A DNA stretch of 64,000 nucleotides from Acidithiobacillus ferrooxidans ATCC 23270 (GTDB taxonomy: Bacteria > Pseudomonadota > Gammaproteobacteria > Acidithiobacillales > Acidithiobacillaceae): positions 2,634,001-2,698,000 of the forward strand of contig NC_011761.1 in the NCBI RefSeq assembly GCF_000021485.1. The letters run 5' to 3'. A program made the translations under genes and the position numbers. Every line of letters begins with the position of its first letter. Within the stretch, counting starts at the first letter, position 1. Below are positions 1 to 64,000 of the stretch, piece after piece. The notes under the pieces were generated by a model, which saw only the letters and a program-made list of their open reading frames with translations, was not told the origin of the DNA and did no database searches.

Positions 1-813
1 CTGCTCGCCGGGTGCGCCACCACCCCGGATCTCCAATCCGCGGAGCATCTGGTGCAAGACAACTTCCACGGCAAGGCCCGTGTGGTGAAGGTCTTTCCGG
101 GCCCCACCCAAAAACTCACCGGCATCATCGCCGAAAACAGCCAGCATCAGCAGGGGATACTCTGGATGTTGTCCAATCGCTACCTCCTGCTCGGCCCGGT
201 GGTGAACGATAAGGGCCAGGATATCACCCGGGCGGCCACGGAGAAGTATCTGCCCCAACCCCGAAAGGTCCCCGCCGGACAGATCGCCCCGGCAGCCATG
301 AAGGCACCGGGCTTCACCATCGGTCACGCGGGGCCACTCATGGTGGTGTTTGCCGACCCCAACTGCATCTACTGCCACCTGCTCTGGGAGGCATTGCAAA
401 AACCCGTCGCCGACGGTCAACTTCGAGTAAAGCTGATCCCCGTCGGTTTCCTGAAAGATTCCAGCGCCGCCAAGGCAGCCACGATTCTCGCCGCCCCCGA
501 CCCGGCGGCGGCATGGGCGGAGAACGAGAAGGGGTTTGATAAAAGCACCGAGGAGGGTGGCACCCGACCCCTGGCGCAGATTCCCGCCGAAGACATGAAG
601 GCGGTCCATGCCAACACCGCCCTGCTTCAGTCCAGCGGTGAAGAAGCGACGCCGACCCTGCTTTTCTGCCGGAAGAAGTCGCCTGACATCCACGCGACCA
701 AAGGGGAAACCGGCCTGAGGATGGTGCTGGTCCATGGCATCGCCGTGCGCGGACTGCCCGCGCTCATTCACTCGCTCGGTGGTGATGTCAGCGCGGAAGG
801 CTGCACCCCCTGA
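1..813 (+). CDS. DsbG/DsbC-like thiol:disulfide lipoprotein (5' partial)
   Basis: The frame is open to the first base, so the gene begins upstream; 270 codons are visible. Codons 1-5 read LLAGC, a lipobox whose Cys would be lipidated, so the product is probably a membrane-anchored periplasmic protein. A thioredoxin-fold active site CIYC lies at codons 122-125 within [11 protein letters not shown], the context typical of DsbC/DsbG disulfide isomerases; the roughly 100 residues before it would be the dimerisation part. Expected role is isomerising or reducing disulfides in exported proteins, with a DsbD-type partner keeping it reduced. DsbG is favoured over DsbC by the DPNC-YC--LW context, which is inference. 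An internal GTG at 52 is not the start because it would discard the lipobox. Confidence 0.75.
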
Positions 814-872
814 CCTCCGCCAGTCCTGCCGGACGACTTCCCCCGCGGGCAGCCCTTGGTTATATTCCGCTA

Positions 873-1529
873 ATGCATAGTTCCACACACGATGATCTGG
901 TCATCCTCGGCGGCACCTTCGACCCCATCCATTACGGGCACCTGCGCGCCGTGGAGGAGGTGCGCCAGGCCCTCGCCATCGCGCAGGCGATGCTGATTCC
1001 GGCGGGGCACCCGCCCCACCGCAAAAGCCCCTGGGCCGACGCCCGCCACCGTCTGGCCATGACCCGCATCGCCGTCGCGCACCATCCGCAATTCACGGTC
1101 AGTTCCTGGGAAGTAGAGCGGGAGGGGCCGTCCTACACCGTGGATACCCTCACCGCCCTGCGTCAGCAACGCCCGGATGCGGTACTCGCCATGGTCATCG
1201 GCATGGATGCCTTTCTGCGCTTCGACACCTGGCACCACTGGCAGCACATTCTGGACCTCACCCACCTCGTCGTTACCGGGCGCCCGGGCTGGCCTGCCGC
1301 CGAATTACCGGAAGCCCTGCGCCAGGCCCTCTATCAGCGCCGTTGCGAAGATGTCGACGCCCTGCGCCAGACGCCCGCCGGCTGTATCCTGTTTCATACG
1401 GTCACCGCCCTGGAAATCTCCGCCAGCAATATCCGCAGCCTGCTCGCCGGTCATCAGAGCCCGCGCTTTCTGTTACCGGACGAGGTATTGGATTATATTG
1501 ATGCCGAAGGGCTCTATCAGAGCCCATAG
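873..1529 (+). CDS. nadD: Nicotinate-nucleotide adenylyltransferase
   Basis: Transfers AMP from ATP to nicotinate mononucleotide, giving deamido-NAD in cytoplasmic NAD synthesis. The 218-residue length is normal for NadD. The nucleotidyltransferase signature [13 protein letters not shown] is at residues 13-25, with the (H/T)xGH-type motif at its end, and the C-terminal ISASNIR matches the family's second phosphate-binding motif. It is the first gene of the common order nadD-rsfS-rlmH: rsfS begins 23 bases downstream and rlmH follows. The ATG at 873 puts the signature at the usual distance from the N terminus. Confidence 0.96.
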
Positions 1530-1552
1530 CCCGACACAAAGGATCATCACAC

Positions 1553-1909
1553 TTGGCGACAGCAGAAACCCTTCGCGACCTGGCCATCTCCGTTCTGGAT
1601 GAACACAAGGCGCTCGACATCAAGAGCATCGACGTCCGCAAACAGACCGACATCACCGACTATCTCATCATCGCCTCCGGCACCTCCGACCGCCACTTGC
1701 GGGCGCTGGCCGACGCGGTGATGGCGCGTATGCGCGAGGAAGGCGTAAAACCCATAGGCAAGGAAGGCCTCACCGTCGGCGACTGGGTGCTGGTCGACCT
1801 CGGCGATGTGGTCGTCCATGTGATGCGTCCGGAAGTGCGCGATTTTTACCAACTGGAGCGGCTCTGGGGAGAACTTCCCCAGATACGTAGCCAAAGCGAG
1901 GGGCGCTGA
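1553..1909 (+). CDS. rsfS: Ribosomal silencing factor RsfS
   Basis: RsfS (YbeB, DUF143) binds ribosomal protein L14 and blocks subunit joining when nutrients are short. The 118-residue product has the family core: ALDIKSIDVRKQT, then DYLIIASGTSDRHLRALAD, then GDWVLVDLGDVVVHVM near the C terminus. The start is a TTG at 1553, preceded by AAAGGA at about 1538; no in-frame ATG upstream gives a better fit. It sits between nadD and rlmH, six bases before the latter, a conserved arrangement. Confidence 0.95.
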   Translation: MATAETLRDLAISVLDEHKALDIKSIDVRKQTDITDYLIIASGTSDRHLRALADAVMARMREEGVKPIGKEGLTVGDWVLVDLGDVVVHVMRPEVRDFYQLERLWGELPQIRSQSEGR

Positions 1910-1915
1910 TCTGCG

Positions 1916-2389
1916 ATGCGCCTCTGGGTGCTGGCCATCGGCAGCAAAATGCCGGCTTGGGTAGAGGCGGGCGTCGCCGAATACAGTGCGCGGATGCCGC
2001 CGCAACTGCGCGTCGAGTGGCGGGGATTGCCGCTGGCACGGCGCGGGCGCAGCGGCGACCCGGTCCGCTGGCGGCGCGAGGAAGGTGAACGGATACTGGC
2101 AGCCACCCCGGCCGGAGCCGAGCGGATCGCACTGGAAGTGAACGGCAGGAATCTGGACAGTGAGGCACTGGCGCAGCGCATCGACACATGGTTCCACAGC
2201 GGGCGCGATGTCGCTCTGTGGGTCGGCGGCCCCGACGGCCTCGACCCGGCCCTGCAACCAGACTGGCGCTGGTCCTTGTCGCCCCTGACCCTCGCCCACC
2301 CGGTGGTGCGTGTCGTGTTGGCCGAACAATTATACCGGGCCTGGAGCATTCAGGCCGGATTACCTTATCATCGTGGCGGAGAGGAGTGA
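1916..2389 (+). CDS. rlmH: 23S rRNA pseudouridine-1915 N3-methyltransferase
   Basis: A SPOUT-class methyltransferase that methylates pseudouridine 1915 in helix 69 of 23S rRNA on the assembled 70S ribosome. Length (157 residues) is normal. The SAM-binding knot is seen as LWVGGPDGLD, and the C-terminal part has HPVVRVVLAEQLYRAW followed by the characteristic YHR near the end. It follows rsfS at six bases, and the next gene starts eight bases after its stop, so the cluster is probably one transcript. Confidence 0.96.
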   Translation: MRLWVLAIGSKMPAWVEAGVAEYSARMPPQLRVEWRGLPLARRGRSGDPVRWRREEGERILAATPAGAERIALEVNGRNLDSEALAQRIDTWFHSGRDVALWVGGPDGLDPALQPDWRWSLSPLTLAHPVVRVVLAEQLYRAWSIQAGLPYHRGGEE

Positions 2390-2396
2390 CGCTGAC

Positions 2397-2834
2397 GTGA
2401 ACATGCTATGGAACCGAAGTCTCCATCCCCGCCTGGGGATGGCCCTGGCCCTGAGTCTGGGCCTCAGCGCCTGCGCGCAGATGGTGCAGGTCAGCCCACA
2501 ACAGAGCGTCTCCGACGCCGTTGCCGTGCAGGCGGGACGGGAACGCATCCTCGCCCTCTCCCCTGCGGTCAACGCGCGGCAGCTCGCGCCGGTACAGCGG
2601 GCGCTGAACGCCGCCAGGGACGCCGTGGCACGTAACGACTACGCATATGCCGACCGGCAGACCCTCCTGGCCAGAGTACTGCTCGACAACATCCAGACGC
2701 GCCTCAATGCCGCCCCAAGCAACAGTCGGCAAATGGCGCTGCAAAGTCAGATCACCAATTTGCAGAGCCAGATCGCCACGACCCGCCAGCAGATCGCCAC
2801 CACCAAAGCGCAGATCGCCCAGGAGGCACCATGA
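2397..2834 (+). CDS. Small lipoprotein, DUF4398-like
   Basis: A 145-residue predicted lipoprotein. The hydrophobic leader ends in LGLSAC, a lipobox. The mature part is helical: A-rich heptads (VQRALNAARDAVARNDYAYADRQ) and then a coiled-coil end rich in Q, I and T with LQSQIATTRQQIATTKAQI. This resembles DUF4398 proteins, which are often found just before an OmpA-domain protein, as here. The GTG at 2397 is preferred because GAGGAG lies about ten bases upstream; the ATG at 2403 is the alternative. The stop overlaps the next start by four bases. Probable role is envelope structure with the next protein; the exact function is unknown. Confidence 0.8.
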   Translation: MNMLWNRSLHPRLGMALALSLGLSACAQMVQVSPQQSVSDAVAVQAGRERILALSPAVNARQLAPVQRALNAARDAVARNDYAYADRQTLLARVLLDNIQTRLNAAPSNSRQMALQSQITNLQSQIATTRQQIATTKAQIAQEAP

Positions 2835-3712
2835 TGCGCGTCCGTCACCTCATCGCCGCGGTCCTGCTCGTTGCGCTGCCCGGTATGGCGGTAGCCGATC
2901 CCGCCACCACGCAGGCGCTGCAGCAGGCCATCCAGCGCCTGCGCGACGCACAGCGCGGCGCGCCGCCCATACCCGCTGCCACCTTGTCCGGCCTGCACAG
3001 CAGCCTGCAGATGATGACCCGCGACCAGGTCGACCCCGCGCTCTTCCAGGTCGATCAGGCCATTTTTAATGCGCGCCTCGCCGGGCTTCGTGAAATACGC
3101 GAGCAGGCTGCAAAACAAGACCGCCTCAGCAGTCTGCAACGCCAGGTACAGTCGTTGACCCAACAGCAGCAGTCGCTGCAGGCCGAGTATGGCAAACTGC
3201 GCGCACAACTGGCGAACAAAACCATGAGCGGCGCCCGGACCCAGCACCTGCAAGCCGAAATCCAGCAACAGAAGCAGATGTTGCAGTCGGAGGAACAGCG
3301 CCTGGCGGGCATGGCCAACCAGCAAGGCGCATCTGCCAGCGCCCTCGCGGCGCAGTCCGGCTCCGTCAAGGCCTTGACGGTATACGCCCAGGTCCGGGCC
3401 GCCAGCGACGGGGTGCATGTCACCATGCCGGTAAACAGCCTGTTCGGCAGCGACAACCAGCTTTCCGCCAGCGGCAAACAGCGCTTGCAGGCCATTTCCC
3501 GCATCCTCAAGCAGACGACAGCCAGTGAAATACTGGTGCGGGTGGCGCCACAGCCCCTGGGTGCCAATGTGGCCACCCAACGTGCCGAAACCATCCTCCG
3601 CGCCCTGCGTCGCGATGGCATTCCCGATCAGGTGCTCGCACTGGCTACCGGCGTCGGCCTCAGCGCGGGGACCGCCGAACTGCTGTTGGCGAATGCCAGC
3701 CCGACACAGTGA
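2831..3712 (+). CDS. Exported coiled-coil protein with OmpA-like C-terminal domain
   Basis: 293 residues. An N-terminal signal peptide ends near AVADPA. Residues about 85-165 are strongly coiled-coil, rich in Q, L and E. From about residue 195 comes a divergent OmpA/MotB-type peptidoglycan-binding domain: MPVNSLFGSDNQLSASGKQ fits the domain's first strand and helix, and NVATQRAETILRALRRDGI fits the helix that normally carries the peptidoglycan-contact residues. It is translationally coupled to the lipoprotein before it (ATGA overlap) and to maf after it (GTGA overlap). A likely role is tethering the outer membrane or the lipoprotein to the cell wall; this is inferred from the domains. Confidence 0.8.
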   Translation: MMRVRHLIAAVLLVALPGMAVADPATTQALQQAIQRLRDAQRGAPPIPAATLSGLHSSLQMMTRDQVDPALFQVDQAIFNARLAGLREIREQAAKQDRLSSLQRQVQSLTQQQQSLQAEYGKLRAQLANKTMSGARTQHLQAEIQQQKQMLQSEEQRLAGMANQQGASASALAAQSGSVKALTVYAQVRAASDGVHVTMPVNSLFGSDNQLSASGKQRLQAISRILKQTTASEILVRVAPQPLGANVATQRAETILRALRRDGIPDQVLALATGVGLSAGTAELLLANASPTQ

Positions 3713-4296
3713 CCCGCCTGATTCTCGCCTCGGCCTCGCCGCGCCGACTGGCCTTGCTCCAGCAGTTGGGCTACGCGCCGGAGGTCATGGCCACCGACGT
3801 GGATGAATCCCCGCGGCCCGGAGAGAGTCCGGATGCCCTCGCGCTGCGTCTTGCCCACAGCAAAGGCCTTGCTGCCGCGACGGCAAGGCCCGAAGCCGTC
3901 ATCCTGGCGGCGGACACGGTCGTGGCGCTGGGTGATCGCACCTTCGGCAAGCCCTGCGACTACGAGGAAGCCGTGCAGATGTACACGGTGCTCGGTGGCC
4001 TCTGGCATCAGGTGCATACCGCTGTCGCCATTCTCCATCGAGGCCGTGTAGACCAGCGCCTGTGCAGCAGCGCCGTCCGCCTGCGCCCCCTCAGCAGCGC
4101 GGAGATGCGCGCCTACTGGGACACAGGGGAGCCGGTTGACAAGGCGGGAGCCTATGCGGTTCAGGGCATCGGCGCAGTCTTTGTCAGCGGCCTGCAAGGG
4201 TCCTACAGCGGCGTCATGGGGCTGCCCCTTTTTGAAACGGCAGAGATGCTCGCCGCTTGCGGCCTCTCCCCGCCTTGCCTCTCAGGACATCCATGA
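3709..4296 (+). CDS. maf: Maf-family nucleoside triphosphate pyrophosphatase
   Basis: Hydrolyses non-canonical or excess nucleoside triphosphates (dTTP/UTP in the YhdE subgroup, modified pyrimidines in YceF) to the monophosphate and pyrophosphate. The 195-residue product has the Maf signature ASASPRR at residues 7-13, the catalytic ILAADTVV and the C-terminal GSYSGVMGLPL. The start is the GTG at 3709, overlapping the previous stop. Its stop overlaps the ATG of rng; maf-rng is a widely conserved neighbour pair. It could be either subgroup; the YhdE-like form is more often next to rng. Confidence 0.95.
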   Translation: MTRLILASASPRRLALLQQLGYAPEVMATDVDESPRPGESPDALALRLAHSKGLAAATARPEAVILAADTVVALGDRTFGKPCDYEEAVQMYTVLGGLWHQVHTAVAILHRGRVDQRLCSSAVRLRPLSSAEMRAYWDTGEPVDKAGAYAVQGIGAVFVSGLQGSYSGVMGLPLFETAEMLAACGLSPPCLSGHP

Positions 4297-5783
4297 GCGA
4301 AGAACTGCTGATCAACGTCACCCCCCAGGAAATCCGTGTCGCGCTGGTGGACAACGGCGTCCTTCAGGAACTCCAGGTCGAACGTAGCGGCCACCGCGGT
4401 CTGGTGGGCAACATCTATAAAGGCGTCGTCCGCCGCGTCCTGCCCGGCATGCAGGCTGCGTTCGTCGATGTGGGTCTGGAACGCACAGCCTTCCTCCACG
4501 CTGCGGATATTCAGGATGACAGCGAGGAGATCCAGGGCGAAACCGATATCGAGCCTCGTGCCGGGCACCACGAGGTCCGCAACGTCTGCGCCCTGCTCCG
4601 CGAAGGACAGGAAGTGCTGGTGCAGGTCATCAAGGACCCCGTCGGCAGCAAAGGCGCGCGACTCTCCACCCGCATCACCCTGCCGGGACGTTATCTGGTC
4701 TACATGCCCTTCGTGCCACGCATCGGCGTCTCCACCCGTATCGAATCACCGGAAGAACGGATGCGGCTCAAGGAGCAGCTCAAATCTGTGATCCCCCCCG
4801 AAGAGGGCGGTGGCTACATCATCCGCACCCTCGCGGAAGGCGTGACAGAAACCGACTTCTCCGGAGATATCGATTTTCTCCGGCGCCTGTGGGACTCCAT
4901 CCGCGCCCGGCTGGAGCGCAGCCCGGCGCCCGGCCAGATTCACAGCGACCTCAATCTGGCCTTACGCATGATGCGCGATGTCATGTCCGACAATATCCAG
5001 CGGGTGCGCATCGATTCACGGGAAACGGTCGATGCCGCTCTGACCTTCTGTCAGGGCGTCATCCCGGAAGTGGCCGATCGCATCGAACACTACAGCGGCG
5101 AACGTCCGCTCTTCGATCTCTACAACGTTGAGGACGAGATCGAGCGCGCCCTGCAAAGCCGGGTCACCCTCAAGTCCGGCGCCTACCTCATCATCGACCA
5201 GACGGAGGCCCTGACCACGGTGGACGTCAATACCGGCGGCTTCGTGGGGCGGCGCAATCAGGAAGAGACCATCTTCAAGACCAATCTGGAGGCCGCCGCC
5301 GCCATCGCCCGGCAGATGCGTCTGCGCAACATCGGCGGCATGATCATCATCGACTTCATCGACATGGAGGACGAAGAACATAAACGTCGGGTCCAGCGCG
5401 CCCTGGAAAAAAGCATCCAGAGTGACCGCACTCGCTGCAATATCACCCAGATATCCTCGCTCGGCCTGGTGGAGATGACCCGTAAACGCACCCGCGAAAG
5501 TCTCCGCCAGACCCTCTGCGAGCCCTGCCCCTATTGCCACGGCCGCGGCTTCATGAAAACCGCCGAAACCATCTGCTACGAAATCCTCCGCGAGATCGTC
5601 CGCGAAACCCGCGCCTACCCCGCCGAACGCTTTGTGGTTCTGGCTTCACCGCAGGTCATGGAGAAGCTGTTGGACGAAGAAAGCACCAGTCTGGCGGCGC
5701 TGGAGGAATTTATCGGCCGCCCCATCAAGGTGCAGGCGGAGGCGACCTATACCCAGGAGCAGTACGACATCATCCTGATGTAA
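4293..5783 (+). CDS. rng: Ribonuclease G
   Basis: Single-strand endoribonuclease that matures the 5' end of 16S rRNA and cuts some mRNAs. The 496-residue product has the RNase E/G order: an S1-type segment starting NIYKGVVRRVLPGMQAAF, the metal-binding DVNTG, the catalytic IIIDFIDME, and a zinc-link region CEPCPYCHGRG near residue 408. It ends shortly after that, so it lacks the RNase E scaffold tail; this makes it RNase G. The ATG at 4293 overlaps the maf stop (ATGA). The gene converges on the minus-strand response regulator after a 25-base gap with no clear terminator hairpin. Confidence 0.97.
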   Translation: MSEELLINVTPQEIRVALVDNGVLQELQVERSGHRGLVGNIYKGVVRRVLPGMQAAFVDVGLERTAFLHAADIQDDSEEIQGETDIEPRAGHHEVRNVCALLREGQEVLVQVIKDPVGSKGARLSTRITLPGRYLVYMPFVPRIGVSTRIESPEERMRLKEQLKSVIPPEEGGGYIIRTLAEGVTETDFSGDIDFLRRLWDSIRARLERSPAPGQIHSDLNLALRMMRDVMSDNIQRVRIDSRETVDAALTFCQGVIPEVADRIEHYSGERPLFDLYNVEDEIERALQSRVTLKSGAYLIIDQTEALTTVDVNTGGFVGRRNQEETIFKTNLEAAAAIARQMRLRNIGGMIIIDFIDMEDEEHKRRVQRALEKSIQSDRTRCNITQISSLGLVEMTRKRTRESLRQTLCEPCPYCHGRGFMKTAETICYEILREIVRETRAYPAERFVVLASPQVMEKLLDEESTSLAALEEFIGRPIKVQAEATYTQEQYDIILM

Positions 5784-5808
5784 CCGGTCCGGCATCCGCG
5801 TTCTTCTT

Positions 5809-7182
5809 CTACTCCTCCTCCGCTTCACCACCGGCTTCCTTGAAGGCGGCGGGATCGAGGTGGTAGCGGTGCAGGAGGCGATAAAACTCGGTGCGGTTGC
5901 GCTGTGCGAGTTGTGCGGCCTGACTCACGTTGCCGCGGGTCATGCGCATGATCTGGATCAGATAATTCATCTCGAAACGGCCCTTGGCATCGGCCAGAGG
6001 CATGACCTCCCCTTCCCGGTCACGCAAGGCATGACGGATGAGGGGCGCCCCGATTCGCGGGGTAGTGGACAGCACCACCGCCTGTTCGATGACGTTGGCG
6101 AGCTGCCGGACATTGCCCGGCCAGGGCGCCGATACGAGCAGTTCCATGGCTTCCGGCGCGATCCCGCGAACGTCCTTGCGATTCTTGGCCGCCGCATCTC
6201 GCAGGAAAAACTCGGCCAGCAGCGGGATATCCTCCGGGCGCTCCGCCAGGGCGGGAAGTTCCAGGGTCACCACGCAAAGGCGATAGTAGAGATCATCCCG
6301 GAAACGCCGGGCAGCCATCTCCTGCTCCAAATCCCGGTGACTGGCGGAGATGATCCGCACGTCGACGGCGATGCTCTCGGTGGCGCCGACCGGACGAATC
6401 ATCCGTTCCTGCAGGGCGCGCAGCAGTTTGACCTGTAACGGGAGAGGCATATCGCCAATTTCGTCCAGAAAAAGCGTGCCGCCCTCCGCCGCCTGGAACA
6501 GGCCCTGATGACTGCTGGCCGCTCCGGTGAAGGCGCCCTTTTTGTGCCCGAAGAGTTCCGACTCCAGCAGTTGCTCGGGAAAGGCCGCGCAGTTGACGGC
6601 AATAAAGGCGTGGCCATGGCGCGGACTCGCCTGATGGATGGCCTGGGCCAGCAGTTCCTTACCGGTACCACTGGCGCCATGAATGAAGACGCTGGCATCG
6701 GATGCCGCCACCAGACGCGCCTGATCCAGCACCGTCTGCATTTTGGGGCTGCGGGTCAGGATCCGGTCCCAACTGGAGTCCCGGCCCTTCTTGCCCGAAG
6801 AAGGGGGAACCGCCGCCGTCAGGTTGAAGGCACGCTCCACCTGCGCCATCAGATCCTTGCCATCAAAAGGCTTGGTGAGGAAGGCAAAGACACCCTGGTC
6901 AGCGGCCAGCAGGGCATCGGGGATGGAACCGTGGGCGGTAAGGATGATGACGGGCAACGTCGGGTAGTCGCGGCGAATGGCGTCCAGCAGCGCCATACCG
7001 TCCATCTCATCCATCTTGAGATCGGTGATGACCAGGGACGGGTGCTCCATCGCCAGTACCGACAACGCTTCGCTGCCGCTGGCCGCGGTGCTGACCACAT
7101 AGCCGGCCGCCTTCATGCGCAGGGACAACAGACGCAGGAGATCGGCGTCATCATCCACGAGTAAGATTCTGCCTTTTTCCAT
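5809..7182 (-). CDS. glrR: Sigma-54-dependent response regulator (GlrR-like)
   Basis: 457 residues in the NtrC order. A receiver domain (1-120) has the acidic pair D11/D12 and phosphoacceptor D54 in VITDLKMDEMDG. A AAA+ domain (about 145-380) has Walker A GASGTGKE and the sigma-54 contact motif GAFTGA. The C-terminal Fis-type helix-turn-helix has NVSQAAQLAQRNRTEFYRLL. It would activate sigma-54 promoters when phosphorylated by the kinase two genes upstream. The order kinase, small lipoprotein, regulator matches enterobacterial glrK-qseG-glrR, hence the name; targets cannot be read here. It begins six bases after the lipoprotein stop. Confidence 0.92.
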   Translation of the reverse strand: MEKGRILLVDDDADLLRLLSLRMKAAGYVVSTAASGSEALSVLAMEHPSLVITDLKMDEMDGMALLDAIRRDYPTLPVIILTAHGSIPDALLAADQGVFAFLTKPFDGKDLMAQVERAFNLTAAVPPSSGKKGRDSSWDRILTRSPKMQTVLDQARLVAASDASVFIHGASGTGKELLAQAIHQASPRHGHAFIAVNCAAFPEQLLESELFGHKKGAFTGAASSHQGLFQAAEGGTLFLDEIGDMPLPLQVKLLRALQERMIRPVGATESIAVDVRIISASHRDLEQEMAARRFRDDLYYRLCVVTLELPALAERPEDIPLLAEFFLRDAAAKNRKDVRGIAPEAMELLVSAPWPGNVRQLANVIEQAVVLSTTPRIGAPLIRHALRDREGEVMPLADAKGRFEMNYLIQIMRMTRGNVSQAAQLAQRNRTEFYRLLHRYHLDPAAFKEAGGEAEEE

Positions 7183-7188
7183 TTCGGT

Positions 7189-7578
7189 TCAGTGCCCCTG
7201 AGGTAAACGTGCGTTTTTTTCGATCTGCACCAGCTCGTTCAGCTTCTTGCGCAACTCCGCCTCGCGCTGCTGGGACTGCGAGAGACGGCTTTGGAGTTCG
7301 TTGACCCGCGCCTGCAGCTTCTGGTAGCCGGGATCACCCGCCCTGGCATCGGCCAGTTGGCTGGTCAGACTCGCCACCTCTGCCTTTTCGGAAACACAAC
7401 CCGCAGTCACCGGAGCGGCCTTTTCCAGCGCTGCAATCTGATCCCGCAAGGCCATCAGGGTGCTGGTCTGTACCACCTGTTCACCGGGCTTGAGAGTCAC
7501 TGTATTGGGCGGGAGCGGCAACGGTGTGGTCGCGCAACCCGCCAGGGTCAGCACGATGAACACCACGGGGAGCGACAT
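7189..7578 (-). CDS. QseG/YfhG-like outer-membrane lipoprotein
   Basis: 129 residues from the ATG at 7578. The leader MSLPVVFIVLTLAGC contains the lipobox LAGC with the modified Cys at residue 15. The mature chain has a short polar stretch, then a coiled coil with LQARVNELQSRLSQSQQREAEL. A small lipoprotein between a GlrK-type kinase and a GlrR-type regulator is the known position of QseG (YfhG), which in enterobacteria interacts with the kinase. Its 5' end overlaps the kinase 3' end by about 98 bases, so translation is probably coupled. Sequence similarity to QseG itself could not be tested, so the name rests on position, size and lipobox. Confidence 0.8.
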   Translation of the reverse strand: MSLPVVFIVLTLAGCATTPLPLPPNTVTLKPGEQVVQTSTLMALRDQIAALEKAAPVTAGCVSEKAEVASLTSQLADARAGDPGYQKLQARVNELQSRLSQSQQREAELRKKLNELVQIEKNARLPQGH

Positions 7579-9001
7579 GGTCGGTGAGGGGCAGGCGCAA
7601 CTGGAACCAGGCCCCCGGCGTTTCTTTATCCAGCAATTCAAGACTTCCCCCATAACTCAGTACATATTCTCTGGCAATGGCCAGGCCCAACCCGCTGCCC
7701 TCGATCTTTCCCGCATCGGAGGCTTCGCCCCGGTAGAGAATATCAAAAATCTTTTCACGCTCTTGGGGCGCCACACCGGACCCCTCATCCTGAACATCGA
7801 GAACCGCCTGTTCGTCCTGTACCTGCAAATGTACCTGTATGGTAGCGTTTTGCGGCGAGAATTTCACGGCATTTGAGAGCAGATTATCGCAAATGGTCCG
7901 CAGGCGATCTTCATGGCCACGCACCCGCACCTCCGCCAGATCCGTGACCAGGTGCAGGGATTTGCTACGCAGGCTCGGCTTATAGCTCAACAACAAGTCC
8001 TCCACGACCACCGTCAGGGAGATTTCCTGCACCATGCCCGCCCCCACCGGCCCCTCGGCCAGGCTGAAACGCAGCAGGTCTTCGATCAGGCGCTGCAAAC
8101 GCAAGCTGTTATCGCGGACGATGTGCACGATCTCCTGCTGCTCGGCGCCCAGTTCATGCCCCAGATCCTCCTGGAGCAACTCCGCGCCTTCGCGAATGGC
8201 CGTCAGCGGCGTCTTCAGCTCATGGGAAAGCTGCCGCAGGAAATGCAGCTTGGCGGCTTCCAACGCGTTGAGCCGGTTACGCAGCCACTCCAGACGGTCA
8301 CCCAGGCTGGCAATATCCCGGGGACCCTGCACGGCTATGGGCGTTTCCAGATCGCCATCACCCAGGCCGGAAACCGCCTGATCGAGACGCCGGATGGGAC
8401 GGGTGATCAACACGATAAACAGGATGGCGACGGCAATGGAGAGTGGCAGCACCAGCAATACTTCCGCAATGGTCAGACGCTTGATGGCCAGCGCCCGGGT
8501 ACCCAGTTTGGCCACTTCGGTGCTGATCCCCTCATTCACGTCACTTTGGAGACGTTGTGCCTCACCGGTGGCAAGGCTGAAGTCGCTTTCCAGCGCACTG
8601 CGGTTGCCCCCCAGGGATACCAGCGGCAATAGTTGCCGCGCGTGAGTCAGATGCGCTGCCAGCCGCTCGAGATGCCGACGATCCACGGGAGAAGGCCCTG
8701 CGGCGGCAAACTGGGTGCTGGCTTTCTTGTACTCCGCAAAACTCTGATCATAGAGCACCAGCAGCGCCTGATCCTGCAGGACCGTATACTGCAGACCATA
8801 GCGTTCCATGGATCGCACCGCGTTATTCATCCGGTTGGCCGCATCACTCATGGCCACTGCGCGCAAGATGCTCACCTGTCCCTGTTCGGCAAAGTGCGCG
8901 ATGGAAAAGGTTACGCTGACGATAACCAGCACCAGCGGCACAATGGCCAGACCAAAACCGATGACGATGAGTTTGGAGATGGAACTCGGGCGTAATGCCA
9001 T
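7481..9001 (-). CDS. glrK: Membrane sensor histidine kinase (GlrK-like)
   Basis: 506 residues from the ATG at 9001 (MALRPSSISKL), chosen because the first membrane helix follows at once; the frame stays open to 9157. Layout: membrane helix about 10-33, a helical periplasmic sensor of about 130 residues, a second membrane helix with LLVLPLSIAVAILFIVLI, a HAMP linker, the phosphoacceptor box RQLSHELKTPLTAI, then HATPase_c with N box DNLLSNAVKF, G1 DEGSGV and G2 GSGLGLAI. It would phosphorylate the sigma-54 regulator encoded two genes downstream. A strong terminator lies upstream, so the operon probably has its own promoter between 9002 and about 9120. Confidence 0.93.
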   Translation of the reverse strand: MALRPSSISKLIVIGFGLAIVPLVLVIVSVTFSIAHFAEQGQVSILRAVAMSDAANRMNNAVRSMERYGLQYTVLQDQALLVLYDQSFAEYKKASTQFAAAGPSPVDRRHLERLAAHLTHARQLLPLVSLGGNRSALESDFSLATGEAQRLQSDVNEGISTEVAKLGTRALAIKRLTIAEVLLVLPLSIAVAILFIVLITRPIRRLDQAVSGLGDGDLETPIAVQGPRDIASLGDRLEWLRNRLNALEAAKLHFLRQLSHELKTPLTAIREGAELLQEDLGHELGAEQQEIVHIVRDNSLRLQRLIEDLLRFSLAEGPVGAGMVQEISLTVVVEDLLLSYKPSLRSKSLHLVTDLAEVRVRGHEDRLRTICDNLLSNAVKFSPQNATIQVHLQVQDEQAVLDVQDEGSGVAPQEREKIFDILYRGEASDAGKIEGSGLGLAIAREYVLSYGGSLELLDKETPGAWFQLRLPLTDHVAPRGVHRADPGGLRDHTVAAPAQYSDSQAR

Positions 9002-9120
9002 GGACCTGCAAGCTCCGGCGAAGATCATGAAGAGCCTCAGCGTAGAATCGTGGGCAGGAAAGTGCAAGGACTTCGAGACATCCGGGCCCGCCCGCCGCGT
9101 CAGGGGAGCAGCCGATCCAG

Positions 9121-9151
9121 CAAAAAGCCCGGGGATTAACCCCCCGGGCTT
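9121..9151 (-). terminator. Rho-independent terminator after the Lys/Ala-rich gene
   Basis: A perfect 10-bp stem (AAGCCCGGGG at 9125-9134 and CCCCGGGCTT at 9142-9151) with a seven-base loop, followed on the minus strand by a T-rich run. It lies 52 bases past the stop of the small Lys-rich gene and before the kinase operon, so it separates the two transcripts. Confidence 0.88.
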
Positions 9152-9202
9152 GAACATCAGAACTCAACAAGTCACGCCGCAGAGGCGCAACCCGATCAAT
9201 CC

Positions 9203-9433
9203 TCAGGCCGCAGGCTTCTTCGCCACCGCCTTCTTCTCCATCACCTTGTGCGCAGGAGCCTTCTTTACGACCTTCTTGTGCGTCGCCTTCTTTTCCACCA
9301 CCTTATGCTCAGGGGCTTTATGCGCCATGGTCTTTTCCGGGGCCTTCGCGGCAGCGGCAGGGACTTCGGTGGCAAAAGCTGCAGTGGCCGTCAGGAAGGA
9401 CAGGGCAGCCGTCAGGGCAATAATCTTTTTCAT
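9203..9433 (-). CDS. Small exported Lys/Ala-rich protein
   Basis: 76 residues from the ATG at 9433, which has GAGGAGAG eight bases upstream; an in-frame upstream start would spoil the signal peptide. MKKIIALTAALSFLTATAAFA is a classic Sec signal ending AFA. The mature chain is almost only K, A, H, V, E, P and T in loosely repeated units such as HKVVEKKATHKKVVKKAPA. This is a low-complexity, very basic protein with no recognised domain. Small basic exported proteins of this kind occur in acidophiles and may buffer or bind envelope polyanions; that is speculation. It has its own terminator and a 5' leader with a GCCGTC/GACGGC hairpin at 9481-9496. Confidence 0.8.
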   Translation of the reverse strand: MKKIIALTAALSFLTATAAFATEVPAAAAKAPEKTMAHKAPEHKVVEKKATHKKVVKKAPAHKVMEKKAVAKKPAA

Positions 9434-9723
9434 GGGTAATCTCTCCTCAAAAGGTGGTTCCAGTTCCCGCATTCAGCGGTGCCGTCTTTCGACGGCAATC
9501 AGGCATAAGCATAAGTCATGCCATATAGCTATGTGCATGTTTTTCAGCCAAAACAGGGGGAAGCGGAGTATCGCGAAGGCAATATTACGTCACCTCCCGG
9601 CGACAGAACATGACGGTTTTATGACGATTTTCTAATAATCAGATGCTCCGGCGTGCCTTGGCCCTGTCGTCCGAGAACGACGTCAGAGCCGAAATGAATT
9701 GCGGCGCGCTGCGGAGGCGCCCT

Positions 9724-10005
9724 TCAGGAGTCCTGCGGTGCCGGCGGCACGTAGCCTTCCGGCGATTGGGCACCATCGCCAAAGAAATAGGCTTCCATCT
9801 GTTTTTCCAGAAATGTTCGCGACTTGGGATCGATGGGAGAAAGACGGTATTCGTTGATGAGCATGGTTTGGTGTTTCAGCCAGCCCTGCCAGGCCTCCTT
9901 GGAGACTTCCTGATAAATTCGCGCGCCAAGGGCGCCAGGATAAGGCGGACGATCAAGACCTTCGGCCTCATGGCCAAGTTTTACGCACTGTACCATTCGT
10001 GACAT
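9724..10005 (-). CDS. yggX: Probable Fe(2+)-trafficking protein
   Basis: 93 residues, the normal size for YggX. Family features in order: the N-terminal Cys7 in [10 protein letters not shown], then [17 protein letters not shown], then [21 protein letters not shown], and [10 protein letters not shown]. YggX protects iron-sulfur clusters from oxidants and is thought to handle labile iron. Here it stands alone rather than beside mutY. It is divergent from manC across a 451-base gap. Confidence 0.96.
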
Positions 10006-10456
10006 GACGGCAATTCCTCGATGATTCCGGGGTGGATGACATGGTGCCCCCTATATTACCTGAACTTGTCGCTCAGGAATAAGCCGCACGGCATGGCCGC
10101 AGCAGCAGCGCATATAAAAGCTGGCAAACCGCGAGTAAACGCCGCTCCTCGCGCGCAACATGGCAATAAATCTACTCTATAAAACAACCCAACGCACCAG
10201 GGCGAAAAAGCCGGTTCGTTCAGCGAACCAACCGCCAGCCAGAAAGGATGTCACCCACGGTACAAAACTTGTAACTACTTGCTAATATAGTGGGAATGCC
10301 GGATGGAGCGTGAATCGGCCCACACAAGGCTCCCTGAAGTCTCGGCGTGCGTTTTACTACATCATAAACTTGCATCATTAACTTGCATTATGGCCGTGGT
10401 ATGTTTCATACTTGAAACCATCCGCAAAATTGGGGCAGACAAAAAGGGGATTATCC
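10006..10456. other. Divergent intergenic region between yggX and manC
   Basis: 451 bases without a supported gene; frames here are low quality and overlap manC in the wrong frame. It must hold the yggX promoter and the promoter of the polysaccharide locus. Seen: a perfect hairpin GGTTCG-TTCAG-CGAACC at 10213-10229; a short tandem AACTTGCAT repeat near 10370-10388; and a possible weak sigma-70 pair, TTGCAT at 10383 with CATACT at 10407 (18-base spacing). The last is weak. AAGGGG at 10445-10450 is the manC ribosome site. Confidence 0.5.
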
Positions 10457-11929
10457 ATGAGTTTAGTGCCTGTGATTTTGTCCGGCGGTACGGGTTCCCG
10501 CCTGTGGCCGCTCTCCCGCAAATCCTTTCCCAAACCTTTCGTCGCGTTGCCAGACGGCGAAAACCTCATTCAAAAAACCCTGCATCGCATCATCAACCTG
10601 GGAGCCGAAGGCCCCATCCTCACGGTCACCAACCGCGACTACTATTTTCTGACGCGCGACACCTATGCCGCCTGCGCCAAAACCCGCCATTGCAAGATAC
10701 CGGACGCACACTACCTGCTGGAGCCGGAGGGCCGCAACACCACCCCCGCCATGGCCGCAGCGGCCCTCTGGGCGCGCGAGATGGAGGGGGATGACGCGGT
10801 TCTCCTCTTCCTCCCGGCGGACCATCTCATCGCGGACGAAGCGCGCTTCGGCGCCGCCGTACGGAGCGCGGCGGCCCTGGCCGGGCAAGGTTACCTCGTC
10901 ACCTTTGGCGTGACCCCCACCGCGCCGGAAACCGGCTACGGCTACATTCAGGCGGGCGAGTCACTGGGCGCGGGGCGCCAGGTCGTGCGCTTCGTCGAAA
11001 AACCCAATGCCGCAACCGCCCGAGACTATCTCACCAGCGGCGACTACCTGTGGAACTCCGGCATGTTCTGCATGCAGGCGGGCAGCCTGCTGACGGCGCT
11101 GAAGGACCATGCCCCCGCCATCCTCGCCGCCGCCAGCGCCGCGACAGCCTCCGCCACGCGCAACGGTGACACCTGGGAGCTTGGTGAGGAATTTGCTGCA
11201 GCCCCGGACATCTCCATCGACTACGCCGTCATGGAAAAGGCCGCCAACGTGGCGGTGGTGCGCGCCGACTTCGACTGGAACGACCTCGGCGCCTGGACCG
11301 GTTACAGCGCGCTGATGCGGGAAGACGAAAACGGCAACCAGATCCACGCCCACGACAGCCTCTTCATCGATGCGCAGCGCTGCGTCGTGCATAGCCCGGA
11401 CCGGCTGACCGCCGTACTCGGTCTGCGCGATGTGCTCATCATAGACACCCCGGATGCGCTATTGATCGCCGACCGGCGCCGGGATCAGGAAGTCAAAACC
11501 ATCGTCGAACGCCTCAAAGCCCGCAAGCACGATAGCGTGGATATTCACACCACCGTCCACCGCCCCTGGGGCACCTACACCACGCTGGAAGAGGGCGACC
11601 GTTTCAAGATCAAGCGGATTGTCGTCAAGCCCGGTGAAAAGCTCTCGTTGCAGATGCACCATCATCGCAGCGAACACTGGATCGTGGTGAGCGGCACCGC
11701 CAGAATCGTCAACGGCGATACCGAAAAGTTGATTCTAACCAACGAATCCACCTATATCCCGGCTGGTCATTGCCATCGCCTGGAAAACCCCGGCATGATC
11801 GACCTGGTGCTGATCGAAGTACAGAGCGGGGCTTATCTGGGGGAGGACGATATTGTACGGTTCGACGATATTTATGGTCGCGCCCCGAAAAAAGCGCCAG
11901 AATCTCCCGGAATGTCCATCACCGGTTAA
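10457..11929 (+). CDS. manC: Mannose-1-phosphate guanylyltransferase / mannose-6-phosphate isomerase
   Basis: Bifunctional type II enzyme that makes GDP-mannose from mannose-1-P and GTP and can isomerise fructose-6-P to mannose-6-P. 490 residues from the ATG at 10457 (AAGGGG just upstream). The N-terminal nucleotidyltransferase has SGGTGSRLWPLSR and FVEKP; the C-terminal cupin isomerase has KPGEKLSLQMHHHRSEHW with the metal-binding His and Glu residues. It is the first gene of the polysaccharide locus and supplies gmd downstream, as in many capsule and exopolysaccharide loci. The next gene starts 21 bases after its stop. Confidence 0.95.
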   Translation: MSLVPVILSGGTGSRLWPLSRKSFPKPFVALPDGENLIQKTLHRIINLGAEGPILTVTNRDYYFLTRDTYAACAKTRHCKIPDAHYLLEPEGRNTTPAMAAAALWAREMEGDDAVLLFLPADHLIADEARFGAAVRSAAALAGQGYLVTFGVTPTAPETGYGYIQAGESLGAGRQVVRFVEKPNAATARDYLTSGDYLWNSGMFCMQAGSLLTALKDHAPAILAAASAATASATRNGDTWELGEEFAAAPDISIDYAVMEKAANVAVVRADFDWNDLGAWTGYSALMREDENGNQIHAHDSLFIDAQRCVVHSPDRLTAVLGLRDVLIIDTPDALLIADRRRDQEVKTIVERLKARKHDSVDIHTTVHRPWGTYTTLEEGDRFKIKRIVVKPGEKLSLQMHHHRSEHWIVVSGTARIVNGDTEKLILTNESTYIPAGHCHRLENPGMIDLVLIEVQSGAYLGEDDIVRFDDIYGRAPKKAPESPGMSITG

Positions 11930-11949
11930 ACCCGCAAAAGGAACGCTGC

Positions 11950-13065
11950 GTGCTCAAGGCCCTCTGGACCCGGATCAGAAATCTGAACAAACTCTTTATC
12001 TATGTGGTGGTTCTACCCACCGCGGTAGCAATTCTCTATTTCGGGATCATCGCCTCGCCGGTTTATATCTCCGAGTCCCGCTTCATCGTATACAGCCCCA
12101 GCCAACATATGAGCAGTTCCGGTCTCAGCAGCCTGCTCAGCGGTCTGTCGGGCAGCAGCTCCATGACCGGCACCTACTCTGTCCACGACTACATCGAATC
12201 CTGGGACGCCATGATGGCGGTAAACCGCGCCTACAACCTGAAAGAGGTGTATGGCAATAGCGGGATCGACATCTTCGGCCGTTTTGGCGGTCTCTTTTAC
12301 CCCTCCAGCAGCTACGTGAAACTGCTGCGCTATTACCAGTCCATGGTCACCGACAACCTGGACAACACCAGCGGCATCACCAAACTCAAGGTGCGCGCCT
12401 ACAGCGCCGCGGATGCCCAAAAGATCAACGCCTTCCTCCTGCAAAAAAGCGAAGCGCTGATCAACCAGATGAATGATCAAGCCAGGGAAAACGCGGTCAG
12501 CTATGCCCAGCAAGATGTAAACAAGGCCGAGGTGCGGGTAAATCAGGCCACCGTCGCGCTCGCCGCATACCGGAATCAGCATGCGGTATTCAGCCCCGAT
12601 CCCCAGTCGGCGCTACAGCTCCAGCTCATATCCCAGCTCCAGACCCAGGTCATCTCTGAAAAAGCGCAACTCGCCGCCATTCTTCAACACGCGCCACAAA
12701 ACCCGCAGATCCCCGTGCTGCGCAGTGGTATCGCGGCGCTGGTGTCTGAAGTGGACAAGGAAAAAGCCAAGGTAGTCGGCGGAAAAAGCTCCCTGGCCAG
12801 TAAGGATCCGGCCTATGTGCGGCTGTCCCTCGCTCAGGCGTTGGCGACAAAGATCCTGGAGGCGGCGGTCACCTCGCTGGAACAGGCCAAGGTGGAGGCA
12901 CAGAAGCAGCAACTCTACCTGGAACCCATCTCCAGGCCCAATCTGCCCGATGCACCCCAAGAGCCGCACCGCGTACGCGATATCCTGGGCGTATTGGCCC
13001 TGGCGTTGGTGGTGTGGGGGGTGCTGAGCATACTGGTCGCCGGCGTGCGAGAACACCATGACTAA
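11950..13065 (+). CDS. kpsE: Capsule export inner-membrane protein, KpsE/BexC/CtrB family
   Basis: 371 residues from the GTG at 11950, with AAAAGGA at 11935-11941; the frame is open upstream but inside manC. Topology fits a polysaccharide co-polymerase/membrane-fusion protein: one membrane helix (FIYVVVLPTAVAILYFGII), a large periplasmic part starting SPVYISESRFIVYSP, a long coiled coil (about 160-330), the proline-rich SRPNLPDAPQEPHRVRD, and a C-terminal membrane helix. It should bridge the KpsMT-type ABC transporter to the outer-membrane export channel. Confidence 0.92.
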   Translation: MLKALWTRIRNLNKLFIYVVVLPTAVAILYFGIIASPVYISESRFIVYSPSQHMSSSGLSSLLSGLSGSSSMTGTYSVHDYIESWDAMMAVNRAYNLKEVYGNSGIDIFGRFGGLFYPSSSYVKLLRYYQSMVTDNLDNTSGITKLKVRAYSAADAQKINAFLLQKSEALINQMNDQARENAVSYAQQDVNKAEVRVNQATVALAAYRNQHAVFSPDPQSALQLQLISQLQTQVISEKAQLAAILQHAPQNPQIPVLRSGIAALVSEVDKEKAKVVGGKSSLASKDPAYVRLSLAQALATKILEAAVTSLEQAKVEAQKQQLYLEPISRPNLPDAPQEPHRVRDILGVLALALVVWGVLSILVAGVREHHD

Positions 13066-13115
13066 GCACCATATGGCAAAGCCCTTGTATTCGACATGCA
13101 CAGGCGAGGCGCATC

Positions 13116-14249
13116 ATGCCAGAACAGCTTGATATCCAGCGCATTCTCGCGTTGCCCGATAACGAGTTTCTGCTAGAAGTATTTCGCGCACTTCTGGGTC
13201 GCGATCCCGACCCGGATGGCCTGCATTTTTATACCAACCGCCTGCAGCAGGGGATCAGCAGAACACGGGTACTGCTCGAATTTCGGACTTCTGCCGAAGG
13301 GCAAAAACGGGCGGATGTCCTTTCGGTACCGGAACTGAATGCGTTGGTCCCGCGCTATCGGTTTCTCAAACAACTGCCTTTGGGCAAATGGCGGTGGCTG
13401 TTTTTGCCCACGCTAAACAAAACGACAAAACCCGGCGAACAGGCCGGGCCTCGTTGGCACCAGAAGGAACCCACGTTCTGGGAAGGCATTGCCATCCAAC
13501 GAAGGGTGATCTGGGCGCTTATTCTACGCGAGACGGTTACCCGTTATGGACGAGAGAATCTGGGGATGTTGTGGTTTTTCGCCGAACCACTGCTGTTTAT
13601 CGTTGGTATCACACTTTTATGGAGCTACATCGAACCCAGGTCCGTTCCAGCCGGAACGGTGGCCGCTTTTGCGGTGGTCAGTTATCCGACCGTTTTGCTC
13701 TGGCGTAACACCGCGAATAGGGTGACAAAGGCTATTGAAGTGAATCAAGCACTTTTGCATCACCGCCCCATTCGGGCACAGGATTTTTTCTACTCCAGGA
13801 TATTGCTGGAGTTCGCGAGCGCAACAGGTTCCTTCTTGGTGATATTCATACTTTTTGTAGCGGTGGGCATATCCCATTTCCCTGCCAATCTCTTCGACAT
13901 GGTCATGGGCTGGCTCATGGTGGCCTGGTTCGCCTTCGGCTTCGTCTTGACGATGGGCGGACTGTCGGAAGTCAGCGAGGTGGTGGAAAAAGTGTCCCAC
14001 ATTATCTTGTATCTCATGCTGCCGTTTTCTGGCGGCTTTTTCCCCGCTTATATTGTTCCCGAACCCATGCGGAATTATCTTTTGCTTTTTCCTCTGGCGG
14101 ATTGTGTGGAGTTTTTCCGATATGGGTACTACGGAGACTCATTCCCCTGTTATTACCACCTGGGGTACACCATTATCTGCAACCTGGCATTGACGCTCTT
14201 CGGTTTAGCCATGATGACCTATGCCATTCGTAAAGTAGAAGCGACATGA
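13116..14249 (+). CDS. kpsM: KpsM-type ABC permease with N-terminal DUF4214-like domain
   Basis: 377 residues. The C-terminal two thirds (from about 115) is an ABC-2 permease for polysaccharide export with about six membrane helices, beginning near IQRRVIWALILRETVTRYG, the usual KpsM/BexB N terminus. In front is an extra soluble part of about 100 residues with LLGRDPDPDGLHFY and ISRTRVLLEFRTSAEG, a DUF4214-type module. The same module is found in the protein encoded at 15792. KpsM proteins are normally about 260 residues, so this is a fusion. The stop overlaps the next gene by four bases, coupling permease and ATPase. Confidence 0.92.
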   Translation: MPEQLDIQRILALPDNEFLLEVFRALLGRDPDPDGLHFYTNRLQQGISRTRVLLEFRTSAEGQKRADVLSVPELNALVPRYRFLKQLPLGKWRWLFLPTLNKTTKPGEQAGPRWHQKEPTFWEGIAIQRRVIWALILRETVTRYGRENLGMLWFFAEPLLFIVGITLLWSYIEPRSVPAGTVAAFAVVSYPTVLLWRNTANRVTKAIEVNQALLHHRPIRAQDFFYSRILLEFASATGSFLVIFILFVAVGISHFPANLFDMVMGWLMVAWFAFGFVLTMGGLSEVSEVVEKVSHIILYLMLPFSGGFFPAYIVPEPMRNYLLLFPLADCVEFFRYGYYGDSFPCYYHLGYTIICNLALTLFGLAMMTYAIRKVEAT

Positions 14250-14899
14250 TTGAGCTTTGTGAAGTGACCAAGACCTACCCTATCTATCATGGCCATGCGC
14301 AACGGACCATTTTGGATAGGATAAATTTGCGTGTAGGGAAGGGCCAAAAATGGGGCATCCTCGGGCGGAACGGGGCGGGTAAATCGACGCTTATCCGACT
14401 CATCAGTGGTGCAGAAAGGCCTAATACCGGCAATATCGTCAGAAACATGACCGTATCCTGGCCCTTGGCTTTTGGTGGAGCTTTTCAGGGCAGCCTCACG
14501 GGGCGGGACAATACCCGCCTCATTTGCCGAGCTTACGGGGTGGATTTTGATAAAACCATAACTATGGTGGAAAACTTCGCAGAGCTTGGTAGTTATCTGT
14601 GGGAACCGGTTAAATCTTATTCATCTGGCATGTCGGCACGACTAGCCTTTGCTATCTCCATATCTGTGGAGTTTGATTGTTTTCTCATCGATGAGGCGCT
14701 GGCCGTTGGTGATCACCGGTTCCTCCAGAAATGTAATGTAGAATTATTTGAAAATCGTGGCGATCGCGCCATGATCATCGTCTCCCATCAGACAAATATT
14801 ATCCGGACCCACTGTGATCATGCCGCCGTATTGGAAAATGGCCATCTGACGGTACATGAAAGCGTGGATTCTGCCATTGCTGCGTACGAGGCGCTCTGA
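14246..14899 (+). CDS. kpsT: KpsT-type ABC transporter ATPase
   Basis: 217 residues, the usual KpsT/BexA size. Walker A is GRNGAGKST, the ABC signature is the KpsT-type SSGMSARLAF, and Walker B is CFLIDEAL followed by the switch His in IIVSHQ. It powers export of the finished polymer across the inner membrane together with the preceding permease, with which it overlaps by four bases. It lacks the C-terminal sugar-recognition domain of Wzt proteins, so chain-end recognition is not done here. Confidence 0.95.
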   Translation: MIELCEVTKTYPIYHGHAQRTILDRINLRVGKGQKWGILGRNGAGKSTLIRLISGAERPNTGNIVRNMTVSWPLAFGGAFQGSLTGRDNTRLICRAYGVDFDKTITMVENFAELGSYLWEPVKSYSSGMSARLAFAISISVEFDCFLIDEALAVGDHRFLQKCNVELFENRGDRAMIIVSHQTNIIRTHCDHAAVLENGHLTVHESVDSAIAAYEAL

Positions 14900-14990
14900 C
14901 CATGTTTATTGAACGGAAATCATTAGCGGCAAATATTTTCCCCCTATGGAAGGACTTTCTCCAGCTCATTCATCGGGACAGGGTGGGCCA

Positions 14991-15740
14991 ATGACCTGGG
15001 TATCCTATGCCCAAAATTTTGAGGACGTGATACTGCGTCGTGCGTTGCAGCATGTGGATCGGGGATTCTATATTGATATCGGTGCACAGCATCCCCGCAT
15101 CGATTCTGTCAGCCGAGCATTTTATGAAATGGGTTGGCGTGGCGTACATGTGGAGCCGGTACCTGCCTACGCAAGACTGTTGCAAGAGGATCGACCGGAC
15201 GAAACGGTGATTCAAGCCGCATTGGGGAAACATAGAGGGGAAGTCTCTTTTTATGAAATTCCGGAAACAGGATTATCTACAGTGGATGCCACCATCGCTA
15301 AAGACCATGCGCAGCGGGGTTTCACGGTACACACCATCGCAGTGCCTCTGTATACGCTAGCCTCGGTCTTTCGACGAACGAAGGGCAAAGACATTCACTG
15401 GCTCAAGATTGATGTGGAGGGGGCTGAAGAAGGAGCATTGCGTGGTTGGAACCGTAGCAAGGCTCGACCTTGGATCGTTACTGTGGAAAGCACTCTGCCA
15501 CTGACCGAAACGCTCAGTCACATGGTATGGGAGACATTGATCCTGCGCCGAGGCTATCAATTAGTATATTTTGACGGACTTAATCGCTTTTATCTCAGCG
15601 ATGCCCATCCTGATCTGCAACCCCATTTCGGTCACGGCCCCTGTGTCTTCGATGACTTTGCATTGAGCGGCCTAGCCAGTGCTCCATTTTGCCATTACGT
15701 CCAAGGAAAGCTGTCAGCTCCACCCTTAACGAGGGACTGA
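14991..15740 (+). CDS. FkbM-family SAM-dependent methyltransferase
   Basis: 249 residues from the ATG at 14991, where FkbM proteins typically begin (MTWVSYAQNFEDVIL); an in-frame ATG at 14946 has no ribosome site. Motif I is FYIDIGAQHP, motif II-like VHVEPVP follows, and the FkbM-type DWLK/VEGAE motif is HWLKIDVEGAEEGAL. It probably O-methylates a sugar residue of the polymer or a lipid-linked precursor. It follows the exporter ATPase by 91 bases. Confidence 0.88.
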   Translation: MTWVSYAQNFEDVILRRALQHVDRGFYIDIGAQHPRIDSVSRAFYEMGWRGVHVEPVPAYARLLQEDRPDETVIQAALGKHRGEVSFYEIPETGLSTVDATIAKDHAQRGFTVHTIAVPLYTLASVFRRTKGKDIHWLKIDVEGAEEGALRGWNRSKARPWIVTVESTLPLTETLSHMVWETLILRRGYQLVYFDGLNRFYLSDAHPDLQPHFGHGPCVFDDFALSGLASAPFCHYVQGKLSAPPLTRD

Positions 15741-15791
15741 CAAACAACTGTATGCATGCTTATATCATTTATGGATTATTAAGGATCGCAC

Positions 15792-16433
15792 ATGAAAGCG
15801 CAATCTATCACCAAAGAAAGCCATACAGAGATCGATCTTCATCAGATTCTGGCATTACCACATGAAGAATTTTTACCCCAGGTGTTTTGCATACTTTTGG
15901 GTCGTGATCCGGACCCATTTGGACTCCTGCATTATGCCTTGCGCCTCAATAAAAAAATAAGCAGGACACAGATTGTGGTCGAGATGCGCAGCTCCGACGA
16001 GGGAATAGCACGAGCGCGCGCCGCCCCTTGTCAAGAATTGGATGCCCTCACACGTCGTTATCTACTCCTCAAAAAACTGCCCCTAGGTCGGTGGCGCTGG
16101 CATTTTCTGCGCCGGTTAGAGCCGCGTAGTGTGGCAGACAATACATTCCATTGGGAGCAACGGGCAACTGCATACGTTCAATCGGCAATCATTACTACTG
16201 TGCCGAAGGAATTAGACCAGCGACTCAATGAATTGCAGGCGGAAATGGAAAGGCTGCGTACGGACTTACATGAGAGTGGGGAGTCTCTTGCGCCACAAGT
16301 GTCCCCCTCCGCAGCGACGCCCCCACTGGAGCAGACCTTGAACCCTGCCGCCCGTCCGTTCATACCCGCGCATGAACTACCTTGGACCGCTCGCAGTATA
16401 TATCACCAACTTTTATGGCAACTTTCCGCGTAA
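15792..16433 (+). CDS. DUF4214-like protein
   Basis: 213 residues. Residues about 10-100 are clearly related to the N-terminal part of the KpsM-type permease encoded at 13116: LLGRDPDPFGLLHY against LLGRDPDPDGLHFY, then ISRTQIVVEMRSSDEG, and a shared KLPLGRWRW end. The rest is a short predicted coiled coil (LDQRLNELQAEMERLRTDL) and a proline-rich tail. No signal peptide or membrane helix is evident. DUF4214 is found in surface and polysaccharide-linked proteins but has no settled biochemical role. Its sharing with the exporter suggests a part in coupling synthesis to export; that is inference. Confidence 0.75.
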   Translation: MKAQSITKESHTEIDLHQILALPHEEFLPQVFCILLGRDPDPFGLLHYALRLNKKISRTQIVVEMRSSDEGIARARAAPCQELDALTRRYLLLKKLPLGRWRWHFLRRLEPRSVADNTFHWEQRATAYVQSAIITTVPKELDQRLNELQAEMERLRTDLHESGESLAPQVSPSAATPPLEQTLNPAARPFIPAHELPWTARSIYHQLLWQLSA

Positions 16434-16454
16434 AAATCATTCAGGAAAAAATAT

Positions 16455-19400
16455 ATGAGAATCGTCATCGACTTGCAAGGCGCACAAACACCTGGGAGCC
16501 GAAATCGCGGTATCGGGCGTTATTCCCTATCTCTGGCTCTGGCAATCGCTAGACAAGGTGGGGAGCATGAAATTCTCATCATGCTAAATGGTGCGTTTCC
16601 TGACACGATAGATCCAATACGCCAGGCTTTCAATGGCCTGATTCCAACCGATAATTTCAGAATTTTATACGGATTATATCCCTCGCGCGCTATTGATGCA
16701 GACAACCGATGGAGGCGTCAAGCATCTGAAAAACTTTATGAATCGTTCATGTTGCAAATTGATCCGGATATTCTGTTGGTTAGCAGCCTATTCGAAGGTT
16801 TTCATGAAGATGCCATTACCAGCGTTAATAGCCAAGGCAAATATGCGGTTGCTGTTATTCTTTACGACCTAATTCTCTTAATTCATCCCAAACCTTATCT
16901 AGAGAACCCTAGTGTTTCGGCTTGGTATCATGCTCGCCTTGACCATCTTCGACGGGCTGATATCTTGCTTGCTATATCCGAGTCTTCTCGTCAGGAGGCT
17001 ATAAAATACCTAGATGTTGAAGACGGACAAGCGGTCAATATTTCCTGCTCAATAGATGGCTATTACCGTCCGTTGTCGTTTTCTCTGGAGGAACGGCGGC
17101 ACATAATGGAGCGATACTATCTGACCCGGCCATTCGTCATGTATACCGGTGGAATAGACTATCGGAAGAACATCGAAGCACTAATTAGTGCATATGCAAA
17201 ACTGTCTAACGAGATTCGCCGTGGCCATCAATTGGCTATTGTCTGTTCGATTCTGGATCATGATCGGAACCGTCTGGAAAAGCTCGCGCAAAAATGTGGC
17301 TTGGGTGCTGGGGAATTGGTGTTCACTGGTTTTATCCCAAGCGATGATCTCCTGGCGCTCTATAATCTGTGTCGCCTGTTCGTTTTTCCATCGTGGCACG
17401 AAGGTTTTGGGTTGCCGGTGTTGGAAGCTATGGCCTGTGGTGCGCCAACGTTGGCCTCCAATTGCAGCAGTTTGCCTGAGGTGGTCGGGCTGGACGAGGC
17501 TCTATTCGATCCCAAGGATGAGCACGCTATCGTAGATGCTATGGAGCGCGCTCTGACGAATGATGCGTTTCTCCAAAGACTTAAGGCGCACGGGTTGCAG
17601 CAGGCTAAAAAGTTTTCATGGGACGCTAGCGCCCAACGTGCGTTACAGGCAATGGAAACGCGGGTCAGCATGGCTAAATCCAGTCGGGCGGCTACACCGC
17701 CACTGGCGAAAATACCTCGCAAGCGACTGCGACTAGCCTATGTCTCGCCGTTGCCTCCTGCACAAACTGGTATTGCTGACTACAGTGCTGAATTGTTGCC
17801 AGAATTGTCCCGCTACTATGTCATTGATGTCATCGTTGCCCAGCAAGAGCCGGTGACTGATCCTTGGGTTCTGGCTAATGCCGCTCAGCGCATGGCTGCG
17901 TGGTTTGACCAGCATGCTGGCGAATATGACCGCATCCTCTATCAATTCGGTAACTCGCAATTTCACCAACACATGTTCGGCCTGCTGGAAAAACATCCTG
18001 GTGTGGTAGTGCTGCACGATTTTTTCCTCAGTGGTGCTTTGGTGCATATGGATTTACACGGAATCATGCCGGGGATTTGGGCGCAGGCCTTGCAACGTTC
18101 CCATGGCTGGCAGGCGGTTTGCGAACGCTACTCAGAGACAGACACCGCCGCAGTGATTTTCCGATACCCCTGCAACCTAGACGTTTTGCAACGTGCCCAA
18201 GGCGTTATCTGCCATTCGGATTTTTCCCGTCGGCTAGCCATGCAGTGGTATGGGCCGGGCTGGGCGGATGACTGGGCCTTGGTTCCCCTTTTGCGCGTGC
18301 CAGTTGTGGATAACCGACGCCAGGAGGCGCGCGATGAGTTAGGCCTAGATGACCGCGACGTTCTAGTCTGTAGTTTCGGCCTCATGGGAAAAAGCAAACT
18401 TAACCATCGCTTGCTCGAAGCGTGGCAGGCGTCCAGTCTGGCAAAAGACAAACGCTGCAAGCTAGTGTTCATCGGTTTTCTACCGATGGATGACTACGGC
18501 GAGCAAATCCGGCAGGTACTAAAGGCGCCGGGGTTGCGTGGGCGGGTGCATGTGACTGGTTGGGCTGATGCGGCTACCTATCGTCGCTATCTAGCTGCGG
18601 CCGATCTTGCTGTGCAATTACGTACCCTATCGAGGGGGGAGACTTCCGGCACGGCGTTAGACTGCATGAATCACAGTGTGGCTACCATAGTAAACGCCAA
18701 TGGTTCGATGACAGACTTGCCAGCGGACGTGGTGCATGTGCTTCCTGATGAGTTTTCCACCCAGCATCTCGTTGACGCACTTGATTTTCTGCGCAAGAAC
18801 AAACCTGCGCGTCAAGCTTTGGGTCAGCGGGCAGCGCAGCACGTTCGAGCATACCACAACCCCCGACGCTGCGCTGACCAATACGCACAGGCCATTGAGG
18901 AGTTTTACCTTCGCGCGGAATCGGGCGCATCGGGCATCATCAAAGCCGTCCGACAGCTCGGTATGCCCGAAAATGTTCAAGATATTACACAGGTTGCTGA
19001 ACGCTCTGTGCAGCTTTTTCCCCCGCCCCGACCTGCCCAAAAACAGTTACTCGTGGATGTGTCAAGCCTTGTGCAAGGCGGCGTCGATAGTGAGTGGGAC
19101 TATGGCGCCACCAGGTTGGTATTACAGGAGCTGCTGAATCATCCCCCACCCGATTTGCGGGTAGAACCGGTGTATATCACAGCCGAACATGGCTACCGTT
19201 ACGCGCGGCGCGCCACCATGCGTTTTCTAGGATATCCCGATGGTGACCTGCAGGACGATGTGATGGAGGTCTGGCCTGGGGATGTGTTTTTTGGCCTAGA
19301 TTTTCAGCTTGAAATGGTTCCTATGCAGGCAAAATTCTTTGAAGAGATCCGCTATCGTGGCGCTCAGGTGTTTTTCCTGTGCTACGATCTACTACCATGC

Positions 19401-22202
19401 ATGGCGCCACAATATTTCCTCCCGGATAGGTCTGCGGCCCACTTTCGCTGGTTACAGACTATCGCAATAACCGATGGAGTGATATGTACCTCACGAGCGG
19501 TAGCCGATCAATTTTCTCATTGGTTAGATTTATTTGGCCCTGAACGAAGCACACCATTGCACCTCGGCTGGGCCCATATTGGCTTTGAAGTCATCCAAAA
19601 GATGAAGGAGTTAGACACAGCCTATAGGTACCGGCACGTTCTCGATAAAGTTCGCGCCCGACCAAGTTTTCTCAGCGTTACCACATTGGAGCCAAGCAAA
19701 CAACTGGGGCAAGTTTTGACCGCTTTTGATCTTCTATGGCGGCAGGGTATGGATGTCAATCTGGTTCTGGTAGGTAAGTATCGCTCGGAGGGAGAGAATA
19801 TGGTTGCACGCCTACAAACCCACCCAGAGCGGGAAAGCCGCCTGTTCTGGCTGCAGGACATCAGCGGTGATAGGCTGGATCATATGTACGCCGCAAGCGC
19901 CTGCCTGATTGCCGCTTCGGTCGATGAAAGCTTTGGGTTGACCCTAATTGAGGCTGCACAGCACAAGTTACCCATCCTGGCACGGGACACTCCCGTATTT
20001 CGCGAGATGGCAGGTGAGTATGCCGACTATTTTAGTGGAGATGCGCCACAGCACTTGGCGGAAGCCATTAGGCACTGGCTACAGGCCCATAAGAGCGGTA
20101 GTGGCACACAGGCCCATCTTATTGTTCCTAGACTGACCCAGCAGAAAAGCACTCAGAACCTCATGGAAGTTATGCTAGGTGGAAATTGGTATAGGCAATG
20201 GTTCCGGCAAACAGACCCACGTCTGGTTGCCCGCTACTGGGGCTCGGACTGGCGCCTAGGCAGCGCGGTCGGGGAAATATGCGGCACCTCCCGCCAGAGC
20301 AAGGGAGTGGCGGGGTACTTGCTTCATGGGCCATATATTTCCCTGAAACCGGGCAGGTATGTTGCCACTATCCACGGAACCCACGGTTTTGGGGGTCCGG
20401 CAGGTGCCAGGGCCGATGTGGTAATAAAAGGTGGTACCATGAAGATCGCGGAAGAAGTCATACTTGCTTGTGATTATGTGGAAGCCAAACAGCAGCCTTT
20501 AGTTACCCTGCCCTTCATTCTGGCGGATGGCTGCAGCGACTTGGAAGTACGGGTACATGTCGAACAGGAGAGTGATATACAGGTGACCATGTTGGAACTC
20601 CATAAACAGGACGGAGCTGTCCAAATCGCTACTTCGCAAAACAATGCCACAACAGAAATGCCTTTCGCCAGCTCCATTGGTACCGATTTCACTTCCCCAA
20701 CCGCCGTTGTATACCGTTACTGGGCAACACATCCGTGTTTGTCGAGCCAAGTAGGGCAGAAAGTTGGTCGCACGCTTTGGACTTTGGGCAAGGCAGGTGT
20801 TCTGGTGCATGGCCCCTATATTAGTTTGCCTGCCGGGACCTATCGCGCCGCAGTATTCGGTCAGGTCAACCGCCCAGGAAGCTTGGATGGGGCGTGGATG
20901 GACGCCACTGCGCAGAAAGGCGAACTGCAGCTTGTGAAAACTACGTTGGGTACAAACGCACAGTGCCCCGCTCTGCTGGGAGAAATCACCTTCAGCTTGA
21001 ACCGTTACACCAAAGATGTGGAGGTTCGGGTGTGGGTGGACACGGGCTCCGACTTGCATGTGACTGGGATCCAGATCGAACAAATCCCCGATGAAGCATG
21101 TGCTACTGAGCCTGCGACCAAGGGCGGGCCAGATGGGGCGGATATAAGGCCTGTTAAACAGGTAACCGATGTGCGGGCACCTGTGATGGAAATCCATAAA
21201 CTGGATGTGGTTTCCCCACTAACCACTTTGCAATGCTCTCTAAAACCAAGGGTTCAATTTACTGAAGACGTGCACTATTACAAGGCGACGCATCCACATC
21301 TGCATTCTGAAGTAGGGCGGAAGGTTGGCCGCACGTTGCTAACGCAAGGCAAGGCAGGTTTCCTTTTGCGTGGGCCATACATTGGCTTGCCTGCCAGACG
21401 CTATCGCGCAGAGCTATTTGGTAACATTACAGGGCCTGGTGGTTTGAACGGATCATGGATGGATGCTGCGGCGCAGCAGGGCAGGTTGCAACTTGCGAGG
21501 GAGCCGTTAGCGGAGGATGCGTGGCGAACCGGTTTGCTTGGGGAGATCACCTTCACGTTGAATAGCGACATTGAAGATGTAGAGGTTCGAGTATGGGTGG
21601 ATGCGGCCTCGGAATTGCTAGTGAGCGGAATCCAAATCACCCCATCGCCTGATCCGGCGGATACAACGGGGCCAATGACGGAGGCGACCGTCGTAATGTC
21701 GATTCAAGGGGATGTGACTGCTTTACATACCGAAGAGACGACGGAGGAATATGGGGAAGAGCTAACACAGGAGGCGCCGGGCGAATCGATCACTATGAAC
21801 ACCGCAGAAATAGCGGATGCAGTCTGGGAAAAGACTAATGTGGTTGATGCTGCCGATGCCGACGCCCTGTACCAGCAATCTGGTGCAGAATACGCCAGAA
21901 TTAGGGGTGTGATGAAAGGTAAAGATATCGGAGAGCAGGTAGGACACCCATTTTCACCGATGATAACCGCCCTTGGCTCGGCGCAGAAGCTATCTATGGA
22001 GACGAATGGGCACGCTGAGGATGGGTCTAGCGAAACTAAAGCAGTAGTGGCATTTGCAGAAAATGCTCGGGACAAGGAATCGGAGGAACCGCGTGGCGGC
22101 GCGCATGTACCACAAGCCTCACATCGGACAGATCGGAAAGACAGCATCGTGAAAACGCGATATGCCACGAAAAAAAATGTAAAACACAGAAAATTTAAAT
22201 AA
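16455..22202 (+). CDS. Giant glycosyltransferase: three GT4 units plus three repeated beta modules
   Basis: 1915 residues. Unit 1 (about 1-405) is a complete GT4 with EGFGLPVLEAMACG near 315. Unit 2 (about 420-820) starts LRLAYVSPLPPAQTGIADYS and has RGETSGTALDCMNH. Unit 3 (about 860-1230) starts LLVDVSSLVQGG and has DESFGLTLIEAAQHKLP near 1156. Then come three copies of a module of about 125 residues (about 1255-1390, 1415-1545, 1600-1730) with core GPYI-L-AG-YRA and DVEVRVWV. Last is an acidic, disordered stretch of about 180 residues with a basic end. The same beta module occurs twice in the following sulfotransferase. It probably builds a multi-sugar repeat processively. A ribosome site AGGAAAA lies upstream. 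The DNA is less GC-rich than the flanks. Confidence 0.9.
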   Translation: MRIVIDLQGAQTPGSRNRGIGRYSLSLALAIARQGGEHEILIMLNGAFPDTIDPIRQAFNGLIPTDNFRILYGLYPSRAIDADNRWRRQASEKLYESFMLQIDPDILLVSSLFEGFHEDAITSVNSQGKYAVAVILYDLILLIHPKPYLENPSVSAWYHARLDHLRRADILLAISESSRQEAIKYLDVEDGQAVNISCSIDGYYRPLSFSLEERRHIMERYYLTRPFVMYTGGIDYRKNIEALISAYAKLSNEIRRGHQLAIVCSILDHDRNRLEKLAQKCGLGAGELVFTGFIPSDDLLALYNLCRLFVFPSWHEGFGLPVLEAMACGAPTLASNCSSLPEVVGLDEALFDPKDEHAIVDAMERALTNDAFLQRLKAHGLQQAKKFSWDASAQRALQAMETRVSMAKSSRAATPPLAKIPRKRLRLAYVSPLPPAQTGIADYSAELLPELSRYYVIDVIVAQQEPVTDPWVLANAAQRMAAWFDQHAGEYDRILYQFGNSQFHQHMFGLLEKHPGVVVLHDFFLSGALVHMDLHGIMPGIWAQALQRSHGWQAVCERYSETDTAAVIFRYPCNLDVLQRAQGVICHSDFSRRLAMQWYGPGWADDWALVPLLRVPVVDNRRQEARDELGLDDRDVLVCSFGLMGKSKLNHRLLEAWQASSLAKDKRCKLVFIGFLPMDDYGEQIRQVLKAPGLRGRVHVTGWADAATYRRYLAAADLAVQLRTLSRGETSGTALDCMNHSVATIVNANGSMTDLPADVVHVLPDEFSTQHLVDALDFLRKNKPARQALGQRAAQHVRAYHNPRRCADQYAQAIEEFYLRAESGASGIIKAVRQLGMPENVQDITQVAERSVQLFPPPRPAQKQLLVDVSSLVQGGVDSEWDYGATRLVLQELLNHPPPDLRVEPVYITAEHGYRYARRATMRFLGYPDGDLQDDVMEVWPGDVFFGLDFQLEMVPMQAKFFEEIRYRGAQVFFLCYDLLPCMAPQYFLPDRSAAHFRWLQTIAITDGVICTSRAVADQFSHWLDLFGPERSTPLHLGWAHIGFEVIQKMKELDTAYRYRHVLDKVRARPSFLSVTTLEPSKQLGQVLTAFDLLWRQGMDVNLVLVGKYRSEGENMVARLQTHPERESRLFWLQDISGDRLDHMYAASACLIAASVDESFGLTLIEAAQHKLPILARDTPVFREMAGEYADYFSGDAPQHLAEAIRHWLQAHKSGSGTQAHLIVPRLTQQKSTQNLMEVMLGGNWYRQWFRQTDPRLVARYWGSDWRLGSAVGEICGTSRQSKGVAGYLLHGPYISLKPGRYVATIHGTHGFGGPAGARADVVIKGGTMKIAEEVILACDYVEAKQQPLVTLPFILADGCSDLEVRVHVEQESDIQVTMLELHKQDGAVQIATSQNNATTEMPFASSIGTDFTSPTAVVYRYWATHPCLSSQVGQKVGRTLWTLGKAGVLVHGPYISLPAGTYRAAVFGQVNRPGSLDGAWMDATAQKGELQLVKTTLGTNAQCPALLGEITFSLNRYTKDVEVRVWVDTGSDLHVTGIQIEQIPDEACATEPATKGGPDGADIRPVKQVTDVRAPVMEIHKLDVVSPLTTLQCSLKPRVQFTEDVHYYKATHPHLHSEVGRKVGRTLLTQGKAGFLLRGPYIGLPARRYRAELFGNITGPGGLNGSWMDAAAQQGRLQLAREPLAEDAWRTGLLGEITFTLNSDIEDVEVRVWVDAASELLVSGIQITPSPDPADTTGPMTEATVVMSIQGDVTALHTEETTEEYGEELTQEAPGESITMNTAEIADAVWEKTNVVDAADADALYQQSGAEYARIRGVMKGKDIGEQVGHPFSPMITALGSAQKLSMETNGHAEDGSSETKAVVAFAENARDKESEEPRGGAHVPQASHRTDRKDSIVKTRYATKKNVKHRKFK

Positions 22203-22211
22203 GGTATTGAT

Positions 22212-23861
22212 ATGGTTAATACTTTCTATTCCGGTCGACTCATATTTCACCATTTGGAAAAAACTGCTGGCCAAGCAGTTAATGACTGGATGGGCAGGAC
22301 TTTAGGGGTTGGCACAGTAACGCCCAATTTGATTGGTGCACATAGGGATTTGATTCAGCGTTATGGTGGACATTATCCTGTCATTAGTGCCCATATTTGG
22401 TTTGACGGTACCGGGTTGGATCCGCGTTATCAGTATGTTACAGTTTTGCGCGACCCCGTTGATCGCTTCATTTCCTGGCTTTATTTTATCGATAAAGATG
22501 TGGAGCTAACGGAGGATACTAGGGAACTAAAGGTGGGTGCACAATTGTTCCTGCGCTCCGAAGGAGAAGAGACAAATCAGACTTTTATGCGAAGTGCGTC
22601 AAATCCCTATGTCAACAACTTCAGTAGTGTAGTTATGCGATGCAATGCGTCATGGCAACAGAAAATGGTGGCTGCACTGTCAGTGCTCACTGACTATGAT
22701 TTAGTGGGTTTCCAGGCAGACTTGCCGCAATTTATTGAGCAACTTGCCAAATTGTTGCATGTTATAAACTATGTATCCCTACGCCCCGTTAATGTCACTA
22801 GTTCTCGGCCACAGCGGGACGGTATTTCTGAGAAGATGCTCCATGCTATACGCAAGCTAACTGAGTGGGATTTGGAGCTTTATTCTGAGATTCAACGAAT
22901 GGCCAACCGGCAAGCGCCAACAATTGGTGTCTCTTGCAATATTCAGCCGTTCAATCGGGAGTTTGGTGATTGGGGGTTCAAGGCAAGAAAGTCCTCTAAT
23001 GTGTATTGGCTTGGATCCTACCTGACGCACTACTTAGCTAAGGATTTGAGCACGCGGAATGGTTCTGTGGCGGGGCGGGCTCTTGTTAGTAACGGAGCTA
23101 AAGGTTATTTATGCCACGGCCCGTACCTGGACCTGGACCCAGGACATTATTGTGCGGTAGCAAACGGAGTTTGGATTACGCGAGGCGTTACTTGTAATGC
23201 CGACGTTTGCAGTGGTAAAGGCGCTGTCTTGCATGCCGAAGAAACGCTGGTTGACTTGGGGGCTAAAGGCACCGAATGGTCTCTACCCGTAGACTTTGCC
23301 TTGGATGAAGAAACAACGAGTGTAGAATTTCGCCTAATGGTTCCCGATGAACACCAAGTTCAATTGAATACGGTCACCATTGTGAATGAGAAAATGGTTA
23401 TGACGATCTTGGGCTTGGAACCTGACTCCCATGCGGCGAATCGCGGTGTAGAGAAACAGAATTCAGGGAGTACCCTTATTTTTCCGGTGCAAATGTCTTC
23501 GAAAATCGGGTTGCGTGTTGGTACAACGTTGCAGACAACTGGTCAGGAGGGATTTTTGTGCTATGGGCCTTACATGACCCTAAGTAGAGGTATATACAGA
23601 GTTAACCTGATGGGTAGTATCGGACCCCAGGGTTTGGCTGGGGCTTATGCCGATATTGTTTGTGACGCAGGGAAAAAAGGCATACACAACGAACCGTTGG
23701 CAATCACTCCATTCAATGAATACGTCGATAGCACTGTTGGGAAGCCGTGGATGTTTTTCTTGGAACAGGATGTGAGTGACTTGGAGATTCGGCTCTGGGT
23801 GAGCAATCAGACGGAAATCAACCTATGTGGCATCGTGCTCCAACAAATTGAAGAAACATAG
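22212..23861 (+). CDS. PAPS-dependent sulfotransferase with two C-terminal beta modules
   Basis: 549 residues. The N-terminal part (1 to about 235) is a sulfotransferase of the Sulfotransfer_2 type: the 5'-phosphosulfate loop is FHHLEKTAG (12-20) and the 3'-phosphate motif is VLRDPVDRFISWL (78-90). Two copies of the module seen in the preceding giant transferase follow (about 255-395 and 420-548), each with a YGPYM-L or HGPYL-L core and an EFRL or LEIRLWV strand. It should transfer sulfate from PAPS to a sugar hydroxyl of the polymer. cysD-cysNC downstream make PAPS and cysQ removes PAP. The AT-rich DNA is unlike the cys genes. Confidence 0.88.
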   Translation: MVNTFYSGRLIFHHLEKTAGQAVNDWMGRTLGVGTVTPNLIGAHRDLIQRYGGHYPVISAHIWFDGTGLDPRYQYVTVLRDPVDRFISWLYFIDKDVELTEDTRELKVGAQLFLRSEGEETNQTFMRSASNPYVNNFSSVVMRCNASWQQKMVAALSVLTDYDLVGFQADLPQFIEQLAKLLHVINYVSLRPVNVTSSRPQRDGISEKMLHAIRKLTEWDLELYSEIQRMANRQAPTIGVSCNIQPFNREFGDWGFKARKSSNVYWLGSYLTHYLAKDLSTRNGSVAGRALVSNGAKGYLCHGPYLDLDPGHYCAVANGVWITRGVTCNADVCSGKGAVLHAEETLVDLGAKGTEWSLPVDFALDEETTSVEFRLMVPDEHQVQLNTVTIVNEKMVMTILGLEPDSHAANRGVEKQNSGSTLIFPVQMSSKIGLRVGTTLQTTGQEGFLCYGPYMTLSRGIYRVNLMGSIGPQGLAGAYADIVCDAGKKGIHNEPLAITPFNEYVDSTVGKPWMFFLEQDVSDLEIRLWVSNQTEINLCGIVLQQIEET

Positions 23862-23899
23862 TGGCGGAGCCTAGCGGATTACTGAAAAAAGGGGAAAAA

Positions 23900-24676
23900 A
23901 TGGATTCAATGCTATGTACAAAACGTACGCTTTTGTCCGATGAATTTCAACATTGGGCCAGATTGTTTATGAAAACTGGTAAGCTTCATAGAAAATTCTG
24001 GGAGTGGTGTTTTATTGCGCAGGCTCTAAAGGAGCATGACATGCTTGCTCCAGGTAGGATCGGCCTTGGGTTTGGTGTCGGCGAAGAACCACTATCAAGT
24101 TGCTTTGCGTCGTTTGGCGCTAGTATCCTGGCCACAGATTTAGATTTACAGAACTCGTCTGTAGCGGGATGGACGAAAACTTCGCAACATGCGGATAATA
24201 AAGGCAAACTAAACAAGTTGGGCATATGCCCGGGATGGGAGTTTGAAAATCTGGTAGAGTTTGAGTTTGCTAATATGAACAGTATACCCAAAAGATACAC
24301 AGGAAAATTCGATTTTGTGTGGTCATCTTGTTCCTTGGAGCACCTTGGATCAATAGAAAAAGGGGTGACATTTATTCTTAACTCTATTAATTGTTTGAAA
24401 CCTGGTGGAGTAGCGGTACATACCACAGAATTCAATGTGTCGCCGAATTCAGACACTATCGAAACGGGACCAACTGTGCTGTTTCGCAGAAAAGAAATTG
24501 AAGATATTATCGAAAGAGTTAGAAGTTTTGGTTGCCGCGCGCATATTAATTGGGACCACGGGGACTTACCAGAGGATTACTATATTGATATTCCTCCATA
24601 CTCTCATAATCCACACCTTAAACTTAGGATCAGTAAGTATGTTGTAACATCTATTGGATTGGTAATCAGTAAATGA
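23900..24676 (+). CDS. SAM-dependent methyltransferase
   Basis: 258 residues from the ATG at 23900, just after AAAAGGGGAAAA; an upstream GTG at 23861 overlaps the sulfotransferase stop and is less likely. It has a class I fold: motif I GRIGLGFGVGEEPLS, an acidic strand end ILATDLDL, and FDFVWSSCSLEHLGS followed by LKPGGVAVHTTEF. Similar proteins in surface-sugar loci methylate a sugar hydroxyl or cap a chain. The substrate cannot be read. Like the two genes before it, it is AT-rich. Confidence 0.8.
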   Translation: MDSMLCTKRTLLSDEFQHWARLFMKTGKLHRKFWEWCFIAQALKEHDMLAPGRIGLGFGVGEEPLSSCFASFGASILATDLDLQNSSVAGWTKTSQHADNKGKLNKLGICPGWEFENLVEFEFANMNSIPKRYTGKFDFVWSSCSLEHLGSIEKGVTFILNSINCLKPGGVAVHTTEFNVSPNSDTIETGPTVLFRRKEIEDIIERVRSFGCRAHINWDHGDLPEDYYIDIPPYSHNPHLKLRISKYVVTSIGLVISK

Positions 24677-24830
24677 CTAAAACTAGCCTTCTGTATGACT
24701 CAGTTTTATACGCTGAGGAATATGGCTTAAAAAACTGGCATGGGGCAACGACGAAACGGCATTATTATGTTTCTTCCAGGACGATATTTTGTAAGCACGA
24801 TAAAATTGCCGAGTGGAAGGTGACTGCTGT

Positions 24831-25712
24831 ATGAATACGCTCGAAGCCGAATCCCTCGGAATCCTGCGCGAAGCCGTAGCCGAGGCGCGCAAGCCGGTGA
24901 TGCTGTATTCCATCGGCAAGGATTCCTCGGTAATGCTGCACCTGGCGCGCAAGGCCTTTGCGCCGGGTCCGCTGCCCTTTCCGTTGCTGCATGTGGACAC
25001 CGGCTGGAAGTTCCGTGAAATGATCGCCCACCGCGACCGCATGGCGCGAGAGTTGGGGGCGGAACTGATCGTACACAGCAACGAGGAAGCGATGACGGCG
25101 GGTATCAACCCCTTCGATCACGGGGCCAGCTATACCGACATCATGAAGACCCAAGCGTTGAAGCAGGTCTTGGATGCGCACGGCTTCGACGTGATCTTCG
25201 GCGGCGCCCGGCGTGACGAGGAAAAGTCCCGCGCCAAGGAACGTATCTTTTCCGTGCGCGAATCCGGTCACCGCTGGGAGCCGAAAAACCAGCGTCCGGA
25301 GCTCTGGTCTCTATATAATACCCGGCTGAACCCCGGGCAGACGCTGCGGGTCTTCCCCCTGTCCAACTGGACCGAGGCCGACATCTGGCAGTATATCGCG
25401 CAGGAAGGAATACCCCTTGTGCCGTTGTACTTGGCCAAGGAGCGCCCAGTCGTGCAGCGCGATGGCCAATGGATCATGGTGGATGACGAACGTCTGCCGC
25501 TGGCGCCGGGCGAGGTGCCCGAGATGCGCAGGGTGCGCTTCCGCACCCTGGGCTGCTATCCCCTCACCGCCGCTGTCGAAAGCGATGCCGATACCCTGGA
25601 GGCGGTGATCGCCGAAACCCTGGCCGCACGCAGCTCCGAGCGCGCCGGGCGGCTGATCGACCATGACAGCTCCGGCTCCATGGAACGCAAGAAGCAGGAG
25701 GGCTATTTCTGA
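24831..25712 (+). CDS. cysD: Sulfate adenylyltransferase subunit 2
   Basis: ATP-PPi-exchange subunit of ATP sulfurylase, which makes adenosine 5'-phosphosulfate with CysN. 293 residues from the ATG at 24831 (GGAAGG upstream). The PP-loop is [11 protein letters not shown] near residues 26-36, with [16 protein letters not shown] and [10 protein letters not shown] typical of CysD. The gene is GC-rich, in sharp contrast to the AT-rich genes just before. The stop and the next start share a base (TGATG). No reductase genes (cysH, cysI, cysJ) follow, so the product is likely for sulfation rather than cysteine synthesis. Confidence 0.96.
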
Positions 25713-27526
25713 TGAACGGTCGCTTGCGTTTTCTTACCTGCGGCAGTGTCGACGATGGCAAGAGTACCCTCATCGGTCGGCTGCTCTTCGACACCAAGCA
25801 AATCTTCGACGACCAATTCCAAGCCCTCGAAAAAGACTCCGCCCGCTTCGGCACCCAGGGTGCTGCGCCCGATTTGGCCTTGCTGGTGGACGGCTTGCAA
25901 GCGGAGCGTGAGCAGGGCATTACCATCGACGTGGCCTACCGTTTCTTCGCCACGCCCGAGCGCGCCTTCATCGTCGCCGACACGCCCGGGCATGAGCAAT
26001 ACACCCGCAACATGGCCACCGGCGCCTCCACCGCCGATGCGGCCGTGGTCCTGGTGGATGCGCGCAAGGGGCTGCTGACCCAGACCCGCAGGCACACCCG
26101 TATCGTGGCGCTGATGGGGGTGCGGCAAGTGGTGTTGGCCGTCAATAAGATGGACCTGATGGACTGGAGCGAAAGTGCCTTCCGCGCCATTGCCGACGAA
26201 TACGCCGCCTTTGCTCAAGAACTGGGGCTCACCGCCGTGCAGTCCATTCCCCTTTCGGCGTTGACGGGCGACAACCTCACTCAGTCCAGCACCCACACCC
26301 CCTGGTATGGCGGCCCCACCTTGCTGCAGTGGCTGGAGAACGTGCCCGCTGGGCTGGAGGAGGCCACGCCGCCGCTGCGCCTGCCGGTGCAACTGGTGCT
26401 ACGGCCCCATGCCGAGTTTCGCGGCTATTGCGGGCGCATCGCCCAAGGCACGCTGCGCCCTGGAGACGCAGTGCGTGTGCTCCCTTCAGGCGTTAGCTCT
26501 ACGGTCCAGCAGATATTCGTTGGCGAGCAGGCGCAGGCCCAAGCCCAAACCGGTGAATCGGTATGCATCACCCTGGCCGACGAGCGCGACATCAGCCGCG
26601 GTGATGTGCTCTGTGCGGTCGATGCTCCACTGGAGATGGCCGAGCAGTTCCATGCCCATCTGCTGTGGCTGCACGAGCAAGCCCTCATCCCCGGTCGCCC
26701 CTATTGGCTCCAACTGCACCACCGTACCGTATCGGCCACGGTGAGCTCCATCCGCCACCGCATCGACCCCAACAGTGGGGCGGAACTAGCCGCGCGCGAG
26801 CTACAGATGAACGATATCGCCGAGGTACACCTGAACCTCGATCGCCCGCTGCCCTTCGCCCCCTATGCCGAAAACCGTCCTCTTGGCGCCTTCATCCTCA
26901 TCGACCGCCTGAGCAACGCCACCGTGGGCGCCGGGATGCTGGACTTCGCCCTGCGCCGCGATCACAACCTGCACTGGCAGCAACTCAGCGTGAACAAAGC
27001 CGCCCGCGCCGCGCTCAAGCACCAGCCACCCCGGTGCGTGTGGTTCACCGGCCTGTCCGGGTCGGGCAAATCCACCCTGGCCAATCTGCTGGAAAAGCGC
27101 CTGCACGCCCAAGGGCACCATACCTACGTGCTGGACGGCGACAATGTGCGCCACGGACTGAACCGCGACCTGGGCTTTGCCGAGGCCGACCGGGCCGAGA
27201 ACATCCGCCGTGTGGCGGAGGTGGCCCGGCTGATGGTGGATGCCGGTCTGATCGTGCTGGTGTCCTTCATCTCGCCTTACCGCGCCGAGCGGGAATTCGC
27301 CCGCAGCCTCTTCACCCCAGGGGAGTTCCTTGAGGTGTTCGTGGACACGCCCCTGGAAGAATGTGAGCGACGCGATCCTAAGGGAATCTACGCCCGCGCC
27401 CGGGCCGGGCAGATTCCCAACTTTACCGGCATCAGCAGCCCTTACGAGCTACCGCTGACACCAGAGCTACGCCTCAGCACCCCCGGCAGCAGTCCGGAAG
27501 CGTTGCTGGAGCCGGTGTTAATGTGA
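25712..27526 (+). CDS. cysNC: Bifunctional sulfate adenylyltransferase subunit 1 / APS kinase
   Basis: 604 residues. The N-terminal GTPase half (CysN) has [23 protein letters not shown] and NKMD, followed by two beta-barrel domains. The C-terminal CysC kinase starts near residue 440 with GLSGSGKST (about 446-455), then [15 protein letters not shown] and the lid [10 protein letters not shown]. The pair CysD-CysNC converts sulfate and two ATP (plus GTP hydrolysis) to PAPS. The same fused form, NodQ, sits with the NodH sulfotransferase in rhizobia. An IS110-family element begins just after the stop. Confidence 0.96.
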
Positions 27527-27595
27527 AAGAAATCCGTGGAATGGGCACGGCAATCCCTGGCCATCGGGTGGCCATATTGGGATCGAAGTGACGCT

Positions 27596-28822
27596 CTACG
27601 CTGGCTGATGCTGCGGCAGGAAGCCGAATTTGATCAGTTTCTTGATCCAGCGAGAAGCATTGCGCTGCACACTCAGTGCCTCATAGTCCGTATCGGCATC
27701 CCGGTAGTACTTGCCGTGTGAGAGCATGAAGTAGATGATGCGCAGCATTTTGTGGGCCAGGGCGATGATGGAGCGCTTGTGCCCCCTACGGACGACCAGA
27801 CTCTGGAACTTGGAGCGCAGGGCGCAGTGGGTACGACTGGCGGCGTGGGCGCATTCGCAGAGGATCCGACGGACATACGGGTTGCCCTTGCGGGTTCGCC
27901 CACTTTTCCGTTTTCCGGCAGACTCATTGTTCCCGGGACAAAGGCCGGTCCAGGAGGCCAGTCGATCGGCGCTCCCAAAGACGCTCATGTCGTCTCCGAT
28001 TTCGACCAGCAGCAAGGCAGCACCCACGGTATCGATGCCCGGCAAGGTCTGCAGGAGTTCGAGAGCATTCTTTTGCGGCTTCAAGCCCTCCAGCAGTTGG
28101 ACATCGAAGCGCGCGATTTGGGCCTCCAGAGACTCGATATGGCGGAGCGTCTCGTCCAGGACAAAGCGGTGACTGGCACTCAACTCGCCTTGCAGGGCAT
28201 CCAGGATCTCCTCCTGGCTGGCTTTGAGCCGTCGGCTGGCCAGTCGGAGTACGGCCTCCGGGGGACTCCCCTGAATCAGGGCCTGGATCATGGCCCGGGC
28301 CGATTGCCCATGGATATCGCTGACCACCACCCCCAGTCGAATTCCGCCATCGGTCAGCACCTTGTGCAAGCGGTTTTTCTCCGACGAGAGCATGCCCACC
28401 AGATTTTGCCGCTGTCGGGCGATCAGCCGCAGCTCCCGCAGTTGTGCCGGGGGAACGAAGGAACCCCGCAGCAGTCCGGCTCGAGCCAGGGTGGCGAGCC
28501 ACTCTGCATCCCCAACATCGGTCTTGCGACCGGGGACCTGTTTGACGTGCCTGGCGTTCACGACCTGTGCCTGGATCCCCACCTTTTCCAGGGCCGCATA
28601 GGGACTCTTCCAGTAGATCCCGGTGCTCTCCATGACCACCGTATCGGGCCGATGGGAGGCACACCACAGGGCCAATGCCTTCCGGTCCTTCTGAAAAGCA
28701 CCAAATTGCCGGCGCTCAATCGTAACGTTTCCGTCAGGGTCCGTGAGAATGGCACAGGCGGTGACCTGGGCCTGATGAACATCCAGTCCGATAACCCGGT
28801 GAAAGAGGGATTGCAGTTCCAT
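27596..28822 (-). CDS. IS110-family transposase
   Basis: 408 residues from the ATG at 28822 (MELQSLFHRVIGLDVH), where IS110 proteins usually begin; the open frame runs to 28882. The N-terminal DEDD RuvC-like domain is seen in VIGLDVHQAQV and VVMESTGIYWKSPYAALE. The C-terminal Transposase_20 part has LLQTLPGIDTVGAALLLVEIGD and FGSADRLASWTGLCPG, with the serine-bearing recombination region. It appears intact, so the element may still be mobile. IS110 recombinases use a structured RNA made from a non-coding end of the element. Confidence 0.94.
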   Translation of the reverse strand: MELQSLFHRVIGLDVHQAQVTACAILTDPDGNVTIERRQFGAFQKDRKALALWCASHRPDTVVMESTGIYWKSPYAALEKVGIQAQVVNARHVKQVPGRKTDVGDAEWLATLARAGLLRGSFVPPAQLRELRLIARQRQNLVGMLSSEKNRLHKVLTDGGIRLGVVVSDIHGQSARAMIQALIQGSPPEAVLRLASRRLKASQEEILDALQGELSASHRFVLDETLRHIESLEAQIARFDVQLLEGLKPQKNALELLQTLPGIDTVGAALLLVEIGDDMSVFGSADRLASWTGLCPGNNESAGKRKSGRTRKGNPYVRRILCECAHAASRTHCALRSKFQSLVVRRGHKRSIIALAHKMLRIIYFMLSHGKYYRDADTDYEALSVQRNASRWIKKLIKFGFLPQHQPA

Positions 28823-29140
28823 AACGACGTCTCTCCAATTACTATCAAAGGGAGAGATGGCGAATGCCAGCGCCGAAATCACCAGCCTGTGGCAAGCCTC
28901 AGGCGGCCCTTTTAATGTGCGCTCTCAAGGGAGGCAATCCGGGGTACGAGTCGGCCTGGCGGGTCACGTTAGAGTCGGGATGGAATCACCAAAAACTTGC
29001 TCGACCTCAATCCGCCATCTCCTCACCCCCCATTCTCTTTCATCCTCTGGGGTGGCGCGAGTCGCAATGTCCGTTAGAGTTATTGCAAAGCAATGGGCAG
29101 TGCGGCGAATGACGGCTTTCAGAATCCAGGAGGTGATTGC
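28823..29140. other. Non-coding stretch upstream of the transposase and of cysQ
   Basis: 318 bases with no convincing gene. The part next to 28823 is the 5' non-coding end of the IS110 element on the minus strand, where IS110-group elements encode their guide (bridge) RNA. The part towards 29140 holds the cysQ ribosome site AGGAGGTGAT at 29128-29137. The boundary between element and host DNA was not located. Confidence 0.45.
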
Positions 29141-29998
29141 GTGATCGCTGATACTATTGACATGGAACGAATTATTGCCATCGCCAAAGAAGCCGGCGAT
29201 GCCATCATGGAAATTTATCAACGGGATTTTACGGTGGATTACAAGGAGGACTCCTCCCCCCTCACGGATGCCGATCGTGCCGCACATGGGATCATTCTCC
29301 ATGGCCTTCATGCCCTTTATCCGGAGATTCCGTTTTTGTCGGAAGAGGGTGATGCCATTCCTTATGAGATACGGAAACACTGGGGCTTTTTCTGGCTGGT
29401 GGATCCCTTGGATGGTACAAAAGAGTTCATCCGGAAAAATGGCGAATATACCGTAAACATCGCGCTGATCGAAAACAACAGGCCGGTGCTCGGTGTGGTT
29501 TACGCCCCGGCGCTGGATCTCATGTACTACGCAAAAGAGGGAGCAGGGGCATGGCGCCAAGATGCAGTACAGGGGACCCAAAAGCTTCCGTTGCATGTCA
29601 ATGATAGTCGGGAACAGAAGCTGACGGTGGTGGCGAGCAAATCCCATCGATCGCCCGAGACGGAAGTCTATATCGACGAGCTTCGAAAATCCACGCGGGA
29701 ACTCGAGGTCGTTTCGATTGGCAGTTCGCTCAAGATCTGCCTCGTCGCCGAGGGGGATGCGGATTGTTATCCCCGCTTGGGGCCAACCATGGAATGGGAT
29801 ACGGCGGCGGCCCAGATTATTGCGACCGAAAGCGGCTGTAGAGTAGAGGCTGCCGCTGGCGGACATAAACTAATATATAACAAAAAAGATTTATTAAATC
29901 CCTATTTTGTTGTTGAAACAGCGGTCGCCATGTTTTGCAACGGCCGGACGGTGGCAAACACGAGAGGGTATGAACATGAACCGACTTCTGATCAATGA
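29141..29998 (+). CDS. cysQ: 3'(2'),5'-bisphosphate nucleotidase
   Basis: Removes the 3' phosphate of PAP, the by-product of sulfotransferases, giving AMP and relieving product inhibition. 285 residues from the GTG at 29141, set by a near-perfect AGGAGGTGAT. The inositol-monophosphatase fold is shown by LSEEGD, the metal-binding DPLDGTKEF, and WDTAAAQII near the C terminus. It shares a region with cysDNC and a sulfotransferase, which explains the need for it. Its stop lies 23 bases inside the next gene. Confidence 0.95.
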   Translation: MIADTIDMERIIAIAKEAGDAIMEIYQRDFTVDYKEDSSPLTDADRAAHGIILHGLHALYPEIPFLSEEGDAIPYEIRKHWGFFWLVDPLDGTKEFIRKNGEYTVNIALIENNRPVLGVVYAPALDLMYYAKEGAGAWRQDAVQGTQKLPLHVNDSREQKLTVVASKSHRSPETEVYIDELRKSTRELEVVSIGSSLKICLVAEGDADCYPRLGPTMEWDTAAAQIIATESGCRVEAAAGGHKLIYNKKDLLNPYFVVETAVAMFCNGRTVANTRGYEHEPTSDQ

Positions 29999-31733
29999 AC
30001 CATTCCGCCGGGCGCACTCCGGGATCTTATCCCGGCTAATCGTCGTGGTGTGGACCCTCGTAGCCCTTGGCGGCTGCGCATCCGTTATGCCCTACGGCAG
30101 ACCAGGTACATCCTCACCAACGACGACATCCGTTTTGCCGCAACATGTCCTTTTGCCTCAGATCAAAAGGACCTATCCGACCTTTCAGCCGAAGATGCCG
30201 CCTCCTGCCCGGCACCTCTATGTGGCGAACATCAGCGCACTCCCGCCAGATCAAAAACGGCTGCTAGTGACGCTGCAAGGCATTGTTAACCGCACCCAGC
30301 CGCGGATTTATCTCGTATGGGATCCGAGTGATCTGTTCTGGCTGCGCCAGATGCAAAAACAAGGTCAAACCGGCACGCCGATTCCGGTTAACCAACCTTT
30401 GTCGCTGGTACGGATTTTCCGTAATGACATACAGGGCGCGGTGATTCCGGATCCGAGGGTTTATATTTCTCCGGATATCGCCGTGGATATCGCGGCGCTG
30501 GACAACCTGGTGGTGGCCACGCCCGCCCTGGCGCGGCAACTGCATTTGCCCATCAAGGCGGATTTGCGCGGGCGCTTTAAGAATGATGTGCAGGCCCTGC
30601 GGTACCTGCGGACACAACTGGCACCACGGATGAATCCCTTTCTGTTTTTATGCCTGGCCCCCCAACTTCTGGCTGGCGGCGCGGAAGATCAGATCATTGC
30701 CGCGCGCGGTATGACGTTCTGGGTGACTGGTCCCAAAGAGCAGCAAGAACCAGGAGCGGATATGGCTGGAGAAAAACAACAAATAGAAAAACTCTTTGCC
30801 GCCACGCCGCTGGATGGGGTAGTGCGCGGTTGGTGGTGGAGTGGCGACGGAAAGGGCCTGGGAGAGGGCATTGGTGTCAGGCTGGGCTCTGAGTTTGGGA
30901 AAGTCACCGTAGTCAGCGACCATGTACATAACCTTTCCGTATTGAGCGGGGTAAGGCTGGTAGCGCTACGGCAGAAATTTGCCCCGCCCCCGAAACTGGA
31001 TCGATCCAAGGTGTATCTCTCGTTCACTATTTCTGACGGCGACAATCTGAATACTTGGCAGAATTTTTTCTGGCATTGGTTTAAGAGTCCGTATTATGGC
31101 AAGTTCGCGGCCGGATGGGCCATGGGACCGACACTGATCGACGTGGCGCCCACGCTGGCGCAATGGTACTACCAGCACGCCGGATCGAATAATGAATTTA
31201 TAGCCGGTGTTTCCGGCGTCGGTTATATGTACCCGTCCGTCTGGGCGATTCGCTTGGATAATCGCCAAGCTGCATTTCAGGATTTTTATAACTGGACATG
31301 GCGCTACATGCAGCGGATGGATATGAAAACTCTCCGCGTGCATCGGGCCTTCGCACGAAATAACCAAATGGCTAGACAGGATATCGCCAAAGTCGCGGCG
31401 GCGTTGCCGCAAGCGCAATTTATAATGCCGGATTATGGCTACGCTGGTGAGAAGGATTACCACCGGATCACATACCAGCTACCAAGTGGACAGGTAATTT
31501 TCCGGGCGGGCACTAGTTGGCAGCCAGATACCCAGAAACTCCCTAATCTAGTTCAACAAATCCGCTCCCGTGTGGGGGCAACACGGCCGGCATTTATCAA
31601 TGTCTTCATCTTGAATTGGGCCATGGGCATGCATCGCCTGTACCTGCTTCTCAAAGCGCTCGGCCCGGATTATGTGGATGTCACCCCCTCCCAGTTGAAT
31701 ACGCTTTATCGTGAGGCACACCATGATGGCTAA
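29976..31733 (+). CDS. GxGYxYP-family putative glycosidase, lipoprotein
   Basis: 585 residues from the ATG at 29976 (GAGAGGG seven bases upstream). A signal helix ends in the lipobox LGGC. The core resembles the GxGYxYP putative glycoside hydrolases: VNRTQPRIYL in the N-terminal domain, FTISDGDNLNTWQ in the barrel, and the naming motif as GVGYMYP. The mature N terminus CASVMPYGRPGTSS closely matches that of the Wza-like lipoprotein encoded next (CASYLPYSGPRTSS). A role in trimming or releasing the polymer at the outer membrane is plausible, but no activity is established from sequence. It overlaps the end of cysQ. Confidence 0.8.
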   Translation: MNRLLINEPFRRAHSGILSRLIVVVWTLVALGGCASVMPYGRPGTSSPTTTSVLPQHVLLPQIKRTYPTFQPKMPPPARHLYVANISALPPDQKRLLVTLQGIVNRTQPRIYLVWDPSDLFWLRQMQKQGQTGTPIPVNQPLSLVRIFRNDIQGAVIPDPRVYISPDIAVDIAALDNLVVATPALARQLHLPIKADLRGRFKNDVQALRYLRTQLAPRMNPFLFLCLAPQLLAGGAEDQIIAARGMTFWVTGPKEQQEPGADMAGEKQQIEKLFAATPLDGVVRGWWWSGDGKGLGEGIGVRLGSEFGKVTVVSDHVHNLSVLSGVRLVALRQKFAPPPKLDRSKVYLSFTISDGDNLNTWQNFFWHWFKSPYYGKFAAGWAMGPTLIDVAPTLAQWYYQHAGSNNEFIAGVSGVGYMYPSVWAIRLDNRQAAFQDFYNWTWRYMQRMDMKTLRVHRAFARNNQMARQDIAKVAAALPQAQFIMPDYGYAGEKDYHRITYQLPSGQVIFRAGTSWQPDTQKLPNLVQQIRSRVGATRPAFINVFILNWAMGMHRLYLLLKALGPDYVDVTPSQLNTLYREAHHDG

Positions 31734-31791
31734 ACCGGGAATGCAGCGTGGAATGACGCAGCAATCAGAGATAATGGATGGGAGACGGAAA

Positions 31792-32985
31792 ATGAAGGCA
31801 GCGGTGGGCGTTATGCGGTCAAAGAGTGTGCTCCAATTGGCGATGGCCTTCGCCATGATGGGGCTCTGCGGCTGCGCCTCTTACCTCCCTTATTCGGGTC
31901 CTCGCACCTCGTCGGTCGTGGATGCCGGGGAGAACAAGGCCTTGGCTGGCATCCAGGTGGTGGATGTCAATTATGCCCTGGCGCGTCTCATTAAGGATAA
32001 GCTGGAGAAACCCGCCTTTTCGTCCCTGGCGGACTTGGCCAACGCGAACCCCAATCTGTATACTGTGGGACCAGGGGATACCCTGCAGGTGTACATCTGG
32101 GAGGCGCCTCCGGCCATGCTCTTTACCTCCGTCCCTAGTTCCATGGCTACGCCATCGGGTTCGATGATGACCGCGATCCCTGAGCAAATAGTGAGCAGTG
32201 ACGGTGATATCGCCATTCCTTTTGCGGGTGAGATTTCCTGTTCCGGTCGGACACTGACTCAGATCGAGGCGGAAATCCGGCAAAAACTGCGGGGTCAAGC
32301 CAACGACCCGCAGGTGGTGGTGAGTTTGGTCAACAATTATTCACGGAGTGTTACCGTCGTGGGCAACGTGACGCGTAGCACGTCGGTACCCCTGGTGCCG
32401 GGCGGTGTGAATGTGCTCCAGGCCCTGGCGGCGGCGGGCGGGGTGGACAAGCCGGTAAACAAAGTCACCATGCAGATTTCCCGCGCCGGAAAGGTGGTGG
32501 ATATGCCTCTGGAAAGCGTCATCAAAAATCCCCAGGAAAATATCTCATTACATGCGGGGGACATACTCACGGCCCTGTATGAACCCCTGCATGTCACCAT
32601 CCTGGGAGCTACGACGCAGAGCCGGGAGCTGGACTTTGAAGCGACGGGCGTCAGCCTGTCCCAGGCCTTGGCCCGCGCGGGCGGTCTGAATGGTCATGAG
32701 GCGGACGCGAAAGGGGTCTTCGTCTTCCGCTTTGAAAAACCCTCCCTGCTGCCCCAATGGCCGCATCCCGTGCAGGTGGCGCAGAACGGCCTGGTCCCGG
32801 TGGTGTTCCGCTTTGATCTCAGTAATCCGGCTACGTTGTTCGCGGCGCAGACCTTCCCCATCCAGAATCATGACCTGATTTATGTGGGTACCGCCCCGAT
32901 CACGGAACTTCAGAAGTTTCTGGGCATGGTTGTGCAGATCGTCTACCCCATTCAGGGTCTGACCAATGCAGGGGTGCTCCCTTGA
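31792..32985 (+). CDS. wza: Wza-like outer-membrane polysaccharide export lipoprotein
   Basis: 397 residues from the ATG at 31792 (GGAG upstream); earlier in-frame ATGs overlap the previous gene. The signal ends in the lipobox LCGC. The Poly_export domain starts near YTVGPGDTLQVYIWE and includes DGDIAIPFAGEI; SLBB-type units follow (VTVVGNVTRSTSVPLVPGG, then VTILGATTQSRELDFEATG). It would form the outer-membrane channel for the polymer, acting with the KpsE-like and KpsMT-like proteins. The size is Wza-like rather than KpsD-like (which is larger). The next gene starts 13 bases after the stop. Confidence 0.92.
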   Translation: MKAAVGVMRSKSVLQLAMAFAMMGLCGCASYLPYSGPRTSSVVDAGENKALAGIQVVDVNYALARLIKDKLEKPAFSSLADLANANPNLYTVGPGDTLQVYIWEAPPAMLFTSVPSSMATPSGSMMTAIPEQIVSSDGDIAIPFAGEISCSGRTLTQIEAEIRQKLRGQANDPQVVVSLVNNYSRSVTVVGNVTRSTSVPLVPGGVNVLQALAAAGGVDKPVNKVTMQISRAGKVVDMPLESVIKNPQENISLHAGDILTALYEPLHVTILGATTQSRELDFEATGVSLSQALARAGGLNGHEADAKGVFVFRFEKPSLLPQWPHPVQVAQNGLVPVVFRFDLSNPATLFAAQTFPIQNHDLIYVGTAPITELQKFLGMVVQIVYPIQGLTNAGVLP

Positions 32986-32998
32986 GTGTTTGGGTCAT

Positions 32999-34164
32999 AT
33001 GAACTTGGGTGACCGCCCCTTATTGATTGATGTTACGCGCTTGATAGAGCGGGCGCGTAAAAAGCGCATGCCCACCGGCGTGGACCGCGTCTGTCTGGCT
33101 TATATCGCCTTTTTTCACCATCGCGCCCAGGCCCTGATGCAACACGGAGCTATCGCCGTGGCATTGTCGCCCGCCGCGTCGTTTGCCCTTTTCGCCTGGC
33201 TCCTGGCTTGGCGAGAGGGCAAGCCGCATCCCGCCCTGGGGCCGACCATGGCCTGGCTGGCGAGGCTTCCCTTGCGCCCCGTGCCCAAGGGAAGTTGGGT
33301 ATTGAACATGGGGCACAGCGGCCTGGACCGTCGGGGTTATGGCGCATGGATGGCACGCAAACAGATCCGCTTGCTGGTGATGGCCCATGACCTGATCCCC
33401 CTCACCCACCCCCAGTTCTGCCGCCCAGGAGAGGATGATCGGCATGCCGCGCGCCTGCAGGTGATCCTGCGTCATGCGGCGGGTATCGTCAGCAATTCTC
33501 AACACACGGCGCGTGTTTTGCGACATTATGCCCAACAATGGGGCGTTACCCTGCCGCCCATTTCGGTGATTCCTCTGGGTGCCAATCATCTTCGACACGC
33601 TCCACCGCCTGCAAGCCATGAGCCTTTGTCAGCGCCTTATTTCCTCATGGTGGGCACCATAGAACCGCGTAAGAATCATCACTTTGTCCTGGATCTGTGG
33701 CGCGAGTGGAAAAGCCGCCAGGCCGATGTGTCGTTGCTGGTGGTGATTGGTCAGGTAGGGTGGATGTGCGAGGATATTCTGGAACAGTTGCGCGCGGACG
33801 CGATCCTGAAGGATTCGGTACGGGTATTACACCATTGCCGGGATGACTGTCTCTGGGCTTACCTGCAGAGCGCGCGTGCCTTATTGTTCCCTTCCCACGA
33901 GGAGGGTTACGGCCTACCGCTGGTGGAGGCGTTGGCGTTGGGAATTCCCGTCATTGCCAGCCCGCTGCCCGTTTTCCGGGAGATCGCCGGAGACGTGCCC
34001 GATTATATCGAAACCTCGGATACTTCGGCCTGGCTTGCCGCCTTGAGCGACCATAGCCTCCCCGATAGCCCCATGCGCCAGGGGCAACTGGAGCGCCTGC
34101 GGCATTTTTCTCCCCCTACCTGGGAGCAACACTTTCAGCAGTTCACCGAGTTCATGAGCCGCTT

Positions 34165-34168
<4 letters not shown>
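32999..34168 (+). CDS. GT4-family glycosyltransferase
   Basis: 389 residues from the ATG at 32999. N-terminal LLIDVTRLIERARKKRMPTG, then MVGTIEPRKNHHFVLDLW opens the nucleotide-binding half, and SHEEGYGLPLVEALALG is the GT4 acidic motif. The donor is probably a nucleotide sugar such as GDP-mannose, which manC in this locus can provide. The C-terminal tail (about 190 bases of DNA) is duplicated at 37231-37421. The stop overlaps the truncated epimerase start (ATGA). Confidence 0.9.

Positions 34169-34194
<26 letters not shown>
34004..34194 (+). repeat. Repeat copy 1: glycosyltransferase tail plus epimerase start
   Basis: 191 bases matched at 37231-37421 with only scattered mismatches and no gaps. 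It covers the last 55 codons of the glycosyltransferase and the first ten codons of the following epimerase fragment. This is the copy in functional context. Confidence 0.9.
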
Positions 34195-35333
<1,139 letters not shown>

Positions 35334-35357
35334 CGTTGCGCCTGTCAAAGAAGAGGA

Positions 35358-36116
35358 ATGCGCGTGCCGGACGATACCGATAAAAACTGGGAGCAATTCG
35401 GCAGGCAGGACCCCTATTACGGAGTGATTACCCATGACCAGTATCGTCAGGAAAATCTCTCCGCCGAGCGTCGGCACGAGTTCTTTGCATCGGGCGTTGC
35501 CCATATGGAGGCGGTGCTCTCCACTGTGCGGCAGCACCTGGATGCGGAGTTTACGGTAAAACGGGCTCTGTATTTCGGCTGTGGGGTGGGCAGGCTGCTC
35601 ATTCCACTGGCCCGTATCGCTGAAGAGGTGACGGGTGTGGACGTTTCCGACGCAATGCTGGAAGAGGCCCGCAAGAACTGTGCGGCGCAGTCCGTCCGGA
35701 ATGTGCTACTGGTCAAATCCGACGATGCGCTGTCGCTATTGGATGGCACCTACGACTTCATCCATTCGTTTATCGTGTTTCAGCATATTCCGGTGCAGCG
35801 GGGCGAACGCCTTTTTGCACAGTTGCTGACGCGGCTGGCTCCCGGCGGCATCGGGGTGATCCACTTCAAGTATGGCCAGGATTTTGAATACCGGAAGTTG
35901 CATACCTGGTTGGACCGGCATGTGCCCGGCGGTGGCAACCTGCTCAATCTCAGTAAGGGCCGCAAGTTCTCGGCGCCTCGCATGCAGATGTATACTTATG
36001 ATCTCAATGTGCTCTGCGCCTTGCTCCAGAAAGCAGGCATCACCAATTTTTTCACGACCTTTGAGAACCATGGTGGTAACTGGGGAGTGATGCTGTATTT
36101 TCAGCGGGGATCATAG
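35358..36116 (+). CDS. SAM-dependent methyltransferase
   Basis: 252 residues, with AAGAGG just upstream; a GTG at 35364 is an equally possible start. Class I motifs: RALYFGCGVGRLLIPLA, then VTGVDVSDAML, then YDFIHSFIVFQHIPVQRGE. Its place after gmd and before another methyltransferase suggests sugar O-methylation, perhaps of a deoxyhexose. The substrate is unknown. The stop is eight bases before the next start. Confidence 0.85.
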   Translation: MRVPDDTDKNWEQFGRQDPYYGVITHDQYRQENLSAERRHEFFASGVAHMEAVLSTVRQHLDAEFTVKRALYFGCGVGRLLIPLARIAEEVTGVDVSDAMLEEARKNCAAQSVRNVLLVKSDDALSLLDGTYDFIHSFIVFQHIPVQRGERLFAQLLTRLAPGGIGVIHFKYGQDFEYRKLHTWLDRHVPGGGNLLNLSKGRKFSAPRMQMYTYDLNVLCALLQKAGITNFFTTFENHGGNWGVMLYFQRGS

Positions 36117-36124
36117 GAGGCGAT

Positions 36125-36943
36125 GTGCCGGATGCCAACTTTTATCGTGCCTTTGAAGACCGCCACCGGGGCACGCGGGACCTGATCAAATCCCGCGTGC
36201 GGGCGTATCTGCCTTTCATTACGCCTTTGCTGAAGCTCTATGGCGAGGGCGCCGTGCTGGACATGGGTTGCGGGCGCGGGGAGTGGCTGGAACTCATGGG
36301 CGAAGAGGGATTCACCGCCCATGGCGTCGATCTGGACGCGGCTATGCTGGCAGCTTGTCAGGAGCTCGGGCTCTCCGTGGAGCAGGGCGATGCCCTGGAG
36401 GCACTCAAGCGTCTGCCGGATGCCAGCCAGTGCGTGGTCTCCGGTTTCCATATTGCCGAGCATGTGCCCTTCGCGGTGCTGCAGGAAATGGTGGCGGAGG
36501 CACTGCGTGTGCTGAAACCGGCGGGGCTGCTGATCCTGGAAACACCCAATGCGGAAAACCTCGTAGTCGGTGCTTCCAGCTTTTATCTCGACCCTACCCA
36601 TCAGCGCCCTCTCCCGCCTTTGCTGCTGTCCTTTTTAACCGAGTATGCCGGGTTCTCGCGCACCAAAATCCTGCGGTTGCAGGAGTCATCGGAGCTAGCC
36701 GCGCACAGTGCGCGCGTGACGTTGCTGCAGGTGCTGGCGGGCGTCAGTCCCGATTACGCCGTCGTTGCCCAGAAAACAGCTTCTGCAGAGGAGCTGGCGC
36801 ACTTCAGCGCGCCCTTTGAACAGGAATACGGCCTCACGCTGGCAGCCTTGGCGGCGCGCTACGAAACGGATTTACGGGCGGAGATTTTGCGAGAACTGAA
36901 GCCTCCGCGCAAAAAGGCGGCAAGCGCCGCCCCCAAAAAATAG
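36125..36943 (+). CDS. SAM-dependent methyltransferase, WbdD-like type
   Basis: 272 residues from the GTG at 36125 (GGAGG just upstream). FYRAFEDRHRGTRDLIKSR at the N terminus is typical of polysaccharide methyltransferases related to the WbdD methyltransferase part. Motif I is LDMGCGRGEWLELM, then HGVDLD and SGFHIAEHVPF. A role in capping or modifying chain ends is possible but inferred. The Lys/Ala-rich C terminus falls in the repeated segment: a frameshifted copy of its last 43 codons is found at 60158-60290, in front of the intact glycosyltransferase that was probably once its direct neighbour. Confidence 0.87.
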   Translation: MPDANFYRAFEDRHRGTRDLIKSRVRAYLPFITPLLKLYGEGAVLDMGCGRGEWLELMGEEGFTAHGVDLDAAMLAACQELGLSVEQGDALEALKRLPDASQCVVSGFHIAEHVPFAVLQEMVAEALRVLKPAGLLILETPNAENLVVGASSFYLDPTHQRPLPPLLLSFLTEYAGFSRTKILRLQESSELAAHSARVTLLQVLAGVSPDYAVVAQKTASAEELAHFSAPFEQEYGLTLAALAARYETDLRAEILRELKPPRKKAASAAPKK

Positions 36944-37211
36944 AGGATCGTGACGGCCGTCGAAGGGGTTGATAAACTTCGCCACTATGGATATTGCTAA
37001 CAACAATCTCCGTGTTCTCATGGAAATGCGCCATGGAGTGCTTTCCACCTTGCCGGATTTGGAGCTATCCGGCCTGCTGCAGATATCCAAACGCAGCGTG
37101 CGCGGCGGGGTGTATGGCCGTGTGTCGCTCTCCGAGGCAGAGCGGGTGCATCGCTTTGCGCGGGTGGTGGTATCCCTCAAGGGCCGCAACACATTGGACT
37201 GGAAAGGCGAT
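36815..37211 (+). repeat. Direct repeat, left copy (methyltransferase end plus glycosyltransferase start)
   Basis: 397 bases related to 60158-60604. It contains the intact methyltransferase 3' end, the spacer and the first part of the glycosyltransferase gene with a clean 48-base deletion. Differences from the right copy are more frequent in the methyltransferase part than in the glycosyltransferase part. The two copies bracket about 23 kb of foreign gene content. Confidence 0.9.
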
Positions 37212-37395
37212 ATTGTTGTTCCCTCCCGAGTATATCGAAACCTCGGATACTTCGGCCTGGCTTGCCGCCTTGAGCGACTATAGCCTCCCAGATAGCCCCA
37301 TGCGCCAGGGGCAACTGGAGCGCCTGGGGCATTTTTCTCCCCCTACCTGGGAGCAGCACTTTCAGCAGTTCACCGATTTCATGAACCGCTTATGA
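36987..37395 (+). pseudogene. Hybrid glycosyltransferase pseudogene
   Basis: The first part (36987-37211) is the start of the glycosyltransferase gene at 60332, with an internal deletion of 48 bases after the tenth-to-fifteenth codon region. After a 19-base junction the second part (37231-37395) is the tail of the other glycosyltransferase gene (32999), in a different reading frame. So two unrelated gene ends were joined and no full enzyme can be made. The stop lies at 37393-37395, just as in the parent tail. Confidence 0.85.
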
Positions 37396-37421
37396 CCATT
37401 CTCTTCGCGGGCGGCAACGGT
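37231..37421 (+). repeat. Repeat copy 2: glycosyltransferase tail plus epimerase start
   Basis: Copy of 34004-34194. It ends inside the epimerase start, exactly where the sequence switches to an unrelated toxin-like fragment. Confidence 0.9.
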
Positions 37422-37529
37422 CGGCACTTTCTGGTTTTTCGTGTGGCCGGTGACTCGCTCAGCGATGTGCTGCGGGTATTGCACGACAGCATGGATCTAC
37501 CGAGGCATCTTGGGCAACGAAACCGATAA
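37392..37529 (+). pseudogene. Chimeric remnant: epimerase start joined to ParE-like toxin tail
   Basis: 45 codons. The first ten (MTILFAGGNG) match the epimerase fragment at 34165. The rest, FLVFRVAGDSLSDVLRVLHD followed by SMDLPRHL, looks like the C-terminal strand and helix of RelE/ParE toxins, which end in similar R-LH---D-P--L sequences. This is a deletion joint between a polysaccharide gene and an old toxin-antitoxin gene. The ParE assignment rests on that short pattern only. Confidence 0.55.
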
Positions 37530-37923
<394 letters not shown>

Positions 37924-37924
<1 letters not shown>

Positions 37925-38376
37925 TGGTCTATCTGGACACCAGTTTCATTGCTCCGTTATTTATTTCGGAAGACATCAGTGACGCCATCGAGAATTATCT
38001 GCGACACATCGATGGCACTTTGGTTACGTCGGACTGGACGCGTGTGGAGTTTGCCAGCCTTTTGGCGCGCCGGGTACGGATGAAAGAGTTGAATGTTGCC
38101 CAGGCCGATGCCATCCGCGAGGTCTTTGATGCCACCCTGTTGAGTTCTTTTGAAATATGGGTGATAAGTTCCGCTGATTGCGCCGTCGCGATTCAACTAC
38201 TCCGCGACCCGGCTACAGATTTGCGGGCAGGGGACGCGCTGCATTTGGGTGTTATCCATAATCATCATCGCCCCCACCTGCTGTCGTTGGATCAGGGTAT
38301 GGTGAAGGCAGCGCGCACATTGAGTTTTCAAGCAAGCACCGCTATTAGTGCGCATTCCGGCGATCGTGGGCAGTGA
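37924..38376 (+). CDS. vapC: VapC-type PIN-domain toxin
   Basis: 150 residues from the ATG at 37924. PIN-domain acidic residues are visible: D in MVYLDTSFIAPLF, E in WTRVEFASLLARR, and the pair in DLRAGDALHLG and LSLDQGM. Such proteins cut tRNA or rRNA when the antitoxin is lost. The last codons (about SAHSGDRGQ) run into the end repeat of a 116-bp IS21-like element, so the natural C terminus has been replaced; the catalytic core is complete. Confidence 0.9.
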
Positions 38377-38465
38377 TTCCGCTGATCGTGGGCACCGATT
38401 CCGGAAAATCCACAAAAATGCCCACGATCAATCGTAACGGGTGCCCACGATGCCCCGGAATACGC
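38350..38465. mobile_element. 116-bp miniature element with IS21-like ends
   Basis: The outer ends are imperfect inverted repeats: GCGCATTCCGGCGATCGTGG.. at 38350-38372 and its complement at 38442-38465. Each end has a second inner copy of the GATCGTGGGCA box (38384-38394 and 38419-38429), inverted between ends. Multiple terminal repeats of this kind are typical of IS21-family elements. No transposase gene is inside, so it is a non-autonomous or deleted element. It overlaps the vapC 3' end. Confidence 0.75.
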
Positions 38466-38500
38466 AATATAGTAATAGCTGTGAGTTTATAATACTCATA

Positions 38501-40366
38501 TTAACGATTCATGGGCTTACTTTGCCTAGCCCATAACTCTGCATAATGTCCGTTAGCCTGCAATAATTGCTGGTGATTACCCATTTCAGTAACCTGTCCA
38601 TTTGCCATCACAATAATGCGATCAAAATGAGCAATTGTGGAAATACGATGCGCTATGGCAATTACCGTACGCCCGGCCATGAGAGCATCCAACTCATGCT
38701 GAATTTCCTGTTCGGTAACAGAATCCAGAGCGGAAGTCGCTTCATCTAGAATCAATATGGGGGCATTTTTGAGGAACACTCGGGCAATGGCGATACGTTG
38801 ACGCTGCCCACCCGAAAGTTTGACGCCACGTTCGCCCACCTGCGCATCGAGACCAACCCGCCCGTAGGAGTCCACCAGATCCAGAACAAAAGCATCTGCG
38901 CGTGCCTTGCGTAAAGCATCTTCGACTTCTTCCCGAGTGGCGTTTTGTCGACCATAACGCACATTGTCAAGAATAGATCGGTGGAGTAGAGAAGTATCCT
39001 GAGAAACAACACCAATGAACTGGCGAAAGCTTTCTTGTTGGAGGCCTCTGACGTCCTGACCATCAACCAGAATACGCCCCTCATTCACATCAAAAAAGCG
39101 TAAGAGCAAGCTGACCAGTGTCGACTTTCCGGACCCGGAAGGGCCCACAATAGCTACTCGCTCACCAGGGGCAATCGCAATGGATACGTGATCAATATGC
39201 TTGATTTCATCTACTGTTCCGTCCTGCTGATGATAGCTGAACGAAACATCAGCAAAATCAATCCGCCCTGACTCGAAAACAAAGGGCTTGGCCAAGGGCA
39301 TATCGCCCATAATCCGGGGACGGTCTACAGAACGCATACCATCCTGAACAGTACCGATATTTTCGAAGATAGCGGAAAGATTATTCGCAACCCAGCCCGA
39401 CATATTCGCAATCTGCCAAACCAGTGGAATGGCTGTAACCAATATCCCGACAGATATGGTACCTTCATGCCATAACCAGAGTCCAACTCCGGTCGTTGCA
39501 CTGAGCAATAAAGCATTCAGCATGGTCAAGGAGGTCATCCAGGTGGTTACCATGCGCAGTGATGCCCAAAATGCAGAAGTGTGACTTATAAGCGCATCAC
39601 GCACAAATTGATCTTCATCTTCTGATTTGGCAAACAATTTTACAGTATGAATGTTGGTGTAGCTATCTACAATCGCTCCCGTCAGACCAGATCTTGCCTT
39701 AGAAAGCATATTGGATCGTTGGGTCAAACGCGGAATAAAAAACCACATCAAAAAACCATAAAATAAAAACCATAAAAATACCGGGGTTGAAAGCGTCCAG
39801 CTTTGCTGTGCAAGAATAATAATGGAGCTGATACCATATGTCAGCAAGTACCAGACTGCAGTCAGTGTCGCAACGGTGCTCTCCCGTAAAGAAGGGCCGG
39901 TTTGCATAACTCGATTAGCAATACGTCCAGCAAAGTCATTCTGGAAAAACCCCCAGCCTTGACGAATCAAACCACGATGGTTTTGCCAACGGATCAAGTT
40001 GGTAAAATTTGCAGCAATTGTCTGGTTGGTCACCAAATCATGAAAAAAATGAATAAATGGACGCAGTACGATGATCACAAAAGCCATGATCAAAATGGCG
40101 TGCAATTCATTTACTGGCAGTGCGTCAGACTTGGCATGAGATACATACCCAGTGATTCTGCCAATAAACAAGGGAATAGAAAGATCAACAATAGCCGTGA
40201 CAAAACCTGCAACAAACAGCAATATCATTGATCCTTTAACCTGAGAAATATAATTCCAATAAAAATTCCAGACAGAAGCTCTTTGATTATGATCTAAAAT
40301 TTCATGGGTATCGTGATCCCGAAATATGTCAATCATTTTTTCGAATGTTTTATACATTCTATTCAC
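38501..40366 (-). CDS. ABC exporter, fused permease and ATPase
   Basis: 621 residues. The N-terminal half has about six membrane helices (ILLFVAGFVTAIVDLSIPLFI and others); the C-terminal half has Walker A GPSGSGKST, signature LSGGQRQRIAIAR and Walker B LILDEATSALD. This is a type IV (MsbA-like) half-transporter that should act as a homodimer. It ends the minus-strand operon of peptide uptake genes, 52 bases after a GNAT gene. It could export a peptide, a lipid or a toxic product of peptide breakdown; substrate unknown. An ATG nine bases inside (40357) is an alternative start. Confidence 0.9.
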   Translation of the reverse strand: MNRMYKTFEKMIDIFRDHDTHEILDHNQRASVWNFYWNYISQVKGSMILLFVAGFVTAIVDLSIPLFIGRITGYVSHAKSDALPVNELHAILIMAFVIIVLRPFIHFFHDLVTNQTIAANFTNLIRWQNHRGLIRQGWGFFQNDFAGRIANRVMQTGPSLRESTVATLTAVWYLLTYGISSIIILAQQSWTLSTPVFLWFLFYGFLMWFFIPRLTQRSNMLSKARSGLTGAIVDSYTNIHTVKLFAKSEDEDQFVRDALISHTSAFWASLRMVTTWMTSLTMLNALLLSATTGVGLWLWHEGTISVGILVTAIPLVWQIANMSGWVANNLSAIFENIGTVQDGMRSVDRPRIMGDMPLAKPFVFESGRIDFADVSFSYHQQDGTVDEIKHIDHVSIAIAPGERVAIVGPSGSGKSTLVSLLLRFFDVNEGRILVDGQDVRGLQQESFRQFIGVVSQDTSLLHRSILDNVRYGRQNATREEVEDALRKARADAFVLDLVDSYGRVGLDAQVGERGVKLSGGQRQRIAIARVFLKNAPILILDEATSALDSVTEQEIQHELDALMAGRTVIAIAHRISTIAHFDRIIVMANGQVTEMGNHQQLLQANGHYAELWARQSKPMNR

Positions 40367-40418
40367 CCGTTTGAACTTAGCGACTGTGATGGAAGAGATA
40401 CCGCTTATAGAAGAAAAA

Positions 40419-40904
40419 TCACTTCACCAGAGTGTATCGCATGGTGACATGTTCAATCCCGGCTTCTTCAAAAATGTTTCCTTCTGCCTCATAACCCAAC
40501 ACACTATAAAAGTTCTGGGCAGAAAGTTGAGCGTGACACCAGATTTCTGACAAACCCGACTCTCTGGCACTCTGGTGAATTCGCTCTACCAATTGACGGC
40601 CCACCCCACGCCGCCGATAGGGTTTGATCACCGCCAAGCGGCCCATTTTACCCTTTAGCTCGAGATCTAGACGAGCCGTTCCAATCGCAACACCATCACA
40701 ACACGCAAGAAAATGCTGACAATACACTTCCCTCTCATCCATCTCCAGGTTTTCTGGTACACCTTGCTCCCGAACAAATACGCGCATACGTAACTCCTCA
40801 ATACACTTTCTATCGCGCATAAAATCGGCAAGGTAAACTTCAATATTTTCTGCCAAAAGACACCTATTCAAAAACAGGATCAGTGTAGGCGTTGAGGATG
40901 GCAA
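40419..40904 (-). CDS. GNAT-family N-acetyltransferase
   Basis: Up to 161 residues; the start at 40904 overlaps the preceding gene by 25 bases, and a TTG inside is possible. Acetyl-CoA binding is shown by RLAVIKPYRRRGVGRQLVE. The N-terminal part (RVFVREQGVPENLEMDERE) matches the ElaA/YjcF-like group. It may acetylate an amine of an imported compound. Its place between a peptide-binding protein and an exporter suggests detoxification or modification of cargo; this is inferred. Confidence 0.85.
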   Translation of the reverse strand: MPSSTPTLILFLNRCLLAENIEVYLADFMRDRKCIEELRMRVFVREQGVPENLEMDEREVYCQHFLACCDGVAIGTARLDLELKGKMGRLAVIKPYRRRGVGRQLVERIHQSARESGLSEIWCHAQLSAQNFYSVLGYEAEGNIFEEAGIEHVTMRYTLVK

Positions 40905-42511
40905 TCTACAGAATAAACACCTTCCATCAACTGTGCGTGGGTCAAGTCTTGAGTATATTTCACAACGTACTTCGGATAAGGTAGAAAAATCACCGGTTGC
41001 TGAGCGTACGCATAATTCTCATATTGATACAAAAATTTTGTACTGTTTTTTTCTGTGCTATCGCGAACCAGCTTGTCCATCATGGAGTTGCTATAATCCC
41101 CATAATTACTACCACCACCAGTATTAAACAAACCATCACCGCTAGGATAGTAATCCGGATCATAGGACCAGACGATCATGGAAGCATCCCATTTCCCATG
41201 GGGGTGCAATTTAGCTAGTTCCAGATTGAATGGCAGGACGCGCAGGCGCATATCTATACCAACAGCCTGCCAGTCCGCTTTCAACATTTCCGCCACGGCT
41301 ATCAGCGTCTGGCTGGTGTCTGGAACCATCATCGTAAACTGAAGACGCTGCCCATTTCGCATCCGGACCCCATCCAGACCTGGTTGCCATCCCGCCTCCG
41401 CTAGTAACTGTTTCGCAGCAGAAGGATTATAGGCGAGGGCTGGGCGTGCCACGAGCTTCTTCATCTCTGGAGAAAGATACGTATCGGGATTAGTGGGTAC
41501 CGGATTAAAACTGGGGACGCCTAATCCATGAAATGCAATTTGGATGATCTGTGTCTGGTTGATCGCCAGAGCAAGCGCCTGCCTCACCTTTACATTCCGA
41601 AAAAAAGCTACCTGGGGATTGGTGAGATTCAACGTCACATAATTAAAACCATAACCACCGTTACTGACGCATGTTTTGAGGTTTTTTACCATGCTACGCG
41701 CTGCATACAAGTAATGCGGAATCATTCCCGCCTGAATGGTGCCTGTTTTCAGAGCCCAAAAGGCACTGGAATCAGAGGTGTACATTTTAAAATGTAGGTG
41801 CTCCAAAGCGGATGGATTTCCGGAATAATGAGGGTTTCGTATAAAGCTGATGCTCCGACCAGGGACGAAACGTTGCAGGTTGTATGGACCATCCACCACG
41901 GAAACCATAGCCGGGTTATCCTGAAGTTTGGACAGTGTATCTATGGAATAGTGTTTCCAGCGCCAGGCGGGCACTGGAAACAACTGAGACAATCCATTCA
42001 GTTCAAACCAGGTTGGGTTCACCGAACGTTTCAGTGTGATTTCCAGAGTCCGAGGATCAATAACCACTGCGCTTTCGATAATATTCGGTATTCCTCCCAT
42101 TCCCGCGTTGGGGTATCTTGGCCCGTATTGGCGAATCAGCGTAAGACAAGCCAAAGTATCTTCAGCCGTAACCGGTCTCCCGTCAGACCAACGCCAAACC
42201 TTGAGATGAATGATAAACTTTCGCCGGTTCGGCGATACGGTAATACTTTTGGCAATGGATTGCGGCCAGTTGATTTTCAGATTGGTGCCAATCCACAAAA
42301 GAGGCCGAAACATCAAGCTGATTATCTGCGCATTGGCACTGGAATCATTATTGACCACCGGCAGCAAAGAGTTGACATTCATGGGTGGAGACAAGCCCAC
42401 AGATGTCACTGTAGTCATCGACGAAACGGCGGCAATTGCGCTGCCAGCCAAACCGAGACTGAACAACACAACGCCAGAAAAAACGGACAGAACGCGGGAA
42501 GGTCGATTCAT
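40880..42511 (-). CDS. Peptide ABC transporter substrate-binding protein (family 5), second copy
   Basis: 543 residues with a Sec signal (LFSLGLAGSAIAA). The SBP_bac_5 fold is shown by SLMFRPLLWIGTNLKINWPQ near the N terminus, HLKVWRWSDGRPVTAEDTLA, and VRQALALAINQTQI in the middle. It is a diverged paralogue of the binding protein encoded at 46603-48246 (compare SLMYQPLLWVNRDFKINF). The signal lacks a lipobox, so it is probably free in the periplasm. Two binding proteins for one transporter suggest two related ligands. It is separated from the ATPase gene upstream by 106 bases. Confidence 0.92.
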   Translation of the reverse strand: MNRPSRVLSVFSGVVLFSLGLAGSAIAAVSSMTTVTSVGLSPPMNVNSLLPVVNNDSSANAQIISLMFRPLLWIGTNLKINWPQSIAKSITVSPNRRKFIIHLKVWRWSDGRPVTAEDTLACLTLIRQYGPRYPNAGMGGIPNIIESAVVIDPRTLEITLKRSVNPTWFELNGLSQLFPVPAWRWKHYSIDTLSKLQDNPAMVSVVDGPYNLQRFVPGRSISFIRNPHYSGNPSALEHLHFKMYTSDSSAFWALKTGTIQAGMIPHYLYAARSMVKNLKTCVSNGGYGFNYVTLNLTNPQVAFFRNVKVRQALALAINQTQIIQIAFHGLGVPSFNPVPTNPDTYLSPEMKKLVARPALAYNPSAAKQLLAEAGWQPGLDGVRMRNGQRLQFTMMVPDTSQTLIAVAEMLKADWQAVGIDMRLRVLPFNLELAKLHPHGKWDASMIVWSYDPDYYPSGDGLFNTGGGSNYGDYSNSMMDKLVRDSTEKNSTKFLYQYENYAYAQQPVIFLPYPKYVVKYTQDLTHAQLMEGVYSVDCHPQRLH

Positions 42512-42617
42512 ATCTTAGATCGTCATCCTACTGATAAATACTGGAATCCATACATACTGGAGATAGTGGTCCCACTAAGACGCCCCCCTCTGCAGATTTT
42601 CCATAAAGATAGGCCCT

Positions 42618-43628
42618 CTATTCAGCATGAATGGCCCCCTTACTCAGATACGCGTCCCGCAAGGGAAAATGGCAAGCCACCTGATGACCCAACCCGACAG
42701 AGCTAAGCAATGGTCTTTCGCTGCTGCAGATGGCCTCAGCCTTCGGACAACGGGTGTGAAAGGCACAGCCTGAGGGCGGATTCACCGGTGAGGGCGGCTC
42801 ACCGACCGGCTCCGGTAGATGTGGCAGCTCCCCCTGTCGGACCATGGGCGGCAGAGCATCCAGCAACGACGCGGTGTAAGGGTGCGCGGGGCTGGAGATG
42901 AGCGTGGGGGTGGGGGCGATTTCCACCACACGCCCCAGGTACAGCACGATGACATTTTGCGCGAGATAAGAAACCGCGCCTAGATCATGGCTGATGAACA
43001 CATAACTGAGGCCCATCTCCTTCTGTAGATCCCGCAACAGATTCAGAATGCGGGCCTGCATGGAAACATCCAGACCAGAAGTAGGCTCATCCAGTACCAA
43101 CAATTGTGGCTCCGTAGTGAGCGCTCGGGCGATGGCAATCCGCTGACGTTGTCCCCCTGAGTATTGTCCCGGGTAACGGTTCATGGCCCGCCGGTGCAGT
43201 CCCATTCGCTCCAGCAATGCCTCCGCTTTCCGCCGCCGTTCACCGGGTGTGCCGATGCCCTGCAGTAACAAAGGCTCCATGATGATCTGCCCGACCGTCA
43301 TGCGCGCATTCATGGAATCAAAGGGGTCCTGAAAAACCATCTGCATCTGCTGACGAAAGGGACGCATCTGTTTTTCAGGGAGGGCCGTCAGATTGGTTCC
43401 TTTGAAGTAAACCGCTCCGGCACTGGGACGTACCAGATGGAGAATGGCGCGGCCCAGTGTGCTCTTCCCGGAACCGGACTCGCCAATCAAACCCACCGTC
43501 TGTCCTTGCTCCAGACCAAAATGGATATCACTCAGCGCATGAATGGTACCCTGGCTCTGGCGGAGCAGCCCGCCCTCACCCAGGTGAAACCGCACATCCA
43601 GATTTTTCACTTCCAACCAGGCGCTCAT
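42618..43628 (-). CDS. Peptide ABC transporter ATPase, OppF/DppF type
   Basis: 336 residues: Walker [10 protein letters not shown], signature YSGGQRQRIAIARAL, Walker B LLVLDEPTSGLDV, and the C-terminal oligo_HPY region with NPPSGCAFHTRCPKAEAIC, whose cysteines are typical of an iron-sulfur or metal site in OppD/OppF proteins. It pairs with the next ATPase and the two permeases. The start overlaps the previous gene by four bases. Confidence 0.95.
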   Translation of the reverse strand: MSAWLEVKNLDVRFHLGEGGLLRQSQGTIHALSDIHFGLEQGQTVGLIGESGSGKSTLGRAILHLVRPSAGAVYFKGTNLTALPEKQMRPFRQQMQMVFQDPFDSMNARMTVGQIIMEPLLLQGIGTPGERRRKAEALLERMGLHRRAMNRYPGQYSGGQRQRIAIARALTTEPQLLVLDEPTSGLDVSMQARILNLLRDLQKEMGLSYVFISHDLGAVSYLAQNVIVLYLGRVVEIAPTPTLISSPAHPYTASLLDALPPMVRQGELPHLPEPVGEPPSPVNPPSGCAFHTRCPKAEAICSSERPLLSSVGLGHQVACHFPLRDAYLSKGAIHAE

Positions 43629-44692
43629 GCGGCACCCCCGACCGGATGAATACAGTAAAAATGATGGTCGTCACCGCTACGTGGTGGATAGGCCGTCAGA
43701 CATTCCGGAGTCATCGCCGGACAACGTTCGGCAAAGCGGCAACCCACCGGAAACTCCTGAGGACGCGGCGGAAGCCCGTCAATATCGGTCAGTCGTTCTT
43801 CGCTGTTGACCAGGCGGGGAATGGCGTGGAGTAATGCCTGGCTGTAGGGATGCCGGGGAGCAGTAAAAAAAGCCTCTGCAGGCCCCTGCTCCACCGTCTT
43901 TCCCGCATAAAGCACCATGACCTTCTGGGCATACTCGGCAACCAGGGACAGATCATGGGTAATGAAAATCACGGCCATTCCCTGTTCTTTTTGCAGGCGC
44001 TGAATCAGGCGCAGAATCTGAGCCTGATTGATGACGTCCAGGGCGGTCGTCGGCTCATCGGCAATGAGCAGTCGGGGTTTGCAGGCCAGCGCCATGGCGA
44101 TCATCACCCGTTGCCGCATCCCTCCGGAGAATTGATGGGGATAATCATCCAGACGTTGGGACGCATCCGGAACCCCCACTTCCTGCAGCAAAGACAGGGC
44201 ATGTTCACGCGCCGCTGTTGGAGATGCACCAAAATACAGCCGGTAAGGTTCGGCAATTTGCTGGACAATGGTCAGACTGGGATTGAGGGACGATAAAGGA
44301 TTCTGGAAAATCATCCCGATTTCCCGGCCACGCGCGGTTCGCAGGGCGGCATTGGTTAAACGCGTAATGTCTGTTTCGCCGAGTTGCACAGAACCCTTGC
44401 TGACTTTTCCACCCCAAGGCAGCAGACCCATGAGGGCCGCAGCGGTCATGGATTTGCCGGACCCCGATTCACCCACCAACCCCAATGTCTCGCCAGCGGC
44501 CACCTCAAAATTTAAGTCTTCGATGACGTTGAAGGTCTTGCGCCCGCGCCCGAAAGTCACGGTGAGATCACGGACCCGCAATCCGGCACCTGCCGAAGAT
44601 GGGCGCGCGTCCTGAAAATTTTGCACAAGATCACTGCGCATATCGCTTTCGCGCAGGGGAATATGCGAACGATGAAGGGCTTTTTCCGTCAT
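43625..44692 (-). CDS. Peptide ABC transporter ATPase, OppD/DppD type
   Basis: 355 residues from the ATG at 44692 (MTEKALHRS); the open frame extends to 44737 inside the permease gene. Walker [10 protein letters not shown], signature [15 protein letters not shown], Walker [14 protein letters not shown], and the C-terminal [10 protein letters not shown] with conserved cysteines. It forms the motor with the OppF-type subunit. It lies one base after the permease stop and overlaps the next gene by four bases. Confidence 0.95.
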
Positions 44693-44693
44693 G

Positions 44694-45605
44694 TTAGCGC
44701 CCCTCCAGACGGGCGAGGAGCCCCTGCCCCAGCACATTCATCGCGACAATCGCCAGAAAAATGGCCACGCCGGGAAAAACAATCAGCCACCAGGGGCCGA
44801 TAATCACTAGTTGTAATCCGTCATTGAGCAATCCCCCCCAGGAGGCGTGGGGCGGTTGTATCCCCAATCCCAAAAAGGACAAACCGGAAAGGGCCAGGAT
44901 CAGATCCGCCACCATAAACGTGGCATTGACGATCAGAATCGGCAGCATGGACCGCAGCAAATGGGTGCGGGCGATATAAAAAGTGCTGGCCCCAAACTGG
45001 CGGGCAGCCAGGACATAGTCACGTTCCTTGTAGGCCAGCGCCTCATTGCGCACGATCCGCGCCAAACCCGGCCAGGACAGACAACCCAGCACCAGGATCA
45101 GGCTCAGGGCATTGAGGGGAATGATGGCCGCGAAAAAAATCATCAACACGATACCTGGCAGGGCGAGCAGCGCATCCAGTAAGCGCATCAGCACCTTGTC
45201 CAGCCAACGCGGGCTCATGGCGGCAATCATGCCGTAAATAATCCCCAATGAAATGGCTATCAGCGCACCTAACAGCCCTACTTCCAAAGTGGCCTGCCCA
45301 CCATCCATCATCCGCGCCAGCATGTTCCGGCCCAGATTGTCCGTGCCAAAAGGAAATTGCCAGGAAGGCGCCAGTAATAAATGATTGGCATGGATGGCGA
45401 GGGGACTGGCCGGATACAGTATCGGACCAAGCCAGGAAAATAACATCAAAAAAACAAATAAACCCAGTCCGGTCCAGGTCATGGGATGACCGTATTGTCC
45501 TACCCAATGCCGTAGGGAATCGGTCCAGAGCCGGGTAAACATGCCGGGAATGGGTCGCGCCACCAGGCTGTTGTTGACATTCATATCGGTCGGACTACTA
45601 CTCAT
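44694..45605 (-). CDS. Peptide ABC transporter permease, OppC/DppC type
   Basis: 303 residues with about six membrane helices. FGTDNLGRNMLARMMDGGQ is the usual OppC periplasmic motif, and the coupling loop EALAYKERDYVLAARQFGAS carries the EAA-type sequence. It forms the inner-membrane channel with the OppB-type permease. It overlaps that gene by eight bases. Confidence 0.95.
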   Translation of the reverse strand: MSSSPTDMNVNNSLVARPIPGMFTRLWTDSLRHWVGQYGHPMTWTGLGLFVFLMLFSWLGPILYPASPLAIHANHLLLAPSWQFPFGTDNLGRNMLARMMDGGQATLEVGLLGALIAISLGIIYGMIAAMSPRWLDKVLMRLLDALLALPGIVLMIFFAAIIPLNALSLILVLGCLSWPGLARIVRNEALAYKERDYVLAARQFGASTFYIARTHLLRSMLPILIVNATFMVADLILALSGLSFLGLGIQPPHASWGGLLNDGLQLVIIGPWWLIVFPGVAIFLAIVAMNVLGQGLLARLEGR

Positions 45606-46566
45606 AGCGCACCCTTACATCCAATATGCTGTTGGTGAGATCGGCTGCCAGATTGCCGAGTATGGTCAACACCCCGATGAGCAGGACAATGGCGGACAGC
45701 GTGGGGTAATCCTGCTCCAGAGCGGAGCGCCACAATAACCAGCCCAGTCCGGGATAGTTGAACACACTCTCGGTCAGGATCCCGCCGACAAAAATTCCGG
45801 GGATCATCATGCCGATGACCGTGACCAGAGGCCGAATGGCGTTGCGCAGAACATGATTAAGGGCGACACGCAGTGGCGGCACACCACGAGCTCGGGCAGT
45901 GCGCACATAATCCAGGCGATATTCACTCCGTGCCTGATGCCCGAAATAGCGGGACAAACCGGCGGTCAGGGGCAAGGCGATGGTAATGGCCGGCAGTACC
46001 ATATGATGGAAATAACTGCCGATGTTCAGCGCGCCACCCGCACTCTGCTCACCGCCAATGCCACCGGGCGGAAACCAGCTGACATAAATGGCAAAAAACA
46101 GGATCAGCATGACGCCAATGAAAAAAGTCGGAATAGAATACACAATAATTTGACCGGCGCCGATGAGAACGCCGGGCGTACGTTCTGCCCAGTACCCTTG
46201 GAACATGCCGATGAGTACCGAAAAAAGAACGGCGATGACGGTGGCCAGCACGTAAAGAATAATGGAATTCGCCAGATAGGAGCCCATCAAGGACGCAACC
46301 GGCGCATGTTGGGTGAAGGAATAGCCCAGATTGCCTTCAAAAAGATGTTCCCACCAGATGCCGTACTGCTGCCAGATCGGATGATCCAGACCCATTTGTT
46401 TATTGAGCGCAGCTACGGCTTCCGGTGTTGCATGCATACCCAGAATACTGTATGCGGGCCCACCGGGTGTGGCATGAATCAACAAAAACACGATGGTAAC
46501 CAATAAAAACAAGGATAAAACCGATGTCCCCAAACGATTGAGAATCATGCGTCGCATCATCACCAA
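45598..46566 (-). CDS. Peptide ABC transporter permease, OppB/DppB type
   Basis: 322 residues with about six membrane helices. The N terminus MILNRLGTSVLSLFLLVTIV and the segment GGPAYSILG are typical of OppB; the EAA-type loop is LDYVRTARARGVPPLRVALN. Several closely spaced in-frame ATGs make the exact start uncertain by a few codons. It starts 36 bases after the binding-protein stop and overlaps the OppC-type gene by eight bases. Confidence 0.95.
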   Translation of the reverse strand: MVMMRRMILNRLGTSVLSLFLLVTIVFLLIHATPGGPAYSILGMHATPEAVAALNKQMGLDHPIWQQYGIWWEHLFEGNLGYSFTQHAPVASLMGSYLANSIILYVLATVIAVLFSVLIGMFQGYWAERTPGVLIGAGQIIVYSIPTFFIGVMLILFFAIYVSWFPPGGIGGEQSAGGALNIGSYFHHMVLPAITIALPLTAGLSRYFGHQARSEYRLDYVRTARARGVPPLRVALNHVLRNAIRPLVTVIGMMIPGIFVGGILTESVFNYPGLGWLLWRSALEQDYPTLSAIVLLIGVLTILGNLAADLTNSILDVRVRYE

Positions 46567-46602
46567 TTACTCCTGAACCGTGCTCTAGGTAAATAGAAGC
46601 TG

Positions 46603-48246
46603 TTATTTATCATGGCTAACCCATAAAAACTGTGGATAAAAACCACCTCCCGGAGTGATGGCATGGCTAACACCATGAATGTTTTTAGCAGCCATCACAA
46701 ACAATTGCATGTTAGGAAGAACAATAACTGGCTGCTGCTTTGTAAAATAGTTTTGGAATTTATACAAGGCATCAAGCCCCGGTGTGATTCTTATTTTATC
46801 CATCATTACATCCATTTTTTTGTTGCAGTAATGGTAACTGTTCTGAACGCCACCACACTTGAAAATGGAACCACCCGTAGGATATGCAGTTTGCGACCAG
46901 GCGAGATAAACCGCCTGCCAGTTTTTGCTATGTGGATCGATCATTTTTTCGTAAAGCTCATTAAATGGCATTTCCCGCATACGCACCAAAATACCGACTT
47001 TGGCAAACATGGTTGCCAACAAGGTTGGCCCCCTGATCATGGATGGCGGAATATACAAAGTAAACATCATCTTATGACCATCTTTTACACGAATACCGTC
47101 GGATCCGCGATGCCAACCCGCTTCGTTCAGCAATTTATCTGCCAGCGCCGGATCATAAGCGCCTTGTTTGAGTAAGGTCTTGGCCTCCGGCGACAAATAT
47201 ACTGGAGGATTTCCCGGCACCAGCCCATAAGCACGGGCACCATGACCAAAACCCATCACCTTGATCATCAAATTCTGATTGATGGCATGCATCATGGCCT
47301 GGCGCACCAACACGCTCTTCACAAATGCAATTTTTGGATTGGAAAAATTAAACCCCAGGTAATTGAACCCCCAATTGGGTCCACTGATTGTCAATCGGTC
47401 ATCCGTCAGTTGTTTACGTGCCGGATACAGGGGAGGCGGCAAATTACCCAACTGAATCGTACCGCTCTTCAAGGCGAAAAACACACTGGCATTAGAATTG
47501 AGAAAACGGAATATCAAGCGGCTGATATGCGGCTTGTCAGGACCGCTGTACGCGGGATTCGGGACCATACTGGCATAGCGTCCGGCATGAAAGCTTTCCA
47601 GTCGGAAAGGCCCGTCTACCACCGAATAAAACTGTGGATTGGTCATATTATCATTCATCTGTTTGACGGTGTAATGCTGCCAGCTATGAGCAGGATAGGG
47701 ATAAAAATCACTCAATCCAGACAGTTCAAACCAGGTGGGATTTACTGATCGCGTTGTAACCACATGAAATGCATACGGTCCCAGCACCTTGAATGACTGG
47801 ATATCGCCAGGAAACCCGCCACTATCCCAACCGGGCCACAAGGGCCCCAACTTCATCAGCATGTGATACGTATAAGCCACGTCTGCCGTAGTCACAGGAA
47901 TTCCATCAGACCACTTCCAGTGGCGGGATAAATAAACCGTATAGCTACGATCCTTTTGACCTACAACGATTTTTTTGGCAATGCTCAACTTAAAGTTGAT
48001 CTTGAAATCACGGTTGACCCAGAGCAGAGGTTGATACATCAAACTTTCCGCCTCTGAATCATACGCTGATGAGGTCAGCAAAGGGTTGAAACCATTCATG
48101 GCGGAAGGTGGAGCCAACCCCACTCCTGGCACCGTCACAACGGTTCCACCATTCTGAATTTTGGGGCTGTCCGCCCCATGGGCGACAGCCCCGGCTCCGA
48201 TCAAACTGGATACGATCAACGCCGCCTTCAACCTCGTCCAGTTCAC
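46603..48246 (-). CDS. Peptide ABC transporter substrate-binding protein (family 5), first copy
   Basis: 547 residues with a Sec signal ending VAHGADS. SBP_bac_5 features: SLMYQPLLWVNRDFKINF, LSRHWKWSDGIPVTTADVAY and VRQAMMHAINQNLM. It is a paralogue of the binding protein at 40880-42511. The start overlaps the stop of the transglutaminase-like gene upstream (ATGA), so capture of ligand is translationally tied to these proteins. Confidence 0.93.
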   Translation of the reverse strand: MNWTRLKAALIVSSLIGAGAVAHGADSPKIQNGGTVVTVPGVGLAPPSAMNGFNPLLTSSAYDSEAESLMYQPLLWVNRDFKINFKLSIAKKIVVGQKDRSYTVYLSRHWKWSDGIPVTTADVAYTYHMLMKLGPLWPGWDSGGFPGDIQSFKVLGPYAFHVVTTRSVNPTWFELSGLSDFYPYPAHSWQHYTVKQMNDNMTNPQFYSVVDGPFRLESFHAGRYASMVPNPAYSGPDKPHISRLIFRFLNSNASVFFALKSGTIQLGNLPPPLYPARKQLTDDRLTISGPNWGFNYLGFNFSNPKIAFVKSVLVRQAMMHAINQNLMIKVMGFGHGARAYGLVPGNPPVYLSPEAKTLLKQGAYDPALADKLLNEAGWHRGSDGIRVKDGHKMMFTLYIPPSMIRGPTLLATMFAKVGILVRMREMPFNELYEKMIDPHSKNWQAVYLAWSQTAYPTGGSIFKCGGVQNSYHYCNKKMDVMMDKIRITPGLDALYKFQNYFTKQQPVIVLPNMQLFVMAAKNIHGVSHAITPGGGFYPQFLWVSHDK

Positions 48247-50084
48247 GCCGACTCCTCCAGCACCAATGCCTGGTGATCACTCTCCAGAGCCAGAGCAGTG
48301 ATTTTGCGCAACTCAGGAAAAGTCTCAGGTGAAACAATGAAATGGTTCAACACCAAAGACTTGTTCTCCGTAAAAACACCGTTTTTGAACGCAAAAGAAA
48401 CCTTATAGTCGCCGACCGAAGTCTTTAGTCTCTCATTATCGGGCAGGTACAAGGGGCGATATTCTTCGGGAATCTTGATTTTCAGTGTGAAATGGAGGTT
48501 GACCGGAGTGGTCAGACTCGGCGTGCTGCGCTGCATACTGCTCGCAAAAGGAACCAGTGCTGCAGAAATATGATGCATTTCCGGCAAGGAAACCGAGAAT
48601 ACCTTGCCTGGCACAAACTCCCCTGCTCTGTTTAAGTTCAGACGAATCCCGAACGGTTTTTCCAGGTCATGACGATTCAGGAAAGAAACCGCATTCACGT
48701 CACCCACTCCGCCTTGTGCATAAAAAGCATCACGAATCACTTTCAGCAGGCGCCGACCCTTGAGTCCGGATATTGCCGAACGTTCTTCCTGAGCCATATA
48801 GCCCGAAGCCATTACTTCTTCAGAGCCAGAGAGTTCCGAGCCCTTCAACGTGAACTCATCTGTCTGAGATAAAAGCGGCATTCCAACATCCGGAGGCGGC
48901 GTCATGGTCATTTCTGGATGATTACCGGTAATCAGTACCGGCCGCCCGGCATCCTGAACAGGCAGCCCATCGGCTGCAACATAGCGATAAGCCAAGTCCA
49001 TAAATCGTTGCTTTTGGGGCAGATAAATCAGAAAATGATCGAAGGCAAAGGGATCCACACCCGGATACTCCTTGAAACGGGCGCTCTGTGAAATCATGGC
49101 AGGCACAGCCGCTATCCCCAAGGAGTGCAACATGGCACACATCAGCGCTACTTTGGCATTGCTGTCGCCTACGCCGCGCTGCAACGTCTCCTCTGCAGGA
49201 AGAGGTTTAAAGCCCGCCGTTTCATAATTCACCGACACTCCGTGGATATTTTGCTGAATCCAATGGTAGATATTCGTGATGGCCTGCTCGCCGTCATGCC
49301 CTTCCGCAATTTTTAAAGCAGTCTTATGAATAGTCGGTGTCACCTCGGTGGAAGACGCGGCAAGCTGATTATAGGCATCCGCCAATGCCTTCCAGCTATC
49401 CGCCGTAGATAACACCGCCACCCCTGCATATTGAGAAGGTGCAGGGGTTCCCAACGGGGGGACCGCCACATGAGTCATAGCACCGCGGAATTCAGATGCT
49501 CCCGACTGCCAGCCATTTCCTGACCTGCCTTCATAGACTTTCAAGTGCTCGTTTCCAGCATGATCCATAGCGATGATGGCCTTGTTAACCAGCATACTCG
49601 GATCAAGTACTGCACTGAGAGCATAAATCCCTGGCAAATAGGGATGTGCGTACGTCAGATCATATTGGATGTGGATAGTATCTCCAGGGGAGACCGCCGG
49701 GAAAATGATACTTTCATTCACGCCATCACTCAAAAACGGTGCGGCAATAGCACTATGAGTGGATTGTTTAAAGATCTCGGAGGCTACCACCGTATGGCGT
49801 GTCCCATCAGGATCTTCCGTATACGCCTTGATGACTTTCAGTTTTGCAAAATTGCCGGGATAGGCGATATTCACCTGGGACAGATTTTGTACTCCGGTGG
49901 CATTGAGCGGTTCCACCACGCGCACCACCTGCATGGTGTAGCTACCGTTTCTGTGAATGATCAACGAATTGTGGGCCAACAAAACACGGTAATTGACCTG
50001 TGACGGCAGGTTATTCGCTGCGTGGGCGTGGTTGACGGCAAAGAAGCTACAGAAGACGGCTAGTGCAATACCGACTTTAATCAT
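48243..50084 (-). CDS. DUF3857/transglutaminase-like exported protein with Ser replacing catalytic Cys
   Basis: 613 residues with an N-terminal signal (VFCSFFAVNHAHA). A DUF3857 beta domain (about 30-210) is followed by a transglutaminase-core domain. Where the family has GDCKDKA, this protein has VGDSNAKVALM: the catalytic Cys is Ser (codon AGC at 49161-49163). The His (FDHFLIYL) and Asp (FMDLAYRY) of the triad are present. It is therefore probably inactive as a thiol enzyme, or a serine variant. It overlaps the intact-triad paralogue upstream by eight bases, so the two are likely made together and may form a heteromer that handles peptides in the periplasm. Confidence 0.87.
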   Translation of the reverse strand: MIKVGIALAVFCSFFAVNHAHAANNLPSQVNYRVLLAHNSLIIHRNGSYTMQVVRVVEPLNATGVQNLSQVNIAYPGNFAKLKVIKAYTEDPDGTRHTVVASEIFKQSTHSAIAAPFLSDGVNESIIFPAVSPGDTIHIQYDLTYAHPYLPGIYALSAVLDPSMLVNKAIIAMDHAGNEHLKVYEGRSGNGWQSGASEFRGAMTHVAVPPLGTPAPSQYAGVAVLSTADSWKALADAYNQLAASSTEVTPTIHKTALKIAEGHDGEQAITNIYHWIQQNIHGVSVNYETAGFKPLPAEETLQRGVGDSNAKVALMCAMLHSLGIAAVPAMISQSARFKEYPGVDPFAFDHFLIYLPQKQRFMDLAYRYVAADGLPVQDAGRPVLITGNHPEMTMTPPPDVGMPLLSQTDEFTLKGSELSGSEEVMASGYMAQEERSAISGLKGRRLLKVIRDAFYAQGGVGDVNAVSFLNRHDLEKPFGIRLNLNRAGEFVPGKVFSVSLPEMHHISAALVPFASSMQRSTPSLTTPVNLHFTLKIKIPEEYRPLYLPDNERLKTSVGDYKVSFAFKNGVFTENKSLVLNHFIVSPETFPELRKITALALESDHQALVLEESA

Positions 50085-52020
50085 TATATGCGTTCCTCTC
50101 TTTTTTGCGGGCGAAAATCAGCTGGCTTTTCTGAGCGGACAGATCTGCCAAAAGTAATGCGCGCAAAGCGGGATATTGTTCTGGATTATAAACCACGCGA
50201 TTCAGCTTCAGATGGTAATGCACCAGAAGCATATCATGATGATATTGAATTTTATAAGAAAAACTACCTCCCGCATTCCGAATATCCTGATTGGGAGGTA
50301 AGAATACCGCCTCGTAACTCGAAGGAATATGTATTTTAGTCGTCCAGATCAGGCCGCCCAGATAAGTCTCTACGCTATGCCTGCGCGCGTTCGGCCCGGC
50401 AACTTCCGCCAGATAGGCAATGGGGTTGGGCGCAGCCGACAAGCCGGGCACCAGGAAAGGCCCTGGCGGAACAGGAAAACTCAGATGCCGACCGACCTTC
50501 GCAAAATCCGGCGTGGACCATTTCGCGTCAACCTTGAACGGCTTATCCAAAATAGTAGGATCACCAGGGAAGAAGGTACCACTGCCTCCCCCACTCGGAG
50601 CAAGAAGCATACTCATTACAGTGGCGTAGTGTGATGGCGGAACGGAAGCAAAAATCTCACGGTACGCCCACGCCCACCATCCTTTGCTGGTCATTTCCCC
50701 AGACCCTCTCAAAGTACCATTGCTATGCAGACGGAGGTTGGCCGTGTATACAAACTGATTTTGTTCCGGCTCAGCACCAGGGGTCATCACAATTCGTGGA
50801 TGAGGTCCGGTCACCACCGTAGGTTTATCCCTCTCTCCGACGGCCAGTTGTCCCGGCGTTTCATATTGACCGGTGCTATCCAGAAACATATGTCTTTTAG
50901 GAGCATAATCAATAGCATGGTTAAACCAGAAAGGAGTCGGTAACGGCGGGAGATTGTACACATTGTTCCAATTCATCATGACTGGATATAGCTTGAATCC
51001 CTTGGCATTGAACAGGGCTTGTAACAATGTGGAATGCGCCTTGCAGTCTCCGTAACCGGTTTCCAGGGTTTTATTCGCAGCGATAGGCACAAAGCCTCCC
51101 ACGCCCAGCTCCAGCCCCACATAACGGATGTTTGCAGAATCCCAAGAAAACAAGGCCTTCTGTGAGGTCCAACCGGTGCGTTTTCCAGAAGCCATATCCG
51201 CCACTTTCCGCACCAAAGGGGTCACTTTTGCCATTTTGTTCGCTCTGGCCCAATAGGCAGTACCCACCGCCGCCCAAGTTGGGAAACTGGTTACTTCAAA
51301 GATCGGGCTGAACTGACGTTCCCCCACCGTCTCCATGCCGGAATATTCTGCATGATGGATCGCCATGCGCGCGTGGATTATTTCCGTACCGCCTTCTATG
51401 GAATGACGAATCTCCCAACCACCACGCTGTGCTGCCCGAAGATGCATGGAAACCGGGGCTTCTATTTTTATGGTTTCATCTCGAACAGACCGGCTCTGGG
51501 GAATTTCCCAATAATTCGAATACGCATTGGGAAAATACGGTTTAAAAAAATGCTTTTCCGTAACAATATGCAGTACATCACCGACAGCGATCTTGGGCGG
51601 AACAATGCCTAGCACTTTGGAATGACTATACATCGGTGCGCCCTGTGCCACTGGAATCGGCCGCACAAATATATCGGCCGCGGGGATAAGGATTTGCTTT
51701 CCAGATGGAGTTGCCACCCATGCTTTGACCACCTTAAGGCTTGAAAGCGATGAAGAATAAGTCTCGCTGTAGGGGTTAATCTTGCTTTCACCCTTGAGGT
51801 TACGTAGCAGGATGCTTTGGCTGACCTGATCCGTGTAAGTTCCATTTGCGGCTACCTTAACCACCGCATGGTAAGACAATTGACGGGTCATGGCGCCGCT
51901 GGCGGCTGTATCAACCGGGACAAAACCTACAGGACTTGCCTCTGCAACAAGTCCGCTAGCGCTCAGCAGCAAGCCAAAAACACCTGAGATAACACCTTTT
52001 CGTAAACGATACCTATGCAT
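50077..52020 (-). CDS. DUF3857/transglutaminase-like exported protein, intact triad
   Basis: 647 residues with a signal peptide (GVFGLLLSASGLVAEA). A DUF3857 domain comes first; the transglutaminase-core follows with Cys in TGYGDCKAHSTLLQAL, His in FWFNHAIDYA and Asp in MFLDSTGQY, so the Cys-His-Asp triad is complete. It could hydrolyse or transfer amide bonds in peptides in the periplasm. It is the first gene of the ten-gene minus-strand operon and is divergent from the TonB-dependent receptor. A short Cys-rich open frame lies six bases upstream. Confidence 0.88.
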   Translation of the reverse strand: MHRYRLRKGVISGVFGLLLSASGLVAEASPVGFVPVDTAASGAMTRQLSYHAVVKVAANGTYTDQVSQSILLRNLKGESKINPYSETYSSSLSSLKVVKAWVATPSGKQILIPAADIFVRPIPVAQGAPMYSHSKVLGIVPPKIAVGDVLHIVTEKHFFKPYFPNAYSNYWEIPQSRSVRDETIKIEAPVSMHLRAAQRGGWEIRHSIEGGTEIIHARMAIHHAEYSGMETVGERQFSPIFEVTSFPTWAAVGTAYWARANKMAKVTPLVRKVADMASGKRTGWTSQKALFSWDSANIRYVGLELGVGGFVPIAANKTLETGYGDCKAHSTLLQALFNAKGFKLYPVMMNWNNVYNLPPLPTPFWFNHAIDYAPKRHMFLDSTGQYETPGQLAVGERDKPTVVTGPHPRIVMTPGAEPEQNQFVYTANLRLHSNGTLRGSGEMTSKGWWAWAYREIFASVPPSHYATVMSMLLAPSGGGSGTFFPGDPTILDKPFKVDAKWSTPDFAKVGRHLSFPVPPGPFLVPGLSAAPNPIAYLAEVAGPNARRHSVETYLGGLIWTTKIHIPSSYEAVFLPPNQDIRNAGGSFSYKIQYHHDMLLVHYHLKLNRVVYNPEQYPALRALLLADLSAQKSQLIFARKKERNAYND

Positions 52021-52924
52021 TTAGGTTAGCAGCCTCTCAACATTGTCATGCGGGCGCCTTCATCGGCTTCGGATGAAAGCATTTTCCGGCAAACCTGGCA
52101 CCAACTTTTGCCACCATCAGAGCAAGGACAACGGAAGCAATTTTTCTGCCACGGCGCCTCCTGAACTGACTGACATGTCTCCATGCCCAAACGCATAGTG
52201 TTTTCAACAGGATATATTTCTGATGCCGAAATCTGGCAGAACATCAGGGCCTAGGCGATAAAGCTTTGCGCTGGCAACGCCTGCCACATTCTGCCCCACT
52301 TTCACTGAATGCACCACGCCAGTGCAGCCCATTGCGATTATTCGATCATCCAGCCGATCCTCGAAGACGAGAAATAACTACCTTTCATTCAACAAGATGG
52401 ATAGATCTCTCGGAAGAACGCCCGATATGAAACTGTCGACTTCGGCAACAGATGGTTTCAGGTACAAATCTTACTTCCCAGATTCTCAATAGATCACCAT
52501 GAAGTCGAATTAGCATTTACTAATCAACGAACCAGAATAATCAATGATGGTTTTCCAGAATATCGCCACGGTTTGGTAGCAACAGATGCACCAAAATGGA
52601 AATCAAACCGATGGTGATGCACCAATAATGAGCAACAACATTGCTTGGCGACGCCATGACAGCAACATTAACAGCGGCCATGGGAAAAACAACATTCGCG
52701 AATAAATGATAACTTTCTCATTATTTTTCCGGTAGTTATTGTAACTTGGCCAGCAGACACCATCAGCAACGCCACGCAACTCTCCTGGCTTTCGTCGTAT
52801 TGGCACAACAGTTGCTACTGTTGGCCCGATTGGAATTCTCTTGGCAAGGTGAAACAACCAATCGCGCTAGAACGTTCCCAAGAGAGACACTTGTACGTAA
52901 TATAGTTTTATCGGAGATGAAATA
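52021..52924. other. 904-base divergent region between the uptake operon and the TonB receptor
   Basis: No confident gene. On the minus strand 52026-52244 is a Cys-rich 72-codon frame ending six bases before the transglutaminase gene (see findings). A loose dyad AAATGATAAC/TCATTATTT at 52704-52726 resembles a weak Fur-type site. Near the receptor start are a possible -10 TAATAT at 52900-52905 and the ribosome site GGAGATGA at 52913. This region must carry both divergent promoters. Confidence 0.45.
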
Positions 52925-55399
52925 ATGCCTTCAAAGCCCAGCAATCCTCCCGTCACGGTGACACATGCAGACCATCGTGTGCCCAAGGTCAGCAGATTAT
53001 TGTTTACGGCCATCCTGTTCGCTCTTTATCCGGCCCTCGACGCTGTTGCTTATGCATCTACCGCAAACAATTCTGACGTATCCAAAAGCACCCCCACTGA
53101 AAAAGTCGTCAAACTGCGGGAAATAAAAAAGAAATACGAGAAGATATTGGTCGGTGAGCGCAATATCGCCTCCGCCATGTCCGTCATTGGTCCCGACCAG
53201 ATCAAACATTCCAGTTCGGCGGAAAGCATATACAGCCTTTTGAAACAAACCCCTTCGGTCAATGAATACCAACAGAATATTGGTCCGGGTACACCAGTGA
53301 TGACCGTACGTGGGGTGCGCATGAGTCAACTTGCCCAAACCCTGGACGGGATTCCCATGACAGACCTGTTGTCTGGTGGACAAGGTGCTTATCTGAGCAA
53401 TAATATCGGCACGGTCATCAGTAATGGACAGATATCTGGGATTCATGTATATCCCGGTGTTGCTCCTCCTGATCGTGGAGGCTTTGCGACTGTAGGAGGA
53501 ACCGTTTCCTATACCACCAAAACCCCACCGAAGAAACGCTACGCCGACATATTCACCAAGGTGGGATCGTTTTCAACGGATACCTATGGTTTTGACGCCA
53601 GTTCCGGGAAAATTCCCGGCACGGATGGTCTTCGCGTGTATACCCGCTTGAGCCAGACCCAGACCGACGGCTACATTCAAAATACGCCCGCCCGTTATAC
53701 GGATTTTCTGTTTACCGCTATCAAGCCTTATGACTACGGCCTCTCCAAAGTTACTGGTACAGTCATTTATAATACCGCACATGGCTATATGATTAGCGCT
53801 CCCAATGCAGTGGCGCAATTAGATAAGTACGGAATTTTTTATAACTATCCCTTGTCAGAAGCGAGTACTTTGCAGAGGAACCAGTACCTGACTGCGATAT
53901 TAGGTGACAGCACCTATATCAATAGTCACCTGGTCATTGGCGCCAAGGCGTTTTATATTCACAAACATAGCTATTTGGCTGGCTATTTGGCGCCAAATTT
54001 GATTAGCGAGTCATATCCATATCAGGTGAATTTTAATAATCCTTATTCAGGATATGGGCCACTACCCCCAACTGCCGCGAGCCCTGGTGTCATTCCTCAT
54101 ACATATGATCCTGTGGCCATGTTTGGCAGTTATCCTGCCGGTGAAGCGGCGCAAATCAATATCAGTGGGAACACCACAATTGGCATAGCGCCAAAAGTAA
54201 ACATCTTTATTCCACACAACGATATCACCATAGGCGGCCTGGTGGCTCAGGAAACTGCGGGTCCGGGAGGAGGTAACTATTTTTATGGAACATTGGATAT
54301 GCCTAAAATTTATGGATATAATTCCTACGGGAACCCGTCAAGTCCAACCAATAACAAACAACAGCGAACCATTTATAGCGGGTACCTGTCAGACAAAATA
54401 AATCTGCTCAATAATAAGCTGCATATTGAACCCGGTGTAACTATAACCGGCGTAAGTACCAGCAACTACGTTCCCGTCAACCAGTATGGAACACCACCAC
54501 AAGCCTATACTCTTTCTAATTATGATAAAGAGGTGCTCCCCTATTTAGGTCTATCCTATGATGTCACGAACAAGGTCATCGCTTATGCCAGTTATGGCAA
54601 GGGTGCTCGCTTTGCCCCGGTAGCTGACTATATTTTGGGTCCATCCGGAAGTACAACTCTTGCTCCTGGACCTGAAACCGTCAATGCGTATGAAACAGGA
54701 CTGCGATATGTAGGCAAGCATCTTTATCTGAATTTCGATGGTTTTTTGCAAAATATGCACGGAATGTTCTCCTTTTATACAAACTACCTTACTGGTTACT
54801 CGCAGTACGCCAACATCGGCGAAGAGCAGATGAAAGGTCTGGAGTTTTCCGGCAAGTATGAGCTCAATCCCGAGTGGACGATTTCCGGTCATGTCTCCTA
54901 TACAAACGCTCAATACATGAATAGTTTTTCCGCCACTGTAACGCCATTTGAAGGACAGTATGGTTATGTTTTTGCGGGGAATCCATTAGCGTCTGTTCCT
55001 AATTGGCTTGCGGGATTACGTCTGGGTTATCACAATCATAACTTCCATGCCGCTCTGATGGAGAGTTACACCGGGCCCCAGGTTACCACTTACGACTTAC
55101 CACCGACAGAGTCCAATCCACTGCTGCAGGATGCGACCACGCCCAATCCCGGAGTAAAGCTCGCCCCTTACTTCCTGACGAACCTCCAGGCCAGTTACAG
55201 GGTTCCTATTCATCAGGATCATTTGTCCTCCATAACCGTCAGCCTGAATATCGATAACCTTTTGGATAATCACTACTATCTGCATTACTACCAGGCCTAT
55301 AAAGAGTACGCCTTTGCCGGTGTTGGCAATCCTTACGCGGAAGCTTACCCCGGCATGCCCCGCTTTATTGAAGTTGGTCTGTCCGGACGCTTTTCCTAA
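52925..55399 (+). CDS. TonB-dependent outer-membrane receptor
   Basis: 824 residues with a late signal helix (SRLLFTAILFALYPALDAVAYA). The plug domain has SVIGPDQIKHSSSAESIYSL, TVRGVRMSQLAQTLDGIPM and FATVGGTVSYTT; the rest is a 22-strand-type barrel rich in aromatic turns, ending in the expected aromatic residue (GLSGRFS). It should bind and import a metal chelate or peptide with energy from the TonB-ExbBD genes about 2 kb downstream. The ligand cannot be told. No FecA-like signalling extension is seen. Start ATG 52925 follows GGAGATGA. Confidence 0.93.
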   Translation: MPSKPSNPPVTVTHADHRVPKVSRLLFTAILFALYPALDAVAYASTANNSDVSKSTPTEKVVKLREIKKKYEKILVGERNIASAMSVIGPDQIKHSSSAESIYSLLKQTPSVNEYQQNIGPGTPVMTVRGVRMSQLAQTLDGIPMTDLLSGGQGAYLSNNIGTVISNGQISGIHVYPGVAPPDRGGFATVGGTVSYTTKTPPKKRYADIFTKVGSFSTDTYGFDASSGKIPGTDGLRVYTRLSQTQTDGYIQNTPARYTDFLFTAIKPYDYGLSKVTGTVIYNTAHGYMISAPNAVAQLDKYGIFYNYPLSEASTLQRNQYLTAILGDSTYINSHLVIGAKAFYIHKHSYLAGYLAPNLISESYPYQVNFNNPYSGYGPLPPTAASPGVIPHTYDPVAMFGSYPAGEAAQINISGNTTIGIAPKVNIFIPHNDITIGGLVAQETAGPGGGNYFYGTLDMPKIYGYNSYGNPSSPTNNKQQRTIYSGYLSDKINLLNNKLHIEPGVTITGVSTSNYVPVNQYGTPPQAYTLSNYDKEVLPYLGLSYDVTNKVIAYASYGKGARFAPVADYILGPSGSTTLAPGPETVNAYETGLRYVGKHLYLNFDGFLQNMHGMFSFYTNYLTGYSQYANIGEEQMKGLEFSGKYELNPEWTISGHVSYTNAQYMNSFSATVTPFEGQYGYVFAGNPLASVPNWLAGLRLGYHNHNFHAALMESYTGPQVTTYDLPPTESNPLLQDATTPNPGVKLAPYFLTNLQASYRVPIHQDHLSSITVSLNIDNLLDNHYYLHYYQAYKEYAFAGVGNPYAEAYPGMPRFIEVGLSGRFS

Positions 55400-55428
55400 C
55401 ATAAGTTGTTAGTGCACCATATTCATGG

Positions 55429-55452
55429 ACCCGGGCGATTGCCCGGGTTACA
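55429..55452 (+). terminator. Hairpin after the TonB receptor gene
   Basis: A perfect 8-bp stem ACCCGGGC-GATT-GCCCGGGT about 30 bases past the receptor stop. No T-run follows, so it may act as an mRNA-stabilising or attenuating hairpin between the receptor and downstream genes rather than a full terminator. Confidence 0.5.
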
Positions 55453-55480
55453 TTTCAGAATACCCGATGATGAGATTTTT

Positions 55481-56113
55481 TTGAATTCCAGCAATATAGA
55501 AATATTCATACAAACTCTGGTGACCCTGCTTGTTCTGATGGATCCCATCGGCATTGTTCCTATATTTGTGTCACTTACCAGGGAGCAAAGCACTGATCAA
55601 CAAAAGACGACCGCAAAGTACATTTCTATTGTCGTCGCTTTGGTGCTTATTATTAGCACGTTATTTGGCAATGATATTCTTCGCTATTTTTATATTGGCA
55701 TTGCCGAATTCAACGTCAGCGGCGGGCTATTGCTTTTACTCATGTCCATCCAAATGTTGACTACCGATAATATCAGCACCACTTTTGGGCAAGGCCAAGC
55801 CAGCGCTTACCACGGCGGGCGACTGGTAACACCGCTAGGCATCCCTTTTCTGGCTGGACCAGGAGCTATTGGCACTGTCATTATTTATGGACAACACGCC
55901 CACACCATCTTGAGTTACGGGCTTATACTGATTGACGTGCTTATCGCTTCCTTTGCCGCTTACATCGCCATGCACAATGCGCATCATATTTCCCGGTTTT
56001 TTGGTGAAATAGGCATTGAAATCATTACTAAAGTTGCCGGCCTCATTCTGGGCGCAATAGCTGTTCGTTTTATCTGTCAGGGTCTGATCCGTTTATTGCC
56101 TGGCCTTAACTAA
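55481..56113 (+). CDS. MarC-family integral membrane protein
   Basis: 210 residues if the TTG at 55481 is used; a longer reading from 55406 includes the hairpin and is unlikely. The family N terminus is visible as TLLVLMDPIGIVPIFVSLT, followed by six predicted membrane helices, with GGRLVTPLGIPFLAGPGAI as the second conserved block. MarC/YhgN proteins are of unknown function; the old link to antibiotic resistance was not upheld. It ends 18 bases before the dehydrogenase-like gene. Confidence 0.88.
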   Translation: MNSSNIEIFIQTLVTLLVLMDPIGIVPIFVSLTREQSTDQQKTTAKYISIVVALVLIISTLFGNDILRYFYIGIAEFNVSGGLLLLLMSIQMLTTDNISTTFGQGQASAYHGGRLVTPLGIPFLAGPGAIGTVIIYGQHAHTILSYGLILIDVLIASFAAYIAMHNAHHISRFFGEIGIEIITKVAGLILGAIAVRFICQGLIRLLPGLN

Positions 56114-56131
56114 CTGCGAGATCAATAACAT

Positions 56132-57199
56132 ATGGATGTATCCATCATTGGCGCCAATGGCAGCACCGGGAAGCACATCGCCAGCCGGATTTTGCTGGAG
56201 CGCCTTCTGTTGCCTACAGATCGCCTGCAATTGGTAGGAAGACGCGACGGCAGCAGCGGCAATGCGCTGTATGGATTTCGCCAGGATCTCAAAGACGCTT
56301 TCGCCGAGCACTGTCCTATTATTGATATCGCCCTGCAGCCCGAAGAGGTCGTCGCCGATATCATTGTCATGGCTGCCGGGAAAACTATCCAAGCGCATAG
56401 CGATCCGGGTAAAGCTCCACCCAGCCGCGATGAATTAGCCATATACAACCAGCAGATTGCCATACCGTACGCAGATGCGTTGGTGCAATATGGTCATGGC
56501 CACGAGGTGGTGATTGTGGTGACCAATCCCGTCGAGTTGATTGTGGAAATCTTTTCCCAGCGTTATGACCGGCATAGGATCGTCGGAATGGGTGCTTATC
56601 AGGACAGCCTGCGCTTTCGTCGGGAAGTGGCGCGTTCCATCAACGTATCCCGGGAAGCGGTACGCGCCATGGTGCTTGGCGAACACGGTGACGGGATTGT
56701 GCCACTCTGGAGCAGCGTCACCATACAGGGTTTTTCGGACAACGAAACGGCGCGCGCCATTAGCAACGTTCGCAGCAGCACCAGCAGTCGCGAATTTCCC
56801 GGAACCCTGATTCGGATGCGTAATGAGATTATCAAGATCGCACAACGTGGCGACATAGCCGAAGCTTTCCGGCGTTTTGATACGCTACCCCCCGATGTCA
56901 GAATCATGGTAGGACCATTTTTGACGTTGTTTGCTGGCGCCAAGACCGACATAGCAACGGCGAATGCCACCGTGGATCTATTCAAATGCATGTTGAGTGG
57001 CAAAGATACGGTGATTGCCGCTCAAGTGTCGCTCGTCAACGAGTTCCTGCAGGTAAGAGGTCCGATTGGGGCCCCGGTGGTCATCAGTCCCAAAGGATGG
57101 GATGCCGTTTACCCCATGACACTATCTGATGGGGAACAGCAACTTTTCCTACAGTCGGCTCAGTCCATACAGGAGAAAGTAAACCGATGGATCGTCTAG
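56132..57199 (+). CDS. Malate/lactate dehydrogenase-like protein
   Basis: 355 residues, a little longer than usual. N-terminal VSIIGANGSTGKH is a GxxGxxG dinucleotide site; VVTNPVELIVEIF, GAYQDSLRFR and the catalytic His in LGEHGDGIVPLWS follow the lactate/malate dehydrogenase pattern. The substrate loop (GKAPPSRDELAIYN) is longer than in standard enzymes. It is expected to interconvert a 2-hydroxy and a 2-keto acid with NAD(P). It overlaps the ACT-domain gene by 13 bases, so the pair may be allosterically linked. Whether it is the housekeeping malate dehydrogenase cannot be told. Confidence 0.85.
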   Translation: MDVSIIGANGSTGKHIASRILLERLLLPTDRLQLVGRRDGSSGNALYGFRQDLKDAFAEHCPIIDIALQPEEVVADIIVMAAGKTIQAHSDPGKAPPSRDELAIYNQQIAIPYADALVQYGHGHEVVIVVTNPVELIVEIFSQRYDRHRIVGMGAYQDSLRFRREVARSINVSREAVRAMVLGEHGDGIVPLWSSVTIQGFSDNETARAISNVRSSTSSREFPGTLIRMRNEIIKIAQRGDIAEAFRRFDTLPPDVRIMVGPFLTLFAGAKTDIATANATVDLFKCMLSGKDTVIAAQVSLVNEFLQVRGPIGAPVVISPKGWDAVYPMTLSDGEQQLFLQSAQSIQEKVNRWIV

Positions 57200-57459
57200 A
57201 AAGTGATGCTTTACCTGAGCAGATCATCACGCTGACAGTAAGAGATGAACCCGGGACACTGTTTCTGATTTCCTCCATATTCTCCAATCGGGGTATTTCC
57301 ATGCGCAGTATTCAACTCCGTGAAGAGCCTGTGCTGTGTAATGGCATACTCTGTACTCAGTTGGTCATACGCTTCTTCGGTGAGGAAGGTCGCAAAAAAG
57401 TCATCCAACGCTTACTTTCAAGACTCGACTGTGTGTTGGAATCCAGAGAGTCTGGATGA
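57187..57459 (+). CDS. Stand-alone ACT-domain protein
   Basis: 90 residues. TLTVRDEPGTLFLISSIFSNR, seen in its parts as VRDEPGTLFLIS and SNRGISMRSIQL, is the beta-alpha-beta start of an ACT domain as in acetohydroxyacid synthase small subunits. ACT domains bind amino acids to control enzymes. It begins within the last codons of the dehydrogenase-like gene, so it may be that protein's regulatory partner. No other domain is present. Confidence 0.8.
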   Translation: MDRLESDALPEQIITLTVRDEPGTLFLISSIFSNRGISMRSIQLREEPVLCNGILCTQLVIRFFGEEGRKKVIQRLLSRLDCVLESRESG

Positions 57460-57530
57460 TTCACAGACATTCATATGGTGTCATGGTTCGTAACTGTTAA
57501 TATATCAAACAAAATAATAGAGGTGATTTA

Positions 57531-58226
57531 GTGGGTGACTCTACCCCTCCTGAGGTTCCTGATAAGCCGTCCCGCTGGAGCTATCAGGGTCAATCAAAAA
57601 GTTTTCGTTATGCCATTATCAGTGCGTTGGCCGTGGAAATTTCTCTGGTGGCTGGTCTCATCTTGATTACGCATGATCATCCAACACCTAAGAAAACTCC
57701 CGAGGTGATCAGCGTAAAAATTGTTCACCTACCGCCACCGCCACCACCACCGCCACCGCCTAAGGTGAAACCGGTGCCGCATCCACCCAAACCGGTAAAA
57801 ATACCGGTTCCAGTGGTGCATCGTCCTGCACCATTGCCGGTAAAGCCTCCGACGCCTCCGCCACCCCCTAAACAAGTGGTGAAGACGCCACCTCCGCCGG
57901 TTAAAACACCTCCACCTCCACCAACACCCGCTCCGGTATATAGCGGAGTCGGAGCTTATGGTTCAGGTGCCAGATCGCAGGTGCGAAACCATGTTCATGT
58001 CTCAGCCATTATTAAACGACTGGGTTTGCAAGGTACTGTGGTTGTCAGCTTCCAATTAGGCCCAGCAGGTGGGAAAGCGAAAGACGTGCATGTGGTGGGT
58101 GGTTCACATAATCCCCTGCTTCGCAAGGCTGCTCTGGCTGCCGTGTCCAACAGCACGTTTCCGGCATTTACCAGTCACATGCCCCCTCACACTTTATCGT
58201 TCACGGTGCCAATAGATATTTCGTGA
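57531..58226 (+). CDS. tonB: TonB energy-transducing protein
   Basis: 231 residues from the GTG at 57531 (GAGGTGA upstream). One membrane helix (AIISALAVEISLVAGLILI), then a long periplasmic proline-rich rod with runs of ten prolines and repeated K-P-V/P pairs, then a C-terminal TonB domain with IKRLGLQGTVVVSFQLGP and LLRKAALAAVSNSTFP. It transmits the proton-motive force to the receptor encoded upstream. It begins a tonB-exbB-exbD set. Confidence 0.95.
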   Translation: MGDSTPPEVPDKPSRWSYQGQSKSFRYAIISALAVEISLVAGLILITHDHPTPKKTPEVISVKIVHLPPPPPPPPPPKVKPVPHPPKPVKIPVPVVHRPAPLPVKPPTPPPPPKQVVKTPPPPVKTPPPPPTPAPVYSGVGAYGSGARSQVRNHVHVSAIIKRLGLQGTVVVSFQLGPAGGKAKDVHVVGGSHNPLLRKAALAAVSNSTFPAFTSHMPPHTLSFTVPIDIS

Positions 58227-58263
58227 ACTCAATTAATATCGCCATCAAGAGGAACTTGATTTC

Positions 58264-58911
58264 ATGTCATTCCAATATATCATTCATCTCGCCAACTACT
58301 CGGATGGCGTGCTTTATGTCTTAGCCCTCCTGTTTCTGATTGAACTGGCGGTCATTTTTGATCGTGCGTGGTTCATGCGCTCGGCCTTACGCAAGGGTAA
58401 GACCATCATTCATAAACTCTCAGAGGTGGGCAAACTGACCAGTGAACAACTGGAAGAATTGATGCAAGAGGCAAAAGGTCAACCCGAAGAGCAAATCATC
58501 ACTGCAGCATATCGTCACATGGATCTGGTTCACCATTATGGCAGTGCCCGTGGAGAAGCCTTTGATAATCGGCTTGACGAAGCTATTTTCCTGACAACGC
58601 CTTTCCTGGACAAGCGTTTGTGGATTCTTGATACTACGGTGACTTTGGCGCCTCTTTTAGGGCTGTTCGGAACGATTCTCGGTATGTTCCACGCTTTTTC
58701 CATTTTGGCGACCCCAGGGCATGCACCTACTCAGGTTACGGGTGGTGTGGCGGATGCCCTCATTGCTACCGCATCCGGTTTGTTTATTGCCATGGTTGGT
58801 CTGATTACTTTCAATGCATTTAACAACGCCATTGATAAAACTATACAACAGCTCGAATCGATCAAGTTGCTGCTGATCAATCGTCTGGACGGGGCACCCA
58901 ACAAGATTTGA
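58264..58911 (+). CDS. exbB: ExbB/TolQ-family proton channel protein
   Basis: 215 residues with three membrane helices in the MotA/TolQ/ExbB arrangement: one near the N terminus (GVLYVLALLFLIELAVIF), a long cytoplasmic stretch, then LWILDTTVTLAPLLGLFGTI with the family's TAPLLGLLGT-type motif, and VADALIATASGLFIAMVGLI. It forms the channel core with ExbD. Confidence 0.95.
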   Translation: MSFQYIIHLANYSDGVLYVLALLFLIELAVIFDRAWFMRSALRKGKTIIHKLSEVGKLTSEQLEELMQEAKGQPEEQIITAAYRHMDLVHHYGSARGEAFDNRLDEAIFLTTPFLDKRLWILDTTVTLAPLLGLFGTILGMFHAFSILATPGHAPTQVTGGVADALIATASGLFIAMVGLITFNAFNNAIDKTIQQLESIKLLLINRLDGAPNKI

Positions 58912-58942
58912 TTCTCATTTCAAAGATACTCAGGAGCGCATT

Positions 58943-59341
58943 ATGATTCCGCGTCGAAGAAGCAGCAAAAAGGGTCGCGTCGAAATCATTCCGATGATTG
59001 ACGTAATGTTATTCTTGCTTGTTTTTTTTATTATGATCACTTTGCAAATGATCACCGATAAAGGCATCAAACTGCAACTGCCCACTTCCAGCACGGCCAA
59101 AGAACTGCCTCATCCGCATTTCGTCATCAATATCGAAAAATCCGGCAAGGTCATTGTCAAAGGCAAACAAATGACCCTGGACGAGTTACAGGGTTTTCTC
59201 AGTGCCGACGGTGATGTGGAACATACACAAGTGACTATCGCAGCAGATAAAGTGGTTCCATTCCAACAATTCGTGCATGTTATGGACACCTGTCAAAAAG
59301 CCGGAGTCACTCAAATTGGTATAGCCACCAAGGCGACCTGA
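58943..59341 (+). CDS. exbD: ExbD/TolR-family protein
   Basis: 132 residues. The single membrane helix follows RVEIIPMIDVMLFLLVFFIM, with the proton-carrying Asp in MIDVM. The periplasmic part ends with the usual VMDTCQKAGVTQIGIATK. It completes the ExbB-ExbD-TonB motor. Confidence 0.95.
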   Translation: MIPRRRSSKKGRVEIIPMIDVMLFLLVFFIMITLQMITDKGIKLQLPTSSTAKELPHPHFVINIEKSGKVIVKGKQMTLDELQGFLSADGDVEHTQVTIAADKVVPFQQFVHVMDTCQKAGVTQIGIATKAT

Positions 59342-59373
59342 CGAAGCATGTCCATGATTGAAAGGAATCACCC

Positions 59374-59856
59374 ATGATTGAAGCCTACCAGGCGGATTAC
59401 CAAAACGCAGATCATCGTCTATCCATTCTCGAGCTCATTGATTTATATGCAAGAGACAAAATGGGCCAGGGGAGCCCCCTCCGCCGAGAGGTTTGTGAAA
59501 GGCTGGTAGATGACCTCATGCGTCGTCCGTGGATTCGTATTTATTTTGCCGCAAATAAGCAAGAAATGATTGGCATTGCTGTTTGTATGGAAGGGTTTTC
59601 CACTTTTAACAGCGCGCCACTGGCGAATATTCACGACGTTTACGTCAAGCCAGGCTTTCGCAGACAGGGGGTTGCCCATAAACTCTTTGCCTTTATTGAG
59701 CACCATGCACGTGGGATGGGCTTCTGTAAACTGACTCTGGAAGTGCTGGAGGGCAACCTTCCTGCCCAGGAAACTTATCGCAAAATGGGTTTTGAGCCAT
59801 ATACTATCAACGATGATGCAGGTGTGGCACAGTTCTGGCAGAAGCATCTGACCTGA
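59374..59856 (+). CDS. GNAT-family N-acetyltransferase
   Basis: 160 residues. The acetyl-CoA motif is VYVKPGFRRQGVAHKLF, with the C-terminal LTLEVLEGNLPAQETYRKMGF typical of the fold. It differs from the GNAT encoded at 40419. Placed right after exbD, it may act on material brought in by the TonB system. A run of gene fragments starts after its stop, so it is the last gene of the inserted region. Confidence 0.9.
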   Translation: MIEAYQADYQNADHRLSILELIDLYARDKMGQGSPLRREVCERLVDDLMRRPWIRIYFAANKQEMIGIAVCMEGFSTFNSAPLANIHDVYVKPGFRRQGVAHKLFAFIEHHARGMGFCKLTLEVLEGNLPAQETYRKMGFEPYTINDDAGVAQFWQKHLT

Positions 59857-59923
59857 AACCGCTCGAGGACTTGTCATAAACGCCTTCCATGCCCCGGAAT
59901 CGAAACCTATGATGAAAATTCCC

Positions 59924-60013
59924 ATGAATCCGTCGTTAGGTACATTGCAGGCTTATCCTTTTGCACGACTATGGCAATACCTACCGGGAACGCGCCGCCG
60001 GGCAGGGAGCTGA
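59924..60013 (+). pseudogene. Possible 5' fragment of an N-succinyldiaminopimelate aminotransferase gene
   Basis: 29 codons: MNPSLGTLQAYPFARLWQYL resembles the start of DapC-type aminotransferases (M-P-L--LQ-YPF--L--LL). It stops after PGTRRRAGS. The match is short, so the call is tentative; it fits a broken gene end at the right edge of the inserted region. Confidence 0.4.
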
Positions 60014-60157
60014 TGGATTTTTTTCATCGGTGAGGCGATTACCGCACATCCGGTTGCGGTAAAGACAGTAGTCACCATTGCTCTCCGCACAGATCCGTAC
60101 GAGAGGAATTATCACATACGGCCCCAACCTCAGGTCATGACGCGAAGACCTTTGCGA

Positions 60158-60290
60158 TTTGAACAGGAATACAGCCTCACGCTGGCAGCCTTGGCGGCGA
60201 ACCACGAAGCGGATTTACGGGCGGAGTTCTTGCGCGAGCCGAGCCTCCGCGCAAAAGGGCGGCAGGCACTGCCCCCAAAAAATAATAGAG
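60158..60290 (+). pseudogene. Frameshifted 3' end of the WbdD-like methyltransferase gene
   Basis: Matches the last 43 codons of the methyltransferase at 36125-36943, with scattered substitutions and a one-base deletion that breaks the frame. No upstream part of that gene is present. Confidence 0.85.
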
Positions 60291-60604
60291 GATCGTGACG
60301 GCCATCGAAGGGGCTGATAAACTTCGCCACTATGGATAATGCGAACAACAATCTCCGTGTTCTCATGGAAATGCGCCCTGCCCTGGATGGCTTTTATGGT
60401 ATCCCGCAGGAAACCCGCCTGCTTTATGGGGTGCTTTCCACCTTGCCGGATTTGGAGCTATCCGGCCTGCTCCAGATGTCCAAACGCAGCGTGCGCGGCG
60501 GGGTGTATGGCCGTGTGTCGCTTTCCGAGGCAGAGCGGGTGCATCGCTTTGCGCGGGTGGTGGTATCCCTCAAGGGCCGCAGCGCATTGGACTGGAAAAG
60601 CGAT
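60158..60604 (+). repeat. Direct repeat, right copy (methyltransferase end plus glycosyltransferase start)
   Basis: 447 bases related to 36815-37211. The 50-base length difference is accounted for by a 48-base deletion in the left copy, a three-base insertion here and a one-base deletion here. It leads directly into the intact glycosyltransferase gene. Confidence 0.9.
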
Positions 60605-61906
60605 GTCGCCGAGTGGCTCGATAACTACTGGCAGACCTGGCGCTTGCGCTGGGGTGCCTGGACCGGGCTGGGGCGGATTCCCTTAGGGCACTTTGAGACC
60701 CGGCATTTCCGCGATTTCGTCTGGCAGGAGCTTTATGGCCGGAGCCTGCCCGCTGCCGATCGTGAACAGGTATTGCAAAGCGATTACCGGGTTTGTGCCT
60801 ATCCGTGGCGGCGCATGCATCTGGTGGGTATCGAGCGGGCGCAGGTCTTGTCCCATTCCCGCTATCCGGTGCTGGATACGCGGGGGCTGGATGTTTTCGT
60901 GGCGCAGACGCCTTTCCCTGGACGGGTAAGCGCGGGCACGACGCTGGTGGTGCATTACCACGATGCCATCCCGGTGCTCATGCCCCATACCATCTCCGAC
61001 CGCGCCTTTCATCAAAGCAGTCATTTTCAGGCCATGGCCGCCAATGTGCGCTCCGGCGCGCACTTCGTTTGCGTGTCCGACGCCACCCGGCGCGATCTGC
61101 TGAGTCTCTTCCCCGAGGCGGAGGCGCGGGCCCACACCATCCACAATATGCTGCCCGCCCACTACTATCCCGCAGAGCCTGAGCCCGAGCGGATACCCGA
61201 CATCGTCCGCCGTCATTTGCATGGCGAGTATGAGGGGAAGGTGCGGGGTACGGTGAAGGATAAGACCAGAATCTATCCGCTGGCCCGCGTCTTCAATAAC
61301 GAAGAGGAGAAAACCGCCTTTTATGCCCGTGCCCTGGGGCCGGGAACGCGCTTCGTGCTCATGGTCTCCACCATCGAGCCGCGCAAAAACCACGCCCGTC
61401 TGCTGGCCGCATGGGAAGCCTTGCGCGGTACGCTGGATCCGGAGCTGAAGCTGATTCTGGTGGGGCATATCGGCTGGGATTACCAGACTGCGCTGGAGGA
61501 CTTCCTGCCGTGGATCGAGCAGGGTAGCCTCTTCCTGCTGCATGGTATCCCCGCCGACGCCCTGCGTCTGCTCTACCGGCAGGCGGTGGTGACCGTCTGT
61601 CCCAGCGTGGGGGAAGGCTTTGATTTCTCCGGCGCGGAGGCCATGCGCTGCGGCGGTGTGGTAGCCGCCTCCGACATTCCGGTGCATCGCGAGGTCTATG
61701 GCGAAGCGGCCCGATACTTCGACCCTTACGATACCGCCAGCCTGGCAGGAACCCTGCGTCAGATCATCTACAGTCCCGACGCCGATGCCCTGCAAGGCCA
61801 ACTCCGCGCCAGTGGCGCCGTCCAAAGCGCCCGCTACCTGCCCGAACGCATCCTGCCCCGGTGGGAAGCGTTTTTGCGGGGAGCGAAACAGGGACAGACC
61901 TCATAA
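60332..61906 (+). CDS. GT4-family glycosyltransferase
   Basis: 524 residues. An N-terminal acceptor half with VHYHDAIPVLMPH and VCVSDATRRDLLSLF is followed by a donor half from MVSTIEPRKNHARLLAAWEA and the acidic motif GEGFDFSGAEAMRCGG near 427. The long N-terminal extension resembles mannosyl- or rhamnosyltransferases of surface polymers. The gene was probably next to the methyltransferase gene now at 36125, before about 23 kb of DNA came between them. The same frame stays open beyond its stop up to the next gene. Confidence 0.9.
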   Translation: MDNANNNLRVLMEMRPALDGFYGIPQETRLLYGVLSTLPDLELSGLLQMSKRSVRGGVYGRVSLSEAERVHRFARVVVSLKGRSALDWKSDVAEWLDNYWQTWRLRWGAWTGLGRIPLGHFETRHFRDFVWQELYGRSLPAADREQVLQSDYRVCAYPWRRMHLVGIERAQVLSHSRYPVLDTRGLDVFVAQTPFPGRVSAGTTLVVHYHDAIPVLMPHTISDRAFHQSSHFQAMAANVRSGAHFVCVSDATRRDLLSLFPEAEARAHTIHNMLPAHYYPAEPEPERIPDIVRRHLHGEYEGKVRGTVKDKTRIYPLARVFNNEEEKTAFYARALGPGTRFVLMVSTIEPRKNHARLLAAWEALRGTLDPELKLILVGHIGWDYQTALEDFLPWIEQGSLFLLHGIPADALRLLYRQAVVTVCPSVGEGFDFSGAEAMRCGGVVAASDIPVHREVYGEAARYFDPYDTASLAGTLRQIIYSPDADALQGQLRASGAVQSARYLPERILPRWEAFLRGAKQGQTS

Positions 61907-62127
61907 TCCGCGTCTATCGGACCTTACCATGCAAATCACACATTCCTGCCTGTTTGCAGCGATTGTTGGGTTTGCGCCATAAGCATGGCGCTGACTTGGC
62001 CAGCGGCTTCCTGTATTCTTGATAAACTGGTTGAATGGACAAAGTTCCCGGGGCTGAGTCATGCAGATTGTGTATCCAATGGATGGACTGGCCATCTCTC
62101 TGAATTTGAAAACTTCGTGAACCGCCT
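61907..62127. other. Gap between glycosyltransferase and polyketide synthase genes
   Basis: 221 bases. A perfect hairpin GCGCCAT-AAGC-ATGGCGC is at 61974-61991, without a T-run. The frame of the preceding gene has no stop here after its TAA until 62129-62131; the tail reads SEFENFVNRL and its stop overlaps the next ATG, like the ends of the glycosyltransferase at 34168. It may be a worn glycosyltransferase tail. Confidence 0.4.
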
Positions 62128-64000
62128 ATGAGAAACCAAAAAATTGCCGTCATCGGCTACGCCTCACGCTTGCCGCAAACGTCTGACGCCACTTTCTGGG
62201 AGGACTTGCTGGCGAGGCGGGATCTGGTGACTCGGGTCGCAGAGGACCGCTGGGCCACGGCGAATCTGGAGCATCCCCAGCGCACCCATCCGGGGACTTC
62301 GGTGACTTTCGCGGCGGGTTCGCTGGGGGACGTAGCGGGCTTCGACGCGGGGTTTTTTCGCATTTCGCCGCGCGAGGCGGCGGCCATGGATCCGCAGCAG
62401 CGCCTGTTGCTGGAGATGAGTTGGGAAGCCTTTGCCCATGCCGGAATCGCGCCTTCCTCTTTGCGCGGGAGTCGTTGCGGCGTCTTTATGGGTTTGGCCA
62501 GTACCGACTACGCGTATAGGTTGGCCGATGATCTGGCGGCTATCGGGTCTAACTCGGCTACGGGTTCGACGGCGAGTATTGCCGCAAACCGGCTGTCTTA
62601 CTTTTATGATCTGCGGGGGCCGAGTCTGGTGGTGGATACGGCCTGCTCATCGGCGCTGGTAGCCTTTCATCAGGCCTGCCAGTCGCTGCTGCGCGGTGAG
62701 AGCGAGTTGGCGCTGACCGGAGCCATCAGCCTGCATCTGCATCCTTATGGCTTTCTGATTTTTTCCAGGGCATCCATGCTCTCGGCGAGCGGCCGCTGCC
62801 GACCCTTTGACGCTGCGGCCGATGGCTATGCGCGTGCGGAAGGCGGCGGGGTCTTCGTGCTCAAGGGCTATGATAAGGCCCTGCGCGATGGCGACCGGAT
62901 CCTGGCGGTGGTGACCCATACCGCCATCAACACCGATGGCCACAAAGGCGGACTGACGATTCCCAACGTCGACGCCCAGGCCCAGCTTTTGGAAGAGGCC
63001 TATGCTGCGGCGGGTATCCACCCTGAGGCGATCGACTACGTTGAGGCCCATGGTACGGGAACCACGGTGGGCGATCCCATCGAGGTGGCGGCCATTGGAC
63101 GGGCGCTGGGCCGCCATCGCGACCCTCGGCACCCGCTGCCCGTTGGTTCGGTAAAGAGCAATCTGGGCCACCTGGAGACCGCTTCCGGCGTGCCCAGCCT
63201 GATCAAGGCCATTCATTGCCTGCAGAAACGCCGGGTGCCCGCCACCATCGGCGTGGAGCGTCTCAACCCACGGCTGGAATTGACGGAAAACCGCCTGGAG
63301 GTGGTGACGGAGAACCTCGCCCTGAAAGGGGAGGGACGGCTGGTGATCGGCGTGAATTCGTTCGGTTTTGGCGGCGCCAATGCCCATGTGATCCTCGAAA
63401 GCGCTGAGTCGGTACAGGCGGAAGAAGACACTCCTGCGCCCGACGCCCCCCGCCCCCTACCCCTGGTACTGACGGCGGCGACCCCTGCGGCGCTCCAGCA
63501 GGTGGCGGGGGATCTGGCCCGGGTTTTGGCGGCGCAACCGGAGACCTCCTGGTACGCCACGCTGTATCAGGCCACTTTTCGCCGGGACTGGCTGCGTCAC
63601 CGAGCGATTTTTTGGCACGAGGGCCACCATGGCCTTGTGGACCATCTGGCTGCCTTCGCCGCCCATGACGACAAAAGCGGGGGGATCGTCATGGACACCG
63701 CCCTGGCAGATCCCCAGGGTCCGGTTTTTGCGTATTCCGGAAACGGCTGCCAATGGTTCGGCATGGGTCGTTCGTTGCTGTCCGAGCCGATATTCCGACA
63801 GGCCATCGAAGAGATCGATGCCTTTTTCTTCCCTCTGGCGGGGTATCGTCTCGTCGATGATCTGGCGGGGTCTTTGGGCGAGGATCGCTATGCCCTGACC
63901 GGGCATGCCCAGCCGGCCCTTTTTGCCCTGCAGGTCGGCATCACCCAAATGCTGCGCTCCTGGGAGGTGCGGCCGGTGGCGGTAACTGGTCATAGCGTGG
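62128..64000 (+). CDS. Type I polyketide synthase (KS-AT), 3' partial
   Basis: 624 codons visible, running off the window. A ketosynthase (about 1-430) opens with IAVIGYASRLP; its active site is DTACSSA with Cys at codon 173, and the two catalytic His are in EAHGTGT (308) and NLGHLET (348). After a linker comes an acyltransferase with FAYSGNGCQWFGMG, and the active-site GHS-V appears at the very end. It should make a polyketide or fatty chain. In a capsule locus it may supply a lipid anchor or acyl decoration, as proposed for the multidomain synthase in Burkholderia capsule I loci. The ATG at 62128 has no clear ribosome site and overlaps an upstream stop. Confidence 0.93.
   Translation, partial: MRNQKIAVIGYASRLPQTSDATFWEDLLARRDLVTRVAEDRWATANLEHPQRTHPGTSVTFAAGSLGDVAGFDAGFFRISPREAAAMDPQQRLLLEMSWEAFAHAGIAPSSLRGSRCGVFMGLASTDYAYRLADDLAAIGSNSATGSTASIAANRLSYFYDLRGPSLVVDTACSSALVAFHQACQSLLRGESELALTGAISLHLHPYGFLIFSRASMLSASGRCRPFDAAADGYARAEGGGVFVLKGYDKALRDGDRILAVVTHTAINTDGHKGGLTIPNVDAQAQLLEEAYAAAGIHPEAIDYVEAHGTGTTVGDPIEVAAIGRALGRHRDPRHPLPVGSVKSNLGHLETASGVPSLIKAIHCLQKRRVPATIGVERLNPRLELTENRLEVVTENLALKGEGRLVIGVNSFGFGGANAHVILESAESVQAEEDTPAPDAPRPLPLVLTAATPAALQQVAGDLARVLAAQPETSWYATLYQATFRRDWLRHRAIFWHEGHHGLVDHLAAFAAHDDKSGGIVMDTALADPQGPVFAYSGNGCQWFGMGRSLLSEPIFRQAIEEIDAFFFPLAGYRLVDDLAGSLGEDRYALTGHAQPALFALQVGITQMLRSWEVRPVAVTGHSV

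Follow-up and report, generated by a model that had tools for sequence, protein, structure and literature searches.

Carbohydrate-binding modules (CBMs) are known mostly from glycan-degrading enzymes and from one transporter subunit. The O-antigen cap is recognised by the carbohydrate-binding domain (CBD) of Wzt, which folds as a jelly roll (PMC9445017). A further CBM has been predicted in the Klebsiella O7 terminator ORF6, a methyltransferase-kinase-glycosyltransferase, and its authors state that CBMs are not known in other terminators (PMC11231755). A sulfated capsule cluster has been described from Cobetia marina KMM 1449, comprising kps genes for ABC export together with cysN/C, cysD, cysQ, sulfotransferase and glycosyltransferase genes (PMC11766843). 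Here, we describe a repeated module from the window, i.e. the whole analysed stretch of 64,000 nucleotides from Acidithiobacillus ferrooxidans ATCC 23270 (contig NC_011761.1, positions 2,634,001 to 2,698,000; coordinates below are those of the window, or of the respective locus where one is named). The modules constitute a real, widespread and undescribed CBM-like family for which Pfam and NCBIfam hold no model. New are the family itself and its placement on glycan-building enzymes, while the fold and the probable role are familiar.

The modules are found in two adjacent genes of the + strand. The first (16455..22202, +) encodes a giant glycosyltransferase (GT) of 1915 aa with three GT4-type domains, three modules and a low-complexity C-terminal tail of about 184 aa (21648..22199, +) that, on inspection of the sequence, lies outside the repeat. 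The catalytic part matches Pfam Glycos_transf_1 in three stretches (E 3.2e-63), and such a layout would be expected of a polymerase adding several sugars per repeat. The second gene (ORF at 22212..23861, +) encodes a sulfotransferase (ST) of 549 aa. Its catalytic region (22212..22997, +) shows the Sulfotransfer_2 signature and, by eye, the motifs KTAGQAV and LRDPVDRFISW, of which KTAGQAV and RDPVDRFISW are taken by us to resemble PAPS-binding motifs. The family assignment is marginal, as the catalytic part scanned alone narrowly passes the Sulfotransfer_2 (PF03567) cut-off of 22 with 22.5 bits and the full-length protein stays below it with 20.0 bits. A weak match of the catalytic part to heparan sulfate 2-O-sulfotransferase was also seen (E 0.027), a two-row profile of this part gave no useful match, and the AlphaFold2 model of the whole ST, calculated from a two-row alignment only, has a pLDDT of 32. 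Since no TM-like segments were detected in GT or ST, both enzymes are probably cytoplasmic.

The repeat unit comprises about 125 aa and occurs five times. In GT copy 1 is located at 20232..20609 (+; aa 1260-1385), copy 2 at 20712..21083 (+; aa 1420-1543) and copy 3, which is 62% identical to copy 2, at 21276..21647 (+; aa 1608-1731); ST contains copy 4 (ST copy 1) at 23001..23393 (+; aa 264-394) and copy 5 (ST copy 2) at 23481..23858 (+; aa 424-549). All copies align with each other (pairwise blastp E 1e-6 to 1e-45). A profile built from the GT copies only finds both ST copies (E 1e-12 and 1e-23) and a profile built from the ST copies only recovers all three GT copies (E 4e-19 to 1e-15). Profile search of the 481 ORFs of the window revealed no other ORF with the module at E<1, and the best match among the reversed window ORFs, used as control, had E 0.17. 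Because of these matches across the two genes, the clean remaining ORFs and the reversed control, the five-copy repeat is not a product of chance. The first-pass annotation, made from the letters of the sequence, had proposed five copies of about 125 residues in two neighbouring enzymes and was right in this respect. A profile search of the complete genome, which consists of a single contig of 2,982,397 bases, found no sixth copy.

Two further details of that annotation have to be corrected in part. A common core indeed exists, but the strings VGRTL and DVEVRVWV given for it are not universal since copy 1 and ST copy 1 are more divergent. Likewise, a terminal position is correct for ST, where copy 5 reaches aa 549, but the GT copies precede the low-complexity tail. 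Across the family the core reads G-x3-G ... GxL-xGPY-x2-L-x2-G-x-Y ... F ... (D)xExR, and among 54 de-duplicated modules the top-conserved model positions are G14, G33, P34, Y35, G41, Y43, F93, E103 and R105. Structural reasons may account for the strongest conservation, that of GPY, G-x-Y and E-x-R. Such conservation, as well as the variable linkers between modules, would fit ligand-free structural spacers or stabilisers that were kept by drift after duplication. We consider this the least probable of the explanations discussed here: the fold core is conserved despite an identity of only about 25-30%, and fusions of the module to diverse polysaccharide enzymes recur in distantly related bacteria, which would hardly be expected of a part without function.

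No model of Pfam or NCBIfam covers the five segments, module profiles gave only chance matches among PDB sequences, and profile searches of phage and viral collections revealed no relative. A description of the module was not found in open papers either, where motifs are not searchable as text. The initial impression that no named family could be recognised thus holds for Pfam and NCBIfam, and profile search against these and PDB sequences assigns the segments to no known catalytic or structural family.

The AlphaFold2 model of GT copy 2, calculated with ten homologues in the alignment (pLDDT 91.5, pTM 0.85), comprises ten strands and no helix in a jelly roll, and the predicted fold class is that of a galactose-binding-like jelly roll. 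This all-β model supports the β-sandwich anticipated in the first-pass annotation. The top PDB match in Foldseek is the CBM6 of LamC (5fui; E 5e-5, TM 0.67). With VIA-align, Z-scores of 11-12 over 116-126 residues were obtained for CBM35, porphyran- and alginate-binding CBMs, CBM16 and CBM61 (for CBM35 2w47 Z 11.8, 120 residues, 2.8 Å), and CBM4 is also among the structural matches. Since the ligand-binding domains of Eph receptors and domains of Cry toxins come close to these values in VIA-align, the fold is not diagnostic of sugar binding. The structural matches to CBM6, CBM35, CBM16, CBM61 and CBM4 could mean that the module belongs, as a divergent representative, to a numbered CAZy CBM family (CBM6, CBM35 or a newer one) missed by Pfam, which is a question of naming and compatible with the tether mechanism discussed below. 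We regard such membership as quite improbable because the CBM models of Pfam (as distinct from those of CAZy or dbCAN) match none of 20 module members at E up to 1, including those for CBM6 and CBM35, and the sequence identity to the structural matches is only 5-15%.

The comparison with described systems is nevertheless instructive. The module displays the general trait of CBMs, i.e. it is non-catalytic and joined to carbohydrate-active enzymes. With CBM6 and CBM35 it has in common the full-length fold (Z 11-12, 116-121 residues), the size of about 125-135 aa and the often C-terminal and tandem arrangement, but there is no sequence match (Pfam, PDB) and its partners act in the synthesis or decoration of glycans and not in their breakdown. 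The CBD of Wzt is likewise described as a jelly roll of ABC transporter-dependent polysaccharide export, and it contacts the cytoplasmic lipid-linked glycan (PMC9445017). In contrast with Wzt, where the CBD resides on the transporter ATPase, the module of the window is found on GT and ST, and no sequence match between the two was seen; Wzt structures are not among the fold matches listed, which in itself is no sign of a difference. In Klebsiella O7 ORF6 a predicted CBM is likewise part of an enzyme with several domains that assembles a glycan for ABC-dependent export, but, compared with our module by description, its CBM differs in being described as immunoglobulin-like (PMC11231755).

After removal of near-identical copies 54 module homologues are known. 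Their spread within Pseudomonadota is patchy; one further case is found in a planctomycete MAG and one Sphingobium plasmid carries the module. Of 57 genomes chosen as relatives, at least 10 contain it, counting that of the window itself (two of the ten are marginal with E 0.006-0.009); it is further present in at least 6 of 369 genomes of the class and in at least 8 of 398 of the phylum. Among genomes around two distant positives the respective numbers are at least 12 of 100 and at least 7 of 99.

The usual position of the module is C-terminal, with one to three copies per protein. Outside the genus its partner is a GT4 domain in seven loci (numbered L037, L093, L094, L096, L097, L101 and L102), a sulfotransferase in L103 (above the cut-off and independent), a methyltransferase in L037 and L063, a pyruvyl transferase in L099 and DUF6492 in L067; methyltransferases are also among the partners within the genus. 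In the plasmid-borne DUF6492 protein of L067 the module is N-terminal, as it is in a protein of about 400 aa from within the genus (L038, 14543-15742, -) that has no Pfam match and, by eye, continues with a GT2-like part. Phosphoglycerol transferase I (OpgB) is a tentative partner in L062. There, the C-terminal stretch of a protein matching NF009027, phosphoglycerol transferase I (5132-7399), is weakly related to the module, and the E. coli-type OpgB profile ends before this stretch. OpgB of genus g169 also shows a weak match to the module profile (E 1e-6 to 1e-7) that covers profile positions 39-121 only and is equally tentative. About half of the module carriers have no recognised domain and a few have the module beside membrane segments, which speaks against a role in sugar binding; where partner domains are recognised, all belong to polysaccharide enzymes with the sole exception of TPR repeats beside two GT4s. 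A β-sandwich occurring mainly in surface-sugar enzymes, as had been envisaged, is in line with these recognised partners (GT4, sulfotransferase, methyltransferase, pyruvyl transferase and DUF6492), and the original guess of a carbohydrate-binding function gains support from both the fold (CBM6 and CBM35 matches) and the partner enzymes.

At least two different module proteins per locus are found in the window, L037, L038, L092, L096 and L097, in favour of the sugar-binding reading. This frequent occurrence on several enzymes of one locus, as would also be expected with a shared scaffold partner, and the copy number of one to three are compatible with the main rival explanation, namely a protein–protein docking or oligomerisation domain that joins the enzymes of a locus (or the ABC exporter) in a complex without any contact to sugar; Eph receptors bind proteins with the same fold. 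However, no common non-glycan partner was found, and the partner enzymes include soluble GT4s as well as polytopic membrane proteins (three carriers, L036, L060 and L061). Moreover, in some loci (e.g. L061, L091 and L093, whose regions were read) only one module protein was detected. Docking without sugar contact is therefore considered unlikely, though it deserves more attention than the other rivals.

Phylogenetic reconstruction groups GT copies 2 and 3 with the second modules of the GTs of congeners (97/95) and pairs each ST copy with its counterpart in locus L035 (100/100 and 99/87), while the deeper forks of the module tree have no resolution. On this basis GT copies 2 and 3 are a tandem duplicate and the ST module pair is older than the split from L035. 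As GT and ST modules do not group in the tree, neither set arose recently from the other within the locus of the window. L035 (1-6514) is labelled as a Methylovulum MAG. It shares 94-95% identity with the window in cysD and cysNC but only 55% in ST, a gap as expected if ST follows a variable polysaccharide. With such cysD/cysNC identity we doubt the label: the sequence is probably misbinned (it may be an Acidithiobacillaceae contig) or recently transferred. L035 was therefore left out as independent evidence of a wide spread.

Upstream of GT the window contains genes of polysaccharide export. The product of 11770..13065 (+), which has no Pfam match and whose true start lies probably inside the ORF, is presumably a KpsE-like export-system protein; its homologues adjoin module genes in other loci. 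It is followed by the permease of an ABC-2 polysaccharide exporter with N-terminal DUF4214 (13116..14249, +; Pfam) and by a KpsT-like exporter ATPase (14246..14899, +) of 217 aa that has no Wzt-type carbohydrate-binding tail. A gene for a ManC-type GDP-mannose pyrophosphorylase/isomerase also lies upstream of GT. DUF4214 occurs twice, in the permease (1e-9) and in a small protein directly before GT (15792-16433; 9e-7) whose homologues adjoin GTs in L038, L040 and L045. Seven further loci contain an exporter ATPase of 215-245 aa, a length that leaves no room for a Wzt-type tail, so that eight short-ATPase loci are known including the window. When 25 module regions were compared with 20 random regions of the same genome set, homologues of the separate GT4 gene of the window were found in 11 of 25 against 0 of 20 (Fisher p 5e-4), where these matches could be located on the module protein itself, and KpsE in 5 of 25 against 0 of 20 (p 0.056).

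Downstream of ST a SAM methyltransferase without module is encoded (23861..24676, +; Methyltransf_11 23.2 bits, cut-off 21.2), followed by a sulfate adenylyltransferase subunit (24813..25712, +; Pfam PAPS_reduct 1.7e-53), which we take to be CysD-like from its context, and by a CysN/CysC fusion for PAPS synthesis (25712..27526, +; APS_kinase 1.7e-67, GTP_EFTU 3.5e-42). The product of 29093..29998 (+; Inositol_P 2.9e-58) is a PAP phosphatase, CysQ-like as judged from its context, and an outer-membrane polysaccharide export (OPX) protein is located at 31711..32985 (+; Poly_export 8.4e-19, SLBB). Thus, the region 24813-29998 holds a complete PAPS supply and PAP removal beside the export locus. 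Between cysN/C and the CysQ-type gene a transposase, IS110-like by eye, is inserted (27596-28882, -). The export locus also contains a putative GxGYxYP glycoside hydrolase (29907-31733), with 77-80% identical homologues near the module genes of L038 and L040. In its gene content the locus closely resembles the sulfated capsule cluster of C. marina KMM 1449, for which, compared by description, no such module was reported (PMC11766843). Since genes for PAPS synthesis, PAP removal and export occur together in a set so similar to that cluster, the product of the locus is likely a sulfated capsule-like polysaccharide; our literature search found no report of a sulfated polysaccharide from this acidophile.

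As the module rides on many polysaccharide-making enzymes and has a CBM-like fold, it probably holds these enzymes onto a sugar chain. From homology, predicted fold, domain partners and locus content we infer sugar binding, the nascent glycan as ligand and tethering to the same chain, and we favour, with some confidence, a jelly-roll CBM-like family that would tether the enzymes assembling and decorating the glycan in the cytoplasm to the nascent chain. That GT and ST are kept by the module on one and the same chain during its growth, as first proposed, would fit these data. In such a mechanism the GT4 domains would polymerise the chain, and the GT modules would bind finished repeat units and keep the polymerase processive. 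Through its own modules, ST would have its catalytic domain placed on that same lipid-linked chain prior to export, with multiple copies adding avidity, and KpsMT-type ABC transporters would export the polysaccharide here and in several other module loci. With an exporter ATPase that has no Wzt-type carbohydrate-binding tail, it may be the enzymes that recognise the substrate. A broader proposal is more speculative and in our estimation rather doubtful, namely that otherwise unrelated capsule enzymes (polymerase, sulfotransferase, methyltransferase, pyruvyl transferase) have the module in common as a chain tether, which replaces the substrate check of Wzt-type exporters, so that the presence of a module predicts enzymes acting at the polymer level.

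A widespread and so far unmodelled CBM-like family on capsule-building enzymes would give annotators a marker of polymer-level enzymes. If the tether mechanism is true, it hints at how decorating enzymes locate the growing chain in ABC-dependent pathways, and the modules would represent new binding probes for bacterial polysaccharides, possibly including sulfated ones.
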